This document shows positions 1-64,000 of a DNA stretch of 64,000 bases, one piece after another; within the stretch, counting starts at the first letter, position 1, and every line of letters starts with the position of its first letter. A program made the translations under genes and the position numbers. The notes beneath the pieces were generated by a model. That model did no database searches, had not been told where the DNA came from, and saw nothing but the letters and a program-made list of their open reading frames with translations. This stretch comes from Paenirhodobacter ferrireducens (GTDB lineage: Bacteria; Pseudomonadota; Alphaproteobacteria; Rhodobacterales; Rhodobacteraceae). The stretch spans positions 1-64,000 of the forward strand of contig NZ_SAVB01000007.1 of the NCBI RefSeq assembly GCF_004022265.1, written 5' to 3'.

Positions 1-55
1 CAACCCGCAGTCGGAGCGGACGAAGCAGTTCCTGAGCCAGATCCTCGGGCATTGA
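1..55 (+). CDS. Amino-acid ABC transporter ATP-binding protein, C-terminal end only (partial)
   Basis: The reading frame at the left edge ends NPQSERTKQFLSQILGH followed by TGA at 53-55. This tail resembles the C-terminus of GlnQ/HisP-type ATPases of polar amino-acid importers, which commonly end in a similar ERT-x-x-FL-x-x-IL segment. Only 17 residues are visible and all catalytic motifs lie outside the window, so the assignment rests on this short ending alone. Transcription would enter from the left, and a permease and binding protein are expected upstream. Confidence 0.6.
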   Translation, partial: NPQSERTKQFLSQILGH

Positions 56-171
56 GGCCGGGGCAGGGAGGGGGCGCTGCCCCCTCTGCGCCTGTGGCGC
101 ATTCACCCCCGAGGTCTTTGGGCCAAGAAGAAAGCCATGGGGGGAAGGCCACGGGGCAAGGTTGGGGCGTG

Positions 172-603
172 TCAGATCTGGATGGTTCCGTCCGGCGCGC
201 GATCCACAGGCCGGAGCACCGGGGCTATGCATTCGATTTCGATGGCGAAGTCCGGCCATGTATTGATCGCGATGCAGGTGCGCGCGGGGAAGCCATTGGG
301 GAAGTAATTCCTGTAGACCGCGTTCATCGCCGCAGCGAAGGCGTTGTCTGCGAGATAGACCGTGGCCTTCACCGTTTGCGACAGCGACGAGCCGCCGAAG
401 TCGAGCGCGAAGGCGAGGGCCTCCAGGGCGGCCCGCGTCTGCGTGGTGATGTCGCCGCGCACGATCTCGCCGCTGTTCAGGTCGATCGGCGGCATGCCGC
501 AGGTGTAGAGCATGCCTCCGCACCGGACGAGCGCCGACACCGGGGCTCCGATACGTCTCAGACCGGCAGAAATCACCGGCACGTCAATGATGGTCCTGTC
601 CAT
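172..603 (-). CDS. RidA/YjgF family protein (reactive imine deaminase-like)
   Basis: 143 residues, the usual length of the Rid family, which hydrolyses reactive enamine/imine intermediates released by PLP enzymes. The C-terminal half carries the family pattern with the P-A-R-T-C-I segment whose arginine is the substrate-carboxylate ligand in RidA, followed by P-D-F-A-I-E-I-E-C. The ATG at 603 has GAGGAAC upstream at good spacing. The gene stands alone on the minus strand, downstream of a divergently reading amino-acid importer end, so it may detoxify imines from the catabolism that the importer feeds. No promoter was convincing. The exact Rid subgroup cannot be told from the motif alone. Confidence 0.88.
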   Translation of the reverse strand: MDRTIIDVPVISAGLRRIGAPVSALVRCGGMLYTCGMPPIDLNSGEIVRGDITTQTRAALEALAFALDFGGSSLSQTVKATVYLADNAFAAAMNAVYRNYFPNGFPARTCIAINTWPDFAIEIECIAPVLRPVDRAPDGTIQI

Positions 604-727
604 GCGTGTTCCTCATCTTTTCCGGCGAGCTTATCGCCCTCCGTGACGCCATGCATCCTGCTTCCCTCGGAAGGCCTGATCGCAGCTATTATGCGAAACG
701 ATCGGGGCAGCGGCTTTGCCGGGGCGC

Positions 728-2578
728 CTATCGCGGCTGGGACGGCCGGGTGGCCACCATCCCGCCCTGCTGGAGCGCCCAGTAGCCGCCCTTGCGCGCC
801 ATCAACGCCTCATGCGTGCCGGTCTCGCGCACGGAGCCTGCCTCGAGGTAGACGATCAGGTCGGCGTCGCGGATGGTCGACAGCCGGTGCGCGATGACGA
901 AGCTCGTCCGGCCCCGGCGCAGTTCCGTCATCGCCTGCTGGATCAGCATCTCGGTACGGGTGTCGACCGAGCTCGTGGCTTCGTCGAGGATCAGGATCGG
1001 CGTGTCCAGAAGGAAGGCGCGGGCAATGGTCATCAGCTGGCGCTGACCCTGTGACAGCGTTGCGCCGGCATTTTCCAGCACGCTGTCATAGCCCGCCGGC
1101 AAGGTACGCACGAAATCGTCGACATGGCAGCGCCGTGCGGCCGCGATCACCGCTTCTCGGCTGCTTTCGGGACGGCCATAGGCGATGTTGTCGTGGATCG
1201 TGCCGGTGAACAGCCAGGTATCTTGCAGCACCATGGCGATCGCCCCGCGCAGCTCGGTGCGGGAGAGGCGGCGAATGTCGATCCCGTCGAGACGGATCGC
1301 GCCGCGGTCGATCTCGTAAAAGCGCATCAGCAGGTTGACGAGCGTGGTCTTGCCCGCCCCCGTCGGGCCGACGATGGCCAGCGTCTGGCCGGGCCGCGCC
1401 TCGAGGCTGACATCTTCGAACAGGGGCTGGTCGGGCCGGTAGCGGAAGCCCACGCGCTCAATGCACACATGCCCGCTGACCGGCTGCGGCAGATGCTCGG
1501 CCGCGGCATCGTCGGGCTCGATTTCCGGCGCATCCAGCAGCGCGAACACCCGCTCGGCCGAGGCCAGCGCGGATTGCACCTGCGCGGCCATGCTGCCGAG
1601 CTGGGAGACCGGCTGGCCGATCTGCCGGATATACTGGATGAAAGCCTGCAGCTCGCCGAGGCTCAGCGTCCCGGCCAGCACCCGCATCGCCCCGGCGACC
1701 ACCACCGCGACATAGGCAAGGTTGGTGACGAACATCGTCGACGGCTGGATCAGGCTGGCAAAGATCTGGGCGGTCATGCTGCTTCTGGTCAGCGCCCTGT
1801 TCTGGTCCGCGAACCGCGCTTCGATCCGCGACCGCGCGCCGAAGACCCGCACCAGGGCCTGACCGGTGAAGCTTTCCTCCACCGTGGCGTTCAGATTCCC
1901 CGTCTCGCGCCACTGCGCGGTGAATTGCGGGCGCGCGGCACTGGTGAGGAGCCGGCTGAGCCAGGTGGACAATCCGATCGCCGCTGCGGCGATGGCGGCA
2001 AGGGGCAGCGACAGGAGGGTCATCATCGCCAGCACGCCGACGACCGTCAGCAGCATCAGCATGATCTGGCTGGCGACCTGCTGCAGGTTCTGGATCACGT
2101 TGTCGATGTCATTGGTGAAACGCGACAGGATCTCGCCGCGGGGCTGCGCGTCGAACCAGTTGAGCGGCACGCGCGCGAGCTTATCCTGCGCCCGGTGGCG
2201 CAGGTCGCGGCCAAGCACCTGCACCACCTCGTTGATCAGCCGGGCCTGAGCCAGATTGAAGGCGGAAGCGATGAGATAGATCGCCGCCACCAGCAGCAGC
2301 TGGTGGACCAGTGCGGCCGGGCTGTAATCCGTGCTGACCAGAAGGTCGGTCGCCTTGCCAAGCTGCCACGGTCCCACCGTGCTGGCCGTCACGCTGCCGA
2401 TGCTGAGGAGGACGGAGGCAAGCAGAAACCAGCGGCGGCGGCCGAAGGCCTGCCAGATCCGCCGGGCCGCGCCCGCCGCGTTCTTCGGCTTTTCGCCGCC
2501 AAGTGCGGCTCCCGTGCCGCGCATGCCGGGAGTGCGACGCGGTGCGGCGGCCGGCCGCAGATCATCGTTCCCGCTCAT
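728..2578 (-). CDS. ABC exporter half-transporter (canonical ATPase partner, MdlB-like)
   Basis: 616 residues: an N-terminal type IV exporter membrane domain (roughly residues 45-350), then an ATPase domain with Walker A GPTGAGKTT, signature LSQGQRQ and Walker B ILILDEATSSVD with the catalytic glutamate present. The ATG at 2578 overlaps the stop of the upstream half-transporter by four bases (ATGA), so the two are translationally coupled and almost certainly form a heterodimer. The signature reads LSQGQ instead of LSGGQ, typical of the partner that helps form the degenerate ATP site in heterodimeric exporters (MdlAB, TM287/288 type). Likely a multidrug or lipid-like efflux pump in the inner membrane; the substrate is unknown. 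Confidence 0.9.
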   Translation of the reverse strand: MSGNDDLRPAAAPRRTPGMRGTGAALGGEKPKNAAGAARRIWQAFGRRRWFLLASVLLSIGSVTASTVGPWQLGKATDLLVSTDYSPAALVHQLLLVAAIYLIASAFNLAQARLINEVVQVLGRDLRHRAQDKLARVPLNWFDAQPRGEILSRFTNDIDNVIQNLQQVASQIMLMLLTVVGVLAMMTLLSLPLAAIAAAAIGLSTWLSRLLTSAARPQFTAQWRETGNLNATVEESFTGQALVRVFGARSRIEARFADQNRALTRSSMTAQIFASLIQPSTMFVTNLAYVAVVVAGAMRVLAGTLSLGELQAFIQYIRQIGQPVSQLGSMAAQVQSALASAERVFALLDAPEIEPDDAAAEHLPQPVSGHVCIERVGFRYRPDQPLFEDVSLEARPGQTLAIVGPTGAGKTTLVNLLMRFYEIDRGAIRLDGIDIRRLSRTELRGAIAMVLQDTWLFTGTIHDNIAYGRPESSREAVIAAARRCHVDDFVRTLPAGYDSVLENAGATLSQGQRQLMTIARAFLLDTPILILDEATSSVDTRTEMLIQQAMTELRRGRTSFVIAHRLSTIRDADLIVYLEAGSVRETGTHEALMARKGGYWALQQGGMVATRPSQPR

Positions 2579-4359
2579 GCCACATCCTCCGCCAGGCTCT
2601 GCTGCGTGTGCACGATGTCGGCATAGATCGGGCAATCTGCCAGCAGCGCTGCATGCGCGCCAAGCCCGACGATCCGGCCGAGGTCCAGCACCAGGATCCG
2701 GTCCGCGTCCCGGATCGAGGCGACCCGCTGGCTGACGATGACCGTGGCAGCATGGCCGGTCGCCTGCCGGAGCGCCGTCCGCAGCCGGACATCCGTGGCC
2801 TGGTCGAGCGCGGAGAAGCTGTCGTCGAAGAGATAGAGGTCGGCATCGCAGGCAAGCGCCCGCGCGATGGCCAGCCGCTGCCGCTGACCGCCGGAAAAAT
2901 TCGTGCCGCCCTGTGCAACGGGCGCTTGCAGCCGGTCGGGCAGGGCCCGGACGAAATCGGCGGCCTGCGCGATTTCGAGGGCCCGCCACAGCGCGGCCTC
3001 ATCCGCATCCGGATTGCCGAAGCGCAGACTCTCGGCGATGGTGCCGGAAAAGAGGTAGGATTTCTGCGGGACGTAGCCGATCCGGCCGGCGAGCGTTTCG
3101 GGCGCGATGGCCCGCAGGTCGATCCCGCCCAGCCGGACCCGCCCGATCGTCGGATCGTCCAGCCGGGCGATCAGGTTGATGATCGTGGACTTGCCCGAAC
3201 CGGTGGCACCGATGATGCCCAGAACCTCCCCGGGTCCGACCTCGAAGGCGATGTCTTCGAGAACCATGGCTTCGGCGCCGGGATAGCCGAAGCTGACGCC
3301 TTCGAAGCGCAGGGGCAGGCCGCTGCCCCGCGCCGGCAGCGGTTCGGGATGGGCGGGCGGGGCGACGGTGATTGCGGTTTCAAGCAGGGTCGTGATCCGC
3401 CGCGCGCTGACAAGCGCGCGCGGCAACATCACGATCAGCATCCCCATCATCATCACGGAAATCAGGATCAGCGAGACATAGGACAGGAAGGCGATCAGCG
3501 CGCCGACCTGCAGGCCGCCCGCGGTCACCCGGTCTGCGCCCACCCAGATCAGCGCCACCGAGGCGAGCTGCATCACCGCGGTGACCGCGGGCATGATCGT
3601 CACCATCAGCCGTCCCGCCCGAAGTGCGGTGTCCGTCAGCCCGGTATTGGCGGTCGCGAAGCGCCGCGCCTCGCGCCCCTGTTGCATGAAGGCGCGGATC
3701 ACCCGGATGCCCTCGATCTGTTCGCGCAAGATCGCATTCACCCCGTCGATCTGTCCTTGCATCCGCTGGAACAGCGGCGTCGCGCGCAGGGTCAAAAACC
3801 CGATGATGAGTGCCAGGATCGGCACCACGACCAGCAGCAGACCCGACAGCTGCACGTCCTGGCGCGCGGCCATGAAGGCGCCGCCGATCCCCATGATTGG
3901 CGCGATCACGATCATCGTCAGCGACATGATCAGCATGGTCTGCACCTGCAGCACATCATTGGTGCAGCGGGTGATGAGCGAGCCGATGCCAAAGCTCTGG
4001 ACCTGCGCAAGGGCAAGGCGGTGGACCTTGTCGAAGATTTCGGAGCGGAGGGCCTGGCCGACCCGGAAGGAGATCCGGGCGCCCAGCACGACCGCCGTGA
4101 CGCTGAGCAGGAGCTGCGTCAGGGCGGCACTCCCCATCAGCCCGCCGTAGTGCAGGATCACGTCTGGCGCCTTGGCAAGAATGCCCCGGTCGATGACATC
4201 GGCGCTGAAGCCGGGCAACAGCAGCGACGCCGAAACCTGTCCGAGCTGGCACAGCAGCAGCGCCAGCAGCGGCCCGCGGTGCGATGCGAGCCGGGCTGTC
4301 CAGCGCTTCGCCGTGCCTGCCGGCGCTGCGATGGGGGCGGGGGACGTGTTTGCGGTCAT
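2575..4359 (-). CDS. ABC exporter half-transporter (degenerate ATPase partner, MdlA-like)
   Basis: 594 residues: membrane domain (about residues 30-320) followed by an ATPase domain with Walker A GATGSGKST, signature FSGGQRQRLA and Walker B DLYLFDDSFSALD. The residue after the Walker B aspartate is D rather than the catalytic E, the hallmark of the non-hydrolysing site in heterodimeric exporters. I chose the ATG at 4359; an in-frame TTG seven codons upstream is possible but has no better ribosome site. It is the first gene of a two-gene operon and lies divergent to the polyamine-type importer across a 385-bp spacer. The substrate is not predictable from sequence. Confidence 0.9.
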   Translation of the reverse strand: MTANTSPAPIAAPAGTAKRWTARLASHRGPLLALLLCQLGQVSASLLLPGFSADVIDRGILAKAPDVILHYGGLMGSAALTQLLLSVTAVVLGARISFRVGQALRSEIFDKVHRLALAQVQSFGIGSLITRCTNDVLQVQTMLIMSLTMIVIAPIMGIGGAFMAARQDVQLSGLLLVVVPILALIIGFLTLRATPLFQRMQGQIDGVNAILREQIEGIRVIRAFMQQGREARRFATANTGLTDTALRAGRLMVTIMPAVTAVMQLASVALIWVGADRVTAGGLQVGALIAFLSYVSLILISVMMMGMLIVMLPRALVSARRITTLLETAITVAPPAHPEPLPARGSGLPLRFEGVSFGYPGAEAMVLEDIAFEVGPGEVLGIIGATGSGKSTIINLIARLDDPTIGRVRLGGIDLRAIAPETLAGRIGYVPQKSYLFSGTIAESLRFGNPDADEAALWRALEIAQAADFVRALPDRLQAPVAQGGTNFSGGQRQRLAIARALACDADLYLFDDSFSALDQATDVRLRTALRQATGHAATVIVSQRVASIRDADRILVLDLGRIVGLGAHAALLADCPIYADIVHTQQSLAEDVA

Positions 4360-4639
4360 GGTCGGCCTGTTCGCATGCAACCGGCGTCGTCCGGTATCGG
4401 GCGGAGGCGGCTCTCCAATTTATGTACCGGATTTCGCGCGATTGGAAACGCTGTCGGTGCGTCGGTGCGTCGGTGCGTCGGTGCGTCGGTCGCGTCGTCG
4501 GGGGCGCGGCTTGCCCGTCGCCGGCTTGCGCCCCGGATGCCCGATCCGGTTGCGCACGCGCTTCGGCTTCGGGCGGTGCCGGGGACTGTCCGATCGCGTG
4601 CGGCGCCGGGGCAGGCCGACCCGCCGCGGGCCATGGGAT
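4360..4639. other. Intergenic region between divergent exporter and importer operons
   Basis: About 280 bases without a supportable gene. The left part must hold the promoter of the minus-strand exporter operon, but no clear -35/-10 pair was found there. The middle contains a short tandem repeat, and the right end leads into the importer promoter. The sequence from about 4490 to 4630 is very GC-rich and codes for nothing recognisable in any frame. Confidence 0.5.
4453..4490. repeat. Tandem 8-bp repeat (GTCGGTGC, four full copies plus a partial)
   Basis: Four perfect head-to-tail copies of GTCGGTGC at 4453-4484 followed by a six-base partial copy. It lies in non-coding DNA between two divergent transporter operons. 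Such short arrays arise by slippage and could vary in copy number between strains; no function is implied. Confidence 0.85.
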
Positions 4640-4678
4640 TTGACAGAAATGAAAATGGCTCATACATTTTCACAAATC
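4640..4678 (+). promoter_or_regulatory. Sigma-70-type promoter with overlapping palindromic operator for the polyamine-type importer
   Basis: TTGACA at 4640-4645 and TACATT at 4663-4668 are separated by exactly 17 bases, a near-consensus housekeeping promoter. Across the spacer and -10 lies a perfect inverted repeat, TGAAAATG (4650-4657) and CATTTTCA (4665-4672) with a 7-base centre. A second, unevenly spaced pair, GATTTG (4637-4642) and CAAATC (4673-4678), flanks it. A protein bound here would block RNA polymerase. The XRE-cupin regulator encoded in the same operon is the obvious candidate (inference). Confidence 0.72.
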
Positions 4679-4743
4679 AGAAAAATATAGATCCGGTTTC
4701 CGATTCTCCGCCGAGATCTTTCCGACAAGGGATGGGAGAGACG

Positions 4744-5604
4744 ATGCGACAACTGGCAAACGGGGCAGGGTTCCTGTGTGCGATGTCCCTGCCGGGGGCG
4801 CTGGTCACCTTCGGGCTGGTGATCTTCGCGCTCGCGCTCGTGCTGGGGCTCGGGTTCCGGGTGAATGACCAGGGGCTGCTGCGCGGCCCGCTGACGCTGG
4901 GCAATTTCGCGCAGATCCTGGCCGACCCGCTCTATGCCAGGGTGATGTTGCGCTCGCTCTGGATCTCGGGGCTGGTGACGCTCGCCACCGTCGTCACCGC
5001 CTATCCGGTCGCCTGGTATCTGGCCTTCCGCGCCGGCAAGCATCGCGGCCTGCTGCTGTTCCTCGTCACCTTGCCGTTCTGGACGAGCTACCTGCTGCGC
5101 GTCTTCGCCTGGAAGATCATCCTTGCCTACAACGGCGTGCTGAACTCGGCGATGATCGAGCTGGGCCTGTGGGACAAGCCGTCGATGATGTTCCTGAACA
5201 ACCCGGCGGCGGTGGTGCTGACGCTGGCCCATGCCTATGCGCCCTTCGCCATCCTGCCGATCTATGTCGCGCTGCAGACGATCCCGCGTTCGCTGCTCGA
5301 GGCGGGGGCGGATCTTGGTGCCACCAAGGCGCAGCTGTTTCGCCGCGTGGTGCTGCCGATCTCGATGCCCGGGGTTCTGGGCGGGGCGCTCGTCGTCTTC
5401 GTGCCGACGCTGGGCGATTACGTCACGCCGGCGATGGTCGGCGGCCCGGCCAGCACGATGATCGGCACCCTGATCCAGGCGCAGTTCGGCAAGGCCAACG
5501 ACTGGCCGTTCGGCGCGGCACTCGCCACCGCCACCATGCTCGTCATCCTGATCGCCGTCGCGCTGGTGCGGCAGGCCGATCGCCGCTGGGGGAGCCGGAC
5601 ATGA
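4744..5604 (+). CDS. Polyamine-type ABC importer permease (PotB-like)
   Basis: 286 residues with about six predicted membrane helices and the EAA loop (E-A-G-A-D-L-G-A near residues 183-190) that docks on the ATPase, as in PotB/PotH-type permeases. The ATG at 4744 is preceded by GGGAGAG at normal spacing; an in-frame ATG at 4732 has worse spacing. It opens an operon of permease, permease, binding protein, XRE-cupin regulator and ATPase, driven by the promoter at 4640. The stop overlaps the next start (ATGA). The family imports putrescine/spermidine, but relatives carry opines and other cationic compounds, so the substrate is open. Confidence 0.9.
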   Translation: MRQLANGAGFLCAMSLPGALVTFGLVIFALALVLGLGFRVNDQGLLRGPLTLGNFAQILADPLYARVMLRSLWISGLVTLATVVTAYPVAWYLAFRAGKHRGLLLFLVTLPFWTSYLLRVFAWKIILAYNGVLNSAMIELGLWDKPSMMFLNNPAAVVLTLAHAYAPFAILPIYVALQTIPRSLLEAGADLGATKAQLFRRVVLPISMPGVLGGALVVFVPTLGDYVTPAMVGGPASTMIGTLIQAQFGKANDWPFGAALATATMLVILIAVALVRQADRRWGSRT

Positions 5605-6377
5605 AACAGGGCCGCCTGCTGCCGATCTACATCGGCGCCTATCTCGTCTTTCTCTATCTGCCCGTGGCGCTGATCCCGCTGTTTTCCTTCAATGATTCGA
5701 TCCAGGCCGCGTTCCCGATGAAGGGGCTGACGCTCGAGTGGTATCGCACGCTGCTGCAAACCCCGGCGATCGGGCAGGCGCTGAGGAACAGCCTGTTCAT
5801 TGCCCTCGCCGCCGCCAGCATCGCGACCCTCTGCGCCACCACGATCACCTATCTCGAGGTCTTCCCGCGCCCCGTGCTGTCGCGGCTGATCGGGGTGCTC
5901 GCGCGGCTGCCGATCCTGATCCCGGGGGTCATCGTCGGCATCGCGCTGCTGATCCTCGTCAACCTGGCCGGGCTGGGGCCGTCGCGGATTGCCATCGTGC
6001 TCGGTCATGTGCTGGTCTGCCTGCCCGCCGCGGTCACCGTGCTGCGCGCGCGTTTCGCCGCGATCCCGCGCTCGATCGCCGAGGCGGCGGCCGACCTTGG
6101 CGCCTCGGATTTCACCGTGTTCCGCCGCGCCGTGCTGCCGCTCGCCTGGTCGGCGATCGGCTCGGCCTTCACGCTGTCCTTCCTCACCTCGTTCGACGAG
6201 TTCATCGTCGCCTATTTCCTCGCCGGCACGGAGCCCACCCTGCCGCTTTATATCTGGAGCCAGCTGCGCTTCCCGAAATCGCTGCCGGTGGTGATGGCGC
6301 TCGGTGCGCTGATCTTGCTGGTCTCCGCCCTGCTTGCGGGTCTCGCGGAGCTGCTGCGCCGGCGCAGCCGGGTCTGA
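5601..6377 (+). CDS. Polyamine-type ABC importer permease (PotC-like)
   Basis: 258 residues with six predicted membrane segments and an EAA motif (E-A-A-A-D-L-G-A, about residues 164-171), the second inner-membrane subunit of a PotABCD-type importer. Start ATG at 5601 overlaps the preceding permease stop by four bases, implying coupled synthesis of the two permeases in equal amounts. It is followed by a 54-base gap holding a strong ribosome site (AGGAGGT) for the binding protein. The substrate is inferred only from family. Confidence 0.9.
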   Translation: MKQGRLLPIYIGAYLVFLYLPVALIPLFSFNDSIQAAFPMKGLTLEWYRTLLQTPAIGQALRNSLFIALAAASIATLCATTITYLEVFPRPVLSRLIGVLARLPILIPGVIVGIALLILVNLAGLGPSRIAIVLGHVLVCLPAAVTVLRARFAAIPRSIAEAAADLGASDFTVFRRAVLPLAWSAIGSAFTLSFLTSFDEFIVAYFLAGTEPTLPLYIWSQLRFPKSLPVVMALGALILLVSALLAGLAELLRRRSRV

Positions 6378-6431
6378 GCCCGCCCGGAACGACAAGAAAA
6401 CCAAGACGAACAACAACAGGAGGTCACACCA

Positions 6432-7472
6432 ATGAAGAAGACGCTGCTTACGCTGACGATTGCGGCCGGGGTCGCCACGCCCGCCTTGGCCGAGGACAAG
6501 CTCAGCTATTTCACCTGGTCGGGGTACGAGCTGCCCGAGTTCAGCCAGAGCTTCCTGAAGGCGCATCCCGACGCGCTCGAGACCTCGGTCTTCGGCGATG
6601 ACGACGACGCCTTCACCAAGGTCAAGGCGGGCTTCCACCCCGATGTCGCCCATCCCTGCTATGACAAGATCGCGCGCTGGAACAAGGAAGGCCTGCTGCA
6701 GCCGATCGACACCACGCGGATCAAGAACTGGAACAGCATCTTCCCGGTTCTGCGCGAGCTGCCCGACATCCAAGCGGGCGATGGCAAGGTCTGGATGGTG
6801 CCGTGGGACTGGGGCAATACCTCGGTTCTCTACCGCTCCGACATGGTCGCGCCCGATGCCGAGCAGAGCTGGAACATGCTCTGGGATCCGCAATATGCCG
6901 GCCGCCTTGCCACCATCGACGCGGTGCATGACACCCCGGTCGTCGCCGCGCTTCTGGCGGGGGTCAGCCCCTTCGACATGGATGCCGAGGGGCTGAAGAA
7001 GGTCGAGGAGAAGCTGCGCGAACAGCGCCCGGTGCTGTCGAGCTATACCACCGACATGACCTCGGTCGAGCAGTCGCTCGCCTCGGGGGAACTCGTCGCG
7101 GCGATGACCTGGAACGCCTCTGCGGTGGCGCTGAAGAAGCAGGGCGTGCCGGTCGAGTTCATGAACCCGAAGGAAGGCATGCTGACCTGGACCTGCGGCT
7201 TCGTGCTGCTGAAGGACGCGAAGAACGTCGATCTCGCCTATGATCTGATCAACAGCCGCCTCGAGCCCGACTCGGGCAAGGCGCTGATCGAGAATTACGG
7301 CTATGGCGCCTCGACCGCGACCGCCTTCGCCGAGGTGCCGCAGGAGAAGCTCGACGAGCTGAAACTGCCCGCCGATCCGCAGACGATGCTCTCGACGACG
7401 GTCTTCACCGGGCCGATGAAGCAGAATGACGAGCTTGCCAAGATGTTCGAGCGGATCAAGGCCGGCGGCTGA
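6432..7472 (+). CDS. Periplasmic spermidine/putrescine-type substrate-binding protein (PotD-like)
   Basis: 346 residues. A clear Sec signal peptide (MKK, hydrophobic stretch, A-L-A cleavage near residue 20) begins the protein, and the mature start K-L-S-Y-F-T-W-S-G-Y-E is typical of the PotD family of type 2 binding proteins. It captures the ligand in the periplasm for the two permeases just upstream. The ribosome site AGGAGGT is the best in the operon and a GC-rich hairpin follows the stop, both consistent with higher expression of the binding protein. Ligand may be a polyamine or a related cationic compound. Confidence 0.9.
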   Translation: MKKTLLTLTIAAGVATPALAEDKLSYFTWSGYELPEFSQSFLKAHPDALETSVFGDDDDAFTKVKAGFHPDVAHPCYDKIARWNKEGLLQPIDTTRIKNWNSIFPVLRELPDIQAGDGKVWMVPWDWGNTSVLYRSDMVAPDAEQSWNMLWDPQYAGRLATIDAVHDTPVVAALLAGVSPFDMDAEGLKKVEEKLREQRPVLSSYTTDMTSVEQSLASGELVAAMTWNASAVALKKQGVPVEFMNPKEGMLTWTCGFVLLKDAKNVDLAYDLINSRLEPDSGKALIENYGYGASTATAFAEVPQEKLDELKLPADPQTMLSTTVFTGPMKQNDELAKMFERIKAGG

Positions 7473-7487
7473 GCAGGGCCAGGAACA

Positions 7488-7512
7488 GGGCGGGGGCCGG
7501 TGGCCCCTGCCC
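7488..7512 (+). other. Hairpin after binding-protein gene (mRNA stabiliser or partial terminator)
   Basis: GGGCGGGGGCC and GGCCCCTGCCC form 11-base arms with one mismatch around a 3-base loop, 15 bases after the binding-protein stop and before the regulator gene. There is no T tract, so it is more likely an RNA-protecting or attenuating hairpin than a full terminator. Confidence 0.5.
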
Positions 7513-7540
7513 ACAGCCGGAAAGCGAGAAGAAAGAGACG

Positions 7541-8158
7541 ATGGGGCAGGACATTTCCACCGACGCCGCCGACACCGCGCGCGACGAGAACAACGCCGAC
7601 GTCATGGTCGGGCGGCGCCTGCGCGCGCTTCGGCTCGAGGCGGGGCTGTCGCTGACCGAACTTGCCGGGCAGGCAGGGATCTCGGTCGGCGCGCTCAGCC
7701 AGATCGAGCGCGGGGTCTCCTCGCTCCGGGTGCGCACGCTCTGGCCGCTCGCCACCGCGCTCGGCGTCGATGCCGCGCGGCTGCTCGAGGACAGTGCCGA
7801 GAGCAACGATATCTATTGCGTGCGCGCGGGCAACCGGCGCGACATCCCGGTGCATTCCGAGGGGGTGCGCAAGCAGCTGCTGTCGCCGGCCGGCGCCGCG
7901 CTCACCGGCATGCTGGTCGAGGTCGAGCCCGGTGGCGGCACCGCCGAGGCCTATTCGCATCAGGGCCACGAGTTCGGCTTCGTGATGCAGGGCACGGCGC
8001 AGCTGGTGATCGACGGCACCACCTATCATCTGCGCACCGGCGACAGCTTCGCCTTCCGCTCGCTGCTGCTCCACTCCTTCCGCAACGAGGGAGACGAGCG
8101 CTGCCTCATCATCTGGATCAATGCCACCAAGAAATCGGAGGTGCGCGATGACGAATGA
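7541..8158 (+). CDS. XRE-family transcriptional regulator with C-terminal cupin domain (PuuR-like)
   Basis: 205 residues: an N-terminal helix-turn-helix of the XRE class (about residues 22-77, with L-T-E-L-A-G-Q-A-G-I-S-V-G-A-L-S-Q-I-E-R) and a C-terminal cupin (about 125-195, with G-H-E-F-G-F-V-M-Q-G). The architecture matches PuuR-type regulators that sense small metabolites such as putrescine in the cupin barrel. Its location inside the importer operon suggests autoregulation, and the palindrome at 4650-4672 is the likely operator. The end overlaps the ATPase gene by 11 bases. Confidence 0.9.
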   Translation: MGQDISTDAADTARDENNADVMVGRRLRALRLEAGLSLTELAGQAGISVGALSQIERGVSSLRVRTLWPLATALGVDAARLLEDSAESNDIYCVRAGNRRDIPVHSEGVRKQLLSPAGAALTGMLVEVEPGGGTAEAYSHQGHEFGFVMQGTAQLVIDGTTYHLRTGDSFAFRSLLLHSFRNEGDERCLIIWINATKKSEVRDDE

Positions 8159-9212
8159 CCCGCTCCTGAGCCTGCGCAAGGTCAGCAAGATCTTCGGCAA
8201 CGGGCATTTCGGCCTGAAGGACATCGACCTCGACATCGCGGCGGGCGAATTCGTGAGCCTGCTCGGCCCCTCGGGCTGCGGCAAGACGACGACGCTGCGC
8301 GTGGTCGCTGGGTTCGAGGCGGCAAGTGCGGGGCAGATCCTGCTCGGCGGCGCCGAGATCGGCCATCTGCCGCCGAACCGCCGGCCGGTGAACACGGTGT
8401 TCCAGGATTACGCGGTCTTTCCGCATATGGACGTGGCCGAGAACGTGGCCTTCGGGCTTTCGGTGCGCGGCACGCCGCGGGCCGAGATCCGCCGCAAGGT
8501 CGGTGAGGCGCTCGAGCTCGTGGGCTTGGCCGACAAGGCGAAGCGCCCGGTCTCGGCGCTCTCGGGCGGGCAGCGTCAGCGCGTGGCGCTGGCCCGCGCG
8601 ATCGTCTGCGAGCCGCAGCTTCTGCTGCTGGATGAGCCGCTCTCGGCGCTCGATGCGAGCCTGCGCGAGCAGATGCAGATCGAGCTGAAGAACCTGCAGG
8701 CGCGGCTTGGCACCACCTTCGTGATGGTCACCCATGACCAGACCGAGGCGCTGTCGATCTCGGACCGGATCGCGGTGATGCAGGGCGGCGAGATCGAGCA
8801 GATCGCCTCGCCGGCCGAGCTTTACGACCGCCCCGCCACCCGCTTCGTCGCGGGCTTCATCGGCACGATGAACCTGCTGCCGGGCAAGGTCTCGGCCGAT
8901 GGCCGGCTCGAGGTGCCGGGATCGAGCCTGCCGATGCCGGCCGAGGCGCATGGGTTCGGTGCGGGCAGCGCCGTGGTTCTGGGCCTGCGCCCCGAGGATC
9001 TCGAGCTGTCGACCGCCACCGCCGGCATCCCGATCCGGGTCGAGAACGTGGTCTTCCACGGCCGCAGCCTGCGGGTGATCGGCCGGGTTTCCAGCGGCGA
9101 GGAGATGATCCTCGACGTGCCGCGTTCGGCCGCGGCCGACCTGCCCGCCGCCGGGGCGAGTGCGGCGCTGCGCCTGCGCGCGGGCGCGGTGCCGGTGGTG
9201 CTGCCGGCCTGA
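8148..9212 (+). CDS. Polyamine-type ABC importer ATPase (PotA-like)
   Basis: 354 residues: Walker A GPSGCGKTT, Q-loop, signature LSGGQRQRVALARA, Walker B LLLLDEPLSALD and H-loop in V-M-V-T-H-D-Q-T-E-A, then a C-terminal TOBE/OB-type domain from about residue 270, as in PotA. It powers the importer encoded upstream. The ATG at 8148 with GGAGGTG in front lies within the end of the regulator gene, so it is translationally coupled. Last gene of the operon; a small gene follows on the opposite strand after 28 bases. Confidence 0.92.
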   Translation: MTNDPLLSLRKVSKIFGNGHFGLKDIDLDIAAGEFVSLLGPSGCGKTTTLRVVAGFEAASAGQILLGGAEIGHLPPNRRPVNTVFQDYAVFPHMDVAENVAFGLSVRGTPRAEIRRKVGEALELVGLADKAKRPVSALSGGQRQRVALARAIVCEPQLLLLDEPLSALDASLREQMQIELKNLQARLGTTFVMVTHDQTEALSISDRIAVMQGGEIEQIASPAELYDRPATRFVAGFIGTMNLLPGKVSADGRLEVPGSSLPMPAEAHGFGAGSAVVLGLRPEDLELSTATAGIPIRVENVVFHGRSLRVIGRVSSGEEMILDVPRSAAADLPAAGASAALRLRAGAVPVVLPA

Positions 9213-9240
9213 GCCCGGCCCGATCTGTTCGGGGCGCGCC

Positions 9241-9492
9241 TCAGGCGGCGCGCCGCTGCGGGGCCGCGTTGCGCAGGAACCCCACCACGGTGAACAGCAG
9301 CCACGCGCCTTGCGACACGAAGGCGCCCAGATTCCACTGCCAGAACAGCGAGGTCAGCAGCGCCAGCGCGCCAAGCACGTTCAGCAGCGCATAGCGCCCG
9401 TCGCGGACGGAGAGCCGCCCCATCTGCAGAAGCGCATAGGCGCCAAGATAGGCGCCGGCCCCGACAAGGCCGATCAGGTCAGGCAGGTTCAT
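9241..9492 (-). CDS. Small inner-membrane protein, CBU_0592-like family
   Basis: 83 residues with three hydrophobic segments. The pattern I-G-L-V-G-A-G-A-Y-L-G-A-Y-A-L-L-Q-M-G-R-L, then Y-A-L-L-N-V-L-G-A, is characteristic of a small membrane family of unknown function named after Coxiella CBU_0592. I chose the ATG at 9492, with CGGAG eight bases upstream, rather than a longer in-frame start that adds a poorly conserved extension. It is divergent from the LysR gene. No biochemical role can be assigned. Confidence 0.75.
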   Translation of the reverse strand: MNLPDLIGLVGAGAYLGAYALLQMGRLSVRDGRYALLNVLGALALLTSLFWQWNLGAFVSQGAWLLFTVVGFLRNAAPQRRAA

Positions 9493-9617
9493 GCCCGTCA
9501 CTCCGAGAATGCCGGTTGCGACCGGCGGGATATCTTGCACGGCCGCGACGCGCGGCTGCGTGGCGCCGTTCTAGTCCCGGCGGCGGAAAACGAAACGGGG
9601 GGCTTGCGTATGGGGGC

Positions 9618-9632
9618 ATGATAAATTTTCAT
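9618..9632. promoter_or_regulatory. Putative LysR-type operator upstream of the LysR gene
   Basis: ATGATAAATTTTCAT, a 15-bp near-palindrome of the form ATGA-N7-TCAT with a preceding run of G, 59 bases before the LysR start. The same arrangement occurs at 10626-10640 in front of the peptide importer operon. Two matching near-palindromes in the two promoter regions of one locus suggest binding by the LysR protein (inference). Confidence 0.5.
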
Positions 9633-9690
9633 GGCATGGCGCGGACAGGTTTCGTGCCATTTCAGACACCAGACCCCAATCGAGGACCGC

Positions 9691-10608
9691 ATGACGACCG
9701 GCCAGCGCATCCCCCCGCTCAACGCCCTGATCGCCTTCCAGACGGTGGCGCGCTGCGGCTCGATCTCGGCCGCGGCGCAGATGCTGGGGCTGACGCAAAG
9801 CGGGGTCAGCCGGCAGATCTCGCGGCTCGAGGATCATATCGGCGCGGTGCTGTTCGAGCGCACCGCTTCGGGCGTGGTGCTGAACGCGCTTGGGCAGGAA
9901 TATGCGCTGCAGGTCGGGCAGGCGATGGATGCGCTCTCGGTTCTGGGCGAGGGGATGCAGGGCGCGCGCGACAGCCATCGCGTGGTGCTCGCCTGTTCGC
10001 AGGGCGTGGCCGATCTGTGGATCATGCCGCGCCTTGCCGCGCTGCGCCGCGAGCTGCCCTGGCTGGAACTCAAGCTGCGGGTGGACGAGAACATCTCGCA
10101 GCTGCGGCCCGACGAATACGATCTGGGGATCTATCACCGTCCGGTGCGGATGGCCGATTTCGTCATGCAGCCGCTTGGCCCCGAGCGGATGGTGCCGGTC
10201 TGTGCACCCGGTCAGCCGCCGCTGGTCGAGATGGAGGCGCCGCTGCTGCTGACCATGGAGGAAACCTTCAAGGAATGGACGGACTGGGGCAATTGGCTGT
10301 TCAGTGCCGATGTGGCGCTGCCGCCCGACACGATGCGCTGGAAGATGGGCAGCTACCGGCTGGCGATCGAGGCCGCGATGCAGGGCATTGGCGTCGCCAT
10401 GGGCTGGACCTGGCTGGTGCAGGACCTGATCGACGCCGGCCGGCTGGTCGAGGCGCATCCGCATCGCCTGACCGGGCAGGGACAATATTACCTGATGCGC
10501 TCGAGCCAGCGCCACCTGCGCCAGTCGGCCCGGCGTCTGGCTGACTGGCTGGTCGCCAGCAACCGCCACGGCACCGGCGCGCCCGCGCCGCCGGGGCCGG
10601 GCGACTGA
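9691..10608 (+). CDS. LysR-family transcriptional regulator
   Basis: 305 residues: N-terminal winged helix-turn-helix (about residues 8-67, with S-I-S-A-A-A-Q-M-L-G-L-T-Q-S-G-V-S-R-Q-I) and a C-terminal ligand-sensing domain of the periplasmic-binding-protein fold. Start ATG at 9691; an earlier in-frame start at 9631 would overlap the putative operator. It lies directly before, and in the same direction as, the peptide-type ABC importer and the CocE-type hydrolase, which it probably controls, as shown by the shared ATGA-N7-TCAT motif. The domain arrangement resembles GcvA-type regulators. Confidence 0.9.
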   Translation: MTTGQRIPPLNALIAFQTVARCGSISAAAQMLGLTQSGVSRQISRLEDHIGAVLFERTASGVVLNALGQEYALQVGQAMDALSVLGEGMQGARDSHRVVLACSQGVADLWIMPRLAALRRELPWLELKLRVDENISQLRPDEYDLGIYHRPVRMADFVMQPLGPERMVPVCAPGQPPLVEMEAPLLLTMEETFKEWTDWGNWLFSADVALPPDTMRWKMGSYRLAIEAAMQGIGVAMGWTWLVQDLIDAGRLVEAHPHRLTGQGQYYLMRSSQRHLRQSARRLADWLVASNRHGTGAPAPPGPGD

Positions 10609-10625
10609 CCGCCCGTCACGGGGGT

Positions 10626-10668
10626 ATGACGGAAATTCATTTGCCCGCCGGGGCGGTTTCCCTAGGTT
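10626..10668 (+). promoter_or_regulatory. Putative LysR box and promoter of the peptide-type importer operon
   Basis: ATGACGGAAATTCAT at 10626-10640 repeats the ATGA-N7-TCAT form seen before the LysR gene. It abuts TTGCCC (10641-10646), and TAGGTT follows at 10663-10668 after a 16-base spacer, a plausible weak sigma-70 promoter. An activator site immediately upstream of a weak -35 is the usual LysR arrangement. The -35/-10 call is weak; the repeat with the other promoter is the better evidence. Confidence 0.45.
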
Positions 10669-10738
10669 CGAGTGAACAACGAAGCGACCCCGGTCAGGGG
10701 CAGCACCAGGGAGACGCCGCGAAAGCGTGCGGGGCAAG

Positions 10739-12292
10739 ATGACGACACGAGGAACGGGACTTCAGATCGGGCGCCGCGGCCTGCTGGCCGGCGCCGCGGG
10801 GCTTTCGGCGCTGTCGCTGCTGCCCGGGCAGCTGCGCGCCGAAGACGCGCCGAAGCGCGGCGGACTGCTGCGCATGGGCATCGGCGGCGGCTCGACCACC
10901 GACGATTTCGACCTGCGCAAGCTGAACGACTGGGTGCCGGTGAACCAAGCCTACATGGTGATGAACGGCCTCGTCGAGATCGACGCCGACAACATCGCCC
11001 GGCCCGAGCTGTTCGAAAGCTGGGAAGCGGGCGCGGGGGCGCTGGAATGGGTGTTCAAGGTGCGCCAGGGCGTGACCTTCCACAACGGCAAGACGCTCAC
11101 CGCCGATGACGTGGTCTATTCGCTGAACCTGCACCGCGGCGACAGCTCCTCGGCGGCGCGCTCGGTCGCGGCGGCCTTTGCCGATGTGCAGAAGCTGTCG
11201 GAGCACGAGGTGAAGATCACCCTCGCCTCCGGCAATGCGGACCTGCCCTATGTGCTGTCGGATTATCACTTCCTGGTGGTGCCCGCGGGCTTTGACGACT
11301 GGGCGAACCCGATCGGCACCGGCCCCTTCATCCCGGAAAGCATCGAGCCCGGTGTGCGCGCCCGCTTCACCCGCAACCCGAACTACTGGAAGCCGGGCTG
11401 CGCCAATGTCGATGCGGTCGAGGTGATCGTCATCAACGACATCGCGGCGCGGACCAATGCGCTGATGTCGGGGCAGGTGCAGGCGATCAACAGCCTCGAC
11501 TTCAAGACCGTCGACCTGCTCGCCCGCAACAAGACCCTGCAGATCGTGCGCTCGAAGGGCGGGCAGCACTACACCTTCCTGATGGATTGCACGCAGGCGC
11601 CCTTCACCGATGTGAACCTGCGCCAGGCGGTGAAATACGCGGTCAACCGCGAGCAGCTGCTGCAGACCGCGCTTTTGGGCTATGGCACGCTCGGCAACGA
11701 CCACCCGATCCCGGTCACCGACCGCTTCTTCAACACCGAGCTGGCGCAGCGCGCCTATGACCCGGAGAAGGCGAAGTTCTTCCTGAAGCAGGCCGGCATG
11801 GACGGGCTGAAGCTGACGCTGCAAAGCTCGGATGCGGCCTTCCCGGGGGCGGTCGACGCGGCGGCGATCTATCGCACCGCGGCGGCGCCCGCGGGCATCG
11901 AGGTGTCGATCCAGCGCGAGCCGGCCGATGGCTATTGGGACAATGTCTGGATGAAGGCGCCGTTCTGCATGTCCTATTGGGGCGGGCGGCCGACGGCGGA
12001 CCAGATGCTGACCATCGCCTATTCCTCGGCCTCGGCGCAGAATGACACGCATTGGGCCAATGCCGATTTCGACCGGCTGCTCGGCGAGGCGAGGGCGCTG
12101 CTCGACGACGAGAAGCGGCGCGAGATCTATTGGGAGCTGCAGCGCATGATCCATGACGAGGGCGGCGCGATGATCCCGATGTTCGGCGACTATCTCGACG
12201 GCGTGTCGAAGAAGGTGAAGGGCGTGACCCCGCACCCGATGTTCAACCTGATGGGCGCCCGGCTCGCCGAAAAGGTCTGGCTGGACAGCTGA
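10739..12292 (+). CDS. Peptide/nickel-type ABC transporter substrate-binding protein (SBP family 5)
   Basis: 517 residues. The N-terminus (G-R-R-G-L-L-A-G-A-A-G-L-S-A-L-S) is a twin-arginine signal peptide, so the protein is likely exported folded. The body matches DppA/OppA-type binding proteins, including the F-K-V-R-Q-G-V-T-F-H-N-G-K segment near residue 108 and D-D-V-V-Y-S. The ATG at 10739 is preferred over an upstream GTG. It is the first gene of an operon with two permeases, a fused double ATPase and a hydrolase. Ligand is unknown; the hydrolase suggests a peptide, amide or ester. Confidence 0.9.
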   Translation: MTTRGTGLQIGRRGLLAGAAGLSALSLLPGQLRAEDAPKRGGLLRMGIGGGSTTDDFDLRKLNDWVPVNQAYMVMNGLVEIDADNIARPELFESWEAGAGALEWVFKVRQGVTFHNGKTLTADDVVYSLNLHRGDSSSAARSVAAAFADVQKLSEHEVKITLASGNADLPYVLSDYHFLVVPAGFDDWANPIGTGPFIPESIEPGVRARFTRNPNYWKPGCANVDAVEVIVINDIAARTNALMSGQVQAINSLDFKTVDLLARNKTLQIVRSKGGQHYTFLMDCTQAPFTDVNLRQAVKYAVNREQLLQTALLGYGTLGNDHPIPVTDRFFNTELAQRAYDPEKAKFFLKQAGMDGLKLTLQSSDAAFPGAVDAAAIYRTAAAPAGIEVSIQREPADGYWDNVWMKAPFCMSYWGGRPTADQMLTIAYSSASAQNDTHWANADFDRLLGEARALLDDEKRREIYWELQRMIHDEGGAMIPMFGDYLDGVSKKVKGVTPHPMFNLMGARLAEKVWLDS

Positions 12293-13251
12293 TGGGCAAG
12301 CTGATCGTGCAACGTCTGGGGCTGGGGGTCGTGACCCTCGCCCTGGTGTCCGTGCTGGTCTTCGCCGGCACGGAACTCCTGCCCGGCGATGTCGCCGCGG
12401 CGATCCTGGGACAGAATGCGACGCCCGAGTCGCTGGCCGCGCTGCGCGAGCAGCTGGGCCTGAACGCCGGGCCGGTGGCGCGCTATCTCGGCTGGGCCGC
12501 GGGCATCGTGCAAGGCGATCTGGGCGTGTCGCTGGCGAACCGGCAGCCGGTGGGCGAGCTGCTCTGGCCGCGGTTCTGGAACACCATGGCGCTCGCGGGC
12601 TATGCCGCGGTGATCGCGGTGCCGTTGGCCGTCGGGCTGGGCATCGCCTCGGCGGCGTTTCGCGGCTCGCTCTTCGATCGGGTGGCGACTTTGGTGGCGC
12701 TGGCCACCGTGTCGCTGCCGGAATATTTCCTCGGCCTGCTGCTGATCCTCTTCGTGTCCGTGCAATACGGGCTGCTGCCGAGCCTTGCCGACACCTGGTC
12801 GGGGATGGGGCTTGCCGCCTGGCTCAAGGCCACCACCCTGCCGATGCTGGTGCTGGTTCTGGTCACCGTGGCGCAGATCATGCGGATGACGCGCACCACC
12901 GTGCTTGCGGTGATGGATCAGCCCTATATCGAGACCGCCTATCTCAAGGGCATGAGGAACGGGCGCGTCGTGCTGCGCCATGCCGCGCCGAATGCGCTGG
13001 CGCCGATCGTCAACGTCGTCGCCTTCAACCTGACCTATCTGATCGCCGGCGTCGTGCTGGTCGAGTCGATCTTCAACTACAACGGGCTTGGCCGGTTCAT
13101 GGTCGATGCGGTGTCGAAACGCGACCTGCCGATGGTGCAGGCGGCGGCGATGGTCTTTGCCGCGGTCTATGTCGTGCTGAACCTGGTGGCCGATGTCGCC
13201 GCGATCGCGCTGAACCCGCGCCTGCGCCATCCGCGCGCGAAGGAGGTCTGA
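12292..13251 (+). CDS. Peptide-type ABC transporter permease (DppB-like)
   Basis: 319 residues with about six membrane helices; the N-terminal helix is followed by a periplasmic loop containing L-P-G-D-V-A and L-R-E-Q-L-G-L-N, both usual in DppB/OppB. The C-terminal part has the E-T-A-Y-L-K-G-M-R docking segment near residue 215. The start codon shares one base with the stop of the binding-protein gene (TGATG). It forms the transmembrane channel together with the next gene. Confidence 0.92.
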   Translation: MGKLIVQRLGLGVVTLALVSVLVFAGTELLPGDVAAAILGQNATPESLAALREQLGLNAGPVARYLGWAAGIVQGDLGVSLANRQPVGELLWPRFWNTMALAGYAAVIAVPLAVGLGIASAAFRGSLFDRVATLVALATVSLPEYFLGLLLILFVSVQYGLLPSLADTWSGMGLAAWLKATTLPMLVLVLVTVAQIMRMTRTTVLAVMDQPYIETAYLKGMRNGRVVLRHAAPNALAPIVNVVAFNLTYLIAGVVLVESIFNYNGLGRFMVDAVSKRDLPMVQAAAMVFAAVYVVLNLVADVAAIALNPRLRHPRAKEV

Positions 13252-13252
13252 G

Positions 13253-14083
13253 ATGACCCTTCCGGTTTTCGGGCGGCTGCCGCTCTCTGCCCTGCTCGGG
13301 CTGCTGATCGTCACCGCCACCGCGGCGCTGTTCCTGTTCGGGCCGATGCTCGCCCCCTTCGGGCAGGAAGAGGTGCTGGGCACGCCCTTCGCCGACCCCT
13401 CGGCGGGCCATCTGCTCGGCCTCGACCAGAACGGGCGCGACATGCTCTCGCGGCTGCTCTACGGCGCGCGGATGTCGGTCGGCGTATCGCTTGCCGCGGT
13501 GCTGATCTCGTTCTGCATCGGCGTTCCGCTCGGCTTTCTGGCCGCGCTGAATGGCGGCTGGCCTGATCTGGTGGGGGCGCGGCTGATCGACGTCATCATG
13601 TCGATCCCGGTGCTGATCTCGGCCCTCGTGGTGCTGCAGGCGCTGGGCTCCAGCCTACCGGTGCTGATCGGCACCATCGCGCTTTTGGACAGCACGCGGG
13701 TGTTCCGGCTCTCGCGCGTGGTGGCACAGGGCATCGTGGTGATGGAATATGCCGAGGTCGCCCGCCTGCGCGGCGAGGGGCTGTGGTGGATGCTGCGCCG
13801 CGAGATCCTGCCCAATGCGCTGCCGCCGCTGCTGGCCGAATTCGGCATGCGCTTCTGCTTCACCTTCCTGTTCGTCGCCGGCCTGTCCTATCTGGGCCTT
13901 GGCGTGCAGCCGCCCTTCGCCGACTGGGGCGGCATGGTGCGCGACAACCAGCAGGGCATCCTTTACGGCCTCTATGCGCCGCTGTTCCCGGCCGGGGCGA
14001 TTGCGCTGGTCACCATCGGCGTCAACCTCGTCGTCGACTGGGCGCTGGCCGGCCGCACCACCGTGCAGGGGGAAAACCGATGA
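13253..14083 (+). CDS. Peptide-type ABC transporter permease (DppC-like)
   Basis: 276 residues: an N-terminal helix, a periplasmic segment with the DppC/OppC pattern G-H-L-L-G-L-D-Q-N-G-R-D-M-L-S-R-L, five further helices and a cytoplasmic loop (E-V-A-R-L-R-G-E-G) that docks on the ATPase. One base separates it from the DppB-like gene, and its stop overlaps the ATPase start by four bases. Second membrane subunit of the importer. Confidence 0.92.
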   Translation: MTLPVFGRLPLSALLGLLIVTATAALFLFGPMLAPFGQEEVLGTPFADPSAGHLLGLDQNGRDMLSRLLYGARMSVGVSLAAVLISFCIGVPLGFLAALNGGWPDLVGARLIDVIMSIPVLISALVVLQALGSSLPVLIGTIALLDSTRVFRLSRVVAQGIVVMEYAEVARLRGEGLWWMLRREILPNALPPLLAEFGMRFCFTFLFVAGLSYLGLGVQPPFADWGGMVRDNQQGILYGLYAPLFPAGAIALVTIGVNLVVDWALAGRTTVQGENR

Positions 14084-15675
14084 GCCATGTGCTTGAAATC
14101 CGCGACCTGCGGGTCGAGGCGCCGAATGGCGCGGTGCTGCTGCACGGCGTCTCGCTCGATCTGAACCCGGGCGAGGTGCTCGGCCTGATCGGCGAATCCG
14201 GTGCCGGCAAGTCGACGATCGGTCTGGCCTCGATGGGCTATGGCCGCGGCGGCTGCCGGATCACCGGCGGCGAGATCCGCCTTGTCGGCACCGAGATGCG
14301 CGAGGCCTCGCGGAAAACCCGCGAGGCCCTGCGCGGCACCCGCATCGCCTATGTCGCGCAAAGCGCGGCCGCCGCCTTCAACCCGGCGATGCGGCTCGAC
14401 ACCCAGATCCTCGAGGTGCCGCTGCTGCACGGGCTGATGCCCGAGGCAGAGGCCCGCGCCTGGATGCTCGAGCTGTTCCGGGCGCTGCAACTGCCCGACC
14501 CCGAGCATTTCGGCGCGCGCTATCCGCATCAGGTCTCGGGCGGCCAGCTGCAGCGCGCGATGATCGCGATGGCGATGGCGGGCAAGCCCGACATCCTAGT
14601 GCTCGACGAGCCGACGACGGCGCTCGATGTGACCACGCAAATCGAGGTGCTGGCCCTTCTGCGCGAGATGATCCGGCGCTATGGCACCGCGGCGCTCTAC
14701 ATCACCCATGACCTCGCGGTGATCGCCCAGATCGCCGACCGGCTGATGGTGCTGCGCCATGGCCGCGAGGTCGAGACCGGGCCCACCGCCGCGCTGCTCG
14801 AGGCGCCGCAGCAGGACTATACCCGCGCGCTGGTGTCGGAGCGGCGCGAGAGCCTTGGCGCGGTCTCGGGCGCGCATCACCGCACCGGCAAGGCGCTGCT
14901 GTCTGTCGAGAAGGTCACTGCAAGCTATGGCCAGACGCCGGTGCTGCATGACGTCTCGCTGACGCTGAAGCGGGGCGAGACGCTGGCGGTAGTGGGTGAA
15001 TCCGGTTCGGGCAAGTCGACGCTGGCGCGGCTGGTGTCGGGGCTGTTGCCGCCGCGCGCCGGCACCGTCACCTTCGACGGCGCATCGCTGCCGCCGCGGT
15101 TCCGCGACCGGAGCCCCGCGCAGCTGCGCCGGATCCAGCTTGTCTATCAGCTGCCCGACGTGGCGCTGAACCCGCGCCAGAGCGTGGGCGAGGCGATCGG
15201 CCGGCCGCTGGCGCTGTTCCGCGGACTGCGCGGCAAGGCGCTGGCGGATGAGGTGGTGCGGCTGCTCGAGCAGATCGGCCTGCCGGCCGATTTCGCCGCG
15301 CGCCTGCCCTCGGCGCTCTCGGGCGGACAGAAGCAGCGGGTCTGCATCGCCCGCGCGCTTGCCGCCGAGCCCGAGCTGATGATCTGCGACGAGGTGACCT
15401 CGGCGCTCGATCCGCTGGTGGCCGAGGAGATCCTGCGGCTTCTGCGCAAGCTGCAGGACGAGCTGGTGATGACCTATCTCTTCATCACCCATGACCTCTC
15501 GGTGGTGCAGCGCCTCGCCGATCGGGTGATGGTGATGCAGAAGGGCCGGGTGGTCGAGACCGGCGAGACCGCCGCGCTGTTCGCCGATCCGCAGGCCCCC
15601 TACACGCGCCGGCTGCTCGATGCGGTGCCGCAACTGCGCACCGACTGGCTCGACGAGGTCATGGCCGCGCGCTGA
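14080..15675 (+). CDS. Fused double ATPase of the peptide-type importer (DppD-DppF in one chain)
   Basis: 531 residues made of two ATP-binding cassettes. The first (about 1-265) has Walker A GESGAGKST, signature VSGGQLQRAMIAMA and Walker B ILVLDEPTTALD. The second (about 275-531) has GESGSGKST, LSGGQKQRVCIARA and LMICDEVTSALD. Most Dpp/Opp systems encode these as two proteins; the fused form gives a fixed 1:1 ratio and is common in alphaproteobacteria. The second Walker B carries E after D, so both sites look competent. Start ATG at 14080 overlaps the permease stop. Confidence 0.92.
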   Translation: MSHVLEIRDLRVEAPNGAVLLHGVSLDLNPGEVLGLIGESGAGKSTIGLASMGYGRGGCRITGGEIRLVGTEMREASRKTREALRGTRIAYVAQSAAAAFNPAMRLDTQILEVPLLHGLMPEAEARAWMLELFRALQLPDPEHFGARYPHQVSGGQLQRAMIAMAMAGKPDILVLDEPTTALDVTTQIEVLALLREMIRRYGTAALYITHDLAVIAQIADRLMVLRHGREVETGPTAALLEAPQQDYTRALVSERRESLGAVSGAHHRTGKALLSVEKVTASYGQTPVLHDVSLTLKRGETLAVVGESGSGKSTLARLVSGLLPPRAGTVTFDGASLPPRFRDRSPAQLRRIQLVYQLPDVALNPRQSVGEAIGRPLALFRGLRGKALADEVVRLLEQIGLPADFAARLPSALSGGQKQRVCIARALAAEPELMICDEVTSALDPLVAEEILRLLRKLQDELVMTYLFITHDLSVVQRLADRVMVMQKGRVVETGETAALFADPQAPYTRRLLDAVPQLRTDWLDEVMAAR

Positions 15676-15699
15676 CCCGAATTTCCTCAAGATCCTGCA

Positions 15700-15723
15700 G
15701 GGGGCGCACCGCGCCCCCCGTTT
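15700..15723 (+). terminator. Hairpin between importer ATPase and hydrolase genes
   Basis: GGGGGCGC and GCGCCCCC form a perfect 8-base stem with a 3-base loop, followed by CG and TTT. The T tract is only three bases long, so termination may be partial and the hydrolase could still be co-transcribed. Confidence 0.5.
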
Positions 15724-15747
15724 CCCGACATGCCTGCGGAGGGCAAA

Positions 15748-17757
15748 ATGAACTTGGAAGTCATTGAAAACACGTGGATCACGCTGCGCGATGGCACCCG
15801 CCTCGCGGCCCGGATCTGGTTGCCCGAGGGGGCGCGCTCGAAGCCGGTGCCGGCGGTTCTCGAATATATTCCCTACCGCAAGCGCGACGGCACCCGCGGC
15901 CGGGACGAGCCGATGCACGGCTATTTCGCGCAAAACGGCTATGCCGCGGTGCGCGTCGACATTCGCGGCACGGGCGACTCCGACGGGCATATGGCCGATG
16001 AATACCTGAAGCTCGAGCAGGACGACGCGCTCGAGGTGATCGCCTGGATCGCGGCGCAGGACTGGTGCTCGGGCAATGTCGGCATGATGGGCAAGAGCTG
16101 GTCGGGCTTCAACTGCCTGCAGGTGGCGATGCGCCGCCCGCCGGCGCTGAAGGCGATCCTGACCTGCTATTCCACCGACGACCGCTTCCGCGACGATATC
16201 CATTTCATGGGCGGCTGCCTGCTGAATGACAACCTGTGGTGGGGCTCGATCATGCTGGCCTATCAGTCGCGCCCGCTCGATCCCGAGATCGCGGGCGAGG
16301 GCTGGCGCGCGCGCTGGCTCGACCGGATCGCGACCTTGCCGTTCTTCCCGGCGCTCTGGACCGAACACCAGACCTATGACGCCTATTGGAAGCACGGCTC
16401 GGTGCAGGAAGACTGGTCGGCGATCCAGTGCCCGGTGCTCGTCGTGGGGGGCTGGGCCGACAGCTACACCAACACCGTGCCGCGGCTTCTGGCCAAGCTG
16501 CAGGTGCCCGCGCGTGGCATCATCGGGCCCTGGGGCCACATCTACCCGATGGACGGCGTGCCCGGCCCGGCGATCGGCTTCCTGCAGGAGGCGGTGCGCT
16601 GGTGGGATCAGTGGCTGAAGGGCGTCGACACCGGGGTGATGGACGAGCCGCAGCTGCGCGCCTTCATCAACGACCCGGTCGCGCCCACCGGCACCCGCAA
16701 GGCGCAGCCCGGCCGCTGGGTCGGCGAGCCCTCCTGGCCGAGCCCGGCGATCGCCGACCGGCTCTTGCACCTGCGCGCCGACGGCGCGCTGGCGGACACG
16801 CCCGAGCCCTCGGATGCGACGCTGCCGGTGCGCTCGCCGCAGGACCACGGCCGCGCGGCGGGCGAATGGATGGGCACCGGCTGCGATGGCGAGATGCCGA
16901 CCGACCAGCGGCTCGATGATGGCGGCTCGCTGAACTTCACCACGCCGGTGCTCGAGGAGGCGGTCGAGATCCTCGGCGCGCCCGAACTGATGCTGGAGCT
17001 GAGCGCCGATGCGCCGGTGGCGCAGCTGGCGGTGCGGCTGTGCGATGTGCTGCCCACGGGCGAGGTGCTGCGGGTCTCGTATCAGGTCCTGAACCTGACG
17101 CATCGCGACAGCCACGAGACGCCCGCGCCGCTCGTGCCCGGCAAACCCTATCGGGTCCGGGTGACGCTTTCGGCCTGCGGCCATCGCTTCCTGCCCGGCC
17201 ACCGGATCCGGGTCTCGGTCGGCACCGCCTATTGGCCGGCGATCTGGCCCGCGCCGAGCGCCGCCACCGTCACCGTCATCCCGGCGGGCTCGACGCTCGC
17301 CCTGCCGGTGCGCGATCCGGCCGCGCCGCAGACCGAGGTGCGTTTCGCGCCGCCCGCCCATGGGCCGCGCACGCCGATGACCCAGACCGACCCGGGGCTG
17401 ATGCTGCGGCAGTCGAGTTTCGACCATCTGACCGGCGTCGCGACCTATGTCACGGAAGGGCGCGGCGGCCTCTTCGGCGAGGGCGTCGTGCGCTTCGACG
17501 AGATCGGCACCGAGCTGGAACACAACCTGCGGCGCGAGCTGACGATCCGGCCCGAGGACCCGCTCTCGGCGCGCTACGTGCTGACGCAAAGCTACGAGAT
17601 GGGGCGCGAGGGCTGGCGCACCCGGGTCGAGACGGTGACCGAGATGACCTCGGATGCGACGCATTTCCACCTCAGCGGCCATCTGGTCGCGCGCGAGGGC
17701 GACAGCGAGGTGGCGCGCCGCGACTGGTCCGAGGCCATCCCGCGCCACCTGATCTGA
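15748..17757 (+). CDS. CocE/NonD family serine hydrolase (X-Pro dipeptidyl-peptidase/amino-acid ester hydrolase superfamily)
   Basis: 669 residues, in the normal size range of CocE-type hydrolases. An alpha/beta hydrolase domain holds the nucleophile in G-K-S-W-S-G-F (near residue 118), a candidate acid in G-G-W-A-D-S-Y (near 237) and the histidine in G-P-W-G-H (near 262). A C-terminal jelly-roll domain follows (P-A-S domain, about residues 390-560). Family members cleave cocaine esters, amino-acid esters, X-Pro peptides and glutaryl-cephalosporins. I see no signal peptide, so it probably works in the cytoplasm on a compound brought in by the peptide-type importer upstream. ATG 15748 has GGAGGG at ideal spacing, better than the ATG at 15730. 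Confidence 0.88.
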   Translation: MNLEVIENTWITLRDGTRLAARIWLPEGARSKPVPAVLEYIPYRKRDGTRGRDEPMHGYFAQNGYAAVRVDIRGTGDSDGHMADEYLKLEQDDALEVIAWIAAQDWCSGNVGMMGKSWSGFNCLQVAMRRPPALKAILTCYSTDDRFRDDIHFMGGCLLNDNLWWGSIMLAYQSRPLDPEIAGEGWRARWLDRIATLPFFPALWTEHQTYDAYWKHGSVQEDWSAIQCPVLVVGGWADSYTNTVPRLLAKLQVPARGIIGPWGHIYPMDGVPGPAIGFLQEAVRWWDQWLKGVDTGVMDEPQLRAFINDPVAPTGTRKAQPGRWVGEPSWPSPAIADRLLHLRADGALADTPEPSDATLPVRSPQDHGRAAGEWMGTGCDGEMPTDQRLDDGGSLNFTTPVLEEAVEILGAPELMLELSADAPVAQLAVRLCDVLPTGEVLRVSYQVLNLTHRDSHETPAPLVPGKPYRVRVTLSACGHRFLPGHRIRVSVGTAYWPAIWPAPSAATVTVIPAGSTLALPVRDPAAPQTEVRFAPPAHGPRTPMTQTDPGLMLRQSSFDHLTGVATYVTEGRGGLFGEGVVRFDEIGTELEHNLRRELTIRPEDPLSARYVLTQSYEMGREGWRTRVETVTEMTSDATHFHLSGHLVAREGDSEVARRDWSEAIPRHLI

Positions 17758-17787
17758 AGCGGGGCCCGGGGGCGCCATTGCAGAAAG

Positions 17788-17816
17788 CCCGGCCGGTTCA
17801 TGCCCCGGCCGGGTTT
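17788..17816. terminator. Bidirectional terminator between the hydrolase and the liv remnant
   Basis: CCCGGCCGG (17788-17796) and CCGGCCGGG (17805-17813) pair perfectly around an 8-base loop, with AAAG before and TTT after. It lies between the plus-strand hydrolase and the minus-strand permease remnant, so it can stop transcription from both sides. Confidence 0.65.
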
Positions 17817-17820
17817 CGGT

Positions 17821-18540
17821 TCAGCTTTGCCCCTCGTGCAGCGGGACGAGCGGTTTCGGCCCCCTCGCGCGCCGGCGCCGCCGCGCCGCGATCAGATCCT
17901 CGAATTCGAGATCGCCCAGGATCCCGTCGCGGCGCAGGATCATCGTGCCGACGATCACCGCTCCGAGGAAGAAGCCGGTGAGGCCGAACATCTCGGGCAG
18001 CTGCAGGCCGAGGATTTCGGGGCCGTTCTCGATCGTGCGGGCGATCTCGTTGCCGACCGAGATCGCGAGCCTGCCGGCGATCACCCCCGAGACCGAGCGC
18101 GCACCGCCAAGGATCACCATCGCCACCGTCAGGAAGGTCTGGTTGAAGGAGAAGCTGTTCGGCCCGATCACCCCCAGATAGGTGGCGTGCATCACCCCGC
18201 CAAGCGCGACGACCACCGCCGAAAGCGTCCAGGCAAGGTGGCGCAACCGGGCGATCGGCACCCCCATGGCGCGTGCGGCGAGCATGTCTTCGCTCAAGGC
18301 GCGCAGTTGCAGCCCGGCGGGGCTGTCGCGGAACAGCTTCGCGGCGAAGATCACCAGCGCCGCGATCACCGTGCCGGTGGCGAGCGAGGAGACCACCAAG
18401 ATGCCGTAAAGCGAGCGCTGCCCGCGGGTGAGGCCGATCCAGGCGGTGAAGATCACATAGGCGATGACGAGCAGCGCAAGGGTCGGGACCTCGGCGGTGG
18501 AGCCGCTGACGCGGATGATCAGATAGCCGGTCAGCCAGCC
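17821..18540 (-). pseudogene. LivM-type branched-chain amino-acid permease, 5'-truncated remnant
   Basis: The minus-strand frame from about 18540 to the stop at 17821 encodes about 240 residues of a LivM-like permease: Y-L-I-I-R-V-S-G, then L-R-A-L-S-E-D-M-L-A-A-R-A-M-G-V and G-P-N-S-F-S-F-N-Q-T, a familiar LivM core. The first 60-80 residues, including the usual N-terminal helices, are missing. Upstream the frame runs into a LivH-like fragment in another frame. The open frame continues much further but that part is antisense to the kinase remnant and has no LivM similarity. No start codon or ribosome site fits a functional gene. Confidence 0.75.
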
Positions 18541-18680
18541 GCGCGCATCGCAAGGCCAAGCGTGGTGCCGCGCAGCAGCGCCACCAGCGCGAGGATGGCG
18601 ACCGCCGTCACTCCGGTCTCGACCAGTTGCAGCACCGGCAGCCGCAGCGGCCCGAGCTGCACCACCGAGGCGAGGAATGC
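18531..18680 (-). pseudogene. LivH-type permease, internal fragment
   Basis: In a different minus-strand frame from the LivM remnant, the sequence reads A-A-F-L-A-S-V-V-Q-L-G-P-L-R-L-P-V-L-Q-L, then L-R-G-T-T-L-G-L-A-M-R-A-A-G and a stop at 18531-18533. This is the middle of a LivH-like permease (the T-x-L-G-x-A-M-R-A segment is diagnostic). Both ends are missing: the 5' side meets the kinase remnant on the other strand and the 3' side is joined out of frame to LivM. It looks like the scar of a deletion inside a former livHM operon. Confidence 0.6.
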
Positions 18681-18684
18681 TGCG

Positions 18685-19650
18685 GTGCTCGATCAATACG
18701 GCTTCGGCCCGCACAGCTGGCTCGAGATCTTCTCGATCTCGGAAAATGCGACCTACCGGGTGAGCGATCCCGACAGCGGCCGCGTCGCGGTGCTGCGGCT
18801 GAGCCGGCCGGGCGAGCGCAGCCGCGCCGAGATCCTGAGTGAGATCGCCTGAATCCGGGCGTTGCGCGCAAGCGGCACGGCCCGCACGCCGGCGGTGATC
18901 GACACCCTTGCGGGCGTGCCGGTCGCCACCTTTCACGACGCGACCGGCGCCGCGCAATTCGCCACGCTCTTCGACTTCGTGCCGGGCCGGATGCTCGACG
19001 AGACCAATGCCGAGGCGGCCTTTGTCGAGCTCGGCGAGACCGCGGCGCGGCGGCATGGTTTCAACGAGACCTGGCCCCGGCCGACGGGCTTCGTGCGCCC
19101 CGAATGGGACATCGAGACGGCGATGGGGCGGCAGGGGTGCTGGGGTTACCGGGGCGACAACGCGACGGTCGGGCCGGTCGAACGCGACCTGCTGGCGCGG
19201 GTCGATGCGAAGATCCGCGCCGAGATCGGTGCTTATGGCCGCCCGCCCGCCCGGTACGGGCTGATCCATGGCGACATGCGGATGGCGAATTTCATCGTCG
19301 ATCCCGGTGGCATCCAGCTCAGCGACTTCGACGATTGCGGTATCAGCTGGCATCTTTACGGGCTCGCCTGCGCGCTGACCTTCGTCGAGCATGCGCCGGA
19401 GACGCCGGCACTGGTCGCGGCCTGGCTGCGGGGCTACACCCGCCTGCGCCCGCTCGATGCCGCCAATCTCGCGGTGTTGCCGGCGATGGTGATGCTGCGC
19501 CGGATGCTGCTCGTCGGCTGGTTCCACACCCACGCCCATGTGACCGAGCTTCACGATCTGTCGCAGCGCTATGTGCCGCAGACGATGGAGATCGGCGCGG
19601 CCTTCCTGCGCGGGGCCTATCTGGCGATGCGGGGGGGCGTGACCGCGATC
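18685..19650 (+). pseudogene. Aminoglycoside phosphotransferase (APH)-fold kinase, interrupted by one in-frame stop
   Basis: From a GTG at 18685 the frame encodes an APH/choline-kinase-fold protein (about 320 residues) with the N-lobe S-E-N-A-T-Y-R-V and V-A-V-L-R-L, the catalytic loop L-I-H-G-D-M-R-M-A-N-F near 19261-19293, and D-F-D-D-C-G as the metal-binding motif. A TGA at 18850-18852 interrupts it exactly where relatives usually have tryptophan (S-E-I-A-W-x-R-A-L), so a single TGG-to-TGA change explains it. At the 3' end there is no stop before the acxR start, so the frame runs on into AcxR, implying loss of its own end. Family members phosphorylate small alcohols or amines; the original substrate is unknown. 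Confidence 0.75.
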
Positions 19651-19764
19651 GCGGCGGCGGGGATTGGCCCGTTGCTACCCGCCCGGGAGAGCGTCGAGGC
19701 CCTTTTCCTTGACAACAGCACGCCTCGCTACCTTACCATGCGGCACCCAAAAGGGGCTTCAGAC

Positions 19765-21573
19765 ATGGCAGAGAGCATCCAGAAGGAGGACTGGGAACGC
19801 TTTCGGGCCTTGGGGAGCGTGCCCCCAAGCATCCGCGAAATCGTATTCCGGTCCTGGATCCGGTCGCAGCGGCGTGACGACGTGCATGCCCTGCGGCAGG
19901 CGCCCTGTGTGGCGGGCAATGAACTGGACGAGCTGCGCGGCCGAAACGCGCGGCTGCGTCAGGCTGCGCAGGCAGCGGTGCGGCGCACGGGCTACATGCT
20001 CGACGACGCCGGCGCGATGCTGCTGCTGGCCGACCGCTCCGGTGTGATCCTCGACGCGACGGGGGATTCCCGGATCCGCGCCCGCGGCGAGGAGAACCAC
20101 CTGCATCCGGGCGGGCGATGGGGCGAGGACGCCATCGGCACGAATGCGATCGGCACTGCGCTGCATCTGGCGAAACCCACCACCATCTCTGGGGTCGAGC
20201 ATTTCTGCGAGGCGATCCAGCGCTGGTCCTGCGCCGCCGCACCGATCAGCGACCCGCGCACTGGCCGGGTGCTGGGGCTGATCAACATCTCCTCGCCCTC
20301 GACCGACGCGCTGCGCCGGGGCGCGGCCTTCTCGGTCAGCCTGGCGCTGCAGATCGAGGAGGCGTTGCGCAGCATCGGGCTGCAGGAGCACCAGCGGCTG
20401 GTGGATCAGCTGCTGTCGCGCGGCGTGTCGCGCGGCGACGAGATCATGCTGCTGAACCGGCACGGCCAGCAGATCTGGTCAAGCCTGCGCGACGCCGGCG
20501 CGGGCGCCGGCGGCACCGGCAGGGGCGTGCTGCCGGGCCCCGTGCCCGAGCCGGACGGCGATGTCGGTCAGCTTGCCGAGCGGATGCGTGCGGTGCTTCC
20601 CGGTGCGGGGGTCGACATCGTCTCGGACGGCAAGGACCCGATCGGCCTGATCGTGACGCTGGCCCGGGCGGGCCGGCGCCGGCCTGCGGCCGCGGCGCCC
20701 GATCTCGCGGCGATCGCCCGGTCGGGGCCGGCGATGGCGGGGATCTGCGCCGAGGCGCAGCGGATTGTCGAGGCAGGCGTTGCGCTGCTGCTCAAGGGCC
20801 CGACCGGCAGCGGCAAGGAAACCCTTGCCCGCGCCCTGCATGCCGACGGGCCGCTGTCCGATCTGCCGCTTGCGGCGCTCGATTGCAGTCTGCTTGATGA
20901 CGTGGCGCTGCGCGGCGGGGCGGCGACGGATGCGGTGCTGCGGCTGACCGAAAGGGGCGGCACGCTGATCCTCGACGAGCCGGCGGAAACGCCCGCCGCC
21001 GTGCAGCCGCTGCTGGTCCAGAGCCTGACCCAGCTGGCGCGCGGTGCCGAGGGGCGGGTGCAGGTGATCAGCCTGTCCTCGGTGCCGCTGTCCGAGCGGC
21101 TGGCCGAGGGACGGTTGCGGCCGGATCTCTATTACCGTCTCTCGGGCGCGGTGGTGCATCTGCCGGGCCTGGCCGAGCGGCGCGAGGACCTGCCGGCGCT
21201 TGTCGCCGATCTTGCCGCACACAGCCCCGAACGGCGGCGCGGCGGCGCGCTGCGCTTTACCCCGGGGGCGATGCTGCGGCTGCAGGCGCATGATTGGCCC
21301 GGCAACCTGCGCGAGCTGCGCAACATGGTCGAACGGCTGTCGGCGACCTCGTTCAGCCGGCTGATCGACGTGGCCGACCTGCCGCCCGCCATCGCCCAGG
21401 GCCGGCGGGCCGGGCGCGAGCCGACGCTGCGCGACCGCGAGCGGGCGGAAATCCTCGATGCCCTCGCCGAATGCGGCGGCAACATGACCGGGACGGCGCG
21501 GCGCCTCGGCATCTCGCGCTCGACGCTTTATCTCAAGCTCGACCAGTACGGCGTGCCGCGCGGCCGCCGCTGA
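19765..21573 (+). CDS. acxR: Acetone carboxylase operon regulator, AcoR/Fis-type, lacking the GAFTGA loop
   Basis: 602 residues: N-terminal region with a GAF sensor (about 80-200), an AAA+ domain with Walker A G-P-T-G-S-G-K-E (near 345) and Walker B L-I-L-D-E-P (near 400), and a C-terminal Fis-type helix-turn-helix (G-G-N-M-T-G-T-A-R-R-L-G-I-S-R-S-T-L-Y). It sits directly upstream of acxABC in the same direction, as acxR does in Xanthobacter and Rhodobacter. The usual E-S-E-L-F-G and GAFTGA loop between the Walker motifs is absent, so contact with sigma-54 as in NtrC is unlikely. The ATG at 19765 has AAGGGG upstream; the open frame extends further 5' only because a kinase pseudogene lacks its stop. 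Confidence 0.85.
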   Translation: MAESIQKEDWERFRALGSVPPSIREIVFRSWIRSQRRDDVHALRQAPCVAGNELDELRGRNARLRQAAQAAVRRTGYMLDDAGAMLLLADRSGVILDATGDSRIRARGEENHLHPGGRWGEDAIGTNAIGTALHLAKPTTISGVEHFCEAIQRWSCAAAPISDPRTGRVLGLINISSPSTDALRRGAAFSVSLALQIEEALRSIGLQEHQRLVDQLLSRGVSRGDEIMLLNRHGQQIWSSLRDAGAGAGGTGRGVLPGPVPEPDGDVGQLAERMRAVLPGAGVDIVSDGKDPIGLIVTLARAGRRRPAAAAPDLAAIARSGPAMAGICAEAQRIVEAGVALLLKGPTGSGKETLARALHADGPLSDLPLAALDCSLLDDVALRGGAATDAVLRLTERGGTLILDEPAETPAAVQPLLVQSLTQLARGAEGRVQVISLSSVPLSERLAEGRLRPDLYYRLSGAVVHLPGLAERREDLPALVADLAAHSPERRRGGALRFTPGAMLRLQAHDWPGNLRELRNMVERLSATSFSRLIDVADLPPAIAQGRRAGREPTLRDRERAEILDALAECGGNMTGTARRLGISRSTLYLKLDQYGVPRGRR

Positions 21574-21618
21574 GCCTCTTGCCGCGGCGCATCATGGCGT
21601 CCGCAGCATGTCCGGGCG

Positions 21619-21639
21619 GTTGTCCGAAAACCGGACAAC
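21619..21639. promoter_or_regulatory. Inverted repeat upstream of acxA, candidate AcxR binding site
   Basis: GTTGTCCG (21619-21626) and CGGACAAC (21632-21639) are perfect inverted repeats around a 5-base centre, about 73 bases before the acxA start. A partial extra copy, ATGTCCGG, precedes it at 21608-21615. The dyad and position fit an activator site for the Fis-type protein encoded upstream. I could not find a convincing TGGCAC-N5-TTGC sigma-54 promoter between this dyad and acxA. Confidence 0.6.
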
Positions 21640-21711
21640 ATGCCGATCCGGCCGGGCTGCATCCTGTTCTGACGCCACGGGGAGGTGGCGCCAGGGGAGG
21701 AGGAAAGACCC

Positions 21712-23865
21712 GTGCCATTGGACAAACAGACAAAACGCAGCGTGCAGGTGCTTGGCATCGACGCCGGCGGGACGATGACCGACACGTTCTTCGTCGACAG
21801 CGACGGCGACTTCGTCGTCGGCAAATCGCAGTCCACGCCGCAAAACGAGGCGCTCGGCCTGATCGCCAGCTCGAAGGAAGGGCTGGAACATTGGGGCCTG
21901 ACGCTTGAAGAGGCGCTCTCGGGGATCCAGACCGGCGTCTATTCCGGCACCGCCATGCTCAACCGCGTCGTGCAGCGCAAGGGGCTGCGCACCGGGTTGA
22001 TCGTCAATGCGGGGATGGAGGATTTCCACCGCATGGGCCGCGCCGCGCAGGCCTATCTCGGCTTTGCCTACGAAGACCGCATCCACCTGAACACGCATTA
22101 CTATGACGAACCGCTGGTGCCGCGCCACCTGACCCGCGGCGTGATGGAGCGGATCGACATGTCGGGCAACGTGGTGATCCCGCTGCGCGAGGACAGCGCC
22201 CGCACCGCTGCGCGCGAACTGATTGCGCAGGAGGTCGAGGGCATCGTGATTTCGCTGCTGCACTCCTACCGCAACCCCGCGCATGAGCGGCGGGTGCGCG
22301 ATCTGGTCGAGGAAGAGGTCGCGGCCGCGGGCAAGACCATCCCGGTCTTCGCCTCGACCGACTATTACCCGGTGCGCAAGGAAACCCATCGTACCAACAC
22401 CACGATCCTCGAGGCCTTCGCCGCCGAACCCTCGCGCCAGACGCTGAAGAAGATCACCACCGCCTTCAAGGAGAACGGTTCGAAATTCGATTTCCGGGTG
22501 ATGGCGACGCATGGCGGCACGATCTCGTGGAAGGCGAAGGAACTCGCCCGCACCATCGTGTCGGGGCCGATCGGCGGGGTGATCGGGGCGAAGTATCTGG
22601 GCGAGGTGCTGGGCTATTCGAACATCGCCTGTTCCGACATCGGCGGCACCTCCTTCGACGTGGCGCTGATCACGCAAAACGAGCTGACGATCAAGAATGA
22701 CCCCGACATGGCACGGCTGCTGCTGTCGCTGCCGCTGGTGGCGATGGATTCGGTCGGTGCGGGGGCGGGCAGCTTCATCCGGCTCGATCCCTACACCAAG
22801 GCGATCAAGCTCGGCCCGGATTCGGCGGGCTATCGCGTCGGCGTCTGCTGGGAGGCCTCGGGGATCGAGACGGTGACCGTTTCGGACTGCCATGTGATCC
22901 TCGGCTACCTGAATCCCGACAACTTCCTTGGCGGTCAGGTCAAGCTCAGCCGCGAGCGCGCCTGGAACGCGATGAAGGAACAGGTCGCCGATCCGCTCGG
23001 CCTGTCGGTCGAAGATGCGGCGGCGGGCGTCATCGAGCTGCTCGACAGTGACCTGCGCGACTATCTGCGCTCGATGATCTCGGGCAAGGGCTACAGCCCC
23101 AGCAGCTTCGTGTGCTTCAGCTATGGCGGCGCGGGGCCGGTCCACACCTACGGCTACACCGAGGGGCTGGGCTTCGAGGACGTGATCGTGCCGGCCTGGG
23201 CCGCGGGCTTCTCGGCCTTCGGCTGTGCGGCGGCGGATTTCGAATACCGCTATGACAAATCGCTCGACATCAACATCGCCACTGATGCCAGCGAGGACCT
23301 GAAGACGGCGCAGGCGCAGACCCTGCAGGCGGCCTGGCAGGAGCTGAAGGAGCGCGTGCTCGAGGAATTCGAGATCAACGGCTACAGTCCCGACAAGGTG
23401 CAGCTGCAACCGGGCTTCCGCATGCAGTATCGCGGCCAGCTCAATGACCTCGAGATCGAATCTCCGATCATCGAGGCGCAGGGCGCCGAGGACTGGGACA
23501 AGCTGGTCGAGGCCTTCAACGACACCTATGGCCGCGTCTACGCCGCCTCGGCCCGCTCGCCCGAGCTCGGCTATTCGGTGACCGGGGCGATCATGCGCGG
23601 CACGGTGCCGATCCCGAAGCCGAAGATCCCGAAGGAAGAGCTTCGGGGTGCGACCCCGCCGGAAGAGGCGAAGCTCGGCAGCCGCAAGTTCTATCGCCAC
23701 AAGCAGTGGGTCGATGCGCAGCTTTACCAGATGGAAAAGCTGCAGCCGGGCAACCGCATCACCGGCCCGGCGGTGATCGAATCCGACGCCACGACCTTCG
23801 TCGTGCCTGGCGGTTTCGAGACTTGGCTCGACGGGCACCGCCTGTTCCACCTCAAGGAAGTCTGA
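21712..23865 (+). CDS. acxA: Acetone carboxylase beta subunit
   Basis: 717 residues, as I recall the length of the Xanthobacter AcxA protein. It belongs to the hydantoinase A/acetone carboxylase beta family; the N-terminal nucleotide-binding segment reads L-G-I-D-A-G-G-T-M-T-D-T-F. The enzyme carboxylates acetone with bicarbonate to acetoacetate at the cost of ATP, as an alpha2-beta2-gamma2 complex in the cytoplasm; the beta subunit carries the ATP-dependent activation site. The chosen start is GTG at 21712 behind GGAGGAGGAAAG. It is the first gene of acxABC, 138 bases after acxR, with a 23-base gap to acxB. Confidence 0.93.
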   Translation: MPLDKQTKRSVQVLGIDAGGTMTDTFFVDSDGDFVVGKSQSTPQNEALGLIASSKEGLEHWGLTLEEALSGIQTGVYSGTAMLNRVVQRKGLRTGLIVNAGMEDFHRMGRAAQAYLGFAYEDRIHLNTHYYDEPLVPRHLTRGVMERIDMSGNVVIPLREDSARTAARELIAQEVEGIVISLLHSYRNPAHERRVRDLVEEEVAAAGKTIPVFASTDYYPVRKETHRTNTTILEAFAAEPSRQTLKKITTAFKENGSKFDFRVMATHGGTISWKAKELARTIVSGPIGGVIGAKYLGEVLGYSNIACSDIGGTSFDVALITQNELTIKNDPDMARLLLSLPLVAMDSVGAGAGSFIRLDPYTKAIKLGPDSAGYRVGVCWEASGIETVTVSDCHVILGYLNPDNFLGGQVKLSRERAWNAMKEQVADPLGLSVEDAAAGVIELLDSDLRDYLRSMISGKGYSPSSFVCFSYGGAGPVHTYGYTEGLGFEDVIVPAWAAGFSAFGCAAADFEYRYDKSLDINIATDASEDLKTAQAQTLQAAWQELKERVLEEFEINGYSPDKVQLQPGFRMQYRGQLNDLEIESPIIEAQGAEDWDKLVEAFNDTYGRVYAASARSPELGYSVTGAIMRGTVPIPKPKIPKEELRGATPPEEAKLGSRKFYRHKQWVDAQLYQMEKLQPGNRITGPAVIESDATTFVVPGGFETWLDGHRLFHLKEV

Positions 23866-23888
23866 CGGTCTCAGGGAGGAGATAAGTC

Positions 23889-26204
23889 ATGAACATGCAG
23901 ACCTCGGTCAAGACCCGCGGCATCGTGCGCGGCGGCGAGACCCTGAAGGAGCACCGCGACCGGCTGATGGAGGCCACGAAGCGGACCAAGCACTATGCCG
24001 GCCTGTCGAAGATGGCGCTGCGCGACGCCGAGCCGATCAAGTACAACAAGCTGTTCTCGCGCCTGCGCGCCGGGGTGGTGGATGCGCGCGAGACCGCGAA
24101 GAAGATCGCTGCAAGCCCGATCGTCGAGCAGGAGGGGGAACTGTGCTTCACCCTCTACAATGCCGCGGGCGATTCGATCCTGACCTCGACGGGGATCATC
24201 ATCCACGTCGGCACCATGGGTGCGGCGATCAAATACATGATCGAGAACGGCTGGGAGGAGAACCCGGGCATCCGTGACGGCGACATCTTCTGCAACAACG
24301 ACAGCCTGATCGGCAATGTTCACCCCTGCGACATCCACACCATCGTGCCGATCTTCCACGAGGGCGAGCTGATCGGCTGGGTCGGCGGTGTGACCCATGT
24401 GATCGACACCGGCTCGGTCGGGCCGGGCTCGATGTCGACGGGGCAGGTGCAGCGCTTCGGCGACGGCTATTCGATCACCTGCCGCAAGATCGGCGAGAAC
24501 GACACGCTGTTCCGCGACTGGCTGCACGAGAGCCAGCGGATGGTGCGCACCACGCGCTACTGGATGCTGGACGAGCGCACCCGCGTCGCCGGCTGCCACA
24601 TGATCCGCGATCTGGTGAAGGAGGTGATCGCCGACGAGGGCATCGAGTCCTACTGGAAATTCGCCTATGAATCGGTCGAGCATGGCCGCGTCGGCCTGCA
24701 GGCCCGGATCAAGGCGATGACCATTCCGGGCAAGTATCGCCAGGTCGGTTTCGTCGACGTGCCCTATGCGCATGAGGATGTCCGCGTCCCCTCGGACTTC
24801 GCCAAGGTCGACACGATCATGCACACGCCCTCGGAAATCACCATCCGCGGCGACGGCACCTGGCGGCTGGATTTCGAGGGCTCCTCGCGCTGGGGCTGGC
24901 ACACCTACAACGCCCATCAGGTGAGCTTCACCTCGGGCATCTGGGTGATGATGACGCAATCGCTGATCCCCACCGAGATGATCAACGACGGCGCCGCCTA
25001 TGGCACCGAGTTCCGCCTGCCGAAGGGCACCTGGATGAACCCCGACGACCGGCGCGTCGCCTTCAGCTACTCGTGGCACTTCCTCGTCAGCTCGTGGACG
25101 GCGCTCTGGCGCGGGCTCTCTCGCGCCTATTTCGGCCGCGGCTATCTCGAGGAGGTCAACGCCGGCAACGCCAATACCTCGAACTGGCTGCAGGGCGGGG
25201 GCTTCAACCAGTATGACGAGATCCATGCGGTGAACTCGTTCGAATGCGCGGCGAACGGGGTCGGTGCCTCGGCGCATATGGACGGGATCAGCCATGCGGC
25301 GGCGGTGTGGAACCCCGAAGGCGACATGGGCGACATGGAGATCTGGGAACTGGCCGAGCCGCTCGTCTATCTCGGCCGGCAGATCAAGGCCTCTTCGGGC
25401 GGCGCAGGCAAGTATCGCGGCGGTTGCGGCTTCGAGAGCCTGCGCATGGTCTGGAACGCCAAGGACTGGACGATGTTCTTCATGGGCAACGGCCATATCT
25501 CGTCGGACTGGGGGCTGATGGGCGGCTATCCCGCGGCCTCGGGCTATCGCTTCGAGGCGCATGATACCCGGCTGAAGGAGATCATCGCCGAGGGCGGCAC
25601 CATCCCCTGCGGTGGCGACACCGACCCGGAAAACCCGACCTGGGAGGCGATGCTGCCCGACGCCCGGATCAAACGCGACAAGCAGGCGATCACCACCGAG
25701 GCGATGTTCAAGGACTATGACCTCTACCTCAACTACATGCGCGGCGGGCCCGGCTTCGGCGATCCGCTCGACCGCGAGCCGCAGAAGGTGGCCGATGACG
25801 TGAACGGCGGATATTTGCTGCCGCGCTTCGCCGACAGTGTCTATGGCGTGGTTCTCGCCGATGCCGGCGACGGCATGAAGGGCGTCGATGTCGCCGCCAC
25901 CGAAGCCCGGCGCCGCGCCATCCGCAAGGCCCGGATCGAGGAGTCGGTGCCGGTCAGCGACTGGATGGCCGGCGAGCGCGAGAAGATCCTGAACAAGGAG
26001 GCGGGCGTGCATGTGCAGCAGATGTTCGCGGCCTCGTTCAAGCTCGGGCCCCGCTTCGAACAGGATTTCCGCGCCTTCTGGAACCTGCCGGCGGAGTGGA
26101 AGCTGATGGAAGCGGACCTGCCGATCCCCTCCTACGGGCGGGAATACTCGATGGACATCTCGGAACTGCCCGACGTCAAGACCGTCCAGTTCGTCGAGGA
26201 ATGA
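23889..26204 (+). CDS. acxB: Acetone carboxylase alpha subunit
   Basis: 771 residues of the hydantoinase B/acetone carboxylase alpha family, near the usual length of about 775. The segment V-E-Q-E-G-E-L-C-F-T-L-Y-N-A-A-G-D and later N-N-D-S-L-I-G-N-V-H-P-C-D-I-H match the core of this family; the histidine/aspartate-rich region is where the Mn-containing carboxylation site lies in the known enzyme (family knowledge). Ribosome site AGGGAGGAG precedes the ATG at 23889. It acts with AcxA and AcxC to make acetoacetate from acetone. Confidence 0.93.
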   Translation: MNMQTSVKTRGIVRGGETLKEHRDRLMEATKRTKHYAGLSKMALRDAEPIKYNKLFSRLRAGVVDARETAKKIAASPIVEQEGELCFTLYNAAGDSILTSTGIIIHVGTMGAAIKYMIENGWEENPGIRDGDIFCNNDSLIGNVHPCDIHTIVPIFHEGELIGWVGGVTHVIDTGSVGPGSMSTGQVQRFGDGYSITCRKIGENDTLFRDWLHESQRMVRTTRYWMLDERTRVAGCHMIRDLVKEVIADEGIESYWKFAYESVEHGRVGLQARIKAMTIPGKYRQVGFVDVPYAHEDVRVPSDFAKVDTIMHTPSEITIRGDGTWRLDFEGSSRWGWHTYNAHQVSFTSGIWVMMTQSLIPTEMINDGAAYGTEFRLPKGTWMNPDDRRVAFSYSWHFLVSSWTALWRGLSRAYFGRGYLEEVNAGNANTSNWLQGGGFNQYDEIHAVNSFECAANGVGASAHMDGISHAAAVWNPEGDMGDMEIWELAEPLVYLGRQIKASSGGAGKYRGGCGFESLRMVWNAKDWTMFFMGNGHISSDWGLMGGYPAASGYRFEAHDTRLKEIIAEGGTIPCGGDTDPENPTWEAMLPDARIKRDKQAITTEAMFKDYDLYLNYMRGGPGFGDPLDREPQKVADDVNGGYLLPRFADSVYGVVLADAGDGMKGVDVAATEARRRAIRKARIEESVPVSDWMAGEREKILNKEAGVHVQQMFAASFKLGPRFEQDFRAFWNLPAEWKLMEADLPIPSYGREYSMDISELPDVKTVQFVEE

Positions 26205-26267
26205 ACCGCCGCGGTGGCGCTCTGACCGGCGCCGCCCCCCGACAAGGCCAGATCAAGGGAGGAACCG

Positions 26268-26768
26268 ATGGCCTACACGAAAACCAAGATCAAGGACCTG
26301 GTGGACGGCAAGATCGACCGCGACACGCTGCATACCATGCTGTCCACGCCGAAGGACAAGGAGCGCTTTCAGATCTATCTCGAGATCCTGCAGGAGCAGG
26401 TGGAGTGGGACGACCCGATCATCCTGCCGCTCGGCCCGAAGCTCTATATCGTCCAGCGCAAGTCGGACCGGAAATGGATGATCCGCAGCCAGGCCGGCTA
26501 TGACTTCTGCCCCTGGAACGAGAACTGGAAGCTGCACGCCCGGATCCGGGTGCGCAACACCGCCGCGCAGATGGAAGAGCTTTATCCCCGCCTGATGGCG
26601 CCCTCGCCCGACTGGCAGGTGATCCGGGAATATTTCTGCCCGATCTCGGGCGACCTGCTCGATGTCGAGGCGCCGACGCCCTGGTATCCGGTGATCCATG
26701 ACTTCGAACCGGATATCGACACCTTCTACAAGGACTGGCTGGGGCTCGCCGTGCCCGAACGGACCTGA
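26268..26768 (+). CDS. acxC: Acetone carboxylase gamma subunit
   Basis: 166 residues, the expected size of the roughly 20-kDa gamma subunit. It includes C-P-W-N-E-N-W-K-L and the E-Y-F-C-P-I-S-G-D-L-L-D-V-E segment; the paired cysteine regions suggest a small metal-binding or structural fold as in known AcxC. GGGAGGAACCG stands before the ATG at 26268. It completes the acxABC operon and is followed by a strong hairpin. The whole operon appears intact, so the strain should be able to use acetone with CO2. Confidence 0.93.
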   Translation: MAYTKTKIKDLVDGKIDRDTLHTMLSTPKDKERFQIYLEILQEQVEWDDPIILPLGPKLYIVQRKSDRKWMIRSQAGYDFCPWNENWKLHARIRVRNTAAQMEELYPRLMAPSPDWQVIREYFCPISGDLLDVEAPTPWYPVIHDFEPDIDTFYKDWLGLAVPERT

Positions 26769-26788
26769 GCCGGTCCGGCGGCACAGGG

Positions 26789-26820
26789 CAGGCGGGCAGT
26801 CGCAGGACTGCCCGCCTGTT
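26789..26820. terminator. Terminator hairpin between acxC and the flavin monooxygenase gene
   Basis: CAGGCGGGCAGTC (26789-26801) and GACTGCCCGCCTG (26806-26818) form a perfect 13-base stem with a GCAG loop followed by TT. It separates two convergent genes. The short T tract lowers certainty, but the stem is very strong. Confidence 0.65.
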
Positions 26821-26855
26821 CCGATCGCGGCGCACGGCGGCCTCTCGGGGCGGGC

Positions 26856-28373
26856 TCAGGGGGTTGCGGCCGCCGGCTCTGCGGGCGCGCGCAGCGCGTT
26901 GCGCCGGCGGGCCTGTTCGGGCGTGTAGCCGGGGCCATGGACCGCACCGAAGGCCCGGGCTGCGGCAAGCGTCATCTCCTCGGCGCAGGGCAGCGGGTCG
27001 GGCCCGTCGATGCGGAACGACACCGGCGAGAGCGGCCCGAAGAGCAGCGCCTGTTCGAGAGAGGGGCGGCGCGGGATCTGAGGCTCGACCCCGGCGCGCT
27101 GCGCGAAATCGAGTGCCATCATGTTCATCGGCCGCGCGGGCTGGGCCGCGGTCAGCCCCTCGGCCATCTCGGCCGGCACGGGCATGAGCTCGGGCGTGTC
27201 CCAGCAGCCGGCGATGTAGCGCGCCTGCAACTCCAGCACCGGGAAATAAGGGCCGACGAGATCGTAGAGCCCGACAAAGGCGAGCCCGTCGAGATCGGGG
27301 TGGAAACTGTCGGCGAAAAGCGTCAGCCCCTGCGCCGACAGCTCGACCGTCCGGGCGATCTCGGGCGAGAGCCAGGGCAGCGACAGCGCGAAGCCGGTGC
27401 CGAAGAGAAGGCTGTCGAAGTCGCCCTCGCGGCCATCCGCAAAGCGCACGCGGCGGCCCGAGACCGACGCGATCCAGGGACGCACCGCGATCCGCCCCTC
27501 GGCCACGGCGGGCAGGAAGCCCTGGCACTGGGTGATGCCCGCTGCGAAGACGTCGGGGTCGGCCTCAAGGGCGCCATATTGCTCGGGCGTGCCCGCGGCC
27601 TGCAGGATCTGCGCCTTCAGCCCCGCCGCCGCGGCGGCCGGCCCGCGCGCGCCCTCAAGGGCGGCGGCGCGGGTGAACAGTACATGCTCGGCCGGCACCC
27701 CGGCGATCAGCTTCGGCAGCACATAGCGCTGGCGGCGATAGCTGATCGTCACCTGCGCCCCGGCCTGCGCCAGCGTCGTCGCGATCTCGAGTGCGCTGAT
27801 CGAGCAGCCGGCGACCAGCACCGAGGCGTCGCGATAGCGCGCCACACCGCTGAACTGGCCCGAATGGCCGGTGCCGAACTTGCCCGAGAAGGTCTCGAGC
27901 CCCGGCACCTGCGGGATCGTGCCGCGCAGATAGCGGCCCGAGGCGACGACGACGCGGTCGAAGCGCTCGGTCCGGGTCTCGCCGCCGCGGCGCGAGCGGA
28001 TCTCCCACCCGCCCGCCTCTGCCCGCGCAAGCAGCTCGACCCGGGTGCCGAAGCGGATCGCGCGGCGCAGGCCGAAGCGGTCGCTGTAGCGGTCGAGATA
28101 GCGGTGCATGTCCTCGCGGCCCGGATAGGTCGGCGTGCCCGGCGGATGATCGAGGTCGGAGAACGCCGTCATCACCCGGCTGGTGTTGGTGACCATGCCG
28201 GGCCAGGTGGCGCTGTGGAGCCCGTTCGGGTTCCAGTGCCCGCCGAGATCGCGCGAGGCCTCGAACAGGACCGGCGCAAAGCCGCGCGCCTTGAGCCAGC
28301 GGGCGGTGACAAGCCCGGCGGGACCGGCGCCGATGATCGCGACCGAGGGGCGGGATGCGGAAGGATGTGTCAT
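26856..28373 (-). CDS. FAD/NAD(P)-binding flavin-containing monooxygenase
   Basis: 505 residues. The N-terminal FAD motif is V-A-I-I-G-A-G-P-A-G-L (residues 11-21); E-A-S-R-D-L-G-G-H-W-N follows, typical of flavin-containing monooxygenases. The segment F-S-G-K-F-G-T-G-H-S-G-Q-F near residue 163 corresponds to the FMO/Baeyer-Villiger fingerprint, and V-A-G-C-S-I-S-A-L-E-I-A near 190 to the NADPH site. Such enzymes oxidise N, S or carbonyl groups with O2 and NADPH. The gene is divergent from the PPOX operon, and the spacer holds four TGCTAA-type repeats, so both are probably controlled by the regulator encoded at 28970. Substrate unknown; convergence with acxC does not prove a role with acetone. 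Confidence 0.88.
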   Translation of the reverse strand: MTHPSASRPSVAIIGAGPAGLVTARWLKARGFAPVLFEASRDLGGHWNPNGLHSATWPGMVTNTSRVMTAFSDLDHPPGTPTYPGREDMHRYLDRYSDRFGLRRAIRFGTRVELLARAEAGGWEIRSRRGGETRTERFDRVVVASGRYLRGTIPQVPGLETFSGKFGTGHSGQFSGVARYRDASVLVAGCSISALEIATTLAQAGAQVTISYRRQRYVLPKLIAGVPAEHVLFTRAAALEGARGPAAAAAGLKAQILQAAGTPEQYGALEADPDVFAAGITQCQGFLPAVAEGRIAVRPWIASVSGRRVRFADGREGDFDSLLFGTGFALSLPWLSPEIARTVELSAQGLTLFADSFHPDLDGLAFVGLYDLVGPYFPVLELQARYIAGCWDTPELMPVPAEMAEGLTAAQPARPMNMMALDFAQRAGVEPQIPRRPSLEQALLFGPLSPVSFRIDGPDPLPCAEEMTLAAARAFGAVHGPGYTPEQARRRNALRAPAEPAAATP

Positions 28374-28429
28374 GAAAGCCTCTGATGATTGACATGCGGC
28401 TTACTTCGCGTAAAGCGCTTGGAGGGGCT

Positions 28430-28482
28430 TGCTAAATGCCTGCTAAGGGCGCGCGGCTTCGGCTAAATTTCTGCTAAAGACG
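28430..28482. promoter_or_regulatory. Four-copy TGCTAA repeat operator between the monooxygenase and PPOX operons
   Basis: TGCTAA starts at 28430 and 28441, a variant GGCTAA at 28461, and TGCTAA again at 28472: spacings 11, 20 and 11 bases, i.e. two pairs of direct repeats, all on one face of the helix. An 11-bp period is what PhoB/OmpR-type winged-helix proteins use. A GATATT at 28483-28488 could be the -10 of the PPOX operon. The same layout recurs at 30973-31021 upstream of the cytochrome c gene. Confidence 0.7.
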
Positions 28483-28508
28483 GATATTGGAACGGAAGGG
28501 ACATCGCC

Positions 28509-28973
28509 GTGGACGCCTCGCTTGTCCGTTTCCTGCTGCGCCCCGTGATGATCCTCGTGGGCACCGTCGACCCCGCCGCGCGGCCCGAGATCGGCCGCGG
28601 CGTCGGCAGTCTCGTGGTGCCCGAGGCCGGGCGGATCGACGTTCTGGTGTCGCGCTGGCAATGGCCGGCGACGATCGCGAATGTCGAACGCGCGGGGCGC
28701 GCCGCGGCGACCTTCTCCCGCCCCGCCGATTACGAGACCTATCAGATCAAGGGCCGCGCCACGCTGCGCGCGGCGGGCGCGCCCGAGGCCGAGACCGCCC
28801 GCGCCTATTGCCGTGACACGCTGGCGGCGCTGATGGAGCTGGGCATGGCCCATGATCTTGTCGCGCATTGGCAGTCGACACGCGATCTGGTCGTGGTCTC
28901 GCTGTCGGTGGACGAGGTCTTCTCGCAGACGCCGGGCCCGCTTGCCGGGCAGCGGATCGGGGGCGCGACATGA
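28509..28973 (+). CDS. PPOX-fold (pyridoxamine 5'-phosphate oxidase-like) putative FMN-binding protein
   Basis: 154 residues with the beta-barrel pattern of the PPOX/flavin-reductase-like superfamily: I-L-V-G-T-V-D, V-G-S-L-V-V-P, then A-A-T-F-S-R-P and Y-Q-I-K-G-R-A-T. No catalytic assignment is possible; relatives bind FMN, F420 or heme. GTG start at 28509, 32 bases after the last operator repeat. The stop overlaps the next gene by ATGA, so it is co-translated with the PPOX-GAF regulator, which contains the same fold. It may deliver or sense the same cofactor (inference). Confidence 0.75.
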   Translation: MDASLVRFLLRPVMILVGTVDPAARPEIGRGVGSLVVPEAGRIDVLVSRWQWPATIANVERAGRAAATFSRPADYETYQIKGRATLRAAGAPEAETARAYCRDTLAALMELGMAHDLVAHWQSTRDLVVVSLSVDEVFSQTPGPLAGQRIGGAT

Positions 28974-30316
28974 TCCGTCTGGCCGATCTCGACGATTGCT
29001 TCGAGGGGGTGATCCCCTCGGTCGTGGCGACGTGTGGCGCCGACGGCCTGCCGAACATCTCCTACCTGTCGCATGTGAACCGGGTCGACGACGACCACAT
29101 CGCGCTGTCGAACCAGTTCTTCGGCAAGACCGCCGCGAACCTGCGCCGCAACCCCTGCGCGACGATCCTGCTGGTCGATGGCCGCACCGGCGCGCAGGTG
29201 CGGGTCGAGGCGATCTTCGTGCGCTCGGAGACCGAGGGGGCGCTGTTCGATCGGGTCGCGGCACAGCTTGCCGCGAGTTCGGCGCAGGTCGGGATGGAGG
29301 CGACGATGCAGCTGAGGGCGGTCGACGTCTTCCGGGTGCTGTCGCTGCAGGCAACGCCGACGCAGGCGCCGGTGCCGCCCGCCGATCCCGATGCCCGGCC
29401 CGATCTGCCGGCGCTCGCCCATGCGGTGGCGGCGATCGACACTGCGCCCGATCTGGGCGGCGCCTGCGAGGCGGCGCTTGATGCCGCGATGGCGCTGCTT
29501 GGCGCCGATGCCGCGATGATCCTGATGCGCGACCATCCGCGCGATGTGCTGATGACGGTGCTGAGCCGCGGCTACGAGACCGGCGGCGCGGGGGCCGAGG
29601 TGCCCTTTGGCATCGGTGCCATCGGCATCGCGGCGGCGACGCGGCAGGTGATCCGGGTCGGCGATCTGGGCCGGGTGCGGCGGCTGAATACGGCGATCGA
29701 GGCAAGCAGCGAACAGGAGGCGCGCAGCCGCCGCATCCGCCTGCCAGGCCTTGGCGGCGCGCTGAGCCACATGGCGGTGCCGCTGTGCAGCGGCGGTGCG
29801 CTGGCGGGCGTTCTCTTCGTCGAGGCGCGCCGGCGTCTGGCCTTCGGCCGCGAGCCGGAGGCGGCGGCGATGATCCTCGCCCGCCTGCTCGCCGCGGCGA
29901 TGCGGGCCTCGGAACAGAGCCCGGCCCCGGCGGCCGAACCGCCCCTGCCTGCAACGGTGACGGGCGATGGCGGCCGCAGCCTGCGCGTGCGCCATTACGG
30001 CTATGACGACAGCCTCTTCATCGACGATGCCTATATCATCAAGGGCGTCGCCGGCCGGATCCTCGCTTTCCTGATCGGCAGCCATCTGGCCGAGGGCCGC
30101 GACGTCTTCAGCAACCGCGAGATCCGGCTGGCGGCGTCGCTGCGGCTGCCGGGCTATCGCGACAATCTGGAGACCCGGCTGATCCTGCTGCGCCGGCGGC
30201 TCGAGGAGAAATCCGCCCCGATCCGGCTGGTCTCGGCGGGGCGCGGGCAGATCCGGCTGGTGCTCGACGGGCGCCCCGAACTGGTCGGGGAGGCGCCCGG
30301 CGAGGGGCGGGCGTGA
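28970..30316 (+). CDS. Three-domain regulator: PPOX fold + GAF + OmpR/PhoB-like winged helix
   Basis: 448 residues. Residues 1-130 form a PPOX-like flavin-binding fold (V-V-A-T-C-G-A-D-G-L-P-N-I-S-Y-L-S, S-N-Q-F-F-G-K-T). Residues about 150-310 resemble a GAF domain (alanine-rich, ending in M-A-V-P-L-C-S-G-G-A-L-A-G-V-L-F-V). The C-terminus, about 340-435, resembles an OmpR-class winged helix: V-F-S-N-R-E-I-R-L-A, N-L-E-T-R-L-I-L-L-R-R-R-L and I-R-L-V-S-A-G-R-G-Q-I-R-L. ATG at 28970 overlaps the upstream PPOX gene. I infer a cytoplasmic one-component sensor that reads a flavin, B6 or redox state and binds the 11-bp TGCTAA repeats nearby. I know no characterised homologue. Confidence 0.72.
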   Translation: MIRLADLDDCFEGVIPSVVATCGADGLPNISYLSHVNRVDDDHIALSNQFFGKTAANLRRNPCATILLVDGRTGAQVRVEAIFVRSETEGALFDRVAAQLAASSAQVGMEATMQLRAVDVFRVLSLQATPTQAPVPPADPDARPDLPALAHAVAAIDTAPDLGGACEAALDAAMALLGADAAMILMRDHPRDVLMTVLSRGYETGGAGAEVPFGIGAIGIAAATRQVIRVGDLGRVRRLNTAIEASSEQEARSRRIRLPGLGGALSHMAVPLCSGGALAGVLFVEARRRLAFGREPEAAAMILARLLAAAMRASEQSPAPAAEPPLPATVTGDGGRSLRVRHYGYDDSLFIDDAYIIKGVAGRILAFLIGSHLAEGRDVFSNREIRLAASLRLPGYRDNLETRLILLRRRLEEKSAPIRLVSAGRGQIRLVLDGRPELVGEAPGEGRA

Positions 30317-30357
30317 CCATGGCCGAGGCCGGGCCGCCCTGCGGCCGGCCGTCGCGC

Positions 30358-30855
30358 TCAGGGCGCGGGCATCGTCACCCGATAGAAGGGCGCGGGCGCC
30401 GGCGCGCCCGGGGCCACCGGCTCGGGCACCGGGTTCTCGATCGGCGGCTGTGCGCGCAGCCAGGCGACCAGCGCGGCAAGGTCATCGGCGTTCAGCGCCG
30501 CATAGCTCGCCCAGGGCATGACCGGCGCGAGCACCCGCCCGTCGGGCAGCACGCCGGTGGTGATCGCGGTGGCGATCTCGGCCTCGCTCCAGTCGCCGAG
30601 CCCGGTCTTGTCGGGCGTCAGGTTCGGCGGCCAGAAGGTGCCGAGCCCGGGAAGTTCGAAGCCGACGGTGCCGCCCGCCAGCCCCTTCTCGACGACCGGT
30701 ATGCCGTCGGGGGCGCGCGGCATGTGGCAGCCGGCGCAATCCATAATGCGCGCGAGATAGGCGCCGCGCGCGATGGGATCGGGGGGGGCTGCGTGGACGG
30801 TCCGCGTCGGGATGATGAGTGACAGTGTTGCAAGGGCGAGGATCCGAAGGGTCAT
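30358..30855 (-). CDS. Periplasmic monoheme cytochrome c
   Basis: 165 residues. A Sec signal peptide (M-T-L-R-I-L-A-L-A-T-L-S-L-I-I, cleavage near A-A-P) leads to the single heme site C-A-G-C-H (near residue 40). A likely distal methionine lies in V-L-A-P-V-M-P-W-A-S-Y, followed by the L-N-A-D-D-L-A-A-L-V-A-W-L-R C-terminal helix typical of class I cytochromes c linked to dehydrogenases. I chose the ATG at 30855 with GGAG seven bases upstream; an ATG at 30867 has no ribosome site. It converges with the PPOX-GAF gene 42 bases away, and its upstream region carries the TGCTAA repeats, which suggests it belongs to the same regulon as electron carrier. Confidence 0.82.
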   Translation of the reverse strand: MTLRILALATLSLIIPTRTVHAAPPDPIARGAYLARIMDCAGCHMPRAPDGIPVVEKGLAGGTVGFELPGLGTFWPPNLTPDKTGLGDWSEAEIATAITTGVLPDGRVLAPVMPWASYAALNADDLAALVAWLRAQPPIENPVPEPVAPGAPAPAPFYRVTMPAP

Positions 30856-30972
30856 CTGTGTCTCCATGAAAGGGCAGGGGCCGTCCCGCCCTGCCGGGCG
30901 GGGGCGGCGGATGTGGCGTGGGGCGGGGATGTCCTGATGGCCGGACCCTAGGCCATACGGAGCCAATCCGGA

Positions 30973-31021
30973 TGCTAAGAGAATGCGAAGGGCACCGCCG
31001 CGCTTGCTAAAAGAGTGCTAA
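30973..31021. promoter_or_regulatory. Second four-copy TGCTAA repeat operator, upstream of the cytochrome c gene
   Basis: TGCTAA starts at 30973, a variant TGCGAA at 30984, then TGCTAA at 31005 and 31016: spacings 11, 21 and 11, almost identical to the 11-20-11 layout at 28430-28477. It lies 118 bases upstream of the minus-strand cytochrome gene, with the repeats pointing away from it, the same relative direction as at the monooxygenase gene. Matching architecture at two sites within 2.6 kb strongly suggests one shared regulator. Confidence 0.7.
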
Positions 31022-31034
31022 ACGCCGCTGTCTT

Positions 31035-31056
31035 GCTGCGCTGCGCTGCGCTGCGC
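31035..31056. repeat. Short tandem repeat GCTGC x4
   Basis: Four head-to-tail copies of GCTGC plus two bases in non-coding DNA. Probably replication slippage in GC-rich sequence; no function is seen. Confidence 0.8.
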
Positions 31057-31322
31057 GGTCGCGATGGCGATGGCGGCGTCATCGGGGGCGCCGTGGCCCG
31101 ATCCGGCGCCTCGGCCGTGCGCCGCGGTTCGGGGGCTGCCTTCTCTTCGGGGGGCCGCGCTTGCGCCATCCCGCCGCCGCGATGCGGAAAATCTGCGCGC
31201 CGCGGCGGTTCGGCTTTCCGCCGCAGGCTCTCTTTCGCTAGATTGGCGCCGACAGATCAATGCGGACAGCGTCTCTTCGGCAACGAGGCGGGCGCGGTCC
31301 CGAGCACGGGTGATGACCGAAG

Positions 31323-31715
31323 ATGACTGCTCAGAAGCCGACAGCGCGGGGCGGGAACCCGACCGAGACCGCAGGATGCACGGATGGGGCAGCGCCCGGC
31401 CATCCGGATCACGCGGCTCTCGCGCAAAACGAGATCGTGATTCTGGCCGAGACCTTTCGCCTGCTCGGCGATCCGTCCCGGCTGAAGATCCTGCTGAGCT
31501 GCATGTCCGGTCCGATCTCGGTCGGTGACATTGCGGGCAGGCTGGATTTGTCGGTGTCGTTGGTCAGCCACCATCTGCGCCTTCTGCGCGGGGCGCGGCT
31601 GGTGAGGGGCGAGCGTCAGGCGAAGCAGATTTTCTATGCGATCGCCGATCAGCACGTCCGTCAGGTTCTCGAGGATATGGCGACGCATATTGCAGAAGAG
31701 CACGGCGATGAGTGA
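31323..31715 (+). CDS. SmtB/ArsR-family metal-sensing repressor
   Basis: 130 residues with the ArsR winged helix (L-G-D-P-S-R-L-K-I-L, then L-D-L-S-V-S-L-V-S-H-H-L-R-L-L-R). The C-terminal helix has D-x-H near the start and H-x-x-E eleven residues later (D-Q-H, then H-I-A-E), exactly the spacing of the alpha5 zinc site of SmtB/CzrA. The CadC/ArsR alpha3 cysteine motif (E-L-C-V-C) is absent. It therefore should sense Zn(II) or Co(II) through alpha5. It precedes a ZntA-type pump, with an SmtB-like palindrome between them. Confidence 0.9.
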   Translation: MTAQKPTARGGNPTETAGCTDGAAPGHPDHAALAQNEIVILAETFRLLGDPSRLKILLSCMSGPISVGDIAGRLDLSVSLVSHHLRLLRGARLVRGERQAKQIFYAIADQHVRQVLEDMATHIAEEHGDE

Positions 31716-31729
31716 GCGGCGGCCGAAAA

Positions 31730-31767
31730 TTGAAAACACTTGAATAAGTGTTCAACTGTTGTATGGA
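31730..31767. promoter_or_regulatory. ArsR/SmtB-type operator and overlapping promoter before the metal pump
   Basis: AACACTT (31735-31741) and AAGTGTT (31746-31752) pair perfectly around GAAT, and TTGAA/TTCAA (31730-31734, 31751-31755) extend the dyad. TTGAAT (31740-31745) and TATGGA (31762-31767) 16 bases apart form a plausible promoter that the dyad covers. The imperfect 12-2-12-like layout is that of SmtB-family operators, so metal-free repressor would block pump transcription. Confidence 0.75.
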
Positions 31768-31835
31768 TTCGTTCCGTGGCCACAGTTGGCCGCCACGACC
31801 GTGCATCTGTCGTGCCGGCGGGCGGGAGATCGGAA

Positions 31836-34034
31836 ATGGCACCTGAACACGCGATGCAACCGGGCGGTGAACGGCTTGGCTTTCATGTCGGCGGCATGGA
31901 TTGTGCGAGCTGCGCCGGCAAGATCGAGACGGCGCTGAACCGACTGGACGGGATCTCCGATGTCGAGGTCAATTTCGCCGCCGAGACGCTGGAGCTGACC
32001 CTGGCTGAAGGCGGCAGGACCGCGGTCGCGGAGATCGAGAAGACGATCCGCGGTCTCGGCTTCGGCGTCGCTGCCACGTGCGCCCCCGGCGCCGGGTCCG
32101 GTTCCCCTGCCGATGCGGTGCCGGCGTCGGAGCCGCGCTCTGCGCGCTGGTGGCAAAGCCGCAAGGGCCGGCTGGTTGTCGGCCTCGGTCTGCTGATGGG
32201 GGTGGCCTATGCCGTGGCCCTCGGCATCCCGCGCTATGCCGACTGGATCTTCGCCGTGGCGGTGCTGGCGGGCGTGCTGCCCTTTGCCCGCAAGGCGGTT
32301 GCCCTTGCCCGGTCCGGCTCTCCGTTCTCGATCGAAACTCTGATGGTTGTCGCATGTCTCGGCGCGCTGCTGATCGGCGCGGCCGGAGAGGCGGCGGCGG
32401 TCGTGTTCCTCTTCGCCGTGGGCGAGCTGCTCGAAAGCGTGGCGGCGGGGCGGGCGCGGGCCGGCATCAAGGCCCTTGCCTCGCTTGTTCCGAAGACCGC
32501 GCTGCGACTTGCGGCCGACGGCGGCCTGTGCAGCGTTCCGGCCGCCTCGTTGCGGGTGAACGATCTCGTTCTGGTCCGGCCGGGCGACCGGGTGCCCGCC
32601 GATGGCGAGATCCTCGAGGGCAGCTCGAGCCTCGACGAGTCGCCGATCACCGGCGAATCCGTGCCGCGCGCAAAAGGTCCGGGGGCGCGCGTGTTCGCCG
32701 GCTCGATCAATGTCGACGGCGTGCTGCGGGTCCGCGTCGAGACGGCCGCGGCCGACAACACCATCGCCCGCATCATCCAGCTCGTCGCGCAGGCGCAGTC
32801 CGCCAAGGCGCCGACCGCCCGCTTCATCGAAACCTTCAGCCGTTCCTATACTCCGGCGGTGATGCTGATCGCGGCACTGACCGTCATCGTCCCGCCGCTG
32901 GCGACGGGCGCCGACTGGCAAACCTGGATCTACCGCGGCCTTGCGCTGCTGCTGATCGCCTGCCCCTGCGCGCTCGTGCTCTCGACGCCGGCTGCCATCG
33001 CCTCGGGTCTGGCTGCCGGCACGCGCCGCGGTCTGCTGATCAAGGGCGGCAAGACGCTCGAGACCATCGGCAAGGTGCGCGCGATCGCCTTCGACAAGAC
33101 CGGCACCCTGACCGAGGGGCGGCCGCGCGTCACCGAAATCCGTGCTTTCGGGGCGATTGCGGCGCCGCAGGTGATTGCGCTTGCGGCGGCGGTCGAGACC
33201 GGTTCGGGGCATCCGCTGGCAAGGGCGATCCTCGGCCGCGCCGCTGCGGAAGGGATCGCGGTTGCGGTCGCGACGGAGGCCTCGGCCACCGCCGGCAAGG
33301 CGGTCCATGCCACGGTGGAGGGACGCCGCCTTGCCGTCAGCTCGCCGGCCCATGCCGCCGAGGTTGCCACCCTCGGCGCGGCGGAGCGTGCCGCCATCGA
33401 GGCGCTCGAAGAGCGCGGCAATACGGTTGCTGTTCTCTTCGATCAGCAGACGCGGGAGGTCATCGGCCTTGTCGGCCTGCGCGACGAGCCGCGGCCGGAT
33501 GCGCGCGACGGGGTGGCCCGGCTCGCGGCGATGGGGATTCGCTCGGTCATGCTGACCGGCGACAACCGGCGCACCGCCGAGGCGATTGCCGAGGGCCTTG
33601 GTGTCGAGTGCCGCGCCGGGCTTTTGCCGCAAGACAAGCTCGATATCATCCGCGAGATGAAGCGGAGTTCCCGGGTGGCGATGGTCGGTGATGGCATCAA
33701 TGACGCGCCGGCTCTGGCGACGGCCGATGTCGGCATCGCCATGGGCGGCGGGACCGATGTGGCGATCGAGACGGCGGATGCCGCGCTGCTGAACAGCCGG
33801 GTCACGGATGTCGCCCATCTTGTCGCCCTGTCGCGCGCGACGATGGCCAATATCCATCAGAATGTGGCCTTTGCACTGGGGCTGAAAGGTCTTTTCCTGG
33901 TCACCACCGTGCTTGGCCTCACCGGGCTGTGGATTGCGGTGCTTGCCGATACCGGCGCGACGGCGATCGTCACGCTGAATGCGCTGCGGCTGTTGCGCTT
34001 CCGGGAAACGCCGCCGGTCCACGGCGGCCACTGA
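31836..34034 (+). CDS. zntA: Zn/Cd/Pb-exporting P1B-type ATPase (ZntA-like)
   Basis: 732 residues. An N-terminal heavy-metal-associated domain has G-M-D-C-A-S-C (Cys23, Cys26). The membrane C-P-C motif, the phosphorylation site D-K-T-G-T, the S-G-H-P motif and G-D-G-I-N-D-A-P-A-L are all present. The last helices contain L-G-L-K-G-L-F-L-V-T-T and L-A-D-T-G-A-T, the lysine and aspartate that define the P1B-2 subgroup transporting Zn2+, Cd2+ and Pb2+. ATG 31836 follows GGGAG; a TTG in the operator is an unlikely start. It is controlled by the adjacent SmtB-like repressor and confers metal resistance. Confidence 0.93.
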   Translation: MAPEHAMQPGGERLGFHVGGMDCASCAGKIETALNRLDGISDVEVNFAAETLELTLAEGGRTAVAEIEKTIRGLGFGVAATCAPGAGSGSPADAVPASEPRSARWWQSRKGRLVVGLGLLMGVAYAVALGIPRYADWIFAVAVLAGVLPFARKAVALARSGSPFSIETLMVVACLGALLIGAAGEAAAVVFLFAVGELLESVAAGRARAGIKALASLVPKTALRLAADGGLCSVPAASLRVNDLVLVRPGDRVPADGEILEGSSSLDESPITGESVPRAKGPGARVFAGSINVDGVLRVRVETAAADNTIARIIQLVAQAQSAKAPTARFIETFSRSYTPAVMLIAALTVIVPPLATGADWQTWIYRGLALLLIACPCALVLSTPAAIASGLAAGTRRGLLIKGGKTLETIGKVRAIAFDKTGTLTEGRPRVTEIRAFGAIAAPQVIALAAAVETGSGHPLARAILGRAAAEGIAVAVATEASATAGKAVHATVEGRRLAVSSPAHAAEVATLGAAERAAIEALEERGNTVAVLFDQQTREVIGLVGLRDEPRPDARDGVARLAAMGIRSVMLTGDNRRTAEAIAEGLGVECRAGLLPQDKLDIIREMKRSSRVAMVGDGINDAPALATADVGIAMGGGTDVAIETADAALLNSRVTDVAHLVALSRATMANIHQNVAFALGLKGLFLVTTVLGLTGLWIAVLADTGATAIVTLNALRLLRFRETPPVHGGH

Positions 34035-34049
34035 CCCGGCGGCGCGGGC

Positions 34050-35120
34050 TCACGGTCTCGCGCCGCGCTCGACGAAGGTCTCGCGCCAGCGCCGCAGCAG
34101 GGCCGTGGCCTTGTGCGTGTCGCGCGCGACAAGCAGCACCGGGCCGGTGCGGATCGGGCGCTCGGCAGAATCGTGGCGCCCGGCCTCGGCCGCATCCTCG
34201 CGCGCCACAAGGCCGATCCGCGTCAGCACCTGCTGCCCTTCGGTCGAGAGCAGGAAATCGAGCAGCTCCTGCGCCGCTGCGGCGCCGCGCGCGCCGCGTG
34301 GGATCATGTAGGCGCGCGACAGGAACAGCGTGTAATCCGAGGGCCAGACCGTCGCCACATCGGGCAGGTGGCGTTCCTCGACATAGGAGCCGAGCACGTT
34401 GTAGGCCATCAGGTATTCGCCGCGCGCCACGGCGTCGATGATCTCGGCCGAGCAGCAGGTGGCCACCGCCTGCGAGCGGCCGAATCCCTCGAGCAGCGCG
34501 CCGAAGGTCGAGGCCTCGAGACTGTCAGCGAAGGCGAAGAGATAGCCCAGCCCCGAGCGCGAGATGTCATAGGTCGCGATCCGCCCGTCATAGCGGCGGT
34601 CGGGGCGGCGCATCAGGTCGAGGAGTGCGAAGCGGTCGCGCGGCACGTCCTCGGGCGGCACGAGGCGGGCGTTGTAGATGATGACGGCGGGCTCGCGGGT
34701 CAGGCCCCAGATCTCGTCGCGCCAGCGTCGGCTGTCGGGCAGCGCCGCGGTCAGCGCCGAGCGGTAGGGCTCGGCGCAGCCCAGATCGACCAGTTCGACG
34801 AGCTGATCGACGGCCGAGGAAAAGGCCGCATCCGCCCCCGCATGGCCCGCCGCACACTCCCGCCGCGTCACCTCGTAAAGCCCGTTCGAGGACCATTGCT
34901 CATAGGTCACCGACATTTCAGGGTGGCGGGCCGCGAAGGCCTGCATCGCCGGGCGCAGCACGTCGATGTCGGTGGTCGAGCGCAGGCGCAGCGGCTGCAC
35001 CGCCTCCGCCGGCTGGCCGGGCGCGGGGCCGAATTGCGCCATGTCCTCGAGCCCGGGAGGCAGCTCCTGAGCCGCCACCGGCTGGGCAAGAAGAAGCGCG
35101 CAGAGCAGGGCACGGATCAT
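34050..35120 (-). CDS. Extracytoplasmic solute-binding protein cotranscribed with tctDE
   Basis: 356 residues with a signal peptide (M-I-R-A-L-L-C-A-L-L-L-A-Q-P-V-A-A). The body resembles iron/thiamine-type type 2 binding proteins (P-A-V-I-I-Y-N-A-R-L-V near residue 145, Y-M-I-P-R-G-A-R-G). Its ATG overlaps the stop of the TctE-like kinase (ATGA), so it is made with the sensor. Without a permease next to it, it may serve as a periplasmic sensory partner of the kinase instead of a transporter part (inference from position). It is the last gene of the minus-strand tctD-tctE operon and converges with the metal pump gene. Confidence 0.8.
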   Translation of the reverse strand: MIRALLCALLLAQPVAAQELPPGLEDMAQFGPAPGQPAEAVQPLRLRSTTDIDVLRPAMQAFAARHPEMSVTYEQWSSNGLYEVTRRECAAGHAGADAAFSSAVDQLVELVDLGCAEPYRSALTAALPDSRRWRDEIWGLTREPAVIIYNARLVPPEDVPRDRFALLDLMRRPDRRYDGRIATYDISRSGLGYLFAFADSLEASTFGALLEGFGRSQAVATCCSAEIIDAVARGEYLMAYNVLGSYVEERHLPDVATVWPSDYTLFLSRAYMIPRGARGAAAAQELLDFLLSTEGQQVLTRIGLVAREDAAEAGRHDSAERPIRTGPVLLVARDTHKATALLRRWRETFVERGARP

Positions 35121-36532
35121 GGCGTTTCCTCGGACAGGGGCAGGATCAGGGCGGCGCGGAAGCCCGCGGGGCCGGGGGCTAGCTCGAGCCGGCCGCCGAA
35201 GGCTTCGGCCACCGCCCGCGCGATCGACAGGCCCAGCCCGGCAGAGCGCCCGCGCGAGGCGGCATTGCGCTCGAACCGCGCGCCGATCCGGGCAAGCGTT
35301 GCGGCATCGGGGCCGGGGCCCGCGTCGCGCACCCACAGCACCGCCGCGCCGTCCTCGATCTCGGCGCCCATCCGCACCGCCCCGGCGCCGTGGCGCAGGG
35401 CATTCGCCAGCAGGTTCTTCGCCGCCTCGGTCAGTGACAGATCATCGGCCAGCACCATCACCGGCGCCGCGCCGATCTCGAGCGCCACGTCGCGTCCGGG
35501 GGCGATCAGCGCGTGGTCCTGCGTCTCGATCACCGCCAGCGCCACGTCGCGCAGGTCGACCGCCACCCGCCGCGCCTCGGCGGTGCGGTGGATCACCAGC
35601 GCGCGCGACAGCATCTGGTCGAGCAGATCGCCGAGCGAGCGCGAGCGCCGCACGATCCGCACCATCGTCGCGCGGGCGATCTCGGGGTCGGTCTCCTCGG
35701 CGGCAAGCTCGGCCTGCACCCGCAGCGCCGCGACGGGGGTGCGCAGCTGATGCGCGCTGTCCGAGATCAGGTTGCGCATCGAGGCGATCTGCCGCTCGAG
35801 CCGGCGCATGAAGTCGTTGAGCGCGCCGATCATCCCCGCGACCTCGGCCGGCACCGGCGTGTCGATCGGCGTCAGGTCGTAGGGGTCGCGGGCGGCAAGA
35901 TCGCGGGCAAGCCCGACGAGCGGGCGCATCGCGCTTTCGACCACCAGCGCGCCGAGCACGATCAGCAGCACCCCGGCAAAGCCGAGCACGATCAGCGCGT
36001 CGCGGGTCAGGCCAAGCGCCATGGCGTTGCGCGCGCGCAGGGTCTGGCCGACGGTGACAAGGATCGTGCCGGAGAAATCGCGCTCGGCGAAGCGGCGCGG
36101 CACGGTGACGAAGCGCGCCCGCTCGGCCGCGGCAAGCCCGGTGAATTCGGCATCGAAAAAGCCGCCGCCGGCCTGACGGATGGTTTCGGGCAGGGGCGTG
36201 TCCTGGCCGGTGATAACCTGGCCGCCCGGGCTGCGCACGGAATAGGTGATGCGGTCGTCGGGGGCGAGGGCCAGCAGCTGGAACGCCGCGGTGGGCAGAT
36301 CGACGAGCGGCACGCCGCCGCTGATGGTGATTGCGCCGGCGATCTCGTTCGCGGCGCCGAGCAGCAGCCGGTCATAGGAGGCGCGCGCCGCGACCCGGCC
36401 ATAGGCAAAGGCCGCGAGCGCCATCACGATGCCGCCGACCACCAGCAGCGACAGCACCGCCCGCACCACGCGCGATTTCAGCGAGCGCGTCGCGGCGACG
36501 GGGGCCGGCAGGGCGGGGCCGGCCTCAGTCAT
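35117..36532 (-). CDS. tctE: TctE-like sensor histidine kinase
   Basis: 471 residues: a first membrane helix (about 25-45), a periplasmic domain to about 180, a second helix (about 180-205), HAMP, a histidine-kinase dimerisation domain with S-D-S-A-H-Q-L-R-T-P (phospho-His near 262), and an ATPase domain with N-L-L-A-N-A-L-R-H-G, D-A-G-P-G and G-L-G-L-S-I-A. The periplasmic double-Cache-like region and gene order fit TctE, which senses citrate or other carboxylates. It overlaps the response regulator gene by eight bases. Confidence 0.88.
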   Translation of the reverse strand: MTEAGPALPAPVAATRSLKSRVVRAVLSLLVVGGIVMALAAFAYGRVAARASYDRLLLGAANEIAGAITISGGVPLVDLPTAAFQLLALAPDDRITYSVRSPGGQVITGQDTPLPETIRQAGGGFFDAEFTGLAAAERARFVTVPRRFAERDFSGTILVTVGQTLRARNAMALGLTRDALIVLGFAGVLLIVLGALVVESAMRPLVGLARDLAARDPYDLTPIDTPVPAEVAGMIGALNDFMRRLERQIASMRNLISDSAHQLRTPVAALRVQAELAAEETDPEIARATMVRIVRRSRSLGDLLDQMLSRALVIHRTAEARRVAVDLRDVALAVIETQDHALIAPGRDVALEIGAAPVMVLADDLSLTEAAKNLLANALRHGAGAVRMGAEIEDGAAVLWVRDAGPGPDAATLARIGARFERNAASRGRSAGLGLSIARAVAEAFGGRLELAPGPAGFRAALILPLSEETP

Positions 36533-37196
36533 CGCGCACCAGCCGGTAGCCGAGGCCGCGCTGCGTCTCGATCCCCACGCCCGAGCCGGCGAGCTTCTTG
36601 CGCAGCCGTGCGATGTAGAGCTCGACCGCGTTCAGCCCGACATCGGTTTCGGCAAAGGAGTAAAGCCCCTCGTAAAGGCGTTCCTTGCTCATCACATGCC
36701 CGGTGTGGCGGATCAGCAGACCAAGCAGGGCGAGCTCGCGCCGCGTCAGGTCGAGCGTGCGGCCAGCGAGCCGCGCCTCGCGCGCGGCGGGGTTGAAGAC
36801 CAGCGCGCCGAAGGCGATCTCGTCGCTCTTCACATCGGCGTCGCGCCGGTGCAGCGCGCGCAGCCGCGCCACCAGCTCGCGGTGATCGAAGGGCTTCACC
36901 AGATAGTCGTCGGCCCCGAGGTCGAGCGCGCTGACCCGGGTCTCGACCGAGAAGGCGGCGGTCAGCATCAAGACCGGCACCCGCTCGCCGCGCCGGCGCA
37001 GATCGGCGAGCAGCTCGGTGCCCGAGCGGTCGGGCAGGTTGATGTCGAGCGCGATCGCGTCATAGCGCTGCACGGCGAGGAAATCCTCGGCGGCGTCCGC
37101 GGTCTCGGCGATGTCGCACACCATGCCCGCCTGACGCAGGCGGGTGGCCACCGCCTCCGCCATGTCGGGTGCATCCTCGACCACCAGCACGCGCAT
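36525..37196 (-). CDS. tctD: TctD-like response regulator (OmpR family)
   Basis: 223 residues: receiver domain with V-V-E-D-A-P-D-M at the N-terminus, phospho-acceptor aspartate in A-L-D-I-N-L-P-D-R (Asp near 52) and lysine in V-K-P-F-D-H (near 102), then an OmpR-type winged helix with T-R-R-E-L-A-L-L and G-L-G-Y-R-L. It is first in the operon with the kinase and binding protein and divergent from tctCBA. The 11-bp direct repeats at 37226-37245 in the shared spacer are its probable binding site. Confidence 0.9.
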   Translation of the reverse strand: MRVLVVEDAPDMAEAVATRLRQAGMVCDIAETADAAEDFLAVQRYDAIALDINLPDRSGTELLADLRRRGERVPVLMLTAAFSVETRVSALDLGADDYLVKPFDHRELVARLRALHRRDADVKSDEIAFGALVFNPAAREARLAGRTLDLTRRELALLGLLIRHTGHVMSKERLYEGLYSFAETDVGLNAVELYIARLRKKLAGSGVGIETQRGLGYRLVRDD

Positions 37197-37225
37197 CGTT
37201 CCCTCCCCGGGCGGCTCACATCTCC

Positions 37226-37245
37226 TGACAGGTTCGTGACAGGTT
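37226..37245. promoter_or_regulatory. 11-bp direct repeats, candidate TctD binding site
   Basis: TGACAGGTT occurs at 37226-37234 and again at 37237-37245, eleven bases apart, in the 141-base spacer between tctD and tctC. Direct repeats with this period are typical of OmpR/PhoB-family regulators, and TctD is the one encoded next door. It could control both divergent units. Confidence 0.6.
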
Positions 37246-37337
37246 TCGCCCCTAGTCCTGTCTCATAGCCGAGCGCGAGGAGGCCGCAAAGAGCGGTGCG
37301 CCGGTTCGAGGAATTCAACACGACTGGAGGAGCTTCC

Positions 37338-38324
37338 ATGATCAAGGCAACCCGGCTTTCGCTTGCCGCCCTGTTTCTCGGTGCCAGTGCGCTGACCGCC
37401 GTCGCCGACGGCTGGATGCCGTCGAACCCCGAATGCATCGCCCCCGCGAACCCCGGTGGCGGCTGGGACTTCACCTGCCGTCAGGTCGGCAAGGTGATGC
37501 AGGACGAGGGGCTGATCGACAAGACGATGCAGGTGACGAACCTCGCCGGCGGTGGCGGTGGCGTGGCCTTCGCCGAAGTCGTCAACAAGCGTGGCGAGGA
37601 CAACAACCTGATCGTCGCGGCCTCGTCCTCGACCTCGACGCGGCTCGCGCAGAACGCCTATCCGGGCAACACCATGGATCAGGTCCGCTGGGTCGCTTCG
37701 GTCGGTGCCGATTACGGCGTGATCGCCGTGGCCAAGAACAGCCCGATCAACACGCTGCCGGAACTGCTGGACAAGGTGAAGGCCGATCCGACCTCGGTCG
37801 CCTTCGCGGGCGGCTCGGCAGTGGGCGGCTGGGACCACCTGAAGGTTCTGATCGCGGCCCGCGCCGATGGCGTCGAGGACGTGCGGCGCGTCAAGTATGT
37901 CGCCTTCGACGGCGGCGGCGAGGCGGTGACGCAACTGCTGGCGGGCTCGGTGCAGGCCTTCACCGGCGATCTCTCCGAGGCCAAGGGCTTTGTCGATTCG
38001 GGTGACATCAAGGTGCTGGCCGTGCTCGCGCCCGAGCGTCTGCCGGGCGAATTCGCGCAGTTCCCGACCGCCAAGGAGCAGGGCATCGACGCGCTCGGCG
38101 CGAACTGGCGCGGCTTCTATGCGCCGAAGGGCATGTCGGACGAGGCCTATAACGCCTGGGTCGACAAGATCGCCACGCTTTATGCGTCGGACGAGTGGAA
38201 GAAGGTGATGGAGACGAACGGCCTCGCGCCGCTCGACCTCAAGGGCGCCGACTTCGACAAGTTCGTCGCCGACTCGGTGACCCAGATCGCCGACCTCTCG
38301 CGCCAGATCGGCATCATCAAGTGA
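37338..38324 (+). CDS. tctC: Tripartite tricarboxylate transporter substrate-binding protein
   Basis: 328 residues with a Sec signal peptide (M-I-K-A-T-R-L-S-L-A-A-L-F-L-G-A) and the Bug/TctC-family pattern C-I-A-P-A-N-P-G-G-G-W-D and N-L-A-G-G-G-G-G-V-A-F. It binds a carboxylate in the periplasm and delivers it to TctBA. Ribosome site GGAGGAGC precedes the ATG at 37338. It is divergent from tctDE, as in the citrate systems of Salmonella. The exact ligand cannot be told from sequence. Confidence 0.9.
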   Translation: MIKATRLSLAALFLGASALTAVADGWMPSNPECIAPANPGGGWDFTCRQVGKVMQDEGLIDKTMQVTNLAGGGGGVAFAEVVNKRGEDNNLIVAASSSTSTRLAQNAYPGNTMDQVRWVASVGADYGVIAVAKNSPINTLPELLDKVKADPTSVAFAGGSAVGGWDHLKVLIAARADGVEDVRRVKYVAFDGGGEAVTQLLAGSVQAFTGDLSEAKGFVDSGDIKVLAVLAPERLPGEFAQFPTAKEQGIDALGANWRGFYAPKGMSDEAYNAWVDKIATLYASDEWKKVMETNGLAPLDLKGADFDKFVADSVTQIADLSRQIGIIK

Positions 38325-38357
38325 TCCGGTAACCCGTATCCGATCCGTTGCAGGGGG

Positions 38358-38383
38358 CGGGCGGCACATCGTGCCGCCCGTTT
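38358..38383 (+). other. Hairpin between tctC and tctB
   Basis: CGGGCGGCAC and GTGCCGCCCG pair perfectly around ATC and are followed by TTTC. It may act as a partial terminator or mRNA stabiliser that keeps the binding protein in excess over the membrane subunits. Confidence 0.55.
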
Positions 38384-38417
38384 CTCCCGACGGGTCCGCC
38401 AGCCTCGGGAGACTTCC

Positions 38418-38849
38418 ATGAGCGACCGTATCTTCGGTATCTTCGGCGTCCTGCTCGCCATCGGCTTCGCGCTTTCGGCCCTTTCGATCGAGGAAAGCTT
38501 CCTCTCGGATGCGGTCGGGCCCAAGGCCTTCCCCCTCATCATCGCCGCGGTGCTGGGCCTGTCTTCGGCCGCGATCGCACTGAAACCCGATGCCGACCCG
38601 GTCTGGCCGGGCCTGAAGCGGCTGGCCGAGCTTGCCGCCGCCAGCGTCGTGCTGATCCTCTATGCCACGCTGCTGCCGGTTCTGGGCTTCGTCGTCGCGA
38701 CGGCGCTCGCCTCGGCCTATCTTGCCTGGCGGCTCGGCTCGCGCCCGCTCGAGAGCGCGATCGTGGGCGTCGGCATCGCGCTTGGCATCTATGCCATCTT
38801 CCACCTCGCGCTCGGGCTGTCGCTCGCGCGCGGCCCGCTTGGCTTCTGA
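38418..38849 (+). CDS. tctB: Tripartite tricarboxylate transporter small membrane subunit
   Basis: 143 residues with four predicted membrane helices, the size and topology of TctB. The segment F-L-S-D-A-V-G-P-K-A-F-P-L is the family's N-terminal pattern. It lies between tctC and tctA in the usual order, nine bases before tctA. TctB is required for activity of the large subunit, though its precise role is unsettled. Confidence 0.9.
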   Translation: MSDRIFGIFGVLLAIGFALSALSIEESFLSDAVGPKAFPLIIAAVLGLSSAAIALKPDADPVWPGLKRLAELAAASVVLILYATLLPVLGFVVATALASAYLAWRLGSRPLESAIVGVGIALGIYAIFHLALGLSLARGPLGF

Positions 38850-38858
38850 GGAGAGATC

Positions 38859-40409
38859 ATGGACACGCTTTCCCACCTTGCCGACGGTTTCGCGATCGCG
38901 ATCACCTGGCAGAATCTGGCGCTCGCCCTTCTCGGCGCGGCGCTTGGCACGGTCATGGGCGCGCTGCCGGGGCTTGGGCCCTCGAACGGCGTCGCGATCC
39001 TCATTCCGCTCGCCTTCACCCTCGGTCTGGGCGCGACGCCGGCGCTGATCCTGCTGACCTCGGTCTATTACGGGGCGATGTATGGCGGGCGCATCAGCTC
39101 GATCCTGCTCAACATCCCGGGCGACGAGCCGGCGGTGATGACCTGTCTCGACGGCTATCCGATGGCCAAGGCCGGCCGCGCCGGCGAGGCGCTGTCGCTG
39201 TCGGGCATCGCCTCCTTCGTCGGCTCGTTCCTCGCCACCTGGGGGCTGATCCTGCTTGCCCCGCAGCTGGTGAAGATCGCGCTTCTCTTCGGGCCGGACG
39301 AGTATTTCGCCCTCTTCGCGCTCGCTTTCGCCACGCTTGGCGGCGTCAGCGCGACGAACCAGGCGAAATCGGCCTTTGCCGCGGCGCTCGGCCTTGGCCT
39401 TGCGATGGTCGGCGTCGACACCCAGACCGGCGTGCCGCGCTTCACCTTCGGCGAGGTGCATCTCTATGACGGCATCGACTTCCTTGTCGCCATCGTCGGC
39501 CTCTTCGCGCTGTCCGAGGTCTTCGTCTTCCTCGAGCACCGTCACGGCGGCTCGGATGCGGCGCACAAGTCGATGGTGATCGGCCGCCTGACCCCCTCGG
39601 CGAAGACGCTGATGAAAACCGCGCCGACCATGCTGCGCAGCTCGGTTCTGGGCTTCATCGCTGGCGTTCTGCCCGGGGCAGGGGCCTCGCTCGGCGCCTT
39701 CCTCAGCTATTCGATGGAGAAGAAGCTCGTCGACCGCGAGGGCACCTTCGGCAAGGGCGACCCGCGCGGCGTCGCCGCCCCCGAGGCGGGCAACAACGCC
39801 GCGGCCGGCGGTGCGCTGGTGCCGATGCTGGCGCTTGGCGTGCCGGGCTCGGGCACCACAGCGGTTCTGCTGGCGGTTCTGCTGAGCCTGAACATCACCC
39901 CCGGGCCGCTGCTCTTCACCAAGAACCCGGACGTGGTCTGGGGCCTGATCGCGGCGCTCTTCATCGCGAACGTGATGCTGCTTGCGCTCAACATCCCGAT
40001 GGTCGGCCTGTTCTCGCGCCTACTGCTGATCCCGCCGCGGATCCTGATGCCGGCCGTCGCGATGGTCAGCTTCGTCGGCATCTACGGCATCTCGGGCTCG
40101 CCCTTCGACCTTTACCTGATGGTCGGCTTCGGGGTGATGGGCTGGGCGCTGCGCAAGCTCGACGTGCCGCTGGTGCCGGTCATTCTCGGCACGCTGCTCG
40201 GCAACCAGATGGAGAACAACCTGCGCCGCGCGGTGACGATCTCGAACGGCGACTGGGGCGTGCTGCTCTCGAGCCCGCTCGACTGGATCCTGTGGGGCAT
40301 CGCGATCGTCGGCTTCATCCTGCCGATGGTGGTGGGCAAGGTGATGCGCAGCCGGATGCAGGCCGCCCGCCATGGCGAGGCCGGCGAAGAGATGGACGAG
40401 GCTGATTGA
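38859..40409 (+). CDS. tctA: Tripartite tricarboxylate transporter large membrane subunit
   Basis: 516 residues with about twelve membrane helices. The family signature A-L-P-G-L-G-P-S-N-G-V-A-I-L-I-P-L-A-F and the Y-G-A-M-Y-G-G-R-I-S-S-I-L-L-N-I-P-G-D motif are both intact. This is the ion-coupled transport subunit that works with TctB and the TctC binding protein. The start ATG at 38859 follows GAGGAGAG. The operon ends with a strong terminator at 40492. Confidence 0.93.
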   Translation: MDTLSHLADGFAIAITWQNLALALLGAALGTVMGALPGLGPSNGVAILIPLAFTLGLGATPALILLTSVYYGAMYGGRISSILLNIPGDEPAVMTCLDGYPMAKAGRAGEALSLSGIASFVGSFLATWGLILLAPQLVKIALLFGPDEYFALFALAFATLGGVSATNQAKSAFAAALGLGLAMVGVDTQTGVPRFTFGEVHLYDGIDFLVAIVGLFALSEVFVFLEHRHGGSDAAHKSMVIGRLTPSAKTLMKTAPTMLRSSVLGFIAGVLPGAGASLGAFLSYSMEKKLVDREGTFGKGDPRGVAAPEAGNNAAAGGALVPMLALGVPGSGTTAVLLAVLLSLNITPGPLLFTKNPDVVWGLIAALFIANVMLLALNIPMVGLFSRLLLIPPRILMPAVAMVSFVGIYGISGSPFDLYLMVGFGVMGWALRKLDVPLVPVILGTLLGNQMENNLRRAVTISNGDWGVLLSSPLDWILWGIAIVGFILPMVVGKVMRSRMQAARHGEAGEEMDEAD

Positions 40410-40419
40410 GGCCCCGCCC

Positions 40420-40459
40420 GGCGCGCCGCCCCGTCCTCCCCCTTCGAGGGCGGCGCGCC
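40420..40459. other. Long inverted repeat after tctA
   Basis: GGCGCGCCGCCC (40420-40431) and GGGCGGCGCGCC (40448-40459) are perfect 12-base arms around a 16-base loop, starting 10 bases after the tctA stop. There is no T tract. It may protect the mRNA end and be followed by the true terminator downstream. Confidence 0.6.
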
Positions 40460-40491
40460 ACCTGCTCTGCGGCCTTCGGCGGCAGTCCCCG

Positions 40492-40519
40492 ACCGCGACA
40501 CCCGTGTCGCGGTTTTTTT
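40492..40519 (+). terminator. Rho-independent terminator of tctCBA
   Basis: ACCGCGACAC (40492-40501) and GTGTCGCGGT (40504-40513) form a perfect 10-base stem with a CC loop, followed by a run of seven T. This is a textbook intrinsic terminator, one of the clearest in the window. Confidence 0.88.
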
Positions 40520-40690
40520 GCGTTTCGGCCCGGCCCTCCGGGGCGCCGGGGGCGGAGCGCCCGCGTGGATCGGCGGGGCGGCGATGAAGCGGGGATCTGT
40601 GTGGGCGCGCGGTCAGGCGGGGAGGGGGCCGCAGCCCGGAGCCGCCCGCAGGGCACGTCGTCCCGGTGCCGGGGCGGCGTGCCGGTTGGT

Positions 40691-41032
40691 TCAGTCGGTG
40701 ACCTTCTTCACGAATTGCGACTTCAGGCCGATCTGGCCGATGCCGGGGATCTTGCAGTCGATGTCGTGATCGCCGTCGACCAGACGGATGCCGCGCACCT
40801 TGGTGCCGACCTTGATGACGGTCGACGAGCCCTTGAGCTTGAGATCCTTGATCACCGTCACGCTGTCGCCATCGGCGAGCGGGTTGCCGACGCTGTCGCG
40901 CACCTGCAGCGCGCCTTCGGGCGCGGCGTCAGGCGACCATTCGTGCCCGCATTCGGGGCAGACCAGCAGGGAATCCGCCTCATAGGTATAGGCGGAACGG
41001 CATTCGGGGCACGGGGGCAGGGTGTTTGTCAT
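40691..41032 (-). CDS. yjdM: PhnA/YjdM-family zinc-ribbon protein
   Basis: 113 residues. An N-terminal zinc ribbon (C-P-E-C near residue 8, then C-P-E-C-G near 26) precedes a KOW/SH3-like domain with [17 protein letters not shown], the conserved PhnA/YjdM core. Despite the name, the family is not proved to act in phosphonate use and its function is unknown. Start ATG at 41032. It is monocistronic between the tct terminator and the hydroxyproline island; an imperfect hairpin at about 40652-40683 may end it. Confidence 0.88.
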
Positions 41033-41112
41033 GCCCCCCGCTATAGACGGGCGCGGGTCGCCGGGGCAAGAGGCACGGCCTGCGGCCCTGATCAGGGCCG
41101 CAGGCGCGGAGA

Positions 41113-42627
41113 TCAGGCCAGATCGGCGGGCAGGATCGCCGCGGGCAGGTTCTGATAGCACACCGGCCGCAGGAAGCGGCGGATCGACAGCGTGCCGACC
41201 GAGGTCGCGCCGAAGTTGGTCGAGGCCGGGTAGGGTCCGCCGTGGACCATCGCATCGCAGACCTCGACGCCGGTCGGGAAGCCGTTCGCCAGCACCCGGC
41301 CCGCCATCCGCTCGAGCACCGGCAGCAGCCTGCGGGCGAGGGCGGCGTCGTCGTCATCCATGTGCAGCGTGGTGGTCAGCTGGCCGACGAAGCTGCGCGC
41401 CACGCGGTCCATCTCGTCGGCATCGCGCGCCACGACCACAAGGCCGAGCGGCCCGAACACCTCTTCGGACAGCGCGTGATTGCCCAGCCAGTCCTCGGCC
41501 GCGACGCGGAACAGGAAGGGTTTCGCCTCGCGCCGGTCGCACATCGAGGTGATGAGCGTCTGCACGCCGGCCTGTTCGCCGATCACCGCCGCGCCCTTGG
41601 AATAGGCCTGCGCGATGCCGTCGGTCAGCATCACCTGCGCGCCGGTCTCGGACAGCGCCGCGCGGGCGGCCTCGACGAAGGCATCGGCCTCGGGCCCGGC
41701 GATCACCACCGCGATGCCCGGGTTGGTGCAGAACTGGCCCGCGCCCATGGCGAGCGAGCCCGCCCAGCCCCGGCCGAGCTCGGCCCCGCGCCGCGCGATC
41801 GCCTGCGGCAGCATGAACATCGGGTTGACCGCGCCGAGCTCGCCGAAGAAGGGGATCGGCTCGGGGCGCTGCGCGCAGAGGTCGAAGAGGGCGCGGCCAC
41901 CGCCGAGCGAGCCGGTGAAGCCCACCGCCTTGATGAGGGGATGCTGCACCAGCGCCTCGCCGACGCGACGGTTGCCGCCCTGCACCAGCGAGAACACGCC
42001 CTTCGGCATGCCGCATTTCTCGATCGCGGCATGGATCGCCTCGGCGACGATCTCGCCGGTGCCGGGGTGGGCGCCATGGCCCTTCACCACCACCGGGCAG
42101 CCGGCGGCAAGCGCGGCTGCGGTGTCGCCGCCCGCGGTCGAGAAGGCGAGCGGGAAGTTCGAGGCGCCGAAGACCGCGACCGGGCCGATCGGACGCTGCA
42201 TCATGCGCAGGTCCGGGCGGGGCAGGGGGGCGCGGTCAGGGAGCGCCACGTCGTGACGGCGGTCGAGATAGGCGCCGTTCAGGATGTGCTCGGCGAAGAG
42301 CCGCAGCTGGCCGGTGGTGCGGCCGCGCTCGCCCTGCAGGCGGGCGACGGGCAGGCCGGTCTCGGAGGTGCCGATCTCGGTGATCGCCTCGGCGCGGGCC
42401 TCGATCTCGTCGGCGATGGCATTCAGGAAGGCGGCGCGCTCGGCGCGGGTGGTATAGCCATAGGTCCAGAACGCCTCTTCCGCGGCGCGGGCGGCGGCGT
42501 CGACCAGCTCGGGTGAACCGACGGAGAAGGCGTGCGCGGTGCCATGGGCGGGGGCGGAGAGGAAGGTCTCCTCGGTGCCGATCCACTCACCGGCGATCAG
42601 GTGCTTGCCATGGGGGGTGAAGGTCAT
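41113..42627 (-). CDS. 2-Oxoglutarate semialdehyde dehydrogenase (aldehyde dehydrogenase family)
   Basis: 504 residues of the aldehyde dehydrogenase superfamily: [11 protein letters not shown] near residue 150, the general-base glutamate in [10 protein letters not shown] (near 260) and the nucleophile in [10 protein letters not shown] (near 300). N-P-G in place of N-x-G and the overall pattern match the KGSADH group that oxidises alpha-ketoglutarate semialdehyde to 2-oxoglutarate, the last step of hydroxyproline catabolism. ATG 42627 is chosen over a longer frame. It is divergent from the amino-acid importer and shares its regulatory spacer. Confidence 0.88.
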
Positions 42628-42738
42628 TGCGTGTCCTTTCAGGTGGGGCGTCGGACGGGGCGGGCCCGCGACGGGGGCGTCACGGCGACAGGTCGGCGCG
42701 GAAAACGCCGCAAGCGTCGGGTTCCAAGCGCATGAATT

Positions 42739-42754
42739 CAAGCGATTACGCTTG
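42739..42754. promoter_or_regulatory. Palindrome in the divergent promoter region of the hydroxyproline island
   Basis: CAAGCG and CGCTTG pair perfectly around ATTA, about 110 bases upstream of the aldehyde dehydrogenase start and 120 bases upstream of the importer. It is a candidate operator for the GntR/FCD or XRE-cupin regulator of this island; which one is not shown. Confidence 0.5.
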
Positions 42755-42808
42755 GGCTGCTCATAGTCAAAATTTTCCCGATACACCAGTATTTTTCTTA
42801 TATGAAAA

Positions 42809-42822
42809 TTTCTTGCAAGAAA
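42809..42822. promoter_or_regulatory. 14-bp perfect palindrome before the amino-acid importer
   Basis: TTTCTTGCAAGAAA reads the same on both strands and lies 52 bases before the binding-protein start, in an AT-rich stretch that contrasts with the surrounding GC-rich DNA. Position and symmetry fit a repressor site over the promoter. It does not match the dyad at 42739, so two proteins may act here. Confidence 0.6.
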
Positions 42823-42873
42823 GAGAAAAACGCTTCATCTTGACTCCAGAATCAACAGAGGGGTTCCCAACCA

Positions 42874-43680
42874 ATGAAAATGATCACCCTTGCCGCCGCA
42901 CTGGTCGCCGCGACCGGCTTTGCCGGTACGGCCCAGGCTGACAAGCTCGACGACATCATCGCCTCGGGCACGCTGCGCTGCGCGGTCGTGCTCGACTTCC
43001 CGCCGATGGGCATGCGCGACGCCAACAACGAGCCGATCGGCTTCGACGTCGACTATTGCAACGACCTCGCCAAGGCGCTCGGCGTGAAGGCCGAGATCGT
43101 CGAGACGCCGTTCCCCGAGCGCATCCCCGCGCTGATGTCGGGCCGCGTCGACGTCGGCGTCGCCTCGACCTCGGACACGCTCGAGCGTGCGAAGACCGTC
43201 GGCTTCTCGGTCCCCTACTTCGCCTTCGAGATGGCGGTGACCGCGAATGAAAAGTCGGGCATCAAGTCCTTCGACGACATGAAGGGCCACACCGTCGGCG
43301 CCACCGCCGGCACCTTCGAGGCGATCGCGCTCGAGAAGCAGGTGCAGGAATGGGGCACGGGCGAGTTCCGTCCCTACCAGACCCAGGCTGACGTCTTCCT
43401 CGCGCTGAGCCAGGGCCAGATCGACGCGACCGTCTCGACCTCGACCGTGGCGATGGCGAACGTGAAGACCGGCAACTTCCCGGGGATCTCGGTCGTCGGC
43501 AAGGCGCCGTTCGACACCGACTATGTCGCGCTGTTCACCAACCGCGACGAATACGGGCTGATCAACTATCTGAACCTCTTCGTGAACCAGCAGGTCCGCA
43601 CCGGCCGCTATGCGGACCTCTACGAGAAGTGGGTTGGCGGCGCGCTGCCCTCGCTGACCGTTCCGAACGCCTACCGCTGA
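42874..43680 (+). CDS. Amino-acid ABC transporter substrate-binding protein (SBP family 3)
   Basis: 268 residues with a Sec signal peptide (cleavage near A-Q-A at residue 22). The mature part begins D-D-I-I-A-S-G-T-L-R-C-A-V and contains P-I-G-F-D-V-D-Y-C-N-D-L-A-K-A, the hallmark of polar amino-acid binding proteins. It starts an importer operon inside the hydroxyproline island, so hydroxyproline or a related imino acid is the probable ligand (inference from neighbours). A hairpin follows the gene, as for the other binding proteins here. Confidence 0.9.
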   Translation: MKMITLAAALVAATGFAGTAQADKLDDIIASGTLRCAVVLDFPPMGMRDANNEPIGFDVDYCNDLAKALGVKAEIVETPFPERIPALMSGRVDVGVASTSDTLERAKTVGFSVPYFAFEMAVTANEKSGIKSFDDMKGHTVGATAGTFEAIALEKQVQEWGTGEFRPYQTQADVFLALSQGQIDATVSTSTVAMANVKTGNFPGISVVGKAPFDTDYVALFTNRDEYGLINYLNLFVNQQVRTGRYADLYEKWVGGALPSLTVPNAYR

Positions 43681-43700
43681 GCGGACACGGGAAATAACGG

Positions 43701-43730
43701 CGGCGCGGGCCTTCCGCGCCGTCTTTCCTT
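43701..43730 (+). other. Hairpin with T-rich tail between binding protein and permease
   Basis: CGGCGCGG and CCGCGCCG pair perfectly around a 5-base loop and are followed by TCTTTCCTTTC. It can work as a leaky terminator that keeps the binding protein above the permeases. Confidence 0.6.
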
Positions 43731-43757
43731 TCGCTCCCCAACAGGCAGGACCCTGCA

Positions 43758-44423
43758 ATGTTCGGTTACACCTTCCAATGGAACCAGGCGCTTGCCCGGC
43801 TTCCGAAAATGCTGGACGGTGCGGCGGTGACGATGGAAGTGGCGGTGCTGTCGATGCTGATCGGCATCGCGCTCGCCGTCCTTCTCACGCTGCTGCGCCT
43901 GTCCGGCTCGCGCCCGCTCAAGGCCATCGCGACCACCTGGGTCGAGATCGCCCGCAACACGCCGGCGCTGTTCCAGATCTACATGGCGCATTTCGGCGTG
44001 GCGAGCTTCGGCATCCACTTCAGCCCCTTCACCTCGCTGCTGATCGGCATCACCTTCAACAATGCCGGCTACCTTGCCGAGAATTTCCGCGGCGCGCTCA
44101 AGGCCATTCCCGACACGCAGACCCGTGCCGGCCGCTCGCTCGGCATGTCGCAGCTGCAGGCCTTCCGCTACATCATCCTGCCGCAGATGCTGCGCATCGC
44201 CTTCCTGCCGATGACCAACCAGATGGTCTGGGCGGTGCTGATGACCTCGCTCGGCGTCACCGTGGGGATGAACTCCGACCTCTACGGCGTCACCCAGGAT
44301 CTGAACGCGCTGACCTTCCGCACCTTCGAGCTTTTCGCGATCGCGGCGGTGATCTTCTACATCATCACCAAGATCATCACGCTCGGCGCGCGTCTGATCG
44401 CGTCGCGCCTGTTCCGGTACTGA
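43758..44423 (+). CDS. Amino-acid ABC transporter permease, subunit 1 (HisM/HisQ type)
   Basis: 221 residues with five predicted helices and the His/Glu/Gln/Arg permease pattern: T-W-V-E-I-A-R-N-T-P-A-L-F-Q near residue 60 and a docking loop with Q-T-R-A-G-R-S-L-G-M-S near 125. It pairs with the next gene as a heterodimer. Spacing to it is 13 bases with a GGGAGGA ribosome site. Confidence 0.92.
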   Translation: MFGYTFQWNQALARLPKMLDGAAVTMEVAVLSMLIGIALAVLLTLLRLSGSRPLKAIATTWVEIARNTPALFQIYMAHFGVASFGIHFSPFTSLLIGITFNNAGYLAENFRGALKAIPDTQTRAGRSLGMSQLQAFRYIILPQMLRIAFLPMTNQMVWAVLMTSLGVTVGMNSDLYGVTQDLNALTFRTFELFAIAAVIFYIITKIITLGARLIASRLFRY

Positions 44424-44436
44424 GGGAGGACCGATC

Positions 44437-45090
44437 ATGTTTCATACCGCCCTCACCTCGGCCGATCTGATCTTCCTCGCCAAGGGCGCGGGGATGACCA
44501 TCCTCGTCACCGCGATCTCGGTCTTCATCGGCACCCTCCTTGGCATCGTCTTCGGCGTGCTGCGCGGCCAGCTCGGCCCGATCTGGTTCGCGCCGGTGAC
44601 CTTCGTGCTCGATATCTTCCGTTCGGTGCCGCTGCTGATCCAGCTGGTGCTGGCCAATGCCTTCGTCGGCATGGTGCTGCGGCTGCATATCTCGGGGCTG
44701 ACCGTCGCCTGCATGGTGCTGTCGCTCTATACCGCGGCCTATTGCACCGAGATCGTGCGCGGCGGCATCCATGCCGTGCCCGCCACCACCCGCCGCGCGG
44801 CGCGCTCGCTCGGCATGAGCTGGCTGCAGGACATGCGCTATATCGTGCTGCCGCTCGCCACGCGGATCGCGCTGCCGTCCTGGATCGGCCTCGCGCTCGG
44901 GGTGATGAAGGACTCGGCGCTCGTCTATGTCGTGCAGGTCACCGAGCTGCTGAAATCGACCCAGATCCTCATCACGCGCCTGCAGGAGCCGCTGTTCCTG
45001 CTCCTGATCTGCGGCGCCTTCTACTTCATCATCAGCTTCCCGCTTGCGCGGTTCGGCGGGTATCTCGAAAAAAGGTGGTCCAATGATTGA
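44437..45090 (+). CDS. Amino-acid ABC transporter permease, subunit 2 (HisM/HisQ type)
   Basis: 217 residues with the same fold: D-I-F-R-S-V-P-L-L-I-Q-L near residue 65, and T-T-R-R-A-A-R-S-L-G-M-S-W near 120 as the ATPase-docking loop. Its end overlaps the ATPase start by eight bases, so all three genes are coupled. Together with subunit 1 it forms the channel for the imported amino acid. Confidence 0.92.
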   Translation: MFHTALTSADLIFLAKGAGMTILVTAISVFIGTLLGIVFGVLRGQLGPIWFAPVTFVLDIFRSVPLLIQLVLANAFVGMVLRLHISGLTVACMVLSLYTAAYCTEIVRGGIHAVPATTRRAARSLGMSWLQDMRYIVLPLATRIALPSWIGLALGVMKDSALVYVVQVTELLKSTQILITRLQEPLFLLLICGAFYFIISFPLARFGGYLEKRWSND

Positions 45091-45805
45091 GATCCAGAAC
45101 GTCCACAAGTCCTTTGGCCAGCTCGAGGTTCTCAAGGGCATCGACCTGACCGTGCAGAAGGGCGAGGTGGTCACCGTGATCGGCGGCTCCGGCTCGGGGA
45201 AATCGACGCTGCTGACCTGCATCAACGGGCTCGAGCCGATCGACAAGGGCAAGATCCTTGTCGACGGTACCGAGGTGCACGCGAAGACGACCAACCTGAA
45301 CAAGCTGCGCCAGAAGATCGGCATCGTGTTCCAGCAGTGGAACGCCTTCCCGCATCTGACCGTGCTGGAAAACGTCACCCTCGCGCCGCGCAAGGTGCTG
45401 GGCATCGGCAAGGCCGAGGCCGAGGCGATCGCCGAGAAGCAGCTCAAGCACGTCGGTCTGGGCGAGAAGCTCTCGACCTATCCGACGCGGCTGTCGGGCG
45501 GCCAGCAGCAGCGCATGGCGATTGCCCGCGCGCTTGCCATGTCGCCCGATTACATGCTGTTCGACGAGGTCACCTCGGCGCTTGACCCGCAGCTGGTGGG
45601 CGAGGTGCTCGAGACGCTGAAGATGCTGGCCGAGGAAGGGATGACGATGATCTGCGTCACCCACGAGATGGCCTTCGCGCGCGACGTGTCGGACCGGGTG
45701 GCCTATTTTCACAAGGGAATCATGGCCGAGATCGGCGCGCCGGATCAGCTGTTCAACGATCCGCAGCACCCCGAGACGCGCAAGTTCCTGGCGAGCGTTC
45801 GCTGA
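45083..45805 (+). CDS. Amino-acid ABC transporter ATPase (GlnQ/HisP type)
   Basis: 240 residues: Walker A GGSGSGKST, signature LSGGQQQRMAIARA, Walker B MLFDEVTSALD and H-loop V-T-H-E-M-A-F, all of the polar amino-acid class. The C-terminal P-Q-H-P-E-T-R-K-F-L segment is the family ending, like that of the fragment at the left edge of the window. The start ATG at 45083 lies within the permease gene. The operon ends in a strong terminator 46 bases later. Confidence 0.93.
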   Translation: MIEIQNVHKSFGQLEVLKGIDLTVQKGEVVTVIGGSGSGKSTLLTCINGLEPIDKGKILVDGTEVHAKTTNLNKLRQKIGIVFQQWNAFPHLTVLENVTLAPRKVLGIGKAEAEAIAEKQLKHVGLGEKLSTYPTRLSGGQQQRMAIARALAMSPDYMLFDEVTSALDPQLVGEVLETLKMLAEEGMTMICVTHEMAFARDVSDRVAYFHKGIMAEIGAPDQLFNDPQHPETRKFLASVR

Positions 45806-45850
45806 GATCCCGCCCCGGTGGCTTCCGGCCGCCGGGCATCCCGGAATGAC

Positions 45851-45881
45851 AAAAGGCGCGGGCCGAAGCCCGCGCCTTTTT
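45851..45881. terminator. Bidirectional terminator between the amino-acid importer and the Ldh-family gene
   Basis: AAAAGGCGCGGGC (45851-45863) and GCCCGCGCCTTTT (45868-45880) pair perfectly around CGAA, giving a T tract on each strand. It separates two convergent units and can stop both. Confidence 0.88.
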
Positions 45882-45898
45882 CATGTCTGGTCGACGCC

Positions 45899-46939
45899 TC
45901 AGGCGTCGAGGGCGGCGAGGCCGAGGCGCTCGAAGCGCTCGAGCTGCGCAAGTTCCGCCGCGCTCAGCGGGATACCGTCGCGCAGCGCCTTCGCGCGGGC
46001 GGCGAAGCGGCGCTCGGAGGGCAGGCGGGCGCCCTGCGCGCCGATCGCGGTGAGCAGCTTCTCGCCCTCGGCGATCGGGTTGCGGCCGCTGCGCGCGGCG
46101 AAGACCTGCGGATCGAGCGCCAGCACCAGCGCGCCGTGGCGCGGCAGCAGCGCCGCCGAACCGCCCATGAAATCCAGCGCCTCGCGGCTCATGAACTCGC
46201 CCAGCATCGCGCCCGAGAGCAGCTCGACCATGGTCGAGATCGCCGAGCCCTTGTGCGCGCCGAAGGTCAGCATCGCACCCGCAAGCGCCGCCTCGGGGTC
46301 GGTCGTGGGCTTGCCCTCGCGGTCGACGGCCCAGCCCTCGGGGATCGGCGTGCCGGCGCGGCGGTGCAGCTCGATCTCGCCGCGCGCCGCGACGCTCGTC
46401 GCGAAGTCGAAGACATAGGGCGTCGCGCCCGCCCGCGGCCAGCCGAAGGCGATCGGGTTGGTGCCCAGAAGCGGCTCGCGCCCGCCCGCGGGCGCCACGA
46501 AGGCATAGCTCGGGCACATCGAGAGCGCGGCAAGCCCGTCGGCGGCCAGCGCCTCGACATCGTGCCACAGCGCCGAGAAATGCAGGCAGTCGCGGATCAC
46601 CAGCGCGGCAAGGCCCATCTCCTTCGCCCGCGCGGCAAGCAGGTCCTTGGCGGCATAGAAGGCCGGGTTCGAGAAGCCGCCGCCGGCGTCGACCTCGATC
46701 ACCGCGCGGCCCGCGTCATGGATCTGCGGCACTGCCTGCGGATCGACCTTGCCCGCGGCGAGCACGCGCAGGCAGCCCTCGAGCCGGTAGATCCCGTGCG
46801 ACTTGCACGCATCGCGCTCGCCCGCGACGATCACCTGCGCGACCGCCGCGGCGCTTTCGGGGCGCACGCCGCAGGTCTCGAAAATGCTCTGCACGCGCGC
46901 GCGCAGCGCGTCGAAGGAAATCGGGGTCGGGTCGGTCAT
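45899..46939 (-). CDS. Ldh-family NAD(P)H oxidoreductase, probable pyrroline-2-carboxylate reductase
   Basis: 346 residues of the malate/L-lactate dehydrogenase (Ldh) family, which is unrelated to classical LDH and includes DpkA-type reductases of cyclic imines. Conserved features: H-G-I-Y-R-L-E-G near residue 52, R-D-C-L-H-F-S-A-L-W near 118, G-T-N-P-I-A-F near 165 and A-H-K-G-S-A-I near 240. In this island it most likely reduces pyrroline-2-carboxylate (made from 3-hydroxyprolines) to proline; malate or another 2-oxoacid cannot be excluded. AAGGAG precedes the ATG at 46939. Confidence 0.82.
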   Translation of the reverse strand: MTDPTPISFDALRARVQSIFETCGVRPESAAAVAQVIVAGERDACKSHGIYRLEGCLRVLAAGKVDPQAVPQIHDAGRAVIEVDAGGGFSNPAFYAAKDLLAARAKEMGLAALVIRDCLHFSALWHDVEALAADGLAALSMCPSYAFVAPAGGREPLLGTNPIAFGWPRAGATPYVFDFATSVAARGEIELHRRAGTPIPEGWAVDREGKPTTDPEAALAGAMLTFGAHKGSAISTMVELLSGAMLGEFMSREALDFMGGSAALLPRHGALVLALDPQVFAARSGRNPIAEGEKLLTAIGAQGARLPSERRFAARAKALRDGIPLSAAELAQLERFERLGLAALDA

Positions 46940-47020
46940 CGGGGCAGTCTCCTTGCAGTCTGGGCAGTCTGGGGCCGGGGGCCGCAGGCTCCCGGGGGCA
47001 TCAGGGGGGGGGCGGGGGCC

Positions 47021-47659
47021 CTATTTGTCGACGTCGACGTAGGTGCAGGCCCAGAAGATCTTGGCCTCCTCGTCGGCGACCGAGCGCAGGCCATGCTTCA
47101 GCGTGCTGTCGAAATAGGCGCAGTCGCCGGGTTCGAGGATGACGGGCTCGTAATGCTCGACCACCAGCTCGATGCGGCCCGAGATGACGTAGAGCGTCTC
47201 CTCGCCGTCATGCGATTCGAGTTCCTCGGGGCGCAGCGGCGCGCGCTGCTCGACGATGGTCACGAGCGGGATGATCTTCTTCTCGGCCAGCGCGTTGCAC
47301 AGCACCTCGTATTCGAAGTTGCGCGAGCGCACCTTGCGGCCATGGCCGGCGCGGGTGACGGTCATCCGCGTCGTCTGCTGCGCCTCGTGATCCGAGGAGA
47401 ACAGCCGTTCCATGCCGATGTCGTAGGCGCGGGCGATTCGCACCAGGTTCTCATAGCTCGGCGAAACCCGGCCGTTCTCGATCTTGTGGATGGTCGAGAG
47501 CGCAAGCCCGGTGCGTTGCGCCGCGACTTCGAGGGTGAAACCGCAGGCCTGGCGCACCGCCTTCATCCGGCTGCCCAGTTCCGAGCGCAGCTGCAGCCTT
47601 TCGGCTTCCCAATCGTCGCCCTCGGCCTCATCTCCGGGGGATTTTTCCATTTGTGCCAT
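47021..47659 (-). CDS. XRE-family regulator with cupin domain
   Basis: 212 residues: helix-turn-helix near residues 30-85 (F-T-L-E-V-A-A-Q-R-T-G-L-A-L-S-T-I-H-K-I-E-N) and a cupin at the C-terminus (H-D-G-E-E-T-L-Y-V-I-S-G, then E-P-G-D-C-A-Y-F-D). It is distinct from the XRE-cupin at 7541. It lies upstream of the Ldh-family gene on the same strand and divergent to the aconitase X gene, whose spacer holds a dyad at 47704-47730. It probably controls the 3-hydroxyproline branch (inference). Confidence 0.88.
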   Translation of the reverse strand: MAQMEKSPGDEAEGDDWEAERLQLRSELGSRMKAVRQACGFTLEVAAQRTGLALSTIHKIENGRVSPSYENLVRIARAYDIGMERLFSSDHEAQQTTRMTVTRAGHGRKVRSRNFEYEVLCNALAEKKIIPLVTIVEQRAPLRPEELESHDGEETLYVISGRIELVVEHYEPVILEPGDCAYFDSTLKHGLRSVADEEAKIFWACTYVDVDK

Positions 47660-47703
47660 ATTTTTCTTTTCTTACCAGTTGTGATCGTTTAAGCATATTT
47701 TTG

Positions 47704-47730
47704 CGCTGATTGCAACATTAGCAGTCAGCG
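47704..47730. promoter_or_regulatory. Inverted repeat between XRE-cupin and aconitase X genes
   Basis: CGCTGATTGC (47704-47713) and GCAGTCAGCG (47721-47730) pair with one mismatch around a 7-base centre. It is in the 164-base spacer between divergent genes, within locally AT-rich DNA, and is a candidate operator for the XRE-cupin protein. Confidence 0.55.
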
Positions 47731-47823
47731 AAACGGAAAAGGTATCCAAAAGTCGGCCGTGCCGGTCCGGAATGGAGCAGGGTGCTCGACTTGCTGGATT
47801 TTTGGTCTGCGGAGGGGTGAGTC

Positions 47824-49512
47824 ATGGCGACCGTGATCGTGTCCGCTTCGGTGGAAGGGCCGATCCTCGTGTGCGACGAGGGGCTGAGCGTCTGGGGCGG
47901 TGTGCACCCGCAGAGCAGCCGGATCATCGATGCCCATCACCCGCAGCATGGCCAGTCGCTGGCCGGCCGCATCGTGATGATGCCGACCAGCCGCGGCTCG
48001 TGCACCGGCAGCGGCGTGCTGCTCGGCCTTGCCTTCGCCGGCACCGCGCCGCGCGCGCTGATCTTCCGCGAGGGCGAGGACATTCTGACCCTTGGCGCGC
48101 TGGTCGCGGGGCGTCTGTTCGACCATGACATCGCCGTGCTGCGGCTCACGGCCGAGGAATATGATGCGCTTGCCCGCGAGCCGGTGGCAGAGATCACCGC
48201 GGCGCATCTGCGCGCGGGCGACCACCTGTGGCCGCTGGTTCCGGCCGGGGGCGGGGAGATCGAGCTGAGCGCCGCCGACCGTGCGATGCTGGCGGGCGAG
48301 GCGGGCGAGGCCGCGCGTCTGGCGATGGAGATCATCGTCACCATGGCCACGGCGCAGGGCGCGACCCGCCTGACCGACGTCAGCCGCGTGCATATCGACG
48401 GCTGCATCTATGCAAGCCCCGCCTTCCTGACCTTTGCGCGGGCGATGGCCGACAAGGGCGCCCGGGTGCGGGTGCCGACGACGATGAATGCGATCTCGGT
48501 CGATCATGCGAACTGGCGCAAGCAAGGCGTCGATCCGGCCTTCGGCGCGGGCGCCGCGGGGCTTGCCGATGCCTATGTCGAGATGGGCGCCCGGCCGAGC
48601 TTCACCTGTGCGCCCTATCTGCTCGAGGATCGTCCGGCCAAGGGCGAGGACATCGCCTGGGCCGAAAGCAATGCGGTCATCTATGCCAACAGCGTGCTGG
48701 GCGCGCGCACGGTGAAACACGCCGATTTCATGGATCTGTGCATCGCGCTCACCGGCCGCACCGCGCGCGCCGGGGTCTATCTCACGGAGAACCGCGCGCC
48801 GCGCCGGATCATCGAGGTGACGATGCCCGCGGGCGCCGACGATGCCTTCTGGCCGATGCTCGGCTGGCTCGTCGGGCAGGCCGCGCCCGACCGGATCCCG
48901 CTGATCCGCGGGCTCGAGGACGCGCGCCCGGGCGAGGATGACCTCAAGGCGCTCTGTGCGGCCTATGGCACCACCTCGGCCGCGCCGATGCTGCATGTGG
49001 CGGGTCACACGCCCGAGGCGGATCTGTCGCCCGCACCGGACGCCGATGTCGTCTCGATCGGGCCCGAGGATTTCGCCCGGCTGTGGCGCGAGTTCAACGC
49101 GGGCGGCGAGAAGATCGACCTTGTGGCGCTTGGCAGCCCGCATTTCTCGGCCGCCGAATGTGCGGCCTTCGCCGCGCTGATGGCGGGCACCCGCGTCGCG
49201 CCGGGCGTCACCGCCATCGTCACCCTCGGCCGCGCCACGCTTGCCACCATCGCGGCAAACGGGGTGAAGGCGGCGCTCGAGGCGGCGGGGGTGCGGATCG
49301 TGCCCGATCTGTGCTGGTGCTCGATCTCGGAGCCGGTGTTCCCGCCCGAGGCACAGGTGCTGATGACCAATTCGGGCAAATACGCCCATTACGCGCCGGG
49401 GCTGAGCAATCGTGCCGTCCGCTTCGGCCCGCGCTCCCATTGCGCCGAGGCCGCCCGCAGCGGCCTTGCCCCCGCAACCCCGCCCGCCTGGATTTCCGGC
49501 GGCGCGCGCTGA
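47824..49512 (+). CDS. Aconitase X, fused form; probable cis-3-hydroxy-L-proline dehydratase
   Basis: 562 residues combining the small AcnX (DUF126) domain at the N-terminus (about 1-135, with S-R-G-S-C-T-G-S-G-V near 58) and the large AcnX (DUF521) domain after it (about 140-555, with P-T-T-M-N-A-I-S-V-D-H, S-F-T-C-A-P-Y and D-L-C-W-C-S-I). Some bacterial AcnX proteins dehydrate cis-3-hydroxy-L-proline using an Fe-S cluster; in archaea AcnX acts on mevalonate 5-phosphate. Position beside the Ldh-family imine reductase and other hydroxyproline enzymes favours the proline role. GGAGGGG precedes the ATG at 47824. Confidence 0.85.
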   Translation: MATVIVSASVEGPILVCDEGLSVWGGVHPQSSRIIDAHHPQHGQSLAGRIVMMPTSRGSCTGSGVLLGLAFAGTAPRALIFREGEDILTLGALVAGRLFDHDIAVLRLTAEEYDALAREPVAEITAAHLRAGDHLWPLVPAGGGEIELSAADRAMLAGEAGEAARLAMEIIVTMATAQGATRLTDVSRVHIDGCIYASPAFLTFARAMADKGARVRVPTTMNAISVDHANWRKQGVDPAFGAGAAGLADAYVEMGARPSFTCAPYLLEDRPAKGEDIAWAESNAVIYANSVLGARTVKHADFMDLCIALTGRTARAGVYLTENRAPRRIIEVTMPAGADDAFWPMLGWLVGQAAPDRIPLIRGLEDARPGEDDLKALCAAYGTTSAAPMLHVAGHTPEADLSPAPDADVVSIGPEDFARLWREFNAGGEKIDLVALGSPHFSAAECAAFAALMAGTRVAPGVTAIVTLGRATLATIAANGVKAALEAAGVRIVPDLCWCSISEPVFPPEAQVLMTNSGKYAHYAPGLSNRAVRFGPRSHCAEAARSGLAPATPPAWISGGAR

Positions 49513-49576
49513 CACCCGGGCGCTGCGCCTGGCGGCGCGCCGATCCCGACCTCACGACCATTCAAAGGAGCTTCCC

Positions 49577-50536
49577 ATGAAGAAAGACGTCTTCCTCGGC
49601 ACCATCCCGGCGCTGCTCACCCCCTGCACCCCCGACCGCGCGCCCGACTTCGACGCGCTGGTGCGCAAGGGCACCGAAATGATGGAGGCCGGCATGTCCG
49701 GCGTGGTCTATTGCGGGTCCTGCGGTGACTGGCCGCTGCTGACCGACGAACAGCGCATGGAAGGCGTCGAGCGGCTGACCAAGGCCGGCGTGCCGGTCGT
49801 CGTCGGCACCGGCGCGATCAACACCAAATCGGCCGTGGCGCATGCCGCCCACGCCCAGAAGGTCGGCGCCGCCGGTCTGATGGTGATCCCGCGGGTGCTG
49901 TCGCGTGGCCTCTCGGTCGCGGCGCAGCGCAACCACTTCAAGGCGATCCTCGAGGCCGCCCCGGATGTGCCGGCGATCATCTACAACAGCCCCTACTATG
50001 GCTACTCGACCAAGGCGGATCTGTTCTTCGCCCTGCGCGCCGAGCACAAGAACCTGATCGGCTTCAAGGAATTCGGCGGCAAGGCGGATCTGAGCTATGC
50101 GGCCGAGCACATCACCTCGCAAGATGACGAGGTGATCCTGATGGTCGGCGTCGACACCGAGGTCTATCACGGCTTCGCCAAATGCGGTGCGGTCGGTGCG
50201 ATCACCGGCATCGGCACGATCTTCCCGAAGGAAGCGCTGCTGCAGGTCGCGCTGTCGCGCCGTGCCGCCGAGGGCTGCCCCGAGGCCGATCTGCGCGCCC
50301 GTGAACTGGCCGAGGCTTTCTCGGTGCTGGCGAAGTTCGACGAGGGCGTCGATCTCGTGCTCTACTTCAAGCATCTGATGGTGCTGAAGGGCGAGAAGGA
50401 GTACGAACTGAACATCAACGAGACCGACGCGCTGTCGCCGTCGCAGGCGAAATTCTGCGAGGCGCAGTTCCACCAGTTCAACCGCTGGTTCGCGAACTGG
50501 TCGAAGCAGGGCGGGGTGATCGCCGAATGCATGTGA
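49577..50536 (+). CDS. DHDPS/NAL-family lyase, probable 1-pyrroline-4-hydroxy-2-carboxylate deaminase
   Basis: 319 residues of the class I aldolase/DHDPS family. G-T-I-P-A-L-L-T-P-C near residue 8 and Y-N-S-P-Y-Y-G near 137 are family marks; the Schiff-base lysine lies in I-G-F-K-E-F-G (near 166). Its neighbours (4-hydroxyproline epimerase, D-amino-acid dehydrogenase, KGSADH) make deamination of pyrroline-hydroxycarboxylate to 2-oxoglutarate semialdehyde the most likely reaction. Ribosome site AAAGGAG precedes the ATG at 49577; its end overlaps the epimerase gene by ten bases. Confidence 0.85.
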   Translation: MKKDVFLGTIPALLTPCTPDRAPDFDALVRKGTEMMEAGMSGVVYCGSCGDWPLLTDEQRMEGVERLTKAGVPVVVGTGAINTKSAVAHAAHAQKVGAAGLMVIPRVLSRGLSVAAQRNHFKAILEAAPDVPAIIYNSPYYGYSTKADLFFALRAEHKNLIGFKEFGGKADLSYAAEHITSQDDEVILMVGVDTEVYHGFAKCGAVGAITGIGTIFPKEALLQVALSRRAAEGCPEADLRARELAEAFSVLAKFDEGVDLVLYFKHLMVLKGEKEYELNINETDALSPSQAKFCEAQFHQFNRWFANWSKQGGVIAECM

Positions 50537-51459
50537 TCGACAGTCACACCGGGGGCGAGCCCACCCGGGTGATCCTCGACGGCGCTCCGGACCTCGGGTC
50601 CGGGCCGCTGGCCGAGCGCGCGCGCCGGCTCGCGACCGAGCACCGCGATTTCTTCCGCTCGGTCATCCTCGAGCCGCGCGGGCAGGCGGCGATGGTCTGT
50701 GCGCTGCTGGTGCCGCCGGTCGATCCGACCTGCGTCACCGGGGTGATCTACTTCGACGCCGAGGCGGTGCTGGGCATGTGCGGCCACGGCACCATCGGTC
50801 TGGCGGTGACGCTGTTCTACATGGGGCGCATCGGCCTTGGCGAAAGCCGGATCGAGACCCCGGTGGGCGTGGTGACCGTCGACGTCAAGGATGCGAACAC
50901 GGTCAAGGTGACGAACATCGAAAGCCGCCGCGTCGAGGCCGATGTCTCGGTCGAGGTGCCGGGCATCGGCACGGTGACGGGCGATGTCGCCTATGGCGGC
51001 AACTGCTTCTTCATCGTCGATCCGAGCCCGGTCCCGGTGGCCTCCTCGAACATCCGCCAGCTCACCGAGGTGACGGTGGCGGTGCGCGAGGCGCTGCGCG
51101 CGCGCGGCGTCGGCTGCGGCGAGGGGATGCTGATCGACCACGTCATCTTCTACGGCCCGGCCGAGACGGCGGAGGGCCACAGCCGCAACTTCGTGCTGTG
51201 CCCGGACGACGATTACGACCGTTCGCCCTGCGGCACCGGCAGCTCGGCGCGGCTGTCGTGCCTTGCCGCGCGCGGCCTGCTCGCCGAGGGCGAGGAGATC
51301 GTGCAGGAAAGCACCATCGGCAGCAGCTACCGGCTGTCCTACGCCAAGGGGCCGACGGGAGGGGTGATCCCCTCGATCACCGGCCAGGCCTATGTGATGG
51401 CGGAAAGCACGCTGATCTTCCTGCCCGAGGATCCCTTCCGAAACGGGATCGTCCTGTGA
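50527..51459 (+). CDS. 4-Hydroxyproline 2-epimerase (proline racemase family)
   Basis: 310 residues of the proline racemase superfamily. Both catalytic cysteines are present: Cys85 in G-M-C-G-H-G-T-I-G and Cys235 in D-R-S-P-C-G-T-G-S-S. The Cys/Cys pair supports racemase/epimerase chemistry: trans-4-hydroxy-L-proline to cis-4-hydroxy-D-proline, first step of the pathway. It overlaps the deaminase gene upstream and is followed by a terminator hairpin and the D-amino-acid dehydrogenase gene. A role on 3-hydroxyproline as well cannot be excluded. Confidence 0.88.
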   Translation: MHVIDSHTGGEPTRVILDGAPDLGSGPLAERARRLATEHRDFFRSVILEPRGQAAMVCALLVPPVDPTCVTGVIYFDAEAVLGMCGHGTIGLAVTLFYMGRIGLGESRIETPVGVVTVDVKDANTVKVTNIESRRVEADVSVEVPGIGTVTGDVAYGGNCFFIVDPSPVPVASSNIRQLTEVTVAVREALRARGVGCGEGMLIDHVIFYGPAETAEGHSRNFVLCPDDDYDRSPCGTGSSARLSCLAARGLLAEGEEIVQESTIGSSYRLSYAKGPTGGVIPSITGQAYVMAESTLIFLPEDPFRNGIVL

Positions 51460-51464
51460 TCCCG

Positions 51465-51505
51465 GCCGCCCGGCACCCCTGTGGTGCCGGGCGGCGTTCC
51501 TTTTT
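51465..51505 (+). terminator. Terminator-like hairpin after the epimerase gene
   Basis: GCCGCCCGGCACC (51465-51477) and GGTGCCGGGCGGC (51483-51495) pair perfectly around a 5-base loop, and GTTCCTTTTT follows. It may separate the epimerase operon from the dehydrogenase gene, which starts only 29 bases further. Confidence 0.75.
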
Positions 51506-51533
51506 GCAGCTGCGAGCATGATCGAGGTCCGAG

Positions 51534-52784
51534 ATGGGGCAGTCCGAAAACACTGAAATTCTGGTCATCGGCGCGGGGATCGTCGGGGTCGCCGCCGCGC
51601 TTGCGCTGGTGGGCGAGGGGCACAAGGTGCGCCTCCTTGACCGCAAGGGGGTCGCGGCCGAGACCTCGCGCGGCAATGCCGGCGCCTTTGCCTTTGCCGA
51701 GGTCGAACCGCTTGCCACCCCGGGCATCATGCGCAAGGCACCGAAATGGCTGCTTGATCCGCTCGGGCCCCTGTCGCTGCGCCCGGCCTATGCGCTGCAG
51801 ATCCTGCCCTGGATGCTGCATTTCTGGCGCGCCACCTCGAAGTCGCGCTACGAGGCGGCGGTGGCGGCGCAATCCGCGATGATGCAGCTTTCGTCGCAGG
51901 CGCTCGAGCGGCTGATCGGCCGCGTCTCGGGCGAGCCGCTGATGCGGCGCGAGGGGCAGATGCAGGTCTATGAGGGCCGCGCCCAGTTCGAGGCGTCGCT
52001 GCCGGCCTGGGAGCAGCGCCGCCGCCACGGCATCGAATTCCGCCTGCTCGAGAGCGCCGGCGCGCTGGCCGAGATCCAGCCCGGGCTAAGCCCGCGCTTC
52101 ACCCATGGCGGCTACACGCCGACCTGGATGAACACCGTCGATCCCGCGCTCTGGACCGAGCATCTGGCCCGCGCCTTCACCGAGGCGGGCGGCGTGATCG
52201 AGACGGCCGAGGTGCAGTCGGTGACGCCGGGTGCGGCGGGGGTCGAGGTGGCGACAAGCGCGGGTGTGCGGCGCGCAGCGCAGGTGGTGATTGCCGCCGG
52301 CGCCTGGTCGCACCGGCTGGCGCGGACGCTGGGCGACCGGATCCCGCTCGATACCGAGCGCGGCTACAACACCACCTTCCCGACCGCGAGCTTCGACCTG
52401 CGCACCCATCTGACCTTCTCGAACCACGGTTTCGTGGTCAGCAAGATCGGCGAGGGGCTGCGGGTCGGCGGGGCGGTCGAACTCGGCGGTCTGAACCTGC
52501 CGCCGAACTATCGCCGCGCCGAGTTGCTGGTGCGCAAGACGGTCGAGTTCCTGCCGGGCTTCGACCCGACGGGCGGCACGCAATGGATGGGCTTCCGCCC
52601 CTCGCTGCCCGACAGCCTGCCGGTGATCGGCCGTTCGCCGAAGTCGGACCGGGTGGTCTATGCTTTCGGCCACGGCCATCTCGGCCTGACGCAATCGGCG
52701 GGCACGGCGGAACTGGTGGCGGCGCTGGTCGCGCGGCGCGCGCCGGCGATCTCGCTTGCCCCGTTCGCGGCCGAGCGGTTCTGA
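51534..52784 (+). CDS. FAD-dependent D-amino-acid dehydrogenase (DadA-like), probable cis-4-hydroxy-D-proline dehydrogenase
   Basis: 416 residues with the FAD dinucleotide motif V-I-G-A-G-I-V-G-V-A-A-A near residue 10 and R-L-L-D-R-K-G-V-A after it; the DAO-type core follows (E-T-S-R-G-N-A-G). Near the C-terminus G-F-R-P-S-L-P-D-S-L-P-V-I-G resembles the substrate/FAD closing segment of DadA. In this island it should oxidise cis-4-hydroxy-D-proline to pyrroline-4-hydroxy-2-carboxylate and feed electrons to the chain. ATG 51534. Confidence 0.85.
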   Translation: MGQSENTEILVIGAGIVGVAAALALVGEGHKVRLLDRKGVAAETSRGNAGAFAFAEVEPLATPGIMRKAPKWLLDPLGPLSLRPAYALQILPWMLHFWRATSKSRYEAAVAAQSAMMQLSSQALERLIGRVSGEPLMRREGQMQVYEGRAQFEASLPAWEQRRRHGIEFRLLESAGALAEIQPGLSPRFTHGGYTPTWMNTVDPALWTEHLARAFTEAGGVIETAEVQSVTPGAAGVEVATSAGVRRAAQVVIAAGAWSHRLARTLGDRIPLDTERGYNTTFPTASFDLRTHLTFSNHGFVVSKIGEGLRVGGAVELGGLNLPPNYRRAELLVRKTVEFLPGFDPTGGTQWMGFRPSLPDSLPVIGRSPKSDRVVYAFGHGHLGLTQSAGTAELVAALVARRAPAISLAPFAAERF

Positions 52785-52796
52785 GGCGCTGAAAAG

Positions 52797-52830
52797 ACCG
52801 GGCCGGGACGCAGCTGCGCCCCGGCCCGGT
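52797..52830. terminator. Long hairpin between convergent dehydrogenase and racemase-like genes
   Basis: A nearly perfect palindrome (one mismatch per arm) fills 52797-52830: ACCGGGCCGGG on the left pairs with CCCGGCCCGGT on the right through a central GCAGCTGC. No T tract. It occupies almost the whole 49-base gap between convergent genes, so a two-way transcription block is likely. Confidence 0.6.
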
Positions 52831-52833
52831 GCC

Positions 52834-53865
52834 TCAGAACAGGCGCGGCCAGGTGTCCGAGATCCGGTAGCCCTCGGGCCAGGGATCGGCGGGGTCGAGC
52901 ATGTGCTGATGCGTGCCGGTGATCCAGGCGCGGCCGCTGATCTCGGGCCGGATCGCCGCCACATCGCCCACCTGGGCGGTGCCGAGGATGCGGCCCTCGA
53001 ATTGCGAACCGATGATCGAGATCCCGGTGAAGCGGTCCTCGGGTCCCATCTCGCCGCGCGCGTGCAGGATCGCCATGCGCGCCGAGACCGCGGTGCCGGT
53101 GGGCGAGCGGTCGAGCTTGCCGGGCTGGATCGCCACCACCGATTGCGCGCTGAGCCGGTTGCCCTCGCGGGTGATCGGGCCGGCGAAGAGGCAGAAGGAA
53201 TGGTGCGCCCAGTCGGGCTTCTCGGGATGCTCGAAGCGATAGCGGGCATTGGCGGCATTGGTGATGCGGATGCCGAGTTCCGCGATCTCGCGGGCATGCT
53301 CGACGCTCAGCGTGACGCCAAGCGCCACCGGGTCGACCACCACGAAGCTGTCGCCACCGAAGGCGGTGTCGACGGTGATGGTGCCAAGCCCCGGCACCTC
53401 GAGCGGCACGCCGAGCCGGGTGGCAAACGAGGGCAGGTTCTCGACATGGATGCGCTCGGCCTTGCCGTTCGCGCAATCGGCCCGCACCCGGACGAGCCCG
53501 CCCGGCGCCTCGAGCACCATCTCGGTCACCGGCTCCTGCATCGCGATGATGCCGCTGTCGAGCAGCACCGTCGAGACGCAGATCGAGTTCGAGCCCGACA
53601 TCGGCGGCGTGTCCTCGGGTTCCATGATGATCCAGGCGGCCTGTGCCTCGGGGGCGCGCGGCGGCACCAGCAGGTTGACGTGCCGGAAGACGCCGCCGCG
53701 CGGCTCGTTCAGCATGAAATTGCGCAGACCCTGATCCTGCGCGATCCAGGCCCGCTGTTCCCACACGGTGTTGCCGGGCGGCGGGGCGACGCCGCCGACG
53801 ATGACATCGCCGACCTCACCCTCGGCATGGCACGAGACGACGTGGATGACCTTTGTGCTGCGCAT
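52834..53865 (-). CDS. Proline racemase-family protein with Ser/Thr in place of the catalytic cysteines
   Basis: 343 residues, clearly of the proline racemase superfamily (N-terminal [19 protein letters not shown]). At the first catalytic position it has Ser90 (P-M-S-G-S-N-S-I-C) and at the second Thr ([10 protein letters not shown], near 256). Cys/Thr proteins are trans-3-hydroxyproline dehydratases; a Ser/Thr pair is a further departure, so a dehydratase-like role is suggested but not secured. GGAGAGGAAG precedes the ATG at 53865. It lies on the minus strand just downstream of the GntR gene and probably forms an operon with it. Confidence 0.82.
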
Positions 53866-53962
53866 CTTCCTCTCCGCTGCTGGCGTCCGGGGGCGTTGAT
53901 CCCGCCGCGTCCGGCACCTCCCCGAAGTAGCCGGGAACGGCAGGAAATGCCATGGGCGCGGC

Positions 53963-54646
53963 TCAGCCGCCAAGCGCCTCGCGCAGGCTCGAGGGGACGG
54001 CCACGCGGCTGCGCAGGTCGAGCGAGGAGAGCAGATCGAGCAGGTGGCTCTTCATCAGCTCCTCGGCCAAGGGGCCGTCATGGGCGGCCAGCGCGCGCAT
54101 CAGCGCGTGATGGGCGTGGCGTTCGCACAGCGCGCCGCGGCGCTGCCAGTAGACGGCGATGATCAGCGACGAGCGCGCCACGAGTTGGGTGATGAACTCG
54201 GCGATCGTGTCCTGATCGGCGATGCGGGCGATCTCGATGTGGAACTTGCCCGAGAGGTAGAGCGCGCGGCCGGCCTCGCCTTCGGCGAGCGCGGCATGCT
54301 CGGCGTCGATATGGCGCTGCAGCAGGGCCAGATCGGCCTCGGTGATCCGTTCGGCCGCCGAGCGCGCGGTGCGCGGTTCGAGCAGGGCGCGGGCCTCGAA
54401 CACCTCGCGCGCCTCGCGCAGGCTCGGCTGCGCGACGAAGGCGCCGCGGTTGCGCCGCAACTCGACCAGCCGGTCATGCGCCAGCCGTTGCAGCGCCGCA
54501 CGCACCACGGTGCGCGAGACGCCGAAGATCTCGCCGACCTCGTCTTCCGACAGTTTCGAGCCCGGCGGCAGGCGATGCTCGTGAATCGCCAGCGCGATGT
54601 CCTCGGCGATGGTCTCGGAACTGGTGTCTCGGCTCGGCAAGTCCAT
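53963..54646 (-). CDS. GntR-family regulator with FCD domain
   Basis: 227 residues: winged helix (about residues 10-75, with [21 protein letters not shown]) and an FCD ligand domain with the metal-binding histidines (F-H-I-E-I-A near 130, H-A-H-H near 178). Such regulators sense carboxylates or amino acids. ATG 54646 follows AAGGAG at 7 bases; the longer upstream frame is not needed. It is likely the regulator of the hydroxyproline island. Confidence 0.88.
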
Positions 54647-54718
54647 GGGGGGTCTCCTTCCCTGCGATTCTTGGGGGGCGGGCGGCTTCGGGGCAAGGGG
54701 GTGAGCTTTGAACACAAG

Positions 54719-54730
54719 ATTGTATACGAT
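54719..54730. promoter_or_regulatory. GntR/FCD-type dyad in front of the GntR gene
   Basis: ATTGTATACGAT (near-palindrome around GTATAC) lies 73 bases upstream of the GntR start, in locally AT-rich DNA. FadR/FCD-type proteins use operators of this T-T-G-T-x-x-A-C-A-A kind. It may serve autoregulation; it also faces the importer operon at 54877. Confidence 0.45.
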
Positions 54731-54876
54731 AATGTGCCGGATATCGTGCAATTCGTATCATCTTCTGCATAAAATATGCGCAGATCGTGTTTTGCTCCTG
54801 TCATCGGATCGAATCCGTTCCCGTCTGACTGACCGGCCGCCGCAGGGTGGGCGCAGTTGAGCCGACAGGAGCGAAG

Positions 54877-55854
54877 ATGAGAACTCAGGGCGATCTCGAA
54901 CTCGTGCATCTGACGAAGCGCTATGGCGACACCGTCGCCGTCGACGACATCAGCCATATCTTCGCGCCGGCGAGCTATGTGTGCCTGCTCGGTCCCTCGG
55001 GCTGCGGCAAGAGCTCGACGCTGCGGATGATCGCGGGGCACGAAACCGTCAGCTCGGGCGGGATCGTGCTGCACGGCATGGAAATCTCGGACCTGCCGCC
55101 GGCGCAGCGCGGCACCGCGATGATGTTCCAGAACTATGCGCTCTTCCCGCATCTGAATGTGCGCGACAACGTCGCCTTCAGCCTGCGGATGAAGGGCGTC
55201 GACAAGGCGACGCGGCACAAGAAGGCGATGGCGCTGCTGGACCTCGTCGACATGGCGCATCTGGCCGACCGGCTGCCGGCGCAGCTCTCGGGCGGGCAGC
55301 AGCAGCGCGTGGCGCTGGCGCGTGCCCTCATCACCGAGCCGCGGGTGCTTCTGCTCGACGAGCCGCTTTCGGCACTTGACCCGTTCCTCAGGATCCGGAT
55401 GCGGGCCGAGCTGAAGCGGCTGCAGCGCGAGCTGGGCATCACCTTCATCCATGTCACCCATGGCCAGGACGAGGCGCTGGCGCTGGCCGATGAATGCGTG
55501 GTGATGAACCGCGCGGTGATCGAGCAGGCGGGCCCGCCGCGCGAGGTCTGGGGCGCGCCGCGCACCGAATTCGTCGCCCGCTTCATGGGCGGGCACAATG
55601 TGCTCGACTGGCACGGCGCGCGCGTCGCGATCCGTTCGGACGAGGTGCGCATCGTCGCCAGCGGCGGCGTCGCCGCCACCGCGAGGGCCGTCGAATATCA
55701 GGGCGACCGCGTCGCGCTGACCGCGAAGATCGAGGGCGGCGAGGAAATCACCGCGCTGGTGTCCGACGCCGCCTTCTTCGCGCAACCGATCAACCCGGGC
55801 GAGGCGCTGCGCCTTGGCTGGGACGAGGGGCGGCTGCACCGCCTCGAAGCCTGA
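54877..55854 (+). CDS. Polyamine-type ABC importer ATPase (PotA-like)
   Basis: 325 residues: Walker A GPSGCGKSS, signature LSGGQQQRVALARA, Walker B LLLDEPLSALD and H-loop T-H-G-Q-D-E-A-L, then a C-terminal TOBE-like region after about residue 245. ATG at 54877 with AGGAG; an earlier start at 54847 has a weaker site. It opens a second PotABCD-like operon with binding protein, two permeases and a racemase. The order (ATPase first) differs from the operon at 4744, so the two are not a recent duplication. Confidence 0.92.
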   Translation: MRTQGDLELVHLTKRYGDTVAVDDISHIFAPASYVCLLGPSGCGKSSTLRMIAGHETVSSGGIVLHGMEISDLPPAQRGTAMMFQNYALFPHLNVRDNVAFSLRMKGVDKATRHKKAMALLDLVDMAHLADRLPAQLSGGQQQRVALARALITEPRVLLLDEPLSALDPFLRIRMRAELKRLQRELGITFIHVTHGQDEALALADECVVMNRAVIEQAGPPREVWGAPRTEFVARFMGGHNVLDWHGARVAIRSDEVRIVASGGVAATARAVEYQGDRVALTAKIEGGEEITALVSDAAFFAQPINPGEALRLGWDEGRLHRLEA

Positions 55855-55880
55855 CACTCCCCAACAGAGAGGAATTTCCC

Positions 55881-57146
55881 ATGTCGAAGATGCGTTACTC
55901 GCGCCGTTCCATCCTGAAATCGGGCGCCGCCGTCGCCGCCGCCTCGGCGCTTCCGGCGCCGATGATCTGGGCGCAGGAGATCAAGAATATCACCCTGCGC
56001 CAGTTCGGCACCGGGGTGTCGAACCTGAACGAGGTCGGCCAGAAGGTGAAGGAAGAGCTCGGCTTCACGCTCGAGATGACCGCGCTCGACAGCGACAGCG
56101 TCACGCAGCGCGCCGCGACCCAGCCCGACAGCTTCGACATCGCCGACATCGAATACTGGATCTGCAAGAAGGTCTGGCCGACCGGCAACCTGCAGGCGAT
56201 GGATACGACCAAGATCAAGAATTACGACAAGATCGTCGGGATCTTCAAGGACGGCAAGCTGACCCCCGACAGCGTGGTCGCGCAGGGCACCGCGCCGAAC
56301 ACCGTGGGCTTTGCCGAAGGGCCGGGCTCGACCGCCTTCGCCAAGGAACAGACGCAGTGGATGACGCTGATCCCGACGATCTACAACGCCGACACGCTGG
56401 GCATCCGTCCCGACCTGATCGGCCGTCCGATCGAAAGCTGGGCGGAACTGCTGAACCCCGAGTTCAAGGGCAAGGCCTCGATCCTCGATATCTCCTCGAT
56501 CGGGATCATGGACATGGCGATGGTGTGCGAGGCCTCGGGCAAGATCAAGTACGGCGACAAGGGCAACATGACCCGCGACGAGATCGACCAGACCATCGCG
56601 ATCTTCACCGAGGCGAAGAAGGCTGGCCAGTTCCGCGCCTTCTGGAAGAGCTTCGATGAATCGGTGAACCTGATGGCCTCGGGCGAGGTGGTGATCCAGT
56701 CGATGTGGTCGCCGGCCGTCACCGCGGTGAAGTCGCGCGGCATTCCCTGCGTGTTCCAGCCGCTGAAGGAAGGCTATCGCGCCTGGGGCGGCGGGCTCGG
56801 CCTGTCGAAGTCGCTGACCGGGATGCAGCTCGATGCCGCCTATGAGTACATCAACTGGTATCTGTCGGGCTGGGTCGGCGCCTTCCTGATGCGGCAGGGC
56901 TATTACTCGGCGGTGCCGGAGACCTCGAAGGACTTCATGACGGCGAACGAATGGGGCTACTGGTTCGAGGGCAAGCCCGCGGCCGAGGACATCGCCGATC
57001 CGTTCGGCAAGGTCATGGCCAAGGCCGGCGAGAGCCGCGACGGCGGCTCGTTCTACGAGCGCATGGGCCATGTCGCGTGCTGGAACTCGGTGATGGACGA
57101 GAACCAGTACATGGTTCGCAAGTGGAACGAGTTCATCGCCTCGTGA
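55881..57146 (+). CDS. Polyamine-type binding protein with Tat signal
   Basis: 421 residues. The N-terminus (Y-S-R-R-S-I-L-K-S-G-A-A-V-A-A-A) is a twin-arginine signal. The mature part (N-I-T-L-R-Q-F-G-T-G-V-S) and A-D-I-E-Y-W-I are typical of type 2 binding proteins of the PotD/opine family, though the protein is longer than PotD itself. AGAGAGGAATTTCCC precedes the ATG. The ligand is unknown; the racemase downstream hints at a chiral amino acid derivative. Confidence 0.88.
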   Translation: MSKMRYSRRSILKSGAAVAAASALPAPMIWAQEIKNITLRQFGTGVSNLNEVGQKVKEELGFTLEMTALDSDSVTQRAATQPDSFDIADIEYWICKKVWPTGNLQAMDTTKIKNYDKIVGIFKDGKLTPDSVVAQGTAPNTVGFAEGPGSTAFAKEQTQWMTLIPTIYNADTLGIRPDLIGRPIESWAELLNPEFKGKASILDISSIGIMDMAMVCEASGKIKYGDKGNMTRDEIDQTIAIFTEAKKAGQFRAFWKSFDESVNLMASGEVVIQSMWSPAVTAVKSRGIPCVFQPLKEGYRAWGGGLGLSKSLTGMQLDAAYEYINWYLSGWVGAFLMRQGYYSAVPETSKDFMTANEWGYWFEGKPAAEDIADPFGKVMAKAGESRDGGSFYERMGHVACWNSVMDENQYMVRKWNEFIAS

Positions 57147-57155
57147 CGACCCTGC

Positions 57156-57178
57156 GCGGGGGGCCGGCGGCCCCCCGC
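57156..57178 (+). other. Hairpin after the binding-protein gene
   Basis: GCGGGGGGCC and GGCCCCCCGC form a perfect 10-base stem with a GGC loop, ten bases after the stop codon. A run of ten C follows. Like the other post-binding-protein hairpins here it may protect the upstream message. Confidence 0.6.
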
Positions 57179-57179
57179 A

Positions 57180-57189
57180 CCCCCCCCCC
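57180..57189. repeat. Homopolymer tract of ten C
   Basis: Ten consecutive C between the binding-protein and permease genes, just after a hairpin and 31 bases before the permease start. Such runs can slip during replication and change spacing. Its effect on expression is unknown. Confidence 0.75.
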
Positions 57190-57220
57190 GCGAGTATTTG
57201 GCCAAGGAGAAGGGCGCGTC

Positions 57221-58075
57221 ATGGCGGTTTCACGCAATCTGCAGGGCTGGCTTCTGGCCGCGCCGCTTACCGCGGTGCTGGCGGGCTTTCTGGTGCTGCC
57301 GATCCTCACCATCTTCATCGTGAGCTTCTGGCAGGCCACGGAATTCTCGATCATCCCGGCCTTCAGCCTCGAGAACTACCAGTTCCTGCTGACCTCGCCG
57401 GTGACCTATCAGGTGTTCTTCAAGACCTTCGTCTATGCCGCGCTGGTCTGGGGGCTGACGCTCGCGATCGGCTTCACCGTGGCCTATTACCTCGCCTTCC
57501 ACATCCGGTCCGAGGCGACGCGGATGGTGCTGTTTTTGCTGTGCACCATTCCCTTCCTGACCTCGAACATCATCCGGATGATCTCCTGGATCCCCTTCCT
57601 CGGGCGCAACGGGCTGGCGAACCAGGCGCTGATGAGCCTCGGCATCGTCGATGCGCCGGTCGAGTGGCTGCTTTATTCCGATTTCTCGGTGGTGCTGGCC
57701 TTCGTACACCTGAACACGCTGTTCATGATCACGCCCATCTTCAACACGATGATGCGCATCGACCGCAGCCTGGTCGAGGCGGCGCGCGACAACGGCGCCT
57801 CTGGCTGGCAGATCCTGACCCATGTCATCATCCCGCTCTCGAAGCCCGGGATCATGATCGGCACGATCTTCGTGCTGGCGCTGGTGATGGGCGATTTCAT
57901 CACCGTGCGCTTCATGTCGGGCTCGCAATCCGCAAACGTCGGGCGGCTGATCTCGAATGACATCGCGCTGCTGCAATATCCCTCGGCCTCCGCCACCTCG
58001 ATCGTGCTGCTGGCGGTCGTCCTTCTGATCATCGGCGCGCTGATGCGCTTCGTGAACATCCGCAAGGAGCTTTGA
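57221..58075 (+). CDS. Polyamine-type ABC importer permease (PotB-like)
   Basis: 284 residues with six predicted helices and the docking loop E-A-A-R-D-N-G-A near residue 185. AAGGAGAAGG precedes the ATG at 57221. One base separates it from the second permease. With that protein it forms the channel for the substrate bound by the Tat-exported binding protein. Confidence 0.9.
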   Translation: MAVSRNLQGWLLAAPLTAVLAGFLVLPILTIFIVSFWQATEFSIIPAFSLENYQFLLTSPVTYQVFFKTFVYAALVWGLTLAIGFTVAYYLAFHIRSEATRMVLFLLCTIPFLTSNIIRMISWIPFLGRNGLANQALMSLGIVDAPVEWLLYSDFSVVLAFVHLNTLFMITPIFNTMMRIDRSLVEAARDNGASGWQILTHVIIPLSKPGIMIGTIFVLALVMGDFITVRFMSGSQSANVGRLISNDIALLQYPSASATSIVLLAVVLLIIGALMRFVNIRKEL

Positions 58076-58076
58076 C

Positions 58077-58913
58077 ATGGAACCGCGTCCGCGCAGCTTC
58101 TACGCGCTCACCGCTTTCTTCGTGCTGTTCGTGATCTTCCTCTATGGCCCGACGATCACCATCGCGATCCTGTCCTTCCAGGGGCCGCAGGGCGGGCTGA
58201 CCTTCCCGATGAACGGGGTCTCGACCTATTGGTTCCACAACCTGTTCGAGCAGCAGGCGGTGGGCGACATCTGGGGCTCGTTCCGCCGCTCCTTCGCGCT
58301 CGGGCTGATGGTGATGGTGGCGACCGTGGTGATCTCGGTGATGGCGGGGCTCGCCTTCCGCAAGCGCTTCCGCGGCTCGGCGGCGCTGTTTTACCTGACC
58401 ATCGCCTCGCTGGTGATCCCCTCGATCCTCGTCTCGCTCGGCGTCGGGCTGATCTTCGACCGTTTCGGGCTGAAGGTGCACTGGGCGACCTCGGGCTTCG
58501 GCGCGCAGCTGACCTGGACGCTGCCCTTCGGCCTGCTGGTGATGTTCGCCGTCTTCAACCGCTTCAACCCCTCCTACGAGGAGGCGGCGCGCGATCAGGG
58601 CGCCAGTGCCTGGCAGACCTTCGCCCATGTCGTGCTGCCGATCATCTTCCCCTCGGTGGTGGGGGTGGCGCTGTTCGGCTTCTCGCTCAGCTATGACGAG
58701 TTCGCCCGCACGCTCTTGACCGCGGGCAGCTACAACACCCTGCCGCTCGAGATCTTCGGGATGACGACGAACGTGACGAAGCCGGTGATCTATGCGCTCG
58801 GCACGCTGACCACGGCCTTCTCGCTGCTGATCATCGGCGCCTTCCTGCTGGCGGTGTGGATCACCGCGCGGCGGCGGGCGCGGCGCATGGCGAGCCTCGC
58901 GAAGGCGGGCTGA
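58077..58913 (+). CDS. Polyamine-type ABC importer permease (PotC-like)
   Basis: 278 residues, six predicted helices, with the EAA-type loop E-A-A-R-D-Q-G-A near residue 169. Second permease of the importer. A 28-base gap leads to the racemase gene on the same strand, which looks like the last member of the operon. Confidence 0.9.
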   Translation: MEPRPRSFYALTAFFVLFVIFLYGPTITIAILSFQGPQGGLTFPMNGVSTYWFHNLFEQQAVGDIWGSFRRSFALGLMVMVATVVISVMAGLAFRKRFRGSAALFYLTIASLVIPSILVSLGVGLIFDRFGLKVHWATSGFGAQLTWTLPFGLLVMFAVFNRFNPSYEEAARDQGASAWQTFAHVVLPIIFPSVVGVALFGFSLSYDEFARTLLTAGSYNTLPLEIFGMTTNVTKPVIYALGTLTTAFSLLIIGAFLLAVWITARRRARRMASLAKAG

Positions 58914-58941
58914 GGCGCGGGCGCAGAACGGACGACTTGCA

Positions 58942-59613
58942 ATGAAACTGATCTTCATGAACCCGAACTCGACCGAGTCGATGACGCGGCAGGTGGTCGA
59001 GGCGGCGCGCGCCGCCGCCCCCGAGGCCGAGATCCTCGGCTGGACCAACACCGGCGGACCGCCGGCGATCGAGGGGCCCGAGCACGGCCGTCAGGCGGTG
59101 GCGGGGCTGATGGCGATGCTGCCTGCGGCGCGCGCGGCCGGCGCCGACGTGCTGGTGATCGCCTGCTTCGACGATACCGGGCTCGGCGAGTTGCGCGCCG
59201 CCGCGCATTGCCCGGTGATCGGCATCGGGCAGGCGGCCTATCACATGGCGGCGCTCGTCGCCGGGCGGTTCTCGGTGGTGACGACACTGGCCGTCTCGGT
59301 GCCGGTGCTCGAGGATAACCTTGGCCGCTACGGGCTTGCGACCGGCTGTGTCTCGGTGCGGCCAAGCGGGCTGCCGGTGCTTGCCGTCGAGAAGGGCGGG
59401 GCAGCGGTGATCGCGCGGCTTGCCGAGGAGATGCAGGCCGCCCGCGCCGAGGGGGCGGGGGCGATCGCGCTTGGCTGCGCGGGCATGTGCGGGCTGCGCG
59501 GCGCGCTTGCGGCGCTGACCGACCTGCCGGTGATCGACGGGGTGGCCGCGGCGGCGAACCTTGGTCAGGCGATTGCGCGCACGGTCGGGGCCGGGGCAGG
59601 GGACGCGGCCTGA
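58942..59613 (+). CDS. Asp/Glu/hydantoin racemase family protein
   Basis: 223 residues. Two cysteines characteristic of the family, Cys75 in V-I-A-C-F-D-D-T and a second near residue 179 in L-G-C-A-G-M-C, occupy the positions of the acid/base pair of hydantoin racemase. N-P-N-S-T near the start is the phosphate/ligand loop. It follows two permeases with a 28-base gap, so it probably racemises the imported compound or a breakdown product. Possible substrates are hydantoins or acidic amino acids; none is proved. Confidence 0.85.
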   Translation: MKLIFMNPNSTESMTRQVVEAARAAAPEAEILGWTNTGGPPAIEGPEHGRQAVAGLMAMLPAARAAGADVLVIACFDDTGLGELRAAAHCPVIGIGQAAYHMAALVAGRFSVVTTLAVSVPVLEDNLGRYGLATGCVSVRPSGLPVLAVEKGGAAVIARLAEEMQAARAEGAGAIALGCAGMCGLRGALAALTDLPVIDGVAAAANLGQAIARTVGAGAGDAA

Positions 59614-59631
59614 GACCTCGGCAGCCCCTCC

Positions 59632-60645
59632 TCAGAGCGTCGCGACGGGGGTCACCGGAGAGCCGATCGCGCCGGGCAGATAGAGCGGTGGCGCGGTCAG
59701 GAAGACCGCGGAGCGGCCGCGGGGTTCGAGGGCCCGGGCGAGGTCGCGCAGATACCACAGCTCTGCCAGCGGCAGCCCCAGCTTGAACAGGCAATGGTGA
59801 TGCAGCGGCAACCGCAGGCAGCAGGCCTGCGGGTCCGAATGCGGGTTCTCCACCGCGTAATTGTCGGCGGCGATGGCACCGATGCGGCTTTCGGTGATCC
59901 AAGCCTGCAAGGCCGCATCTGTGCCGTCAAGCACCGCCCCGGTCTGGTCGAGCCGCTCGGGGTCGGGGGCGTCCTGCATTTCCACCAGGGCCTCGGCATA
60001 GCCAGTGCGCAGCAGCAAGATGTCGCCCGGGCAAAGCGCGATCCGCTGTGCCTTCAGCACCTCCTGCATCTCCGCCAGCCCGATGAGCTTGCGCCCCGGG
60101 CCGTAATGGCGCACGAAATCAATCAGCACGCCACGGCCCTGCACCGGGGTCTTGGCCATCTCGCAGACCGAAAGGCGGCGCGCATAGCAGCCGTGACCGG
60201 CCTCGCCGCCGGCGCCGAGCACATCGAGCCCGGCGCGGTGGCCGTTGTAATAGACCCGTTCCGCCACGCCGTCGCCATCGGCGTCGAACAGTGCACCGAC
60301 ATGGGCAAGCGAATCCCATTGCGTGGAATATTGTGTCGACAGCAGCACCTGATCGTCGCTGATGACGTCGCGCAGGATCGGGTCCAGATTGGCCAGCGGA
60401 AAATTGATGTAAGGCGTTTCGTCGAGGCAGGTCGGAGCCAGAACGGGCGGCTTGCGGCGCGGGTTCAGCACCAGCTTGCCCGGCAGGTCGAGCGGCAGGG
60501 ACAGGCAGAAAGCCAGCCCCTCGCGGATCTCGGCCGCCGCGGCGCGCCGTTCGGCCGGGCCGATGTAATTCAGCGTGCCAAGCTGGTCATCGGCGCCAAA
60601 GTCGCCCCAGTTCGAGCCTTCGGGGCGGTTTTTCCATTGCGGCAT
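59632..60645 (-). CDS. Cyclase family protein (kynurenine formamidase-like metal hydrolase)
   Basis: 337 residues of the cyclase/KynB superfamily. N-terminal W-G-D-F-G-A-D-D-Q-L-G-T-L-N-Y-I is typical of longer members; the metal-binding pattern H-V-G-A-L-F-D-A-D-G lies near residue 114 and later H-H-H-C-L-F-K-L-G-L-P-L is near 290. Members hydrolyse amide or lactone bonds in tryptophan, isatin or other ring compounds. It is three bases downstream of the hydroxyacyl-CoA dehydrogenase-like gene and forms an operon with it. The substrate is unknown. Confidence 0.82.
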   Translation of the reverse strand: MPQWKNRPEGSNWGDFGADDQLGTLNYIGPAERRAAAAEIREGLAFCLSLPLDLPGKLVLNPRRKPPVLAPTCLDETPYINFPLANLDPILRDVISDDQVLLSTQYSTQWDSLAHVGALFDADGDGVAERVYYNGHRAGLDVLGAGGEAGHGCYARRLSVCEMAKTPVQGRGVLIDFVRHYGPGRKLIGLAEMQEVLKAQRIALCPGDILLLRTGYAEALVEMQDAPDPERLDQTGAVLDGTDAALQAWITESRIGAIAADNYAVENPHSDPQACCLRLPLHHHCLFKLGLPLAELWYLRDLARALEPRGRSAVFLTAPPLYLPGAIGSPVTPVATL

Positions 60646-60648
60646 GGT

Positions 60649-61551
60649 TCAGATATCCTCTGTCCTGTCGGCCCTGGCTGCCAGCGCGATGACCTCGGGC
60701 AGCAGCCGTTCCACGGCGTCGAGCTGCGCGTCCCGGCCGCTGTCCCAGTCGTAGAATCCCCGGCCGCTCTTGCGCCCCAGATGCCCCGCCCGCACCTTTT
60801 CGGCAAGCCCTTCCGGCGGCGTCTGCCGGGTATCGAGTGCGGGGTAGAGATAGCGCGCGATGCTCAGATGCGTGTCGAGCCCGTTCAGATCGCGTTGCAG
60901 CAGCGGACCGATCAGCGCCAGCCGCACGCCGAGTGAATAGCGGGTCACCAGGTCGATGGTCTCGGCATCGGCGACGCCCTGCTCGAGCAGATGAAAGCAT
61001 TCGCGCAGCATCGCGTGCTGCAGCCGGTTCGCGATGAAGCCCGGAACATCGGCCTTCAGCACCGCGGGTTTCTTGCCGGAGGCCGTGAGCAGCGCCGCCA
61101 CGCGCTCGAGCGTTTCGGGCCTGGTGGCCGGGCCCGGGACCAGCTCGACCGCGGGCACCAGATCGGCGGGATTGAAGAAATGCGCGATCAGGAACCGGCC
61201 GGGGTGGCGCAGGCCCTCGGCCAGATCGGCGCTGCACAGGCCGGAGGTGTTCGAGGCGATGAGCGTCTCGGGCCGGAAGACCCTGTCCAGTTCCGCGATC
61301 ACGGCGCGCTTGAGGCCCAGGTCTTCGGGCACTGCCTCGATCACCAGATCCGCCGTGCCCCAGACCGCCTCCAGCGCCTCCAGCCGCGCGGCGCCGACCG
61401 GGTCGAACCCCTCCGCGCGCAGATTTCCGATCGCTTTTGCAAGGGCGTCGGGCGACGGATCCAGCAGCGCCAACCGATGCCCGGCGCGCAGAAAATGCCG
61501 GCAAATCCGCGTTCCCATGATGCCTGCGCCGATGACGACCAGCCGGGTCAT
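60649..61551 (-). CDS. 3-Hydroxyacyl-CoA dehydrogenase-family NAD(P) oxidoreductase
   Basis: 300 residues with the NAD motif V-V-I-G-A-G-I-M-G-T near residue 5, catalytic S-N-T-S-G near 112 and H-F-F-N-P near 135, then G-F-I-A-N-R-L near 190. The N- and C-terminal domains match short members such as L-gulonate or carnitine dehydrogenase as well as hydroxybutyryl-CoA dehydrogenase, so the substrate is uncertain. ATG at 61551 behind GAGGGGGG is preferred over the ATG six bases upstream. It is divergent from the AtoE-type carrier and shares the operator at 61570. Confidence 0.85.
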   Translation of the reverse strand: MTRLVVIGAGIMGTRICRHFLRAGHRLALLDPSPDALAKAIGNLRAEGFDPVGAARLEALEAVWGTADLVIEAVPEDLGLKRAVIAELDRVFRPETLIASNTSGLCSADLAEGLRHPGRFLIAHFFNPADLVPAVELVPGPATRPETLERVAALLTASGKKPAVLKADVPGFIANRLQHAMLRECFHLLEQGVADAETIDLVTRYSLGVRLALIGPLLQRDLNGLDTHLSIARYLYPALDTRQTPPEGLAEKVRAGHLGRKSGRGFYDWDSGRDAQLDAVERLLPEVIALAARADRTEDI

Positions 61552-61569
61552 GCCCATCCCCCCTCAATC

Positions 61570-61609
61570 ATATTGGTTGACAATATAAGTCAGTGCTGAT
61601 GATTTGCAA
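61570..61609. promoter_or_regulatory. Divergent promoter/operator of the right-end catabolic cluster
   Basis: ATATTG (61570-61575) and CAATAT (61581-61586) form a perfect dyad around GTTGA. On the minus strand TTGCAA (61604-61609) and TATATT (61582-61587) are 16 bases apart, a good promoter for the dehydrogenase and cyclase genes, and the dyad covers its -10. The region is unusually AT-rich. No regulator gene for it is inside the window, so it is probably further right. Confidence 0.65.
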
Positions 61610-61660
61610 TAAGTATAAATTGAGGCGAATCCGGGCGGGAGGCCCGGAAGGGAGGGACCT

Positions 61661-62986
61661 TTGAACTCGATTGCCAACTTTTTTACGCGAGTCGTGAACC
61701 GCTACATGCCCGACCCTCTGGTCGTGGCGATCCTGCTGACCGCGTTGACCGTTCTGATCGCCATGCTCACCCAGGGCACCGGGATCGTCGACGCCACCCG
61801 CTACTGGGGCGAGGGGTTCTGGAACCTGCTCAGCTTCACCATGCAGATGACGGTGATCCTGCTGGCGGGCTACATCCTTGCGCGCACCCCGGCGGTGGAC
61901 AAGCTGATGGACCTTGTGGTCATGGGCATCCACACGCCGCGCGCGGCGATCATTGTCGCCACCCTGTTCGGTGGCGTCGGCAGCTGGCTTAACTGGGGCT
62001 TCGGCCTCGTGCTGGGCACGTTGATCGCGCAGAAACTCGGGCGCAAGGTGGCAGGGCTGCACTATCCGCTGGTGATCGCGGCGGGCTATTCGGGCTTTGC
62101 CGTCTACGGTGTGGGGCTCTCGGGCTCGGTGCCGCTGCTCATCAACACCCCCGGTCACTTCCTTGAGGGCGCGATCGGCCTCGTGCCGCTGAGCGAGACG
62201 ATCTTCTCGCCCTATCTCATTGCGATGAACCTGTTCTTGCTGGTCACGCTGCCGCTGTTCAACGCCATGCTGCACCCGAAGAACCCCGCCGAGATCATCG
62301 AGGCGCATCCCGCGCCGGTGCTGCCGATCGCCGAACCCGAGATCCGGGAACTCACCTTCGCCGAGCGGCTGAACCATTCCCGGGTCGTCGGGGTGGGCAT
62401 GGGCCTGTTCGGTCTGTTCTATGTCGGGCTCTATCTCTACGAGGGCGGCTCCGTCACGCTGAACTTCGTGAACCTGCTGTTCCTGTTCCTCGGCATCACG
62501 TTGTTCGTCACCCCGAGCCGGTTTCTCGCGGCGCTGAACGACGGGGTAAAGGTGGTCGGCGGGATCATCATCCAGTACCCGTTCTATGCCGGTATTCTTG
62601 CGATCCTTGCGGGCTCGGGCCTGATCGTGACCTTCTCGAACTGGTTCGTCTCGATCTCCAGCGCCGAGACCCTGCCGATCTGGTCCTTCTTCTCCGCCGG
62701 TCTGGTCAATCTGTTCGTGCCGTCGGGCGGTGGGCAGTGGGTCATTCAGGGGCCGGTGATGATGGATGCGGCGCAAAAGCTGGCCGCCTCGATCCCGGCG
62801 ACGGCGCTGGCGGTGCAGATCGGCGATCAGTGGACCAACATGGTGCAGCCGTTCTGGCTTCTGCCGGCGCTCGCCATCTCCGGGCTGAAGCTGAAGCATC
62901 TGATGGGCTACATGGTGCTGGTGCTGTTCTACCTTGGCATTGTGTTTGCGGGAACCATCGCGATCTGGGGCTTCATGGGAGTGTGA
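61661..62986 (+). CDS. AtoE/TIGR00366-family short-chain fatty-acid-type carrier
   Basis: 441 residues with about twelve predicted helices. Family features: N-R-Y-M-P-D-P-L-V-V-A-I-L-L-T near the N-terminus and N-L-F-V-P-S-G-G-G-Q-W near residue 347. The family includes AtoE, which takes up short-chain fatty acids such as butyrate. The start is TTG at 61661 behind GGAGGG; no ATG nearby fits. It leads a four-gene set (carrier, YciI, CatC-like isomerase, SDR) and is divergent from the dehydrogenase operon. Confidence 0.88.
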   Translation: MNSIANFFTRVVNRYMPDPLVVAILLTALTVLIAMLTQGTGIVDATRYWGEGFWNLLSFTMQMTVILLAGYILARTPAVDKLMDLVVMGIHTPRAAIIVATLFGGVGSWLNWGFGLVLGTLIAQKLGRKVAGLHYPLVIAAGYSGFAVYGVGLSGSVPLLINTPGHFLEGAIGLVPLSETIFSPYLIAMNLFLLVTLPLFNAMLHPKNPAEIIEAHPAPVLPIAEPEIRELTFAERLNHSRVVGVGMGLFGLFYVGLYLYEGGSVTLNFVNLLFLFLGITLFVTPSRFLAALNDGVKVVGGIIIQYPFYAGILAILAGSGLIVTFSNWFVSISSAETLPIWSFFSAGLVNLFVPSGGGQWVIQGPVMMDAAQKLAASIPATALAVQIGDQWTNMVQPFWLLPALAISGLKLKHLMGYMVLVLFYLGIVFAGTIAIWGFMGV

Positions 62987-62993
62987 CCCGGCC

Positions 62994-63299
62994 ATGCCCT
63001 ACATGATCGAAACCTTCGATGCCCCCGGCTGCGCAGAGCTGCGCAGCCGCCTTCGCCCGGAGCATCTCGACTATCTCGAGGCCAACAAGGCGCTGCTTCT
63101 GGCCTGTGGCGCCAAGCTCGACGATGCCGGGCAAAGCGCGAGCGGCGGGCTCTATCTGCTGGCGGTGGAGAGCCGGGACGAGGCGCAGGCCTTCATCGAG
63201 GCCGACCCGTTCTTCCGCGGCAAGCTGTTCGAGCGGGTCACCGTGACCCGCTGGCGCAAGGCCTATCTCGACGGCCGCAACACATTGAAAGAGGGTTGA
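62994..63299 (+). CDS. YciI-family protein
   Basis: 101 residues of the ferredoxin-like dimeric alpha/beta-barrel YciI family (R-P-E-H-L-D-Y-L near residue 22, G-G-L-Y-L-L-A-V-E-S-R-D-E-A near 50, D-P-F near 71). Histidine and aspartate in such folds are the usual active-site candidates; family members include a dehydrochlorinase and ring-processing enzymes. ATG 62994 is seven bases after the carrier stop. Its stop meets the next start without a gap. Confidence 0.8.
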   Translation: MPYMIETFDAPGCAELRSRLRPEHLDYLEANKALLLACGAKLDDAGQSASGGLYLLAVESRDEAQAFIEADPFFRGKLFERVTVTRWRKAYLDGRNTLKEG

Positions 63300-63590
63300 A
63301 TGCTGTATCACGTCGCAATGACCGTCCGACTGCCGGCTGACATGGACCCGGCCGTGGCGGGCGAGATCAAGGCCCGCGAAAAGGCCTATTCCCAGGCGCT
63401 GCAGCAGCAGGGCGTCTGGCGCCATATCTGGCGCGTGGCAGGGCTTTACGAGAATGTCAGCATCTTCGATTGCCGCGACAACGCCCATCTGCACGAGGTG
63501 CTGACCGGGCTGCCGCTCTATCCCCATATGGACATCGCCGTGACCCCGCTCTGCCGGCACCCGTCCTCGGTGCGGGAGGACGACCGGTGA
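63300..63590 (+). CDS. Muconolactone delta-isomerase family protein (CatC-like)
   Basis: 96 residues, the same length as CatC. It matches muconolactone isomerase along its whole length: M-L-Y-H-V-x-M-x-V, K-A-R-E-K-A-Y-S-Q, W-R-V-A-G-L-Y-E-N, L-P-L-Y-P-x-M and the ending V-T-P-L-C-R-H-P-S-S. CatC isomerises muconolactone in the beta-ketoadipate pathway, but catA and catB are not in this window. Here it sits between YciI and an SDR gene, so it may act on another lactone or ring intermediate. The start overlaps the end of the yciI-like gene's spacing by zero bases. Confidence 0.85.
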   Translation: MLYHVAMTVRLPADMDPAVAGEIKAREKAYSQALQQQGVWRHIWRVAGLYENVSIFDCRDNAHLHEVLTGLPLYPHMDIAVTPLCRHPSSVREDDR

Positions 63591-64000
63591 GCGGCTATCT
63601 GCGCCGCACCGCGCTGGTGACCGGCGGGGCGGGCGGGATCGGCGCCGCGATTGCGGCCCGGCTTGCCGCCGACGGGTTCCGGGTGGCGGTGCTCGACATT
63701 GCCGAACCGACGGTGCCGGTGCACCGCTTCGACAGGATCGACCTGAGTGATGCCGGGGCGCTAGCGGCGCAGTGCGCCCGGCTGGCTGCCGAGGAGGAGA
63801 TCACCTGCCTCGTCAACAACGTCGGCATCGTTCTGCCGGCCGCGCTCGAGCAGGTGGCCGTGGCGGATTTCGACCGGCTGATGCATGTGAACCTGCGGCC
63901 CTCGATCCTCTGCGCGCAGGCCTTCGTGCCGCGGATGAAGGCGCTTGGCGGTGGCCGCATCGTGATGAACACCAGCCGGGTGACGCTGGGCAAGGAGCGG
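63587..64000 (+). CDS. Short-chain dehydrogenase/reductase (partial, runs off the right edge)
   Basis: 138 codons are visible. GTG start at 63587 overlaps the isomerase stop. The NAD(P) motif V-T-G-G-A-G-G-I-G near residue 11, N-N-V-G near 82 and I-V-M-N-T-S near 124 belong to classical SDRs; the catalytic Tyr-x-x-x-Lys lies beyond the window. It continues the operon led by the AtoE-type carrier and probably oxidises or reduces an alcohol/ketone of the same pathway. Confidence 0.85.
   Translation, partial: MSGYLRRTALVTGGAGGIGAAIAARLAADGFRVAVLDIAEPTVPVHRFDRIDLSDAGALAAQCARLAAEEEITCLVNNVGIVLPAALEQVAVADFDRLMHVNLRPSILCAQAFVPRMKALGGGRIVMNTSRVTLGKER

Follow-up and report, generated by a model that had tools for sequence, protein, structure and literature searches.

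A PPOX-GAF protein and its putative four-repeat operator: a candidate one-component activator of neighbouring genes in Paenirhodobacter ferrireducens and other proteobacteria

Which genes are controlled by the PPOX-GAF protein encoded in Paenirhodobacter ferrireducens, and do the arrays of direct repeats on either side of its gene serve as its operators? A preliminary description of the 64,000-nucleotide stretch analysed here (contig NZ_SAVB01000007.1, positions 1 to 64,000; the window) had proposed that this protein governs a flavin/redox regulon through the two arrays. Here, we have examined the proposal by computational methods, using the window, 48 loci encoding the regulator or its relatives, and whole-genome searches. 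The relevant features are collected in Table 1.

Table 1. Features of the regulator locus (positions in the window)
Feature	Position	Strand	Description
Flavin-containing monooxygenase (FMO) gene, divergent, putative target	26856..28373	-	Pfam FMO-like, 160 bits
Expected -10 place of the FMO gene	28402..28407	-	Reads GAAGTA; 22 nt after array 1
Operator array 1 (putative)	28429..28477	+	28429 TTGCTAA, 28440 CTGCTAA, 28460 CGGCTAA, 28471 CTGCTAA; spacing 11-20-11; TTAGCA read towards FMO
Small PPOX-like partner gene	28509..28973	+	QTPGPxAG motif; overlaps regulator start by 4 nt
PPOX-GAF-winged-helix regulator gene	28970..30316	+	PNPOx_N and GAF Pfam matches; winged helix from predicted fold
N-terminal PPOX (split-barrel) domain	28970..29359	+	About residues 1-130; PNPOx_N
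GAF domain	29450..29899	+	Residues 161-310; Pfam GAF; Foldseek
C-terminal DNA-binding domain (predicted)	29978..30283	+	Residues 337-438; OmpR/PhoB-like winged-helix fold, model
Cytochrome c gene, second putative target	30358..30855	-	Pfam Cytochrom_C, 26.5 bits (cut-off 21.3)
-10-like element of the cytochrome c gene	30945..30950	-	TAGGGT; 22 nt after nearest repeat
Operator array 2 (putative)	30972..31021	+	30972 ATGCTAA, 30983 ATGCGAA, 31004 TTGCTAA, 31015 GTGCTAA; spacing 11-21-11; TTAGCA read towards cytochrome c

The regulator had been read as a PPOX fold followed by a GAF domain and an OmpR/PhoB-like winged helix, and family models bear out the first two parts. The window protein matches PNPOx_N with 48.6 bits (cut-off 28.1) and GAF with 41.7 bits (cut-off 22.4), and both families were found in 45/45 members (PNPOx_N at E up to 1) of an alignment covering all loci except L047, L060 and L078. 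A profile search of the PDB with the PPOX domain returned the FMN-binding protein 3in6 (E 2e-5), and the NCBIfam cut-offs for the F420-dependent Rv1155 PPOX family (27.5 of 79.05 bits) and HutZ (14.7 of 225) were not reached. The best 50 Foldseek matches of the full-length model were GAF and phytochrome structures, and the GAF domain 3ci6 gave a TM-score on target of 0.82. The third part holds as a predicted fold but not as membership of the OmpR/PhoB family by sequence. The AlphaFold2 model of the C-terminal domain (pLDDT 85.4) folds like an OmpR/PhoB-class winged helix, resembling AdeR, SaeR, BaeR and PhoB, with the DNA-binding domains of AdeR and SaeR as best Foldseek matches (probability 1.00, weak E values of 0.012 and 0.016). 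Trans_reg_C was found in 0/45 members at E up to 1, and neither a receiver domain (Response_reg) nor any recurrent C-terminal Pfam family was detected among them; the C-terminus of the window protein had no Pfam match of any kind. Sequence homology of this region to OmpR domains was rejected, as a profile comparison with six OmpR-type regulators and shallow alignments yielded a probability of 0.5%, below the 1.1% of the receiver-half control. Among the literature matches listed, no title concerned a PPOX-GAF DNA-binding protein or the repeat described below.

An open frame with a QTPG motif lies directly 5′ of the regulator gene in 48/48 loci. In a profile comparison that left out L001, L047 and L006, the product matched the PPOX domain of the regulator with 72% probability, compared with at most 1% for shuffles. 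The window partner had no Pfam match above cut-off (16.1 bits vs 28.1) and none in the PDB by sequence.

Re-reading of the window confirmed the positions and layout of the two four-repeat arrays. The repeat unit had been given as TGCTAA, from which two of the eight units depart (GGCTAA and TGCGAA); such repeats are present, but the unit is more fully the 7-bp TT(C/G)CTAA. What is rare is the four-repeat layout. TGCTAA by itself is no rarity (7 occurrences in the window vs 3.99 expected), whereas 0/2000 dinucleotide shuffles of each intergenic region scored as high as the real array. No Rfam family matched at gathering score anywhere in the window.

Absence of the layout at orthologous loci had been named as the finding that would speak against a common system. 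TT(C/G)CTAA arrays are found again next to PPOX-GAF regulator genes of both alpha- and betaproteobacteria, with the layout kept at orthologous loci, including those of other orders. They accompany the regulator in two deep clades, and the relatives that they adjoin include one encoded on a Cupriavidus plasmid (L083) and one from a different bacterial class (L078); arrays from close relatives are non-independent observations. The underlying tree excludes L047 and contains L060 and L078 as proteins cut short by an in-frame stop; its group names were assigned by hand from neighbour-gene clustering. A scored array was absent at 11/48 loci, five of which show weaker repeats (L051, L053, L055, L057 and L073), while none was seen at the other six (L054, L058, L060, L070, L071 and L076). 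Array position follows the target: the clade 1 array is flanked by divergent genes, in some clade 2 rows it lies behind the regulator and before a co-oriented FAD oxidase gene, and at L072, L073 and L078 it precedes hemerythrin genes in other orientations. Altogether, 33/35 arrays point at a gene from a family recurring at these loci. A link between the third base of the repeat (C or G) and the recognition helix was dropped, as the window combines G repeats with a clade 1 helix (judged by eye).

Genome-wide searches tie the array to this locus by place. In the 4.07-Mb genome of P. ferrireducens, the four-repeat pattern with at most two mismatches matched just the two window arrays: the gap-16 pattern had a single, exact match (array 1, the sole exact four-repeat match in the genome) and the gap-17 pattern a single match with one mismatch (array 2), and the reversed control pattern matched once at gap 16 and never at gap 17. 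A distributed regulon was rejected, because the genome holds no further four-repeat site. Among 394 genomes of the family, an exact array was found in three, always at the PPOX-GAF regulator locus (reversed control, 1). Among 21 genomes or records, 9/9 exact matches and 14/17 matches with at most two mismatches lay at the regulator locus, which the pattern missed in 9/21. By count, matches with at most two mismatches in these 21 were not enriched (9 and 8, whereas the reversed pattern gave 12 and 7, a comparison of counts alone); the evidence linking array and regulator is place and exactness. A two-repeat half site (at most one mismatch) occurred twice in the P. ferrireducens genome, both times at the regulator locus; this count is no evidence, because relatives without the regulator (0-3 matches) and reversed controls (0-5 per strand) give similar numbers.

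The spacing between array and promoter is fixed too: the TA of a -10-like element lies 21-23 nt after the nearest repeat in 33/35 arrays, compared with a mean of 1.0 and a maximum of 3 at control offsets. These 35 arrays at 33 loci remained from 39 at 37 loci after removal of the near-copies L001, L047, L069 and L005; 14 of the 39 (window array 2, two of L052 and those of 11 other loci) were drawn from a separate array search, some of them after the -10 had been seen by eye. The promoter-proximal repeat was set by hand for L003 and L006 after reading the sequence, and that of the upstream L052 array was shifted one unit outward; the count without these three arrays is 30/32. A count over 23 loci that preceded any hand choices placed TA at offset 20 in 9 loci, at 21 in 12 and at 22 in 5, these offsets being counted from the seventh base of the repeat and hence one less than in the final count. 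The window cytochrome c promoter fits the conserved distance. The FMO promoter is one of the two misses, and the conserved TA is missing there since the expected place reads GAAGTA. Towards the PPOX-regulator operon, TA is not conserved at any fixed distance, with no offset between 10 and 31 giving more than 3/23 loci. Orthologous recurrence, the restriction of exact arrays to such loci (9/9 and 3/3) and the fixed -10 distance together uphold the earlier view that regulator and operator belong together.

The preliminary description had assigned to the regulator an FMO gene, a PPOX gene together with its own, and a cytochrome c gene. Control of the FMO and cytochrome c genes is a fair inference from sequence for this genome, as the arrays point there, but autoregulation of the PPOX-regulator operon is not supported, because its side lacks a TA at a fixed distance. 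The FMO protein matches FMOs in the PDB (best E 5e-41). Divergent FMO genes occur at 8/48 loci (neighbour cluster c6; L001 and L047 represent a single stretch), and among 18 genomes of the genus an FMO (E 1e-60 or better) was found in two, exactly those with this regulator clade. A single fixed flavin/redox regulon did not survive the comparison, since the target differs between lineages; most likely, the regulator turns on a neighbouring enzyme that handles oxygen or detoxifies.

Considering all of the above, it is very probable that the PPOX-GAF protein is a one-component activator of its neighbours that acts as a winged-helix chain on arrays beside the -35 position. The OmpR-like winged helix would bind the 7-bp direct repeats at their 11-bp period, and protomers would form a head-to-tail chain on the same DNA face. 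The array sits just upstream of the target's -35 position, with its nearest repeat at the distance from the -10 given above, and the bound chain would therefore recruit RNA polymerase to a promoter whose -35 is poor. The window targets would then be the FMO and cytochrome c genes. The sensor would consist of the PPOX domain, which resembles vitamin B6 oxidase, the small partner and the GAF domain, and may bind a small cofactor or ligand that gates DNA binding.

We infer activation rather than repression mainly from position. Many one-component regulators are autorepressors, and the clade 1 array sits between two divergent genes, with 31 nt separating it from the window's partner gene, as might be expected if the protein were mainly a ligand-released repressor of the divergent gene or its own operon. 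However, the nearest repeat lies by the -35, an activator position, the regulator side has no fixed geometry, and in some clade 2 rows the array is away from the promoter of the regulator, which makes repression improbable.

Binding of the arrays by another protein, such as CtrA or an OmpR-family response regulator, with only an indirect link to the PPOX-GAF protein, is very unlikely. The CtrA motif, TTAA-N7-TTAA, likewise has an 11-bp period, and a response regulator with Trans_reg_C is encoded in the window (36525-37196). One report describes CtrA as a regulator of Alphaproteobacteria that activates roughly 100 genes and has its site at the -35 in most activated promoters (PMC11264516). However, in the genomes searched exact arrays occur at the PPOX-GAF locus alone, each genome carries one or two arrays that match exactly or nearly so, and both deep clades show the tie to the regulator. 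Sites of the CtrA regulon are spread over the genome, whereas in P. ferrireducens the four-repeat pattern hits this locus alone. Arrays also occur at L083 and L078, and we know of no CtrA in the hosts of these loci. Chance or simple-sequence origin, favoured by the frequency of TGCTAA and by a loose pattern no commoner than its reverse, is refuted by the shuffles, the layout conserved in other orders and the fixed -10 distance, and its probability is negligible.

For the activator itself, a more detailed scheme, that of a new switch family, is tentative. The partner may join the regulator's own PPOX domain in a hetero-dimeric split barrel with flavin or heme at its interface, whose redox or ligand state, together with the GAF domain, might set the winged-helix chain on the array; through relocation of a single operator, the module might have been re-wired to different enzymes that handle oxygen or electrons (FMO, hemerythrin, FAD oxidase, cytochrome c, or a cupin with arylamine N-acetyltransferase).

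Several known systems share parts of this design. OmpR/PhoB response regulators (PhoB and PhoP of Mycobacterium) are alike in the predicted C-terminal fold and in the repeats tied to the gene, likewise 7 bp long with an 11-bp period; for Mycobacterium PhoP, one study describes a 4-bp spacer and finds that runs of three and four repeats are bound more tightly (PMC4832192). They differ in that the protein studied here carries PPOX and GAF domains, with no receiver domain or Trans_reg_C by family model. SARP activators such as AfsR also have an OmpR-type fold and repeats spaced by 11 or 22 bp ahead of the -10, the last repeat lying 8 bp from the -10 (PMC10936776), in contrast to the 21-23 nt found here, and their bacterial transcriptional activation domain had no Pfam match in the 45 members. 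PPOX/PNPOx split-barrel proteins (3in6, HutZ and the Rv1155 family) resemble the N-terminal domain and the partner, whereas here the fold is fused to a GAF and a DNA-binding domain and the NCBIfam subfamily cut-offs are unmet. GAF one-component regulators (NifA and kin) share the sensor domain but have a sigma-54 activation domain, which was absent from the 45 members.

These data describe a class of regulators for which a putative operator, its promoter geometry and a co-encoded partner can be specified. The class occurs in Alphaproteobacteria and in one or more further bacterial classes, and its DNA-binding domain has no model of its own in the Pfam or NCBIfam copies used. Because the operator is precise, many targets are predictable from sequence and easy to test with reporters. 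Should the PPOX pair sense a cofactor, the sensor domains of transcription factors would gain split-barrel flavin or heme folds.

The preliminary description had linked a PPOX-GAF regulator carrying a C-terminal DNA-binding domain to two repeat arrays, and this link was borne out: arrays recur at orthologous loci, the layout there having been named as the refuting check and coming out in its favour, and exact arrays lie at regulator loci. Unit spacing in the window is 11-20-11 and 11-21-11 in array 1 (before the flavin-containing monooxygenase, FMO, gene) and array 2 (before the cytochrome c gene); across the compared loci the consensus unit is TT(C/G)CTAA with a 4-nt gap. Since spacings near 11, 21, 32 and 43 approximate whole helical turns, the units lie on one DNA face. 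From left to right, the window contains acetone carboxylase genes, FMO, array 1, a small PPOX-like partner, the regulator, cytochrome c, array 2, an ArsR-type regulator and a heavy-metal P-type ATPase.

Genes at and around the regulator locus in the window
Feature	Position	Strand	Remarks
Open frame, 350 aa	17800-18852		between peptidase-like and sigma-54 activator genes; no Pfam match at E 1e-5
Sigma-54 activator	18862-21573		GAF, AAA lid, Fis-type HTH; directly precedes acetone carboxylase genes; N-terminal APH (phosphotransferase) match, residues 19-197, which would be an unusual fusion provided that the start codon is correct
Acetone carboxylase set	21685-26768		three genes, with matches to the families of hydantoinase A, hydantoinase B and the acetone carboxylase gamma subunit, respectively
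FMO gene	26856-28373	minus	divergent from partner and regulator
Small PPOX-like partner gene	28509-28973		between array 1 and regulator
Regulator gene	28970-30316	plus	
Cytochrome c gene	30358-30855	minus	
ArsR/SmtB-type regulator, then heavy-metal P-type ATPase	31323-34034		end of array 2 about 300 nt upstream

A four-repeat array upstream of the regulator scored at least 33 of 44 (gap allowed to vary from 14 to 27) at 26 of the 48 compared loci; in this set one and the same stretch stands under both L001 and L047, and the window is a near-copy. The best gap was 19-21 in 23 of these 26, and at the scoring loci the observed score was never equalled in 40 shuffles of each. Exact four-unit arrays were present in 3 of 394 family genomes (G000, which holds the window, G046 and G275), each at a regulator of clade 1 of the tree described below, and the reversed-pattern control occurred exactly once in the 394; G356, the fourth clade 1 carrier of this sample, has an array with 2 mismatches. 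When up to 2 mismatches were allowed in 21 genomes or records, 14 of 17 matches fell at the regulator locus (9 exact) and the three elsewhere were all 2-mismatch; the four-unit pattern found the regulator locus in 12 of the 21. Because this loose pattern is no commoner than its reversed control (12 and 7 matches in the same scans), the evidence for the arrays rests on place and exactness, not count. In 8 of 23 clade 2 rows the regulator is followed by three units on the opposite strand, mostly with 22-11 spacing. L075 and L083 carry one more repeat-like unit, TTGCGAA, making five; it sits 11 nt outside the array of four.

Read as TTAGSA, 33 of 35 arrays face a gene of a family recurring at the compared loci, and the two exceptions (L077 and the upstream array of L052) face open frames without such kin. 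The nearest unit lies 21 to 23 nt from a TA in 33 of the 35, a count that includes choices made by hand, and control offsets gave a mean of 1.0 and a maximum of 3; the TA is missing at L072 and on the FMO side of the window. In the alignment on TA, the best hexamers were TATAAA, TATAGA and TATAAC; between array and TA, nothing resembling a TTGACA -35 was seen. The regulator side has no fixed-offset TA (no offset from 10 to 31 above 3/23), so the autoregulation proposed earlier went too far. Because the array lies just upstream of the -35 position, the direct repeats share one face and the fold is OmpR-like, we suggest that a head-to-tail chain of regulator protomers on the repeats would activate the target promoter. 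The same type of activation is described for PhoP, whose chain forms on 7-bp direct repeats with a 4-bp spacer (PMC4832192), and for SARP activators, whose repeats are 11 or 22 bp apart (PMC10936776). SARPs differ in the distance from the last repeat to the -10, which is 8 bp, compared with 21-23 nt here.

PNPOx_N and GAF both exceed Pfam cut-offs in the window regulator and were matched in all 45 aligned relatives (E up to 1), in whose last 110 residues no Pfam family recurs at that threshold; seven other families matched one member each, at E 0.03 or worse. Modelled alone with five relatives, the C-terminal domain adopts a winged-helix topology (AlphaFold2, pLDDT 85.4; full-length model poorer, 68). 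Its best 50 Foldseek matches (best E 0.012) include the DNA-binding domains of AdeR, SaeR, PrrA, BaeR, ArlR and ToxR, with PhoB lower and some unrelated winged-helix proteins interspersed. The earlier OmpR label thus holds for the predicted fold but not for sequence kinship, of which neither Pfam nor a comparison of its profile with those of six OmpR-type regulators of the same loci gave any sign; the domain resembles OmpR domains in fold yet is not placed in that family. It was present in 4 of 61 genomes (its own and relatives), all of which hold a PPOX-GAF regulator. No description of the regulator's architecture was found in a title-level literature search. The earlier proposal of flavin sensing went too far. 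In a profile search the nearest solved PPOX structures were those of an FMN-binding protein and of the heme protein HutZ, with HupZ as a weak match, so that flavin and heme are both possible cofactors of the sensor.

An open frame with QTPG lies directly 5' of the regulator at 48/48 loci; in L006 (7461-8001) it is cut short and appears broken, leaving a 98-aa open part adjacent to the regulator. Within QTPGPxAG, Q, T, P, G, A and G are invariant over 45 rows and the second P occurs in 41. The partner profile matches the PPOX domain of the regulator (72%, E 3e-5; five column-shuffled controls, at most 1%). PPOX proteins are generally dimers, which raises the idea of a putative hetero-dimer between the two.

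Relatives of the regulator (E 1e-20 or better) were detected in 3/18 genus, 20/394 family, 14/385 class and 8/398 phylum genomes, in overlapping samples that each include G000 and with a few matches spanning part of the protein only, as well as in 19 plasmid records (15 over at least 80% of its length). The closest named relative found was Sinirhodobacter (now Paenirhodobacter) hankyongi, with a 98% identical regulator. At L027, L039 and L040 (genomes G137, G587 and G677) the PPOX domain alone matched (121-129 residues), and these may be relatives of other architecture; L060 and L078 each have a regulator gene broken by one in-frame stop. The regulator tree, with 47 rows, splits into two sides, both well supported. 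Of the 24 rows of clade 1, 11 have a hemerythrin-like divergent gene, 7 have FMO in that place and 6 a set of cupin, arylamine N-acetyltransferase and YceI genes (families in both clades by Pfam, the N-acetyltransferase by annotation). Clade 2 (23 rows) has a downstream FAD-binding oxidase gene in 10, a protein without Pfam match whose CxxCH motifs were read by eye in 4, neighbouring hemerythrin genes in 4 and other neighbours in 5.

In G000, cytochrome c is the safer predicted target, because the expected -10 place reads TAGGGT on its side versus GAAGTA on the FMO side. An array at a cytochrome c gene was seen in this genus only; at locus L082 of R. etli the gene is present, and the scan found no second array there. 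FMO is a candidate on the basis of array position and co-occurrence, being present (E 1e-60 or better) in 2/18 genus genomes, the two with a clade 1 regulator. The target genes have a theme in common, namely oxygen, electrons or the chemical modification of small molecules; a redox or xenobiotic signal would fit this.
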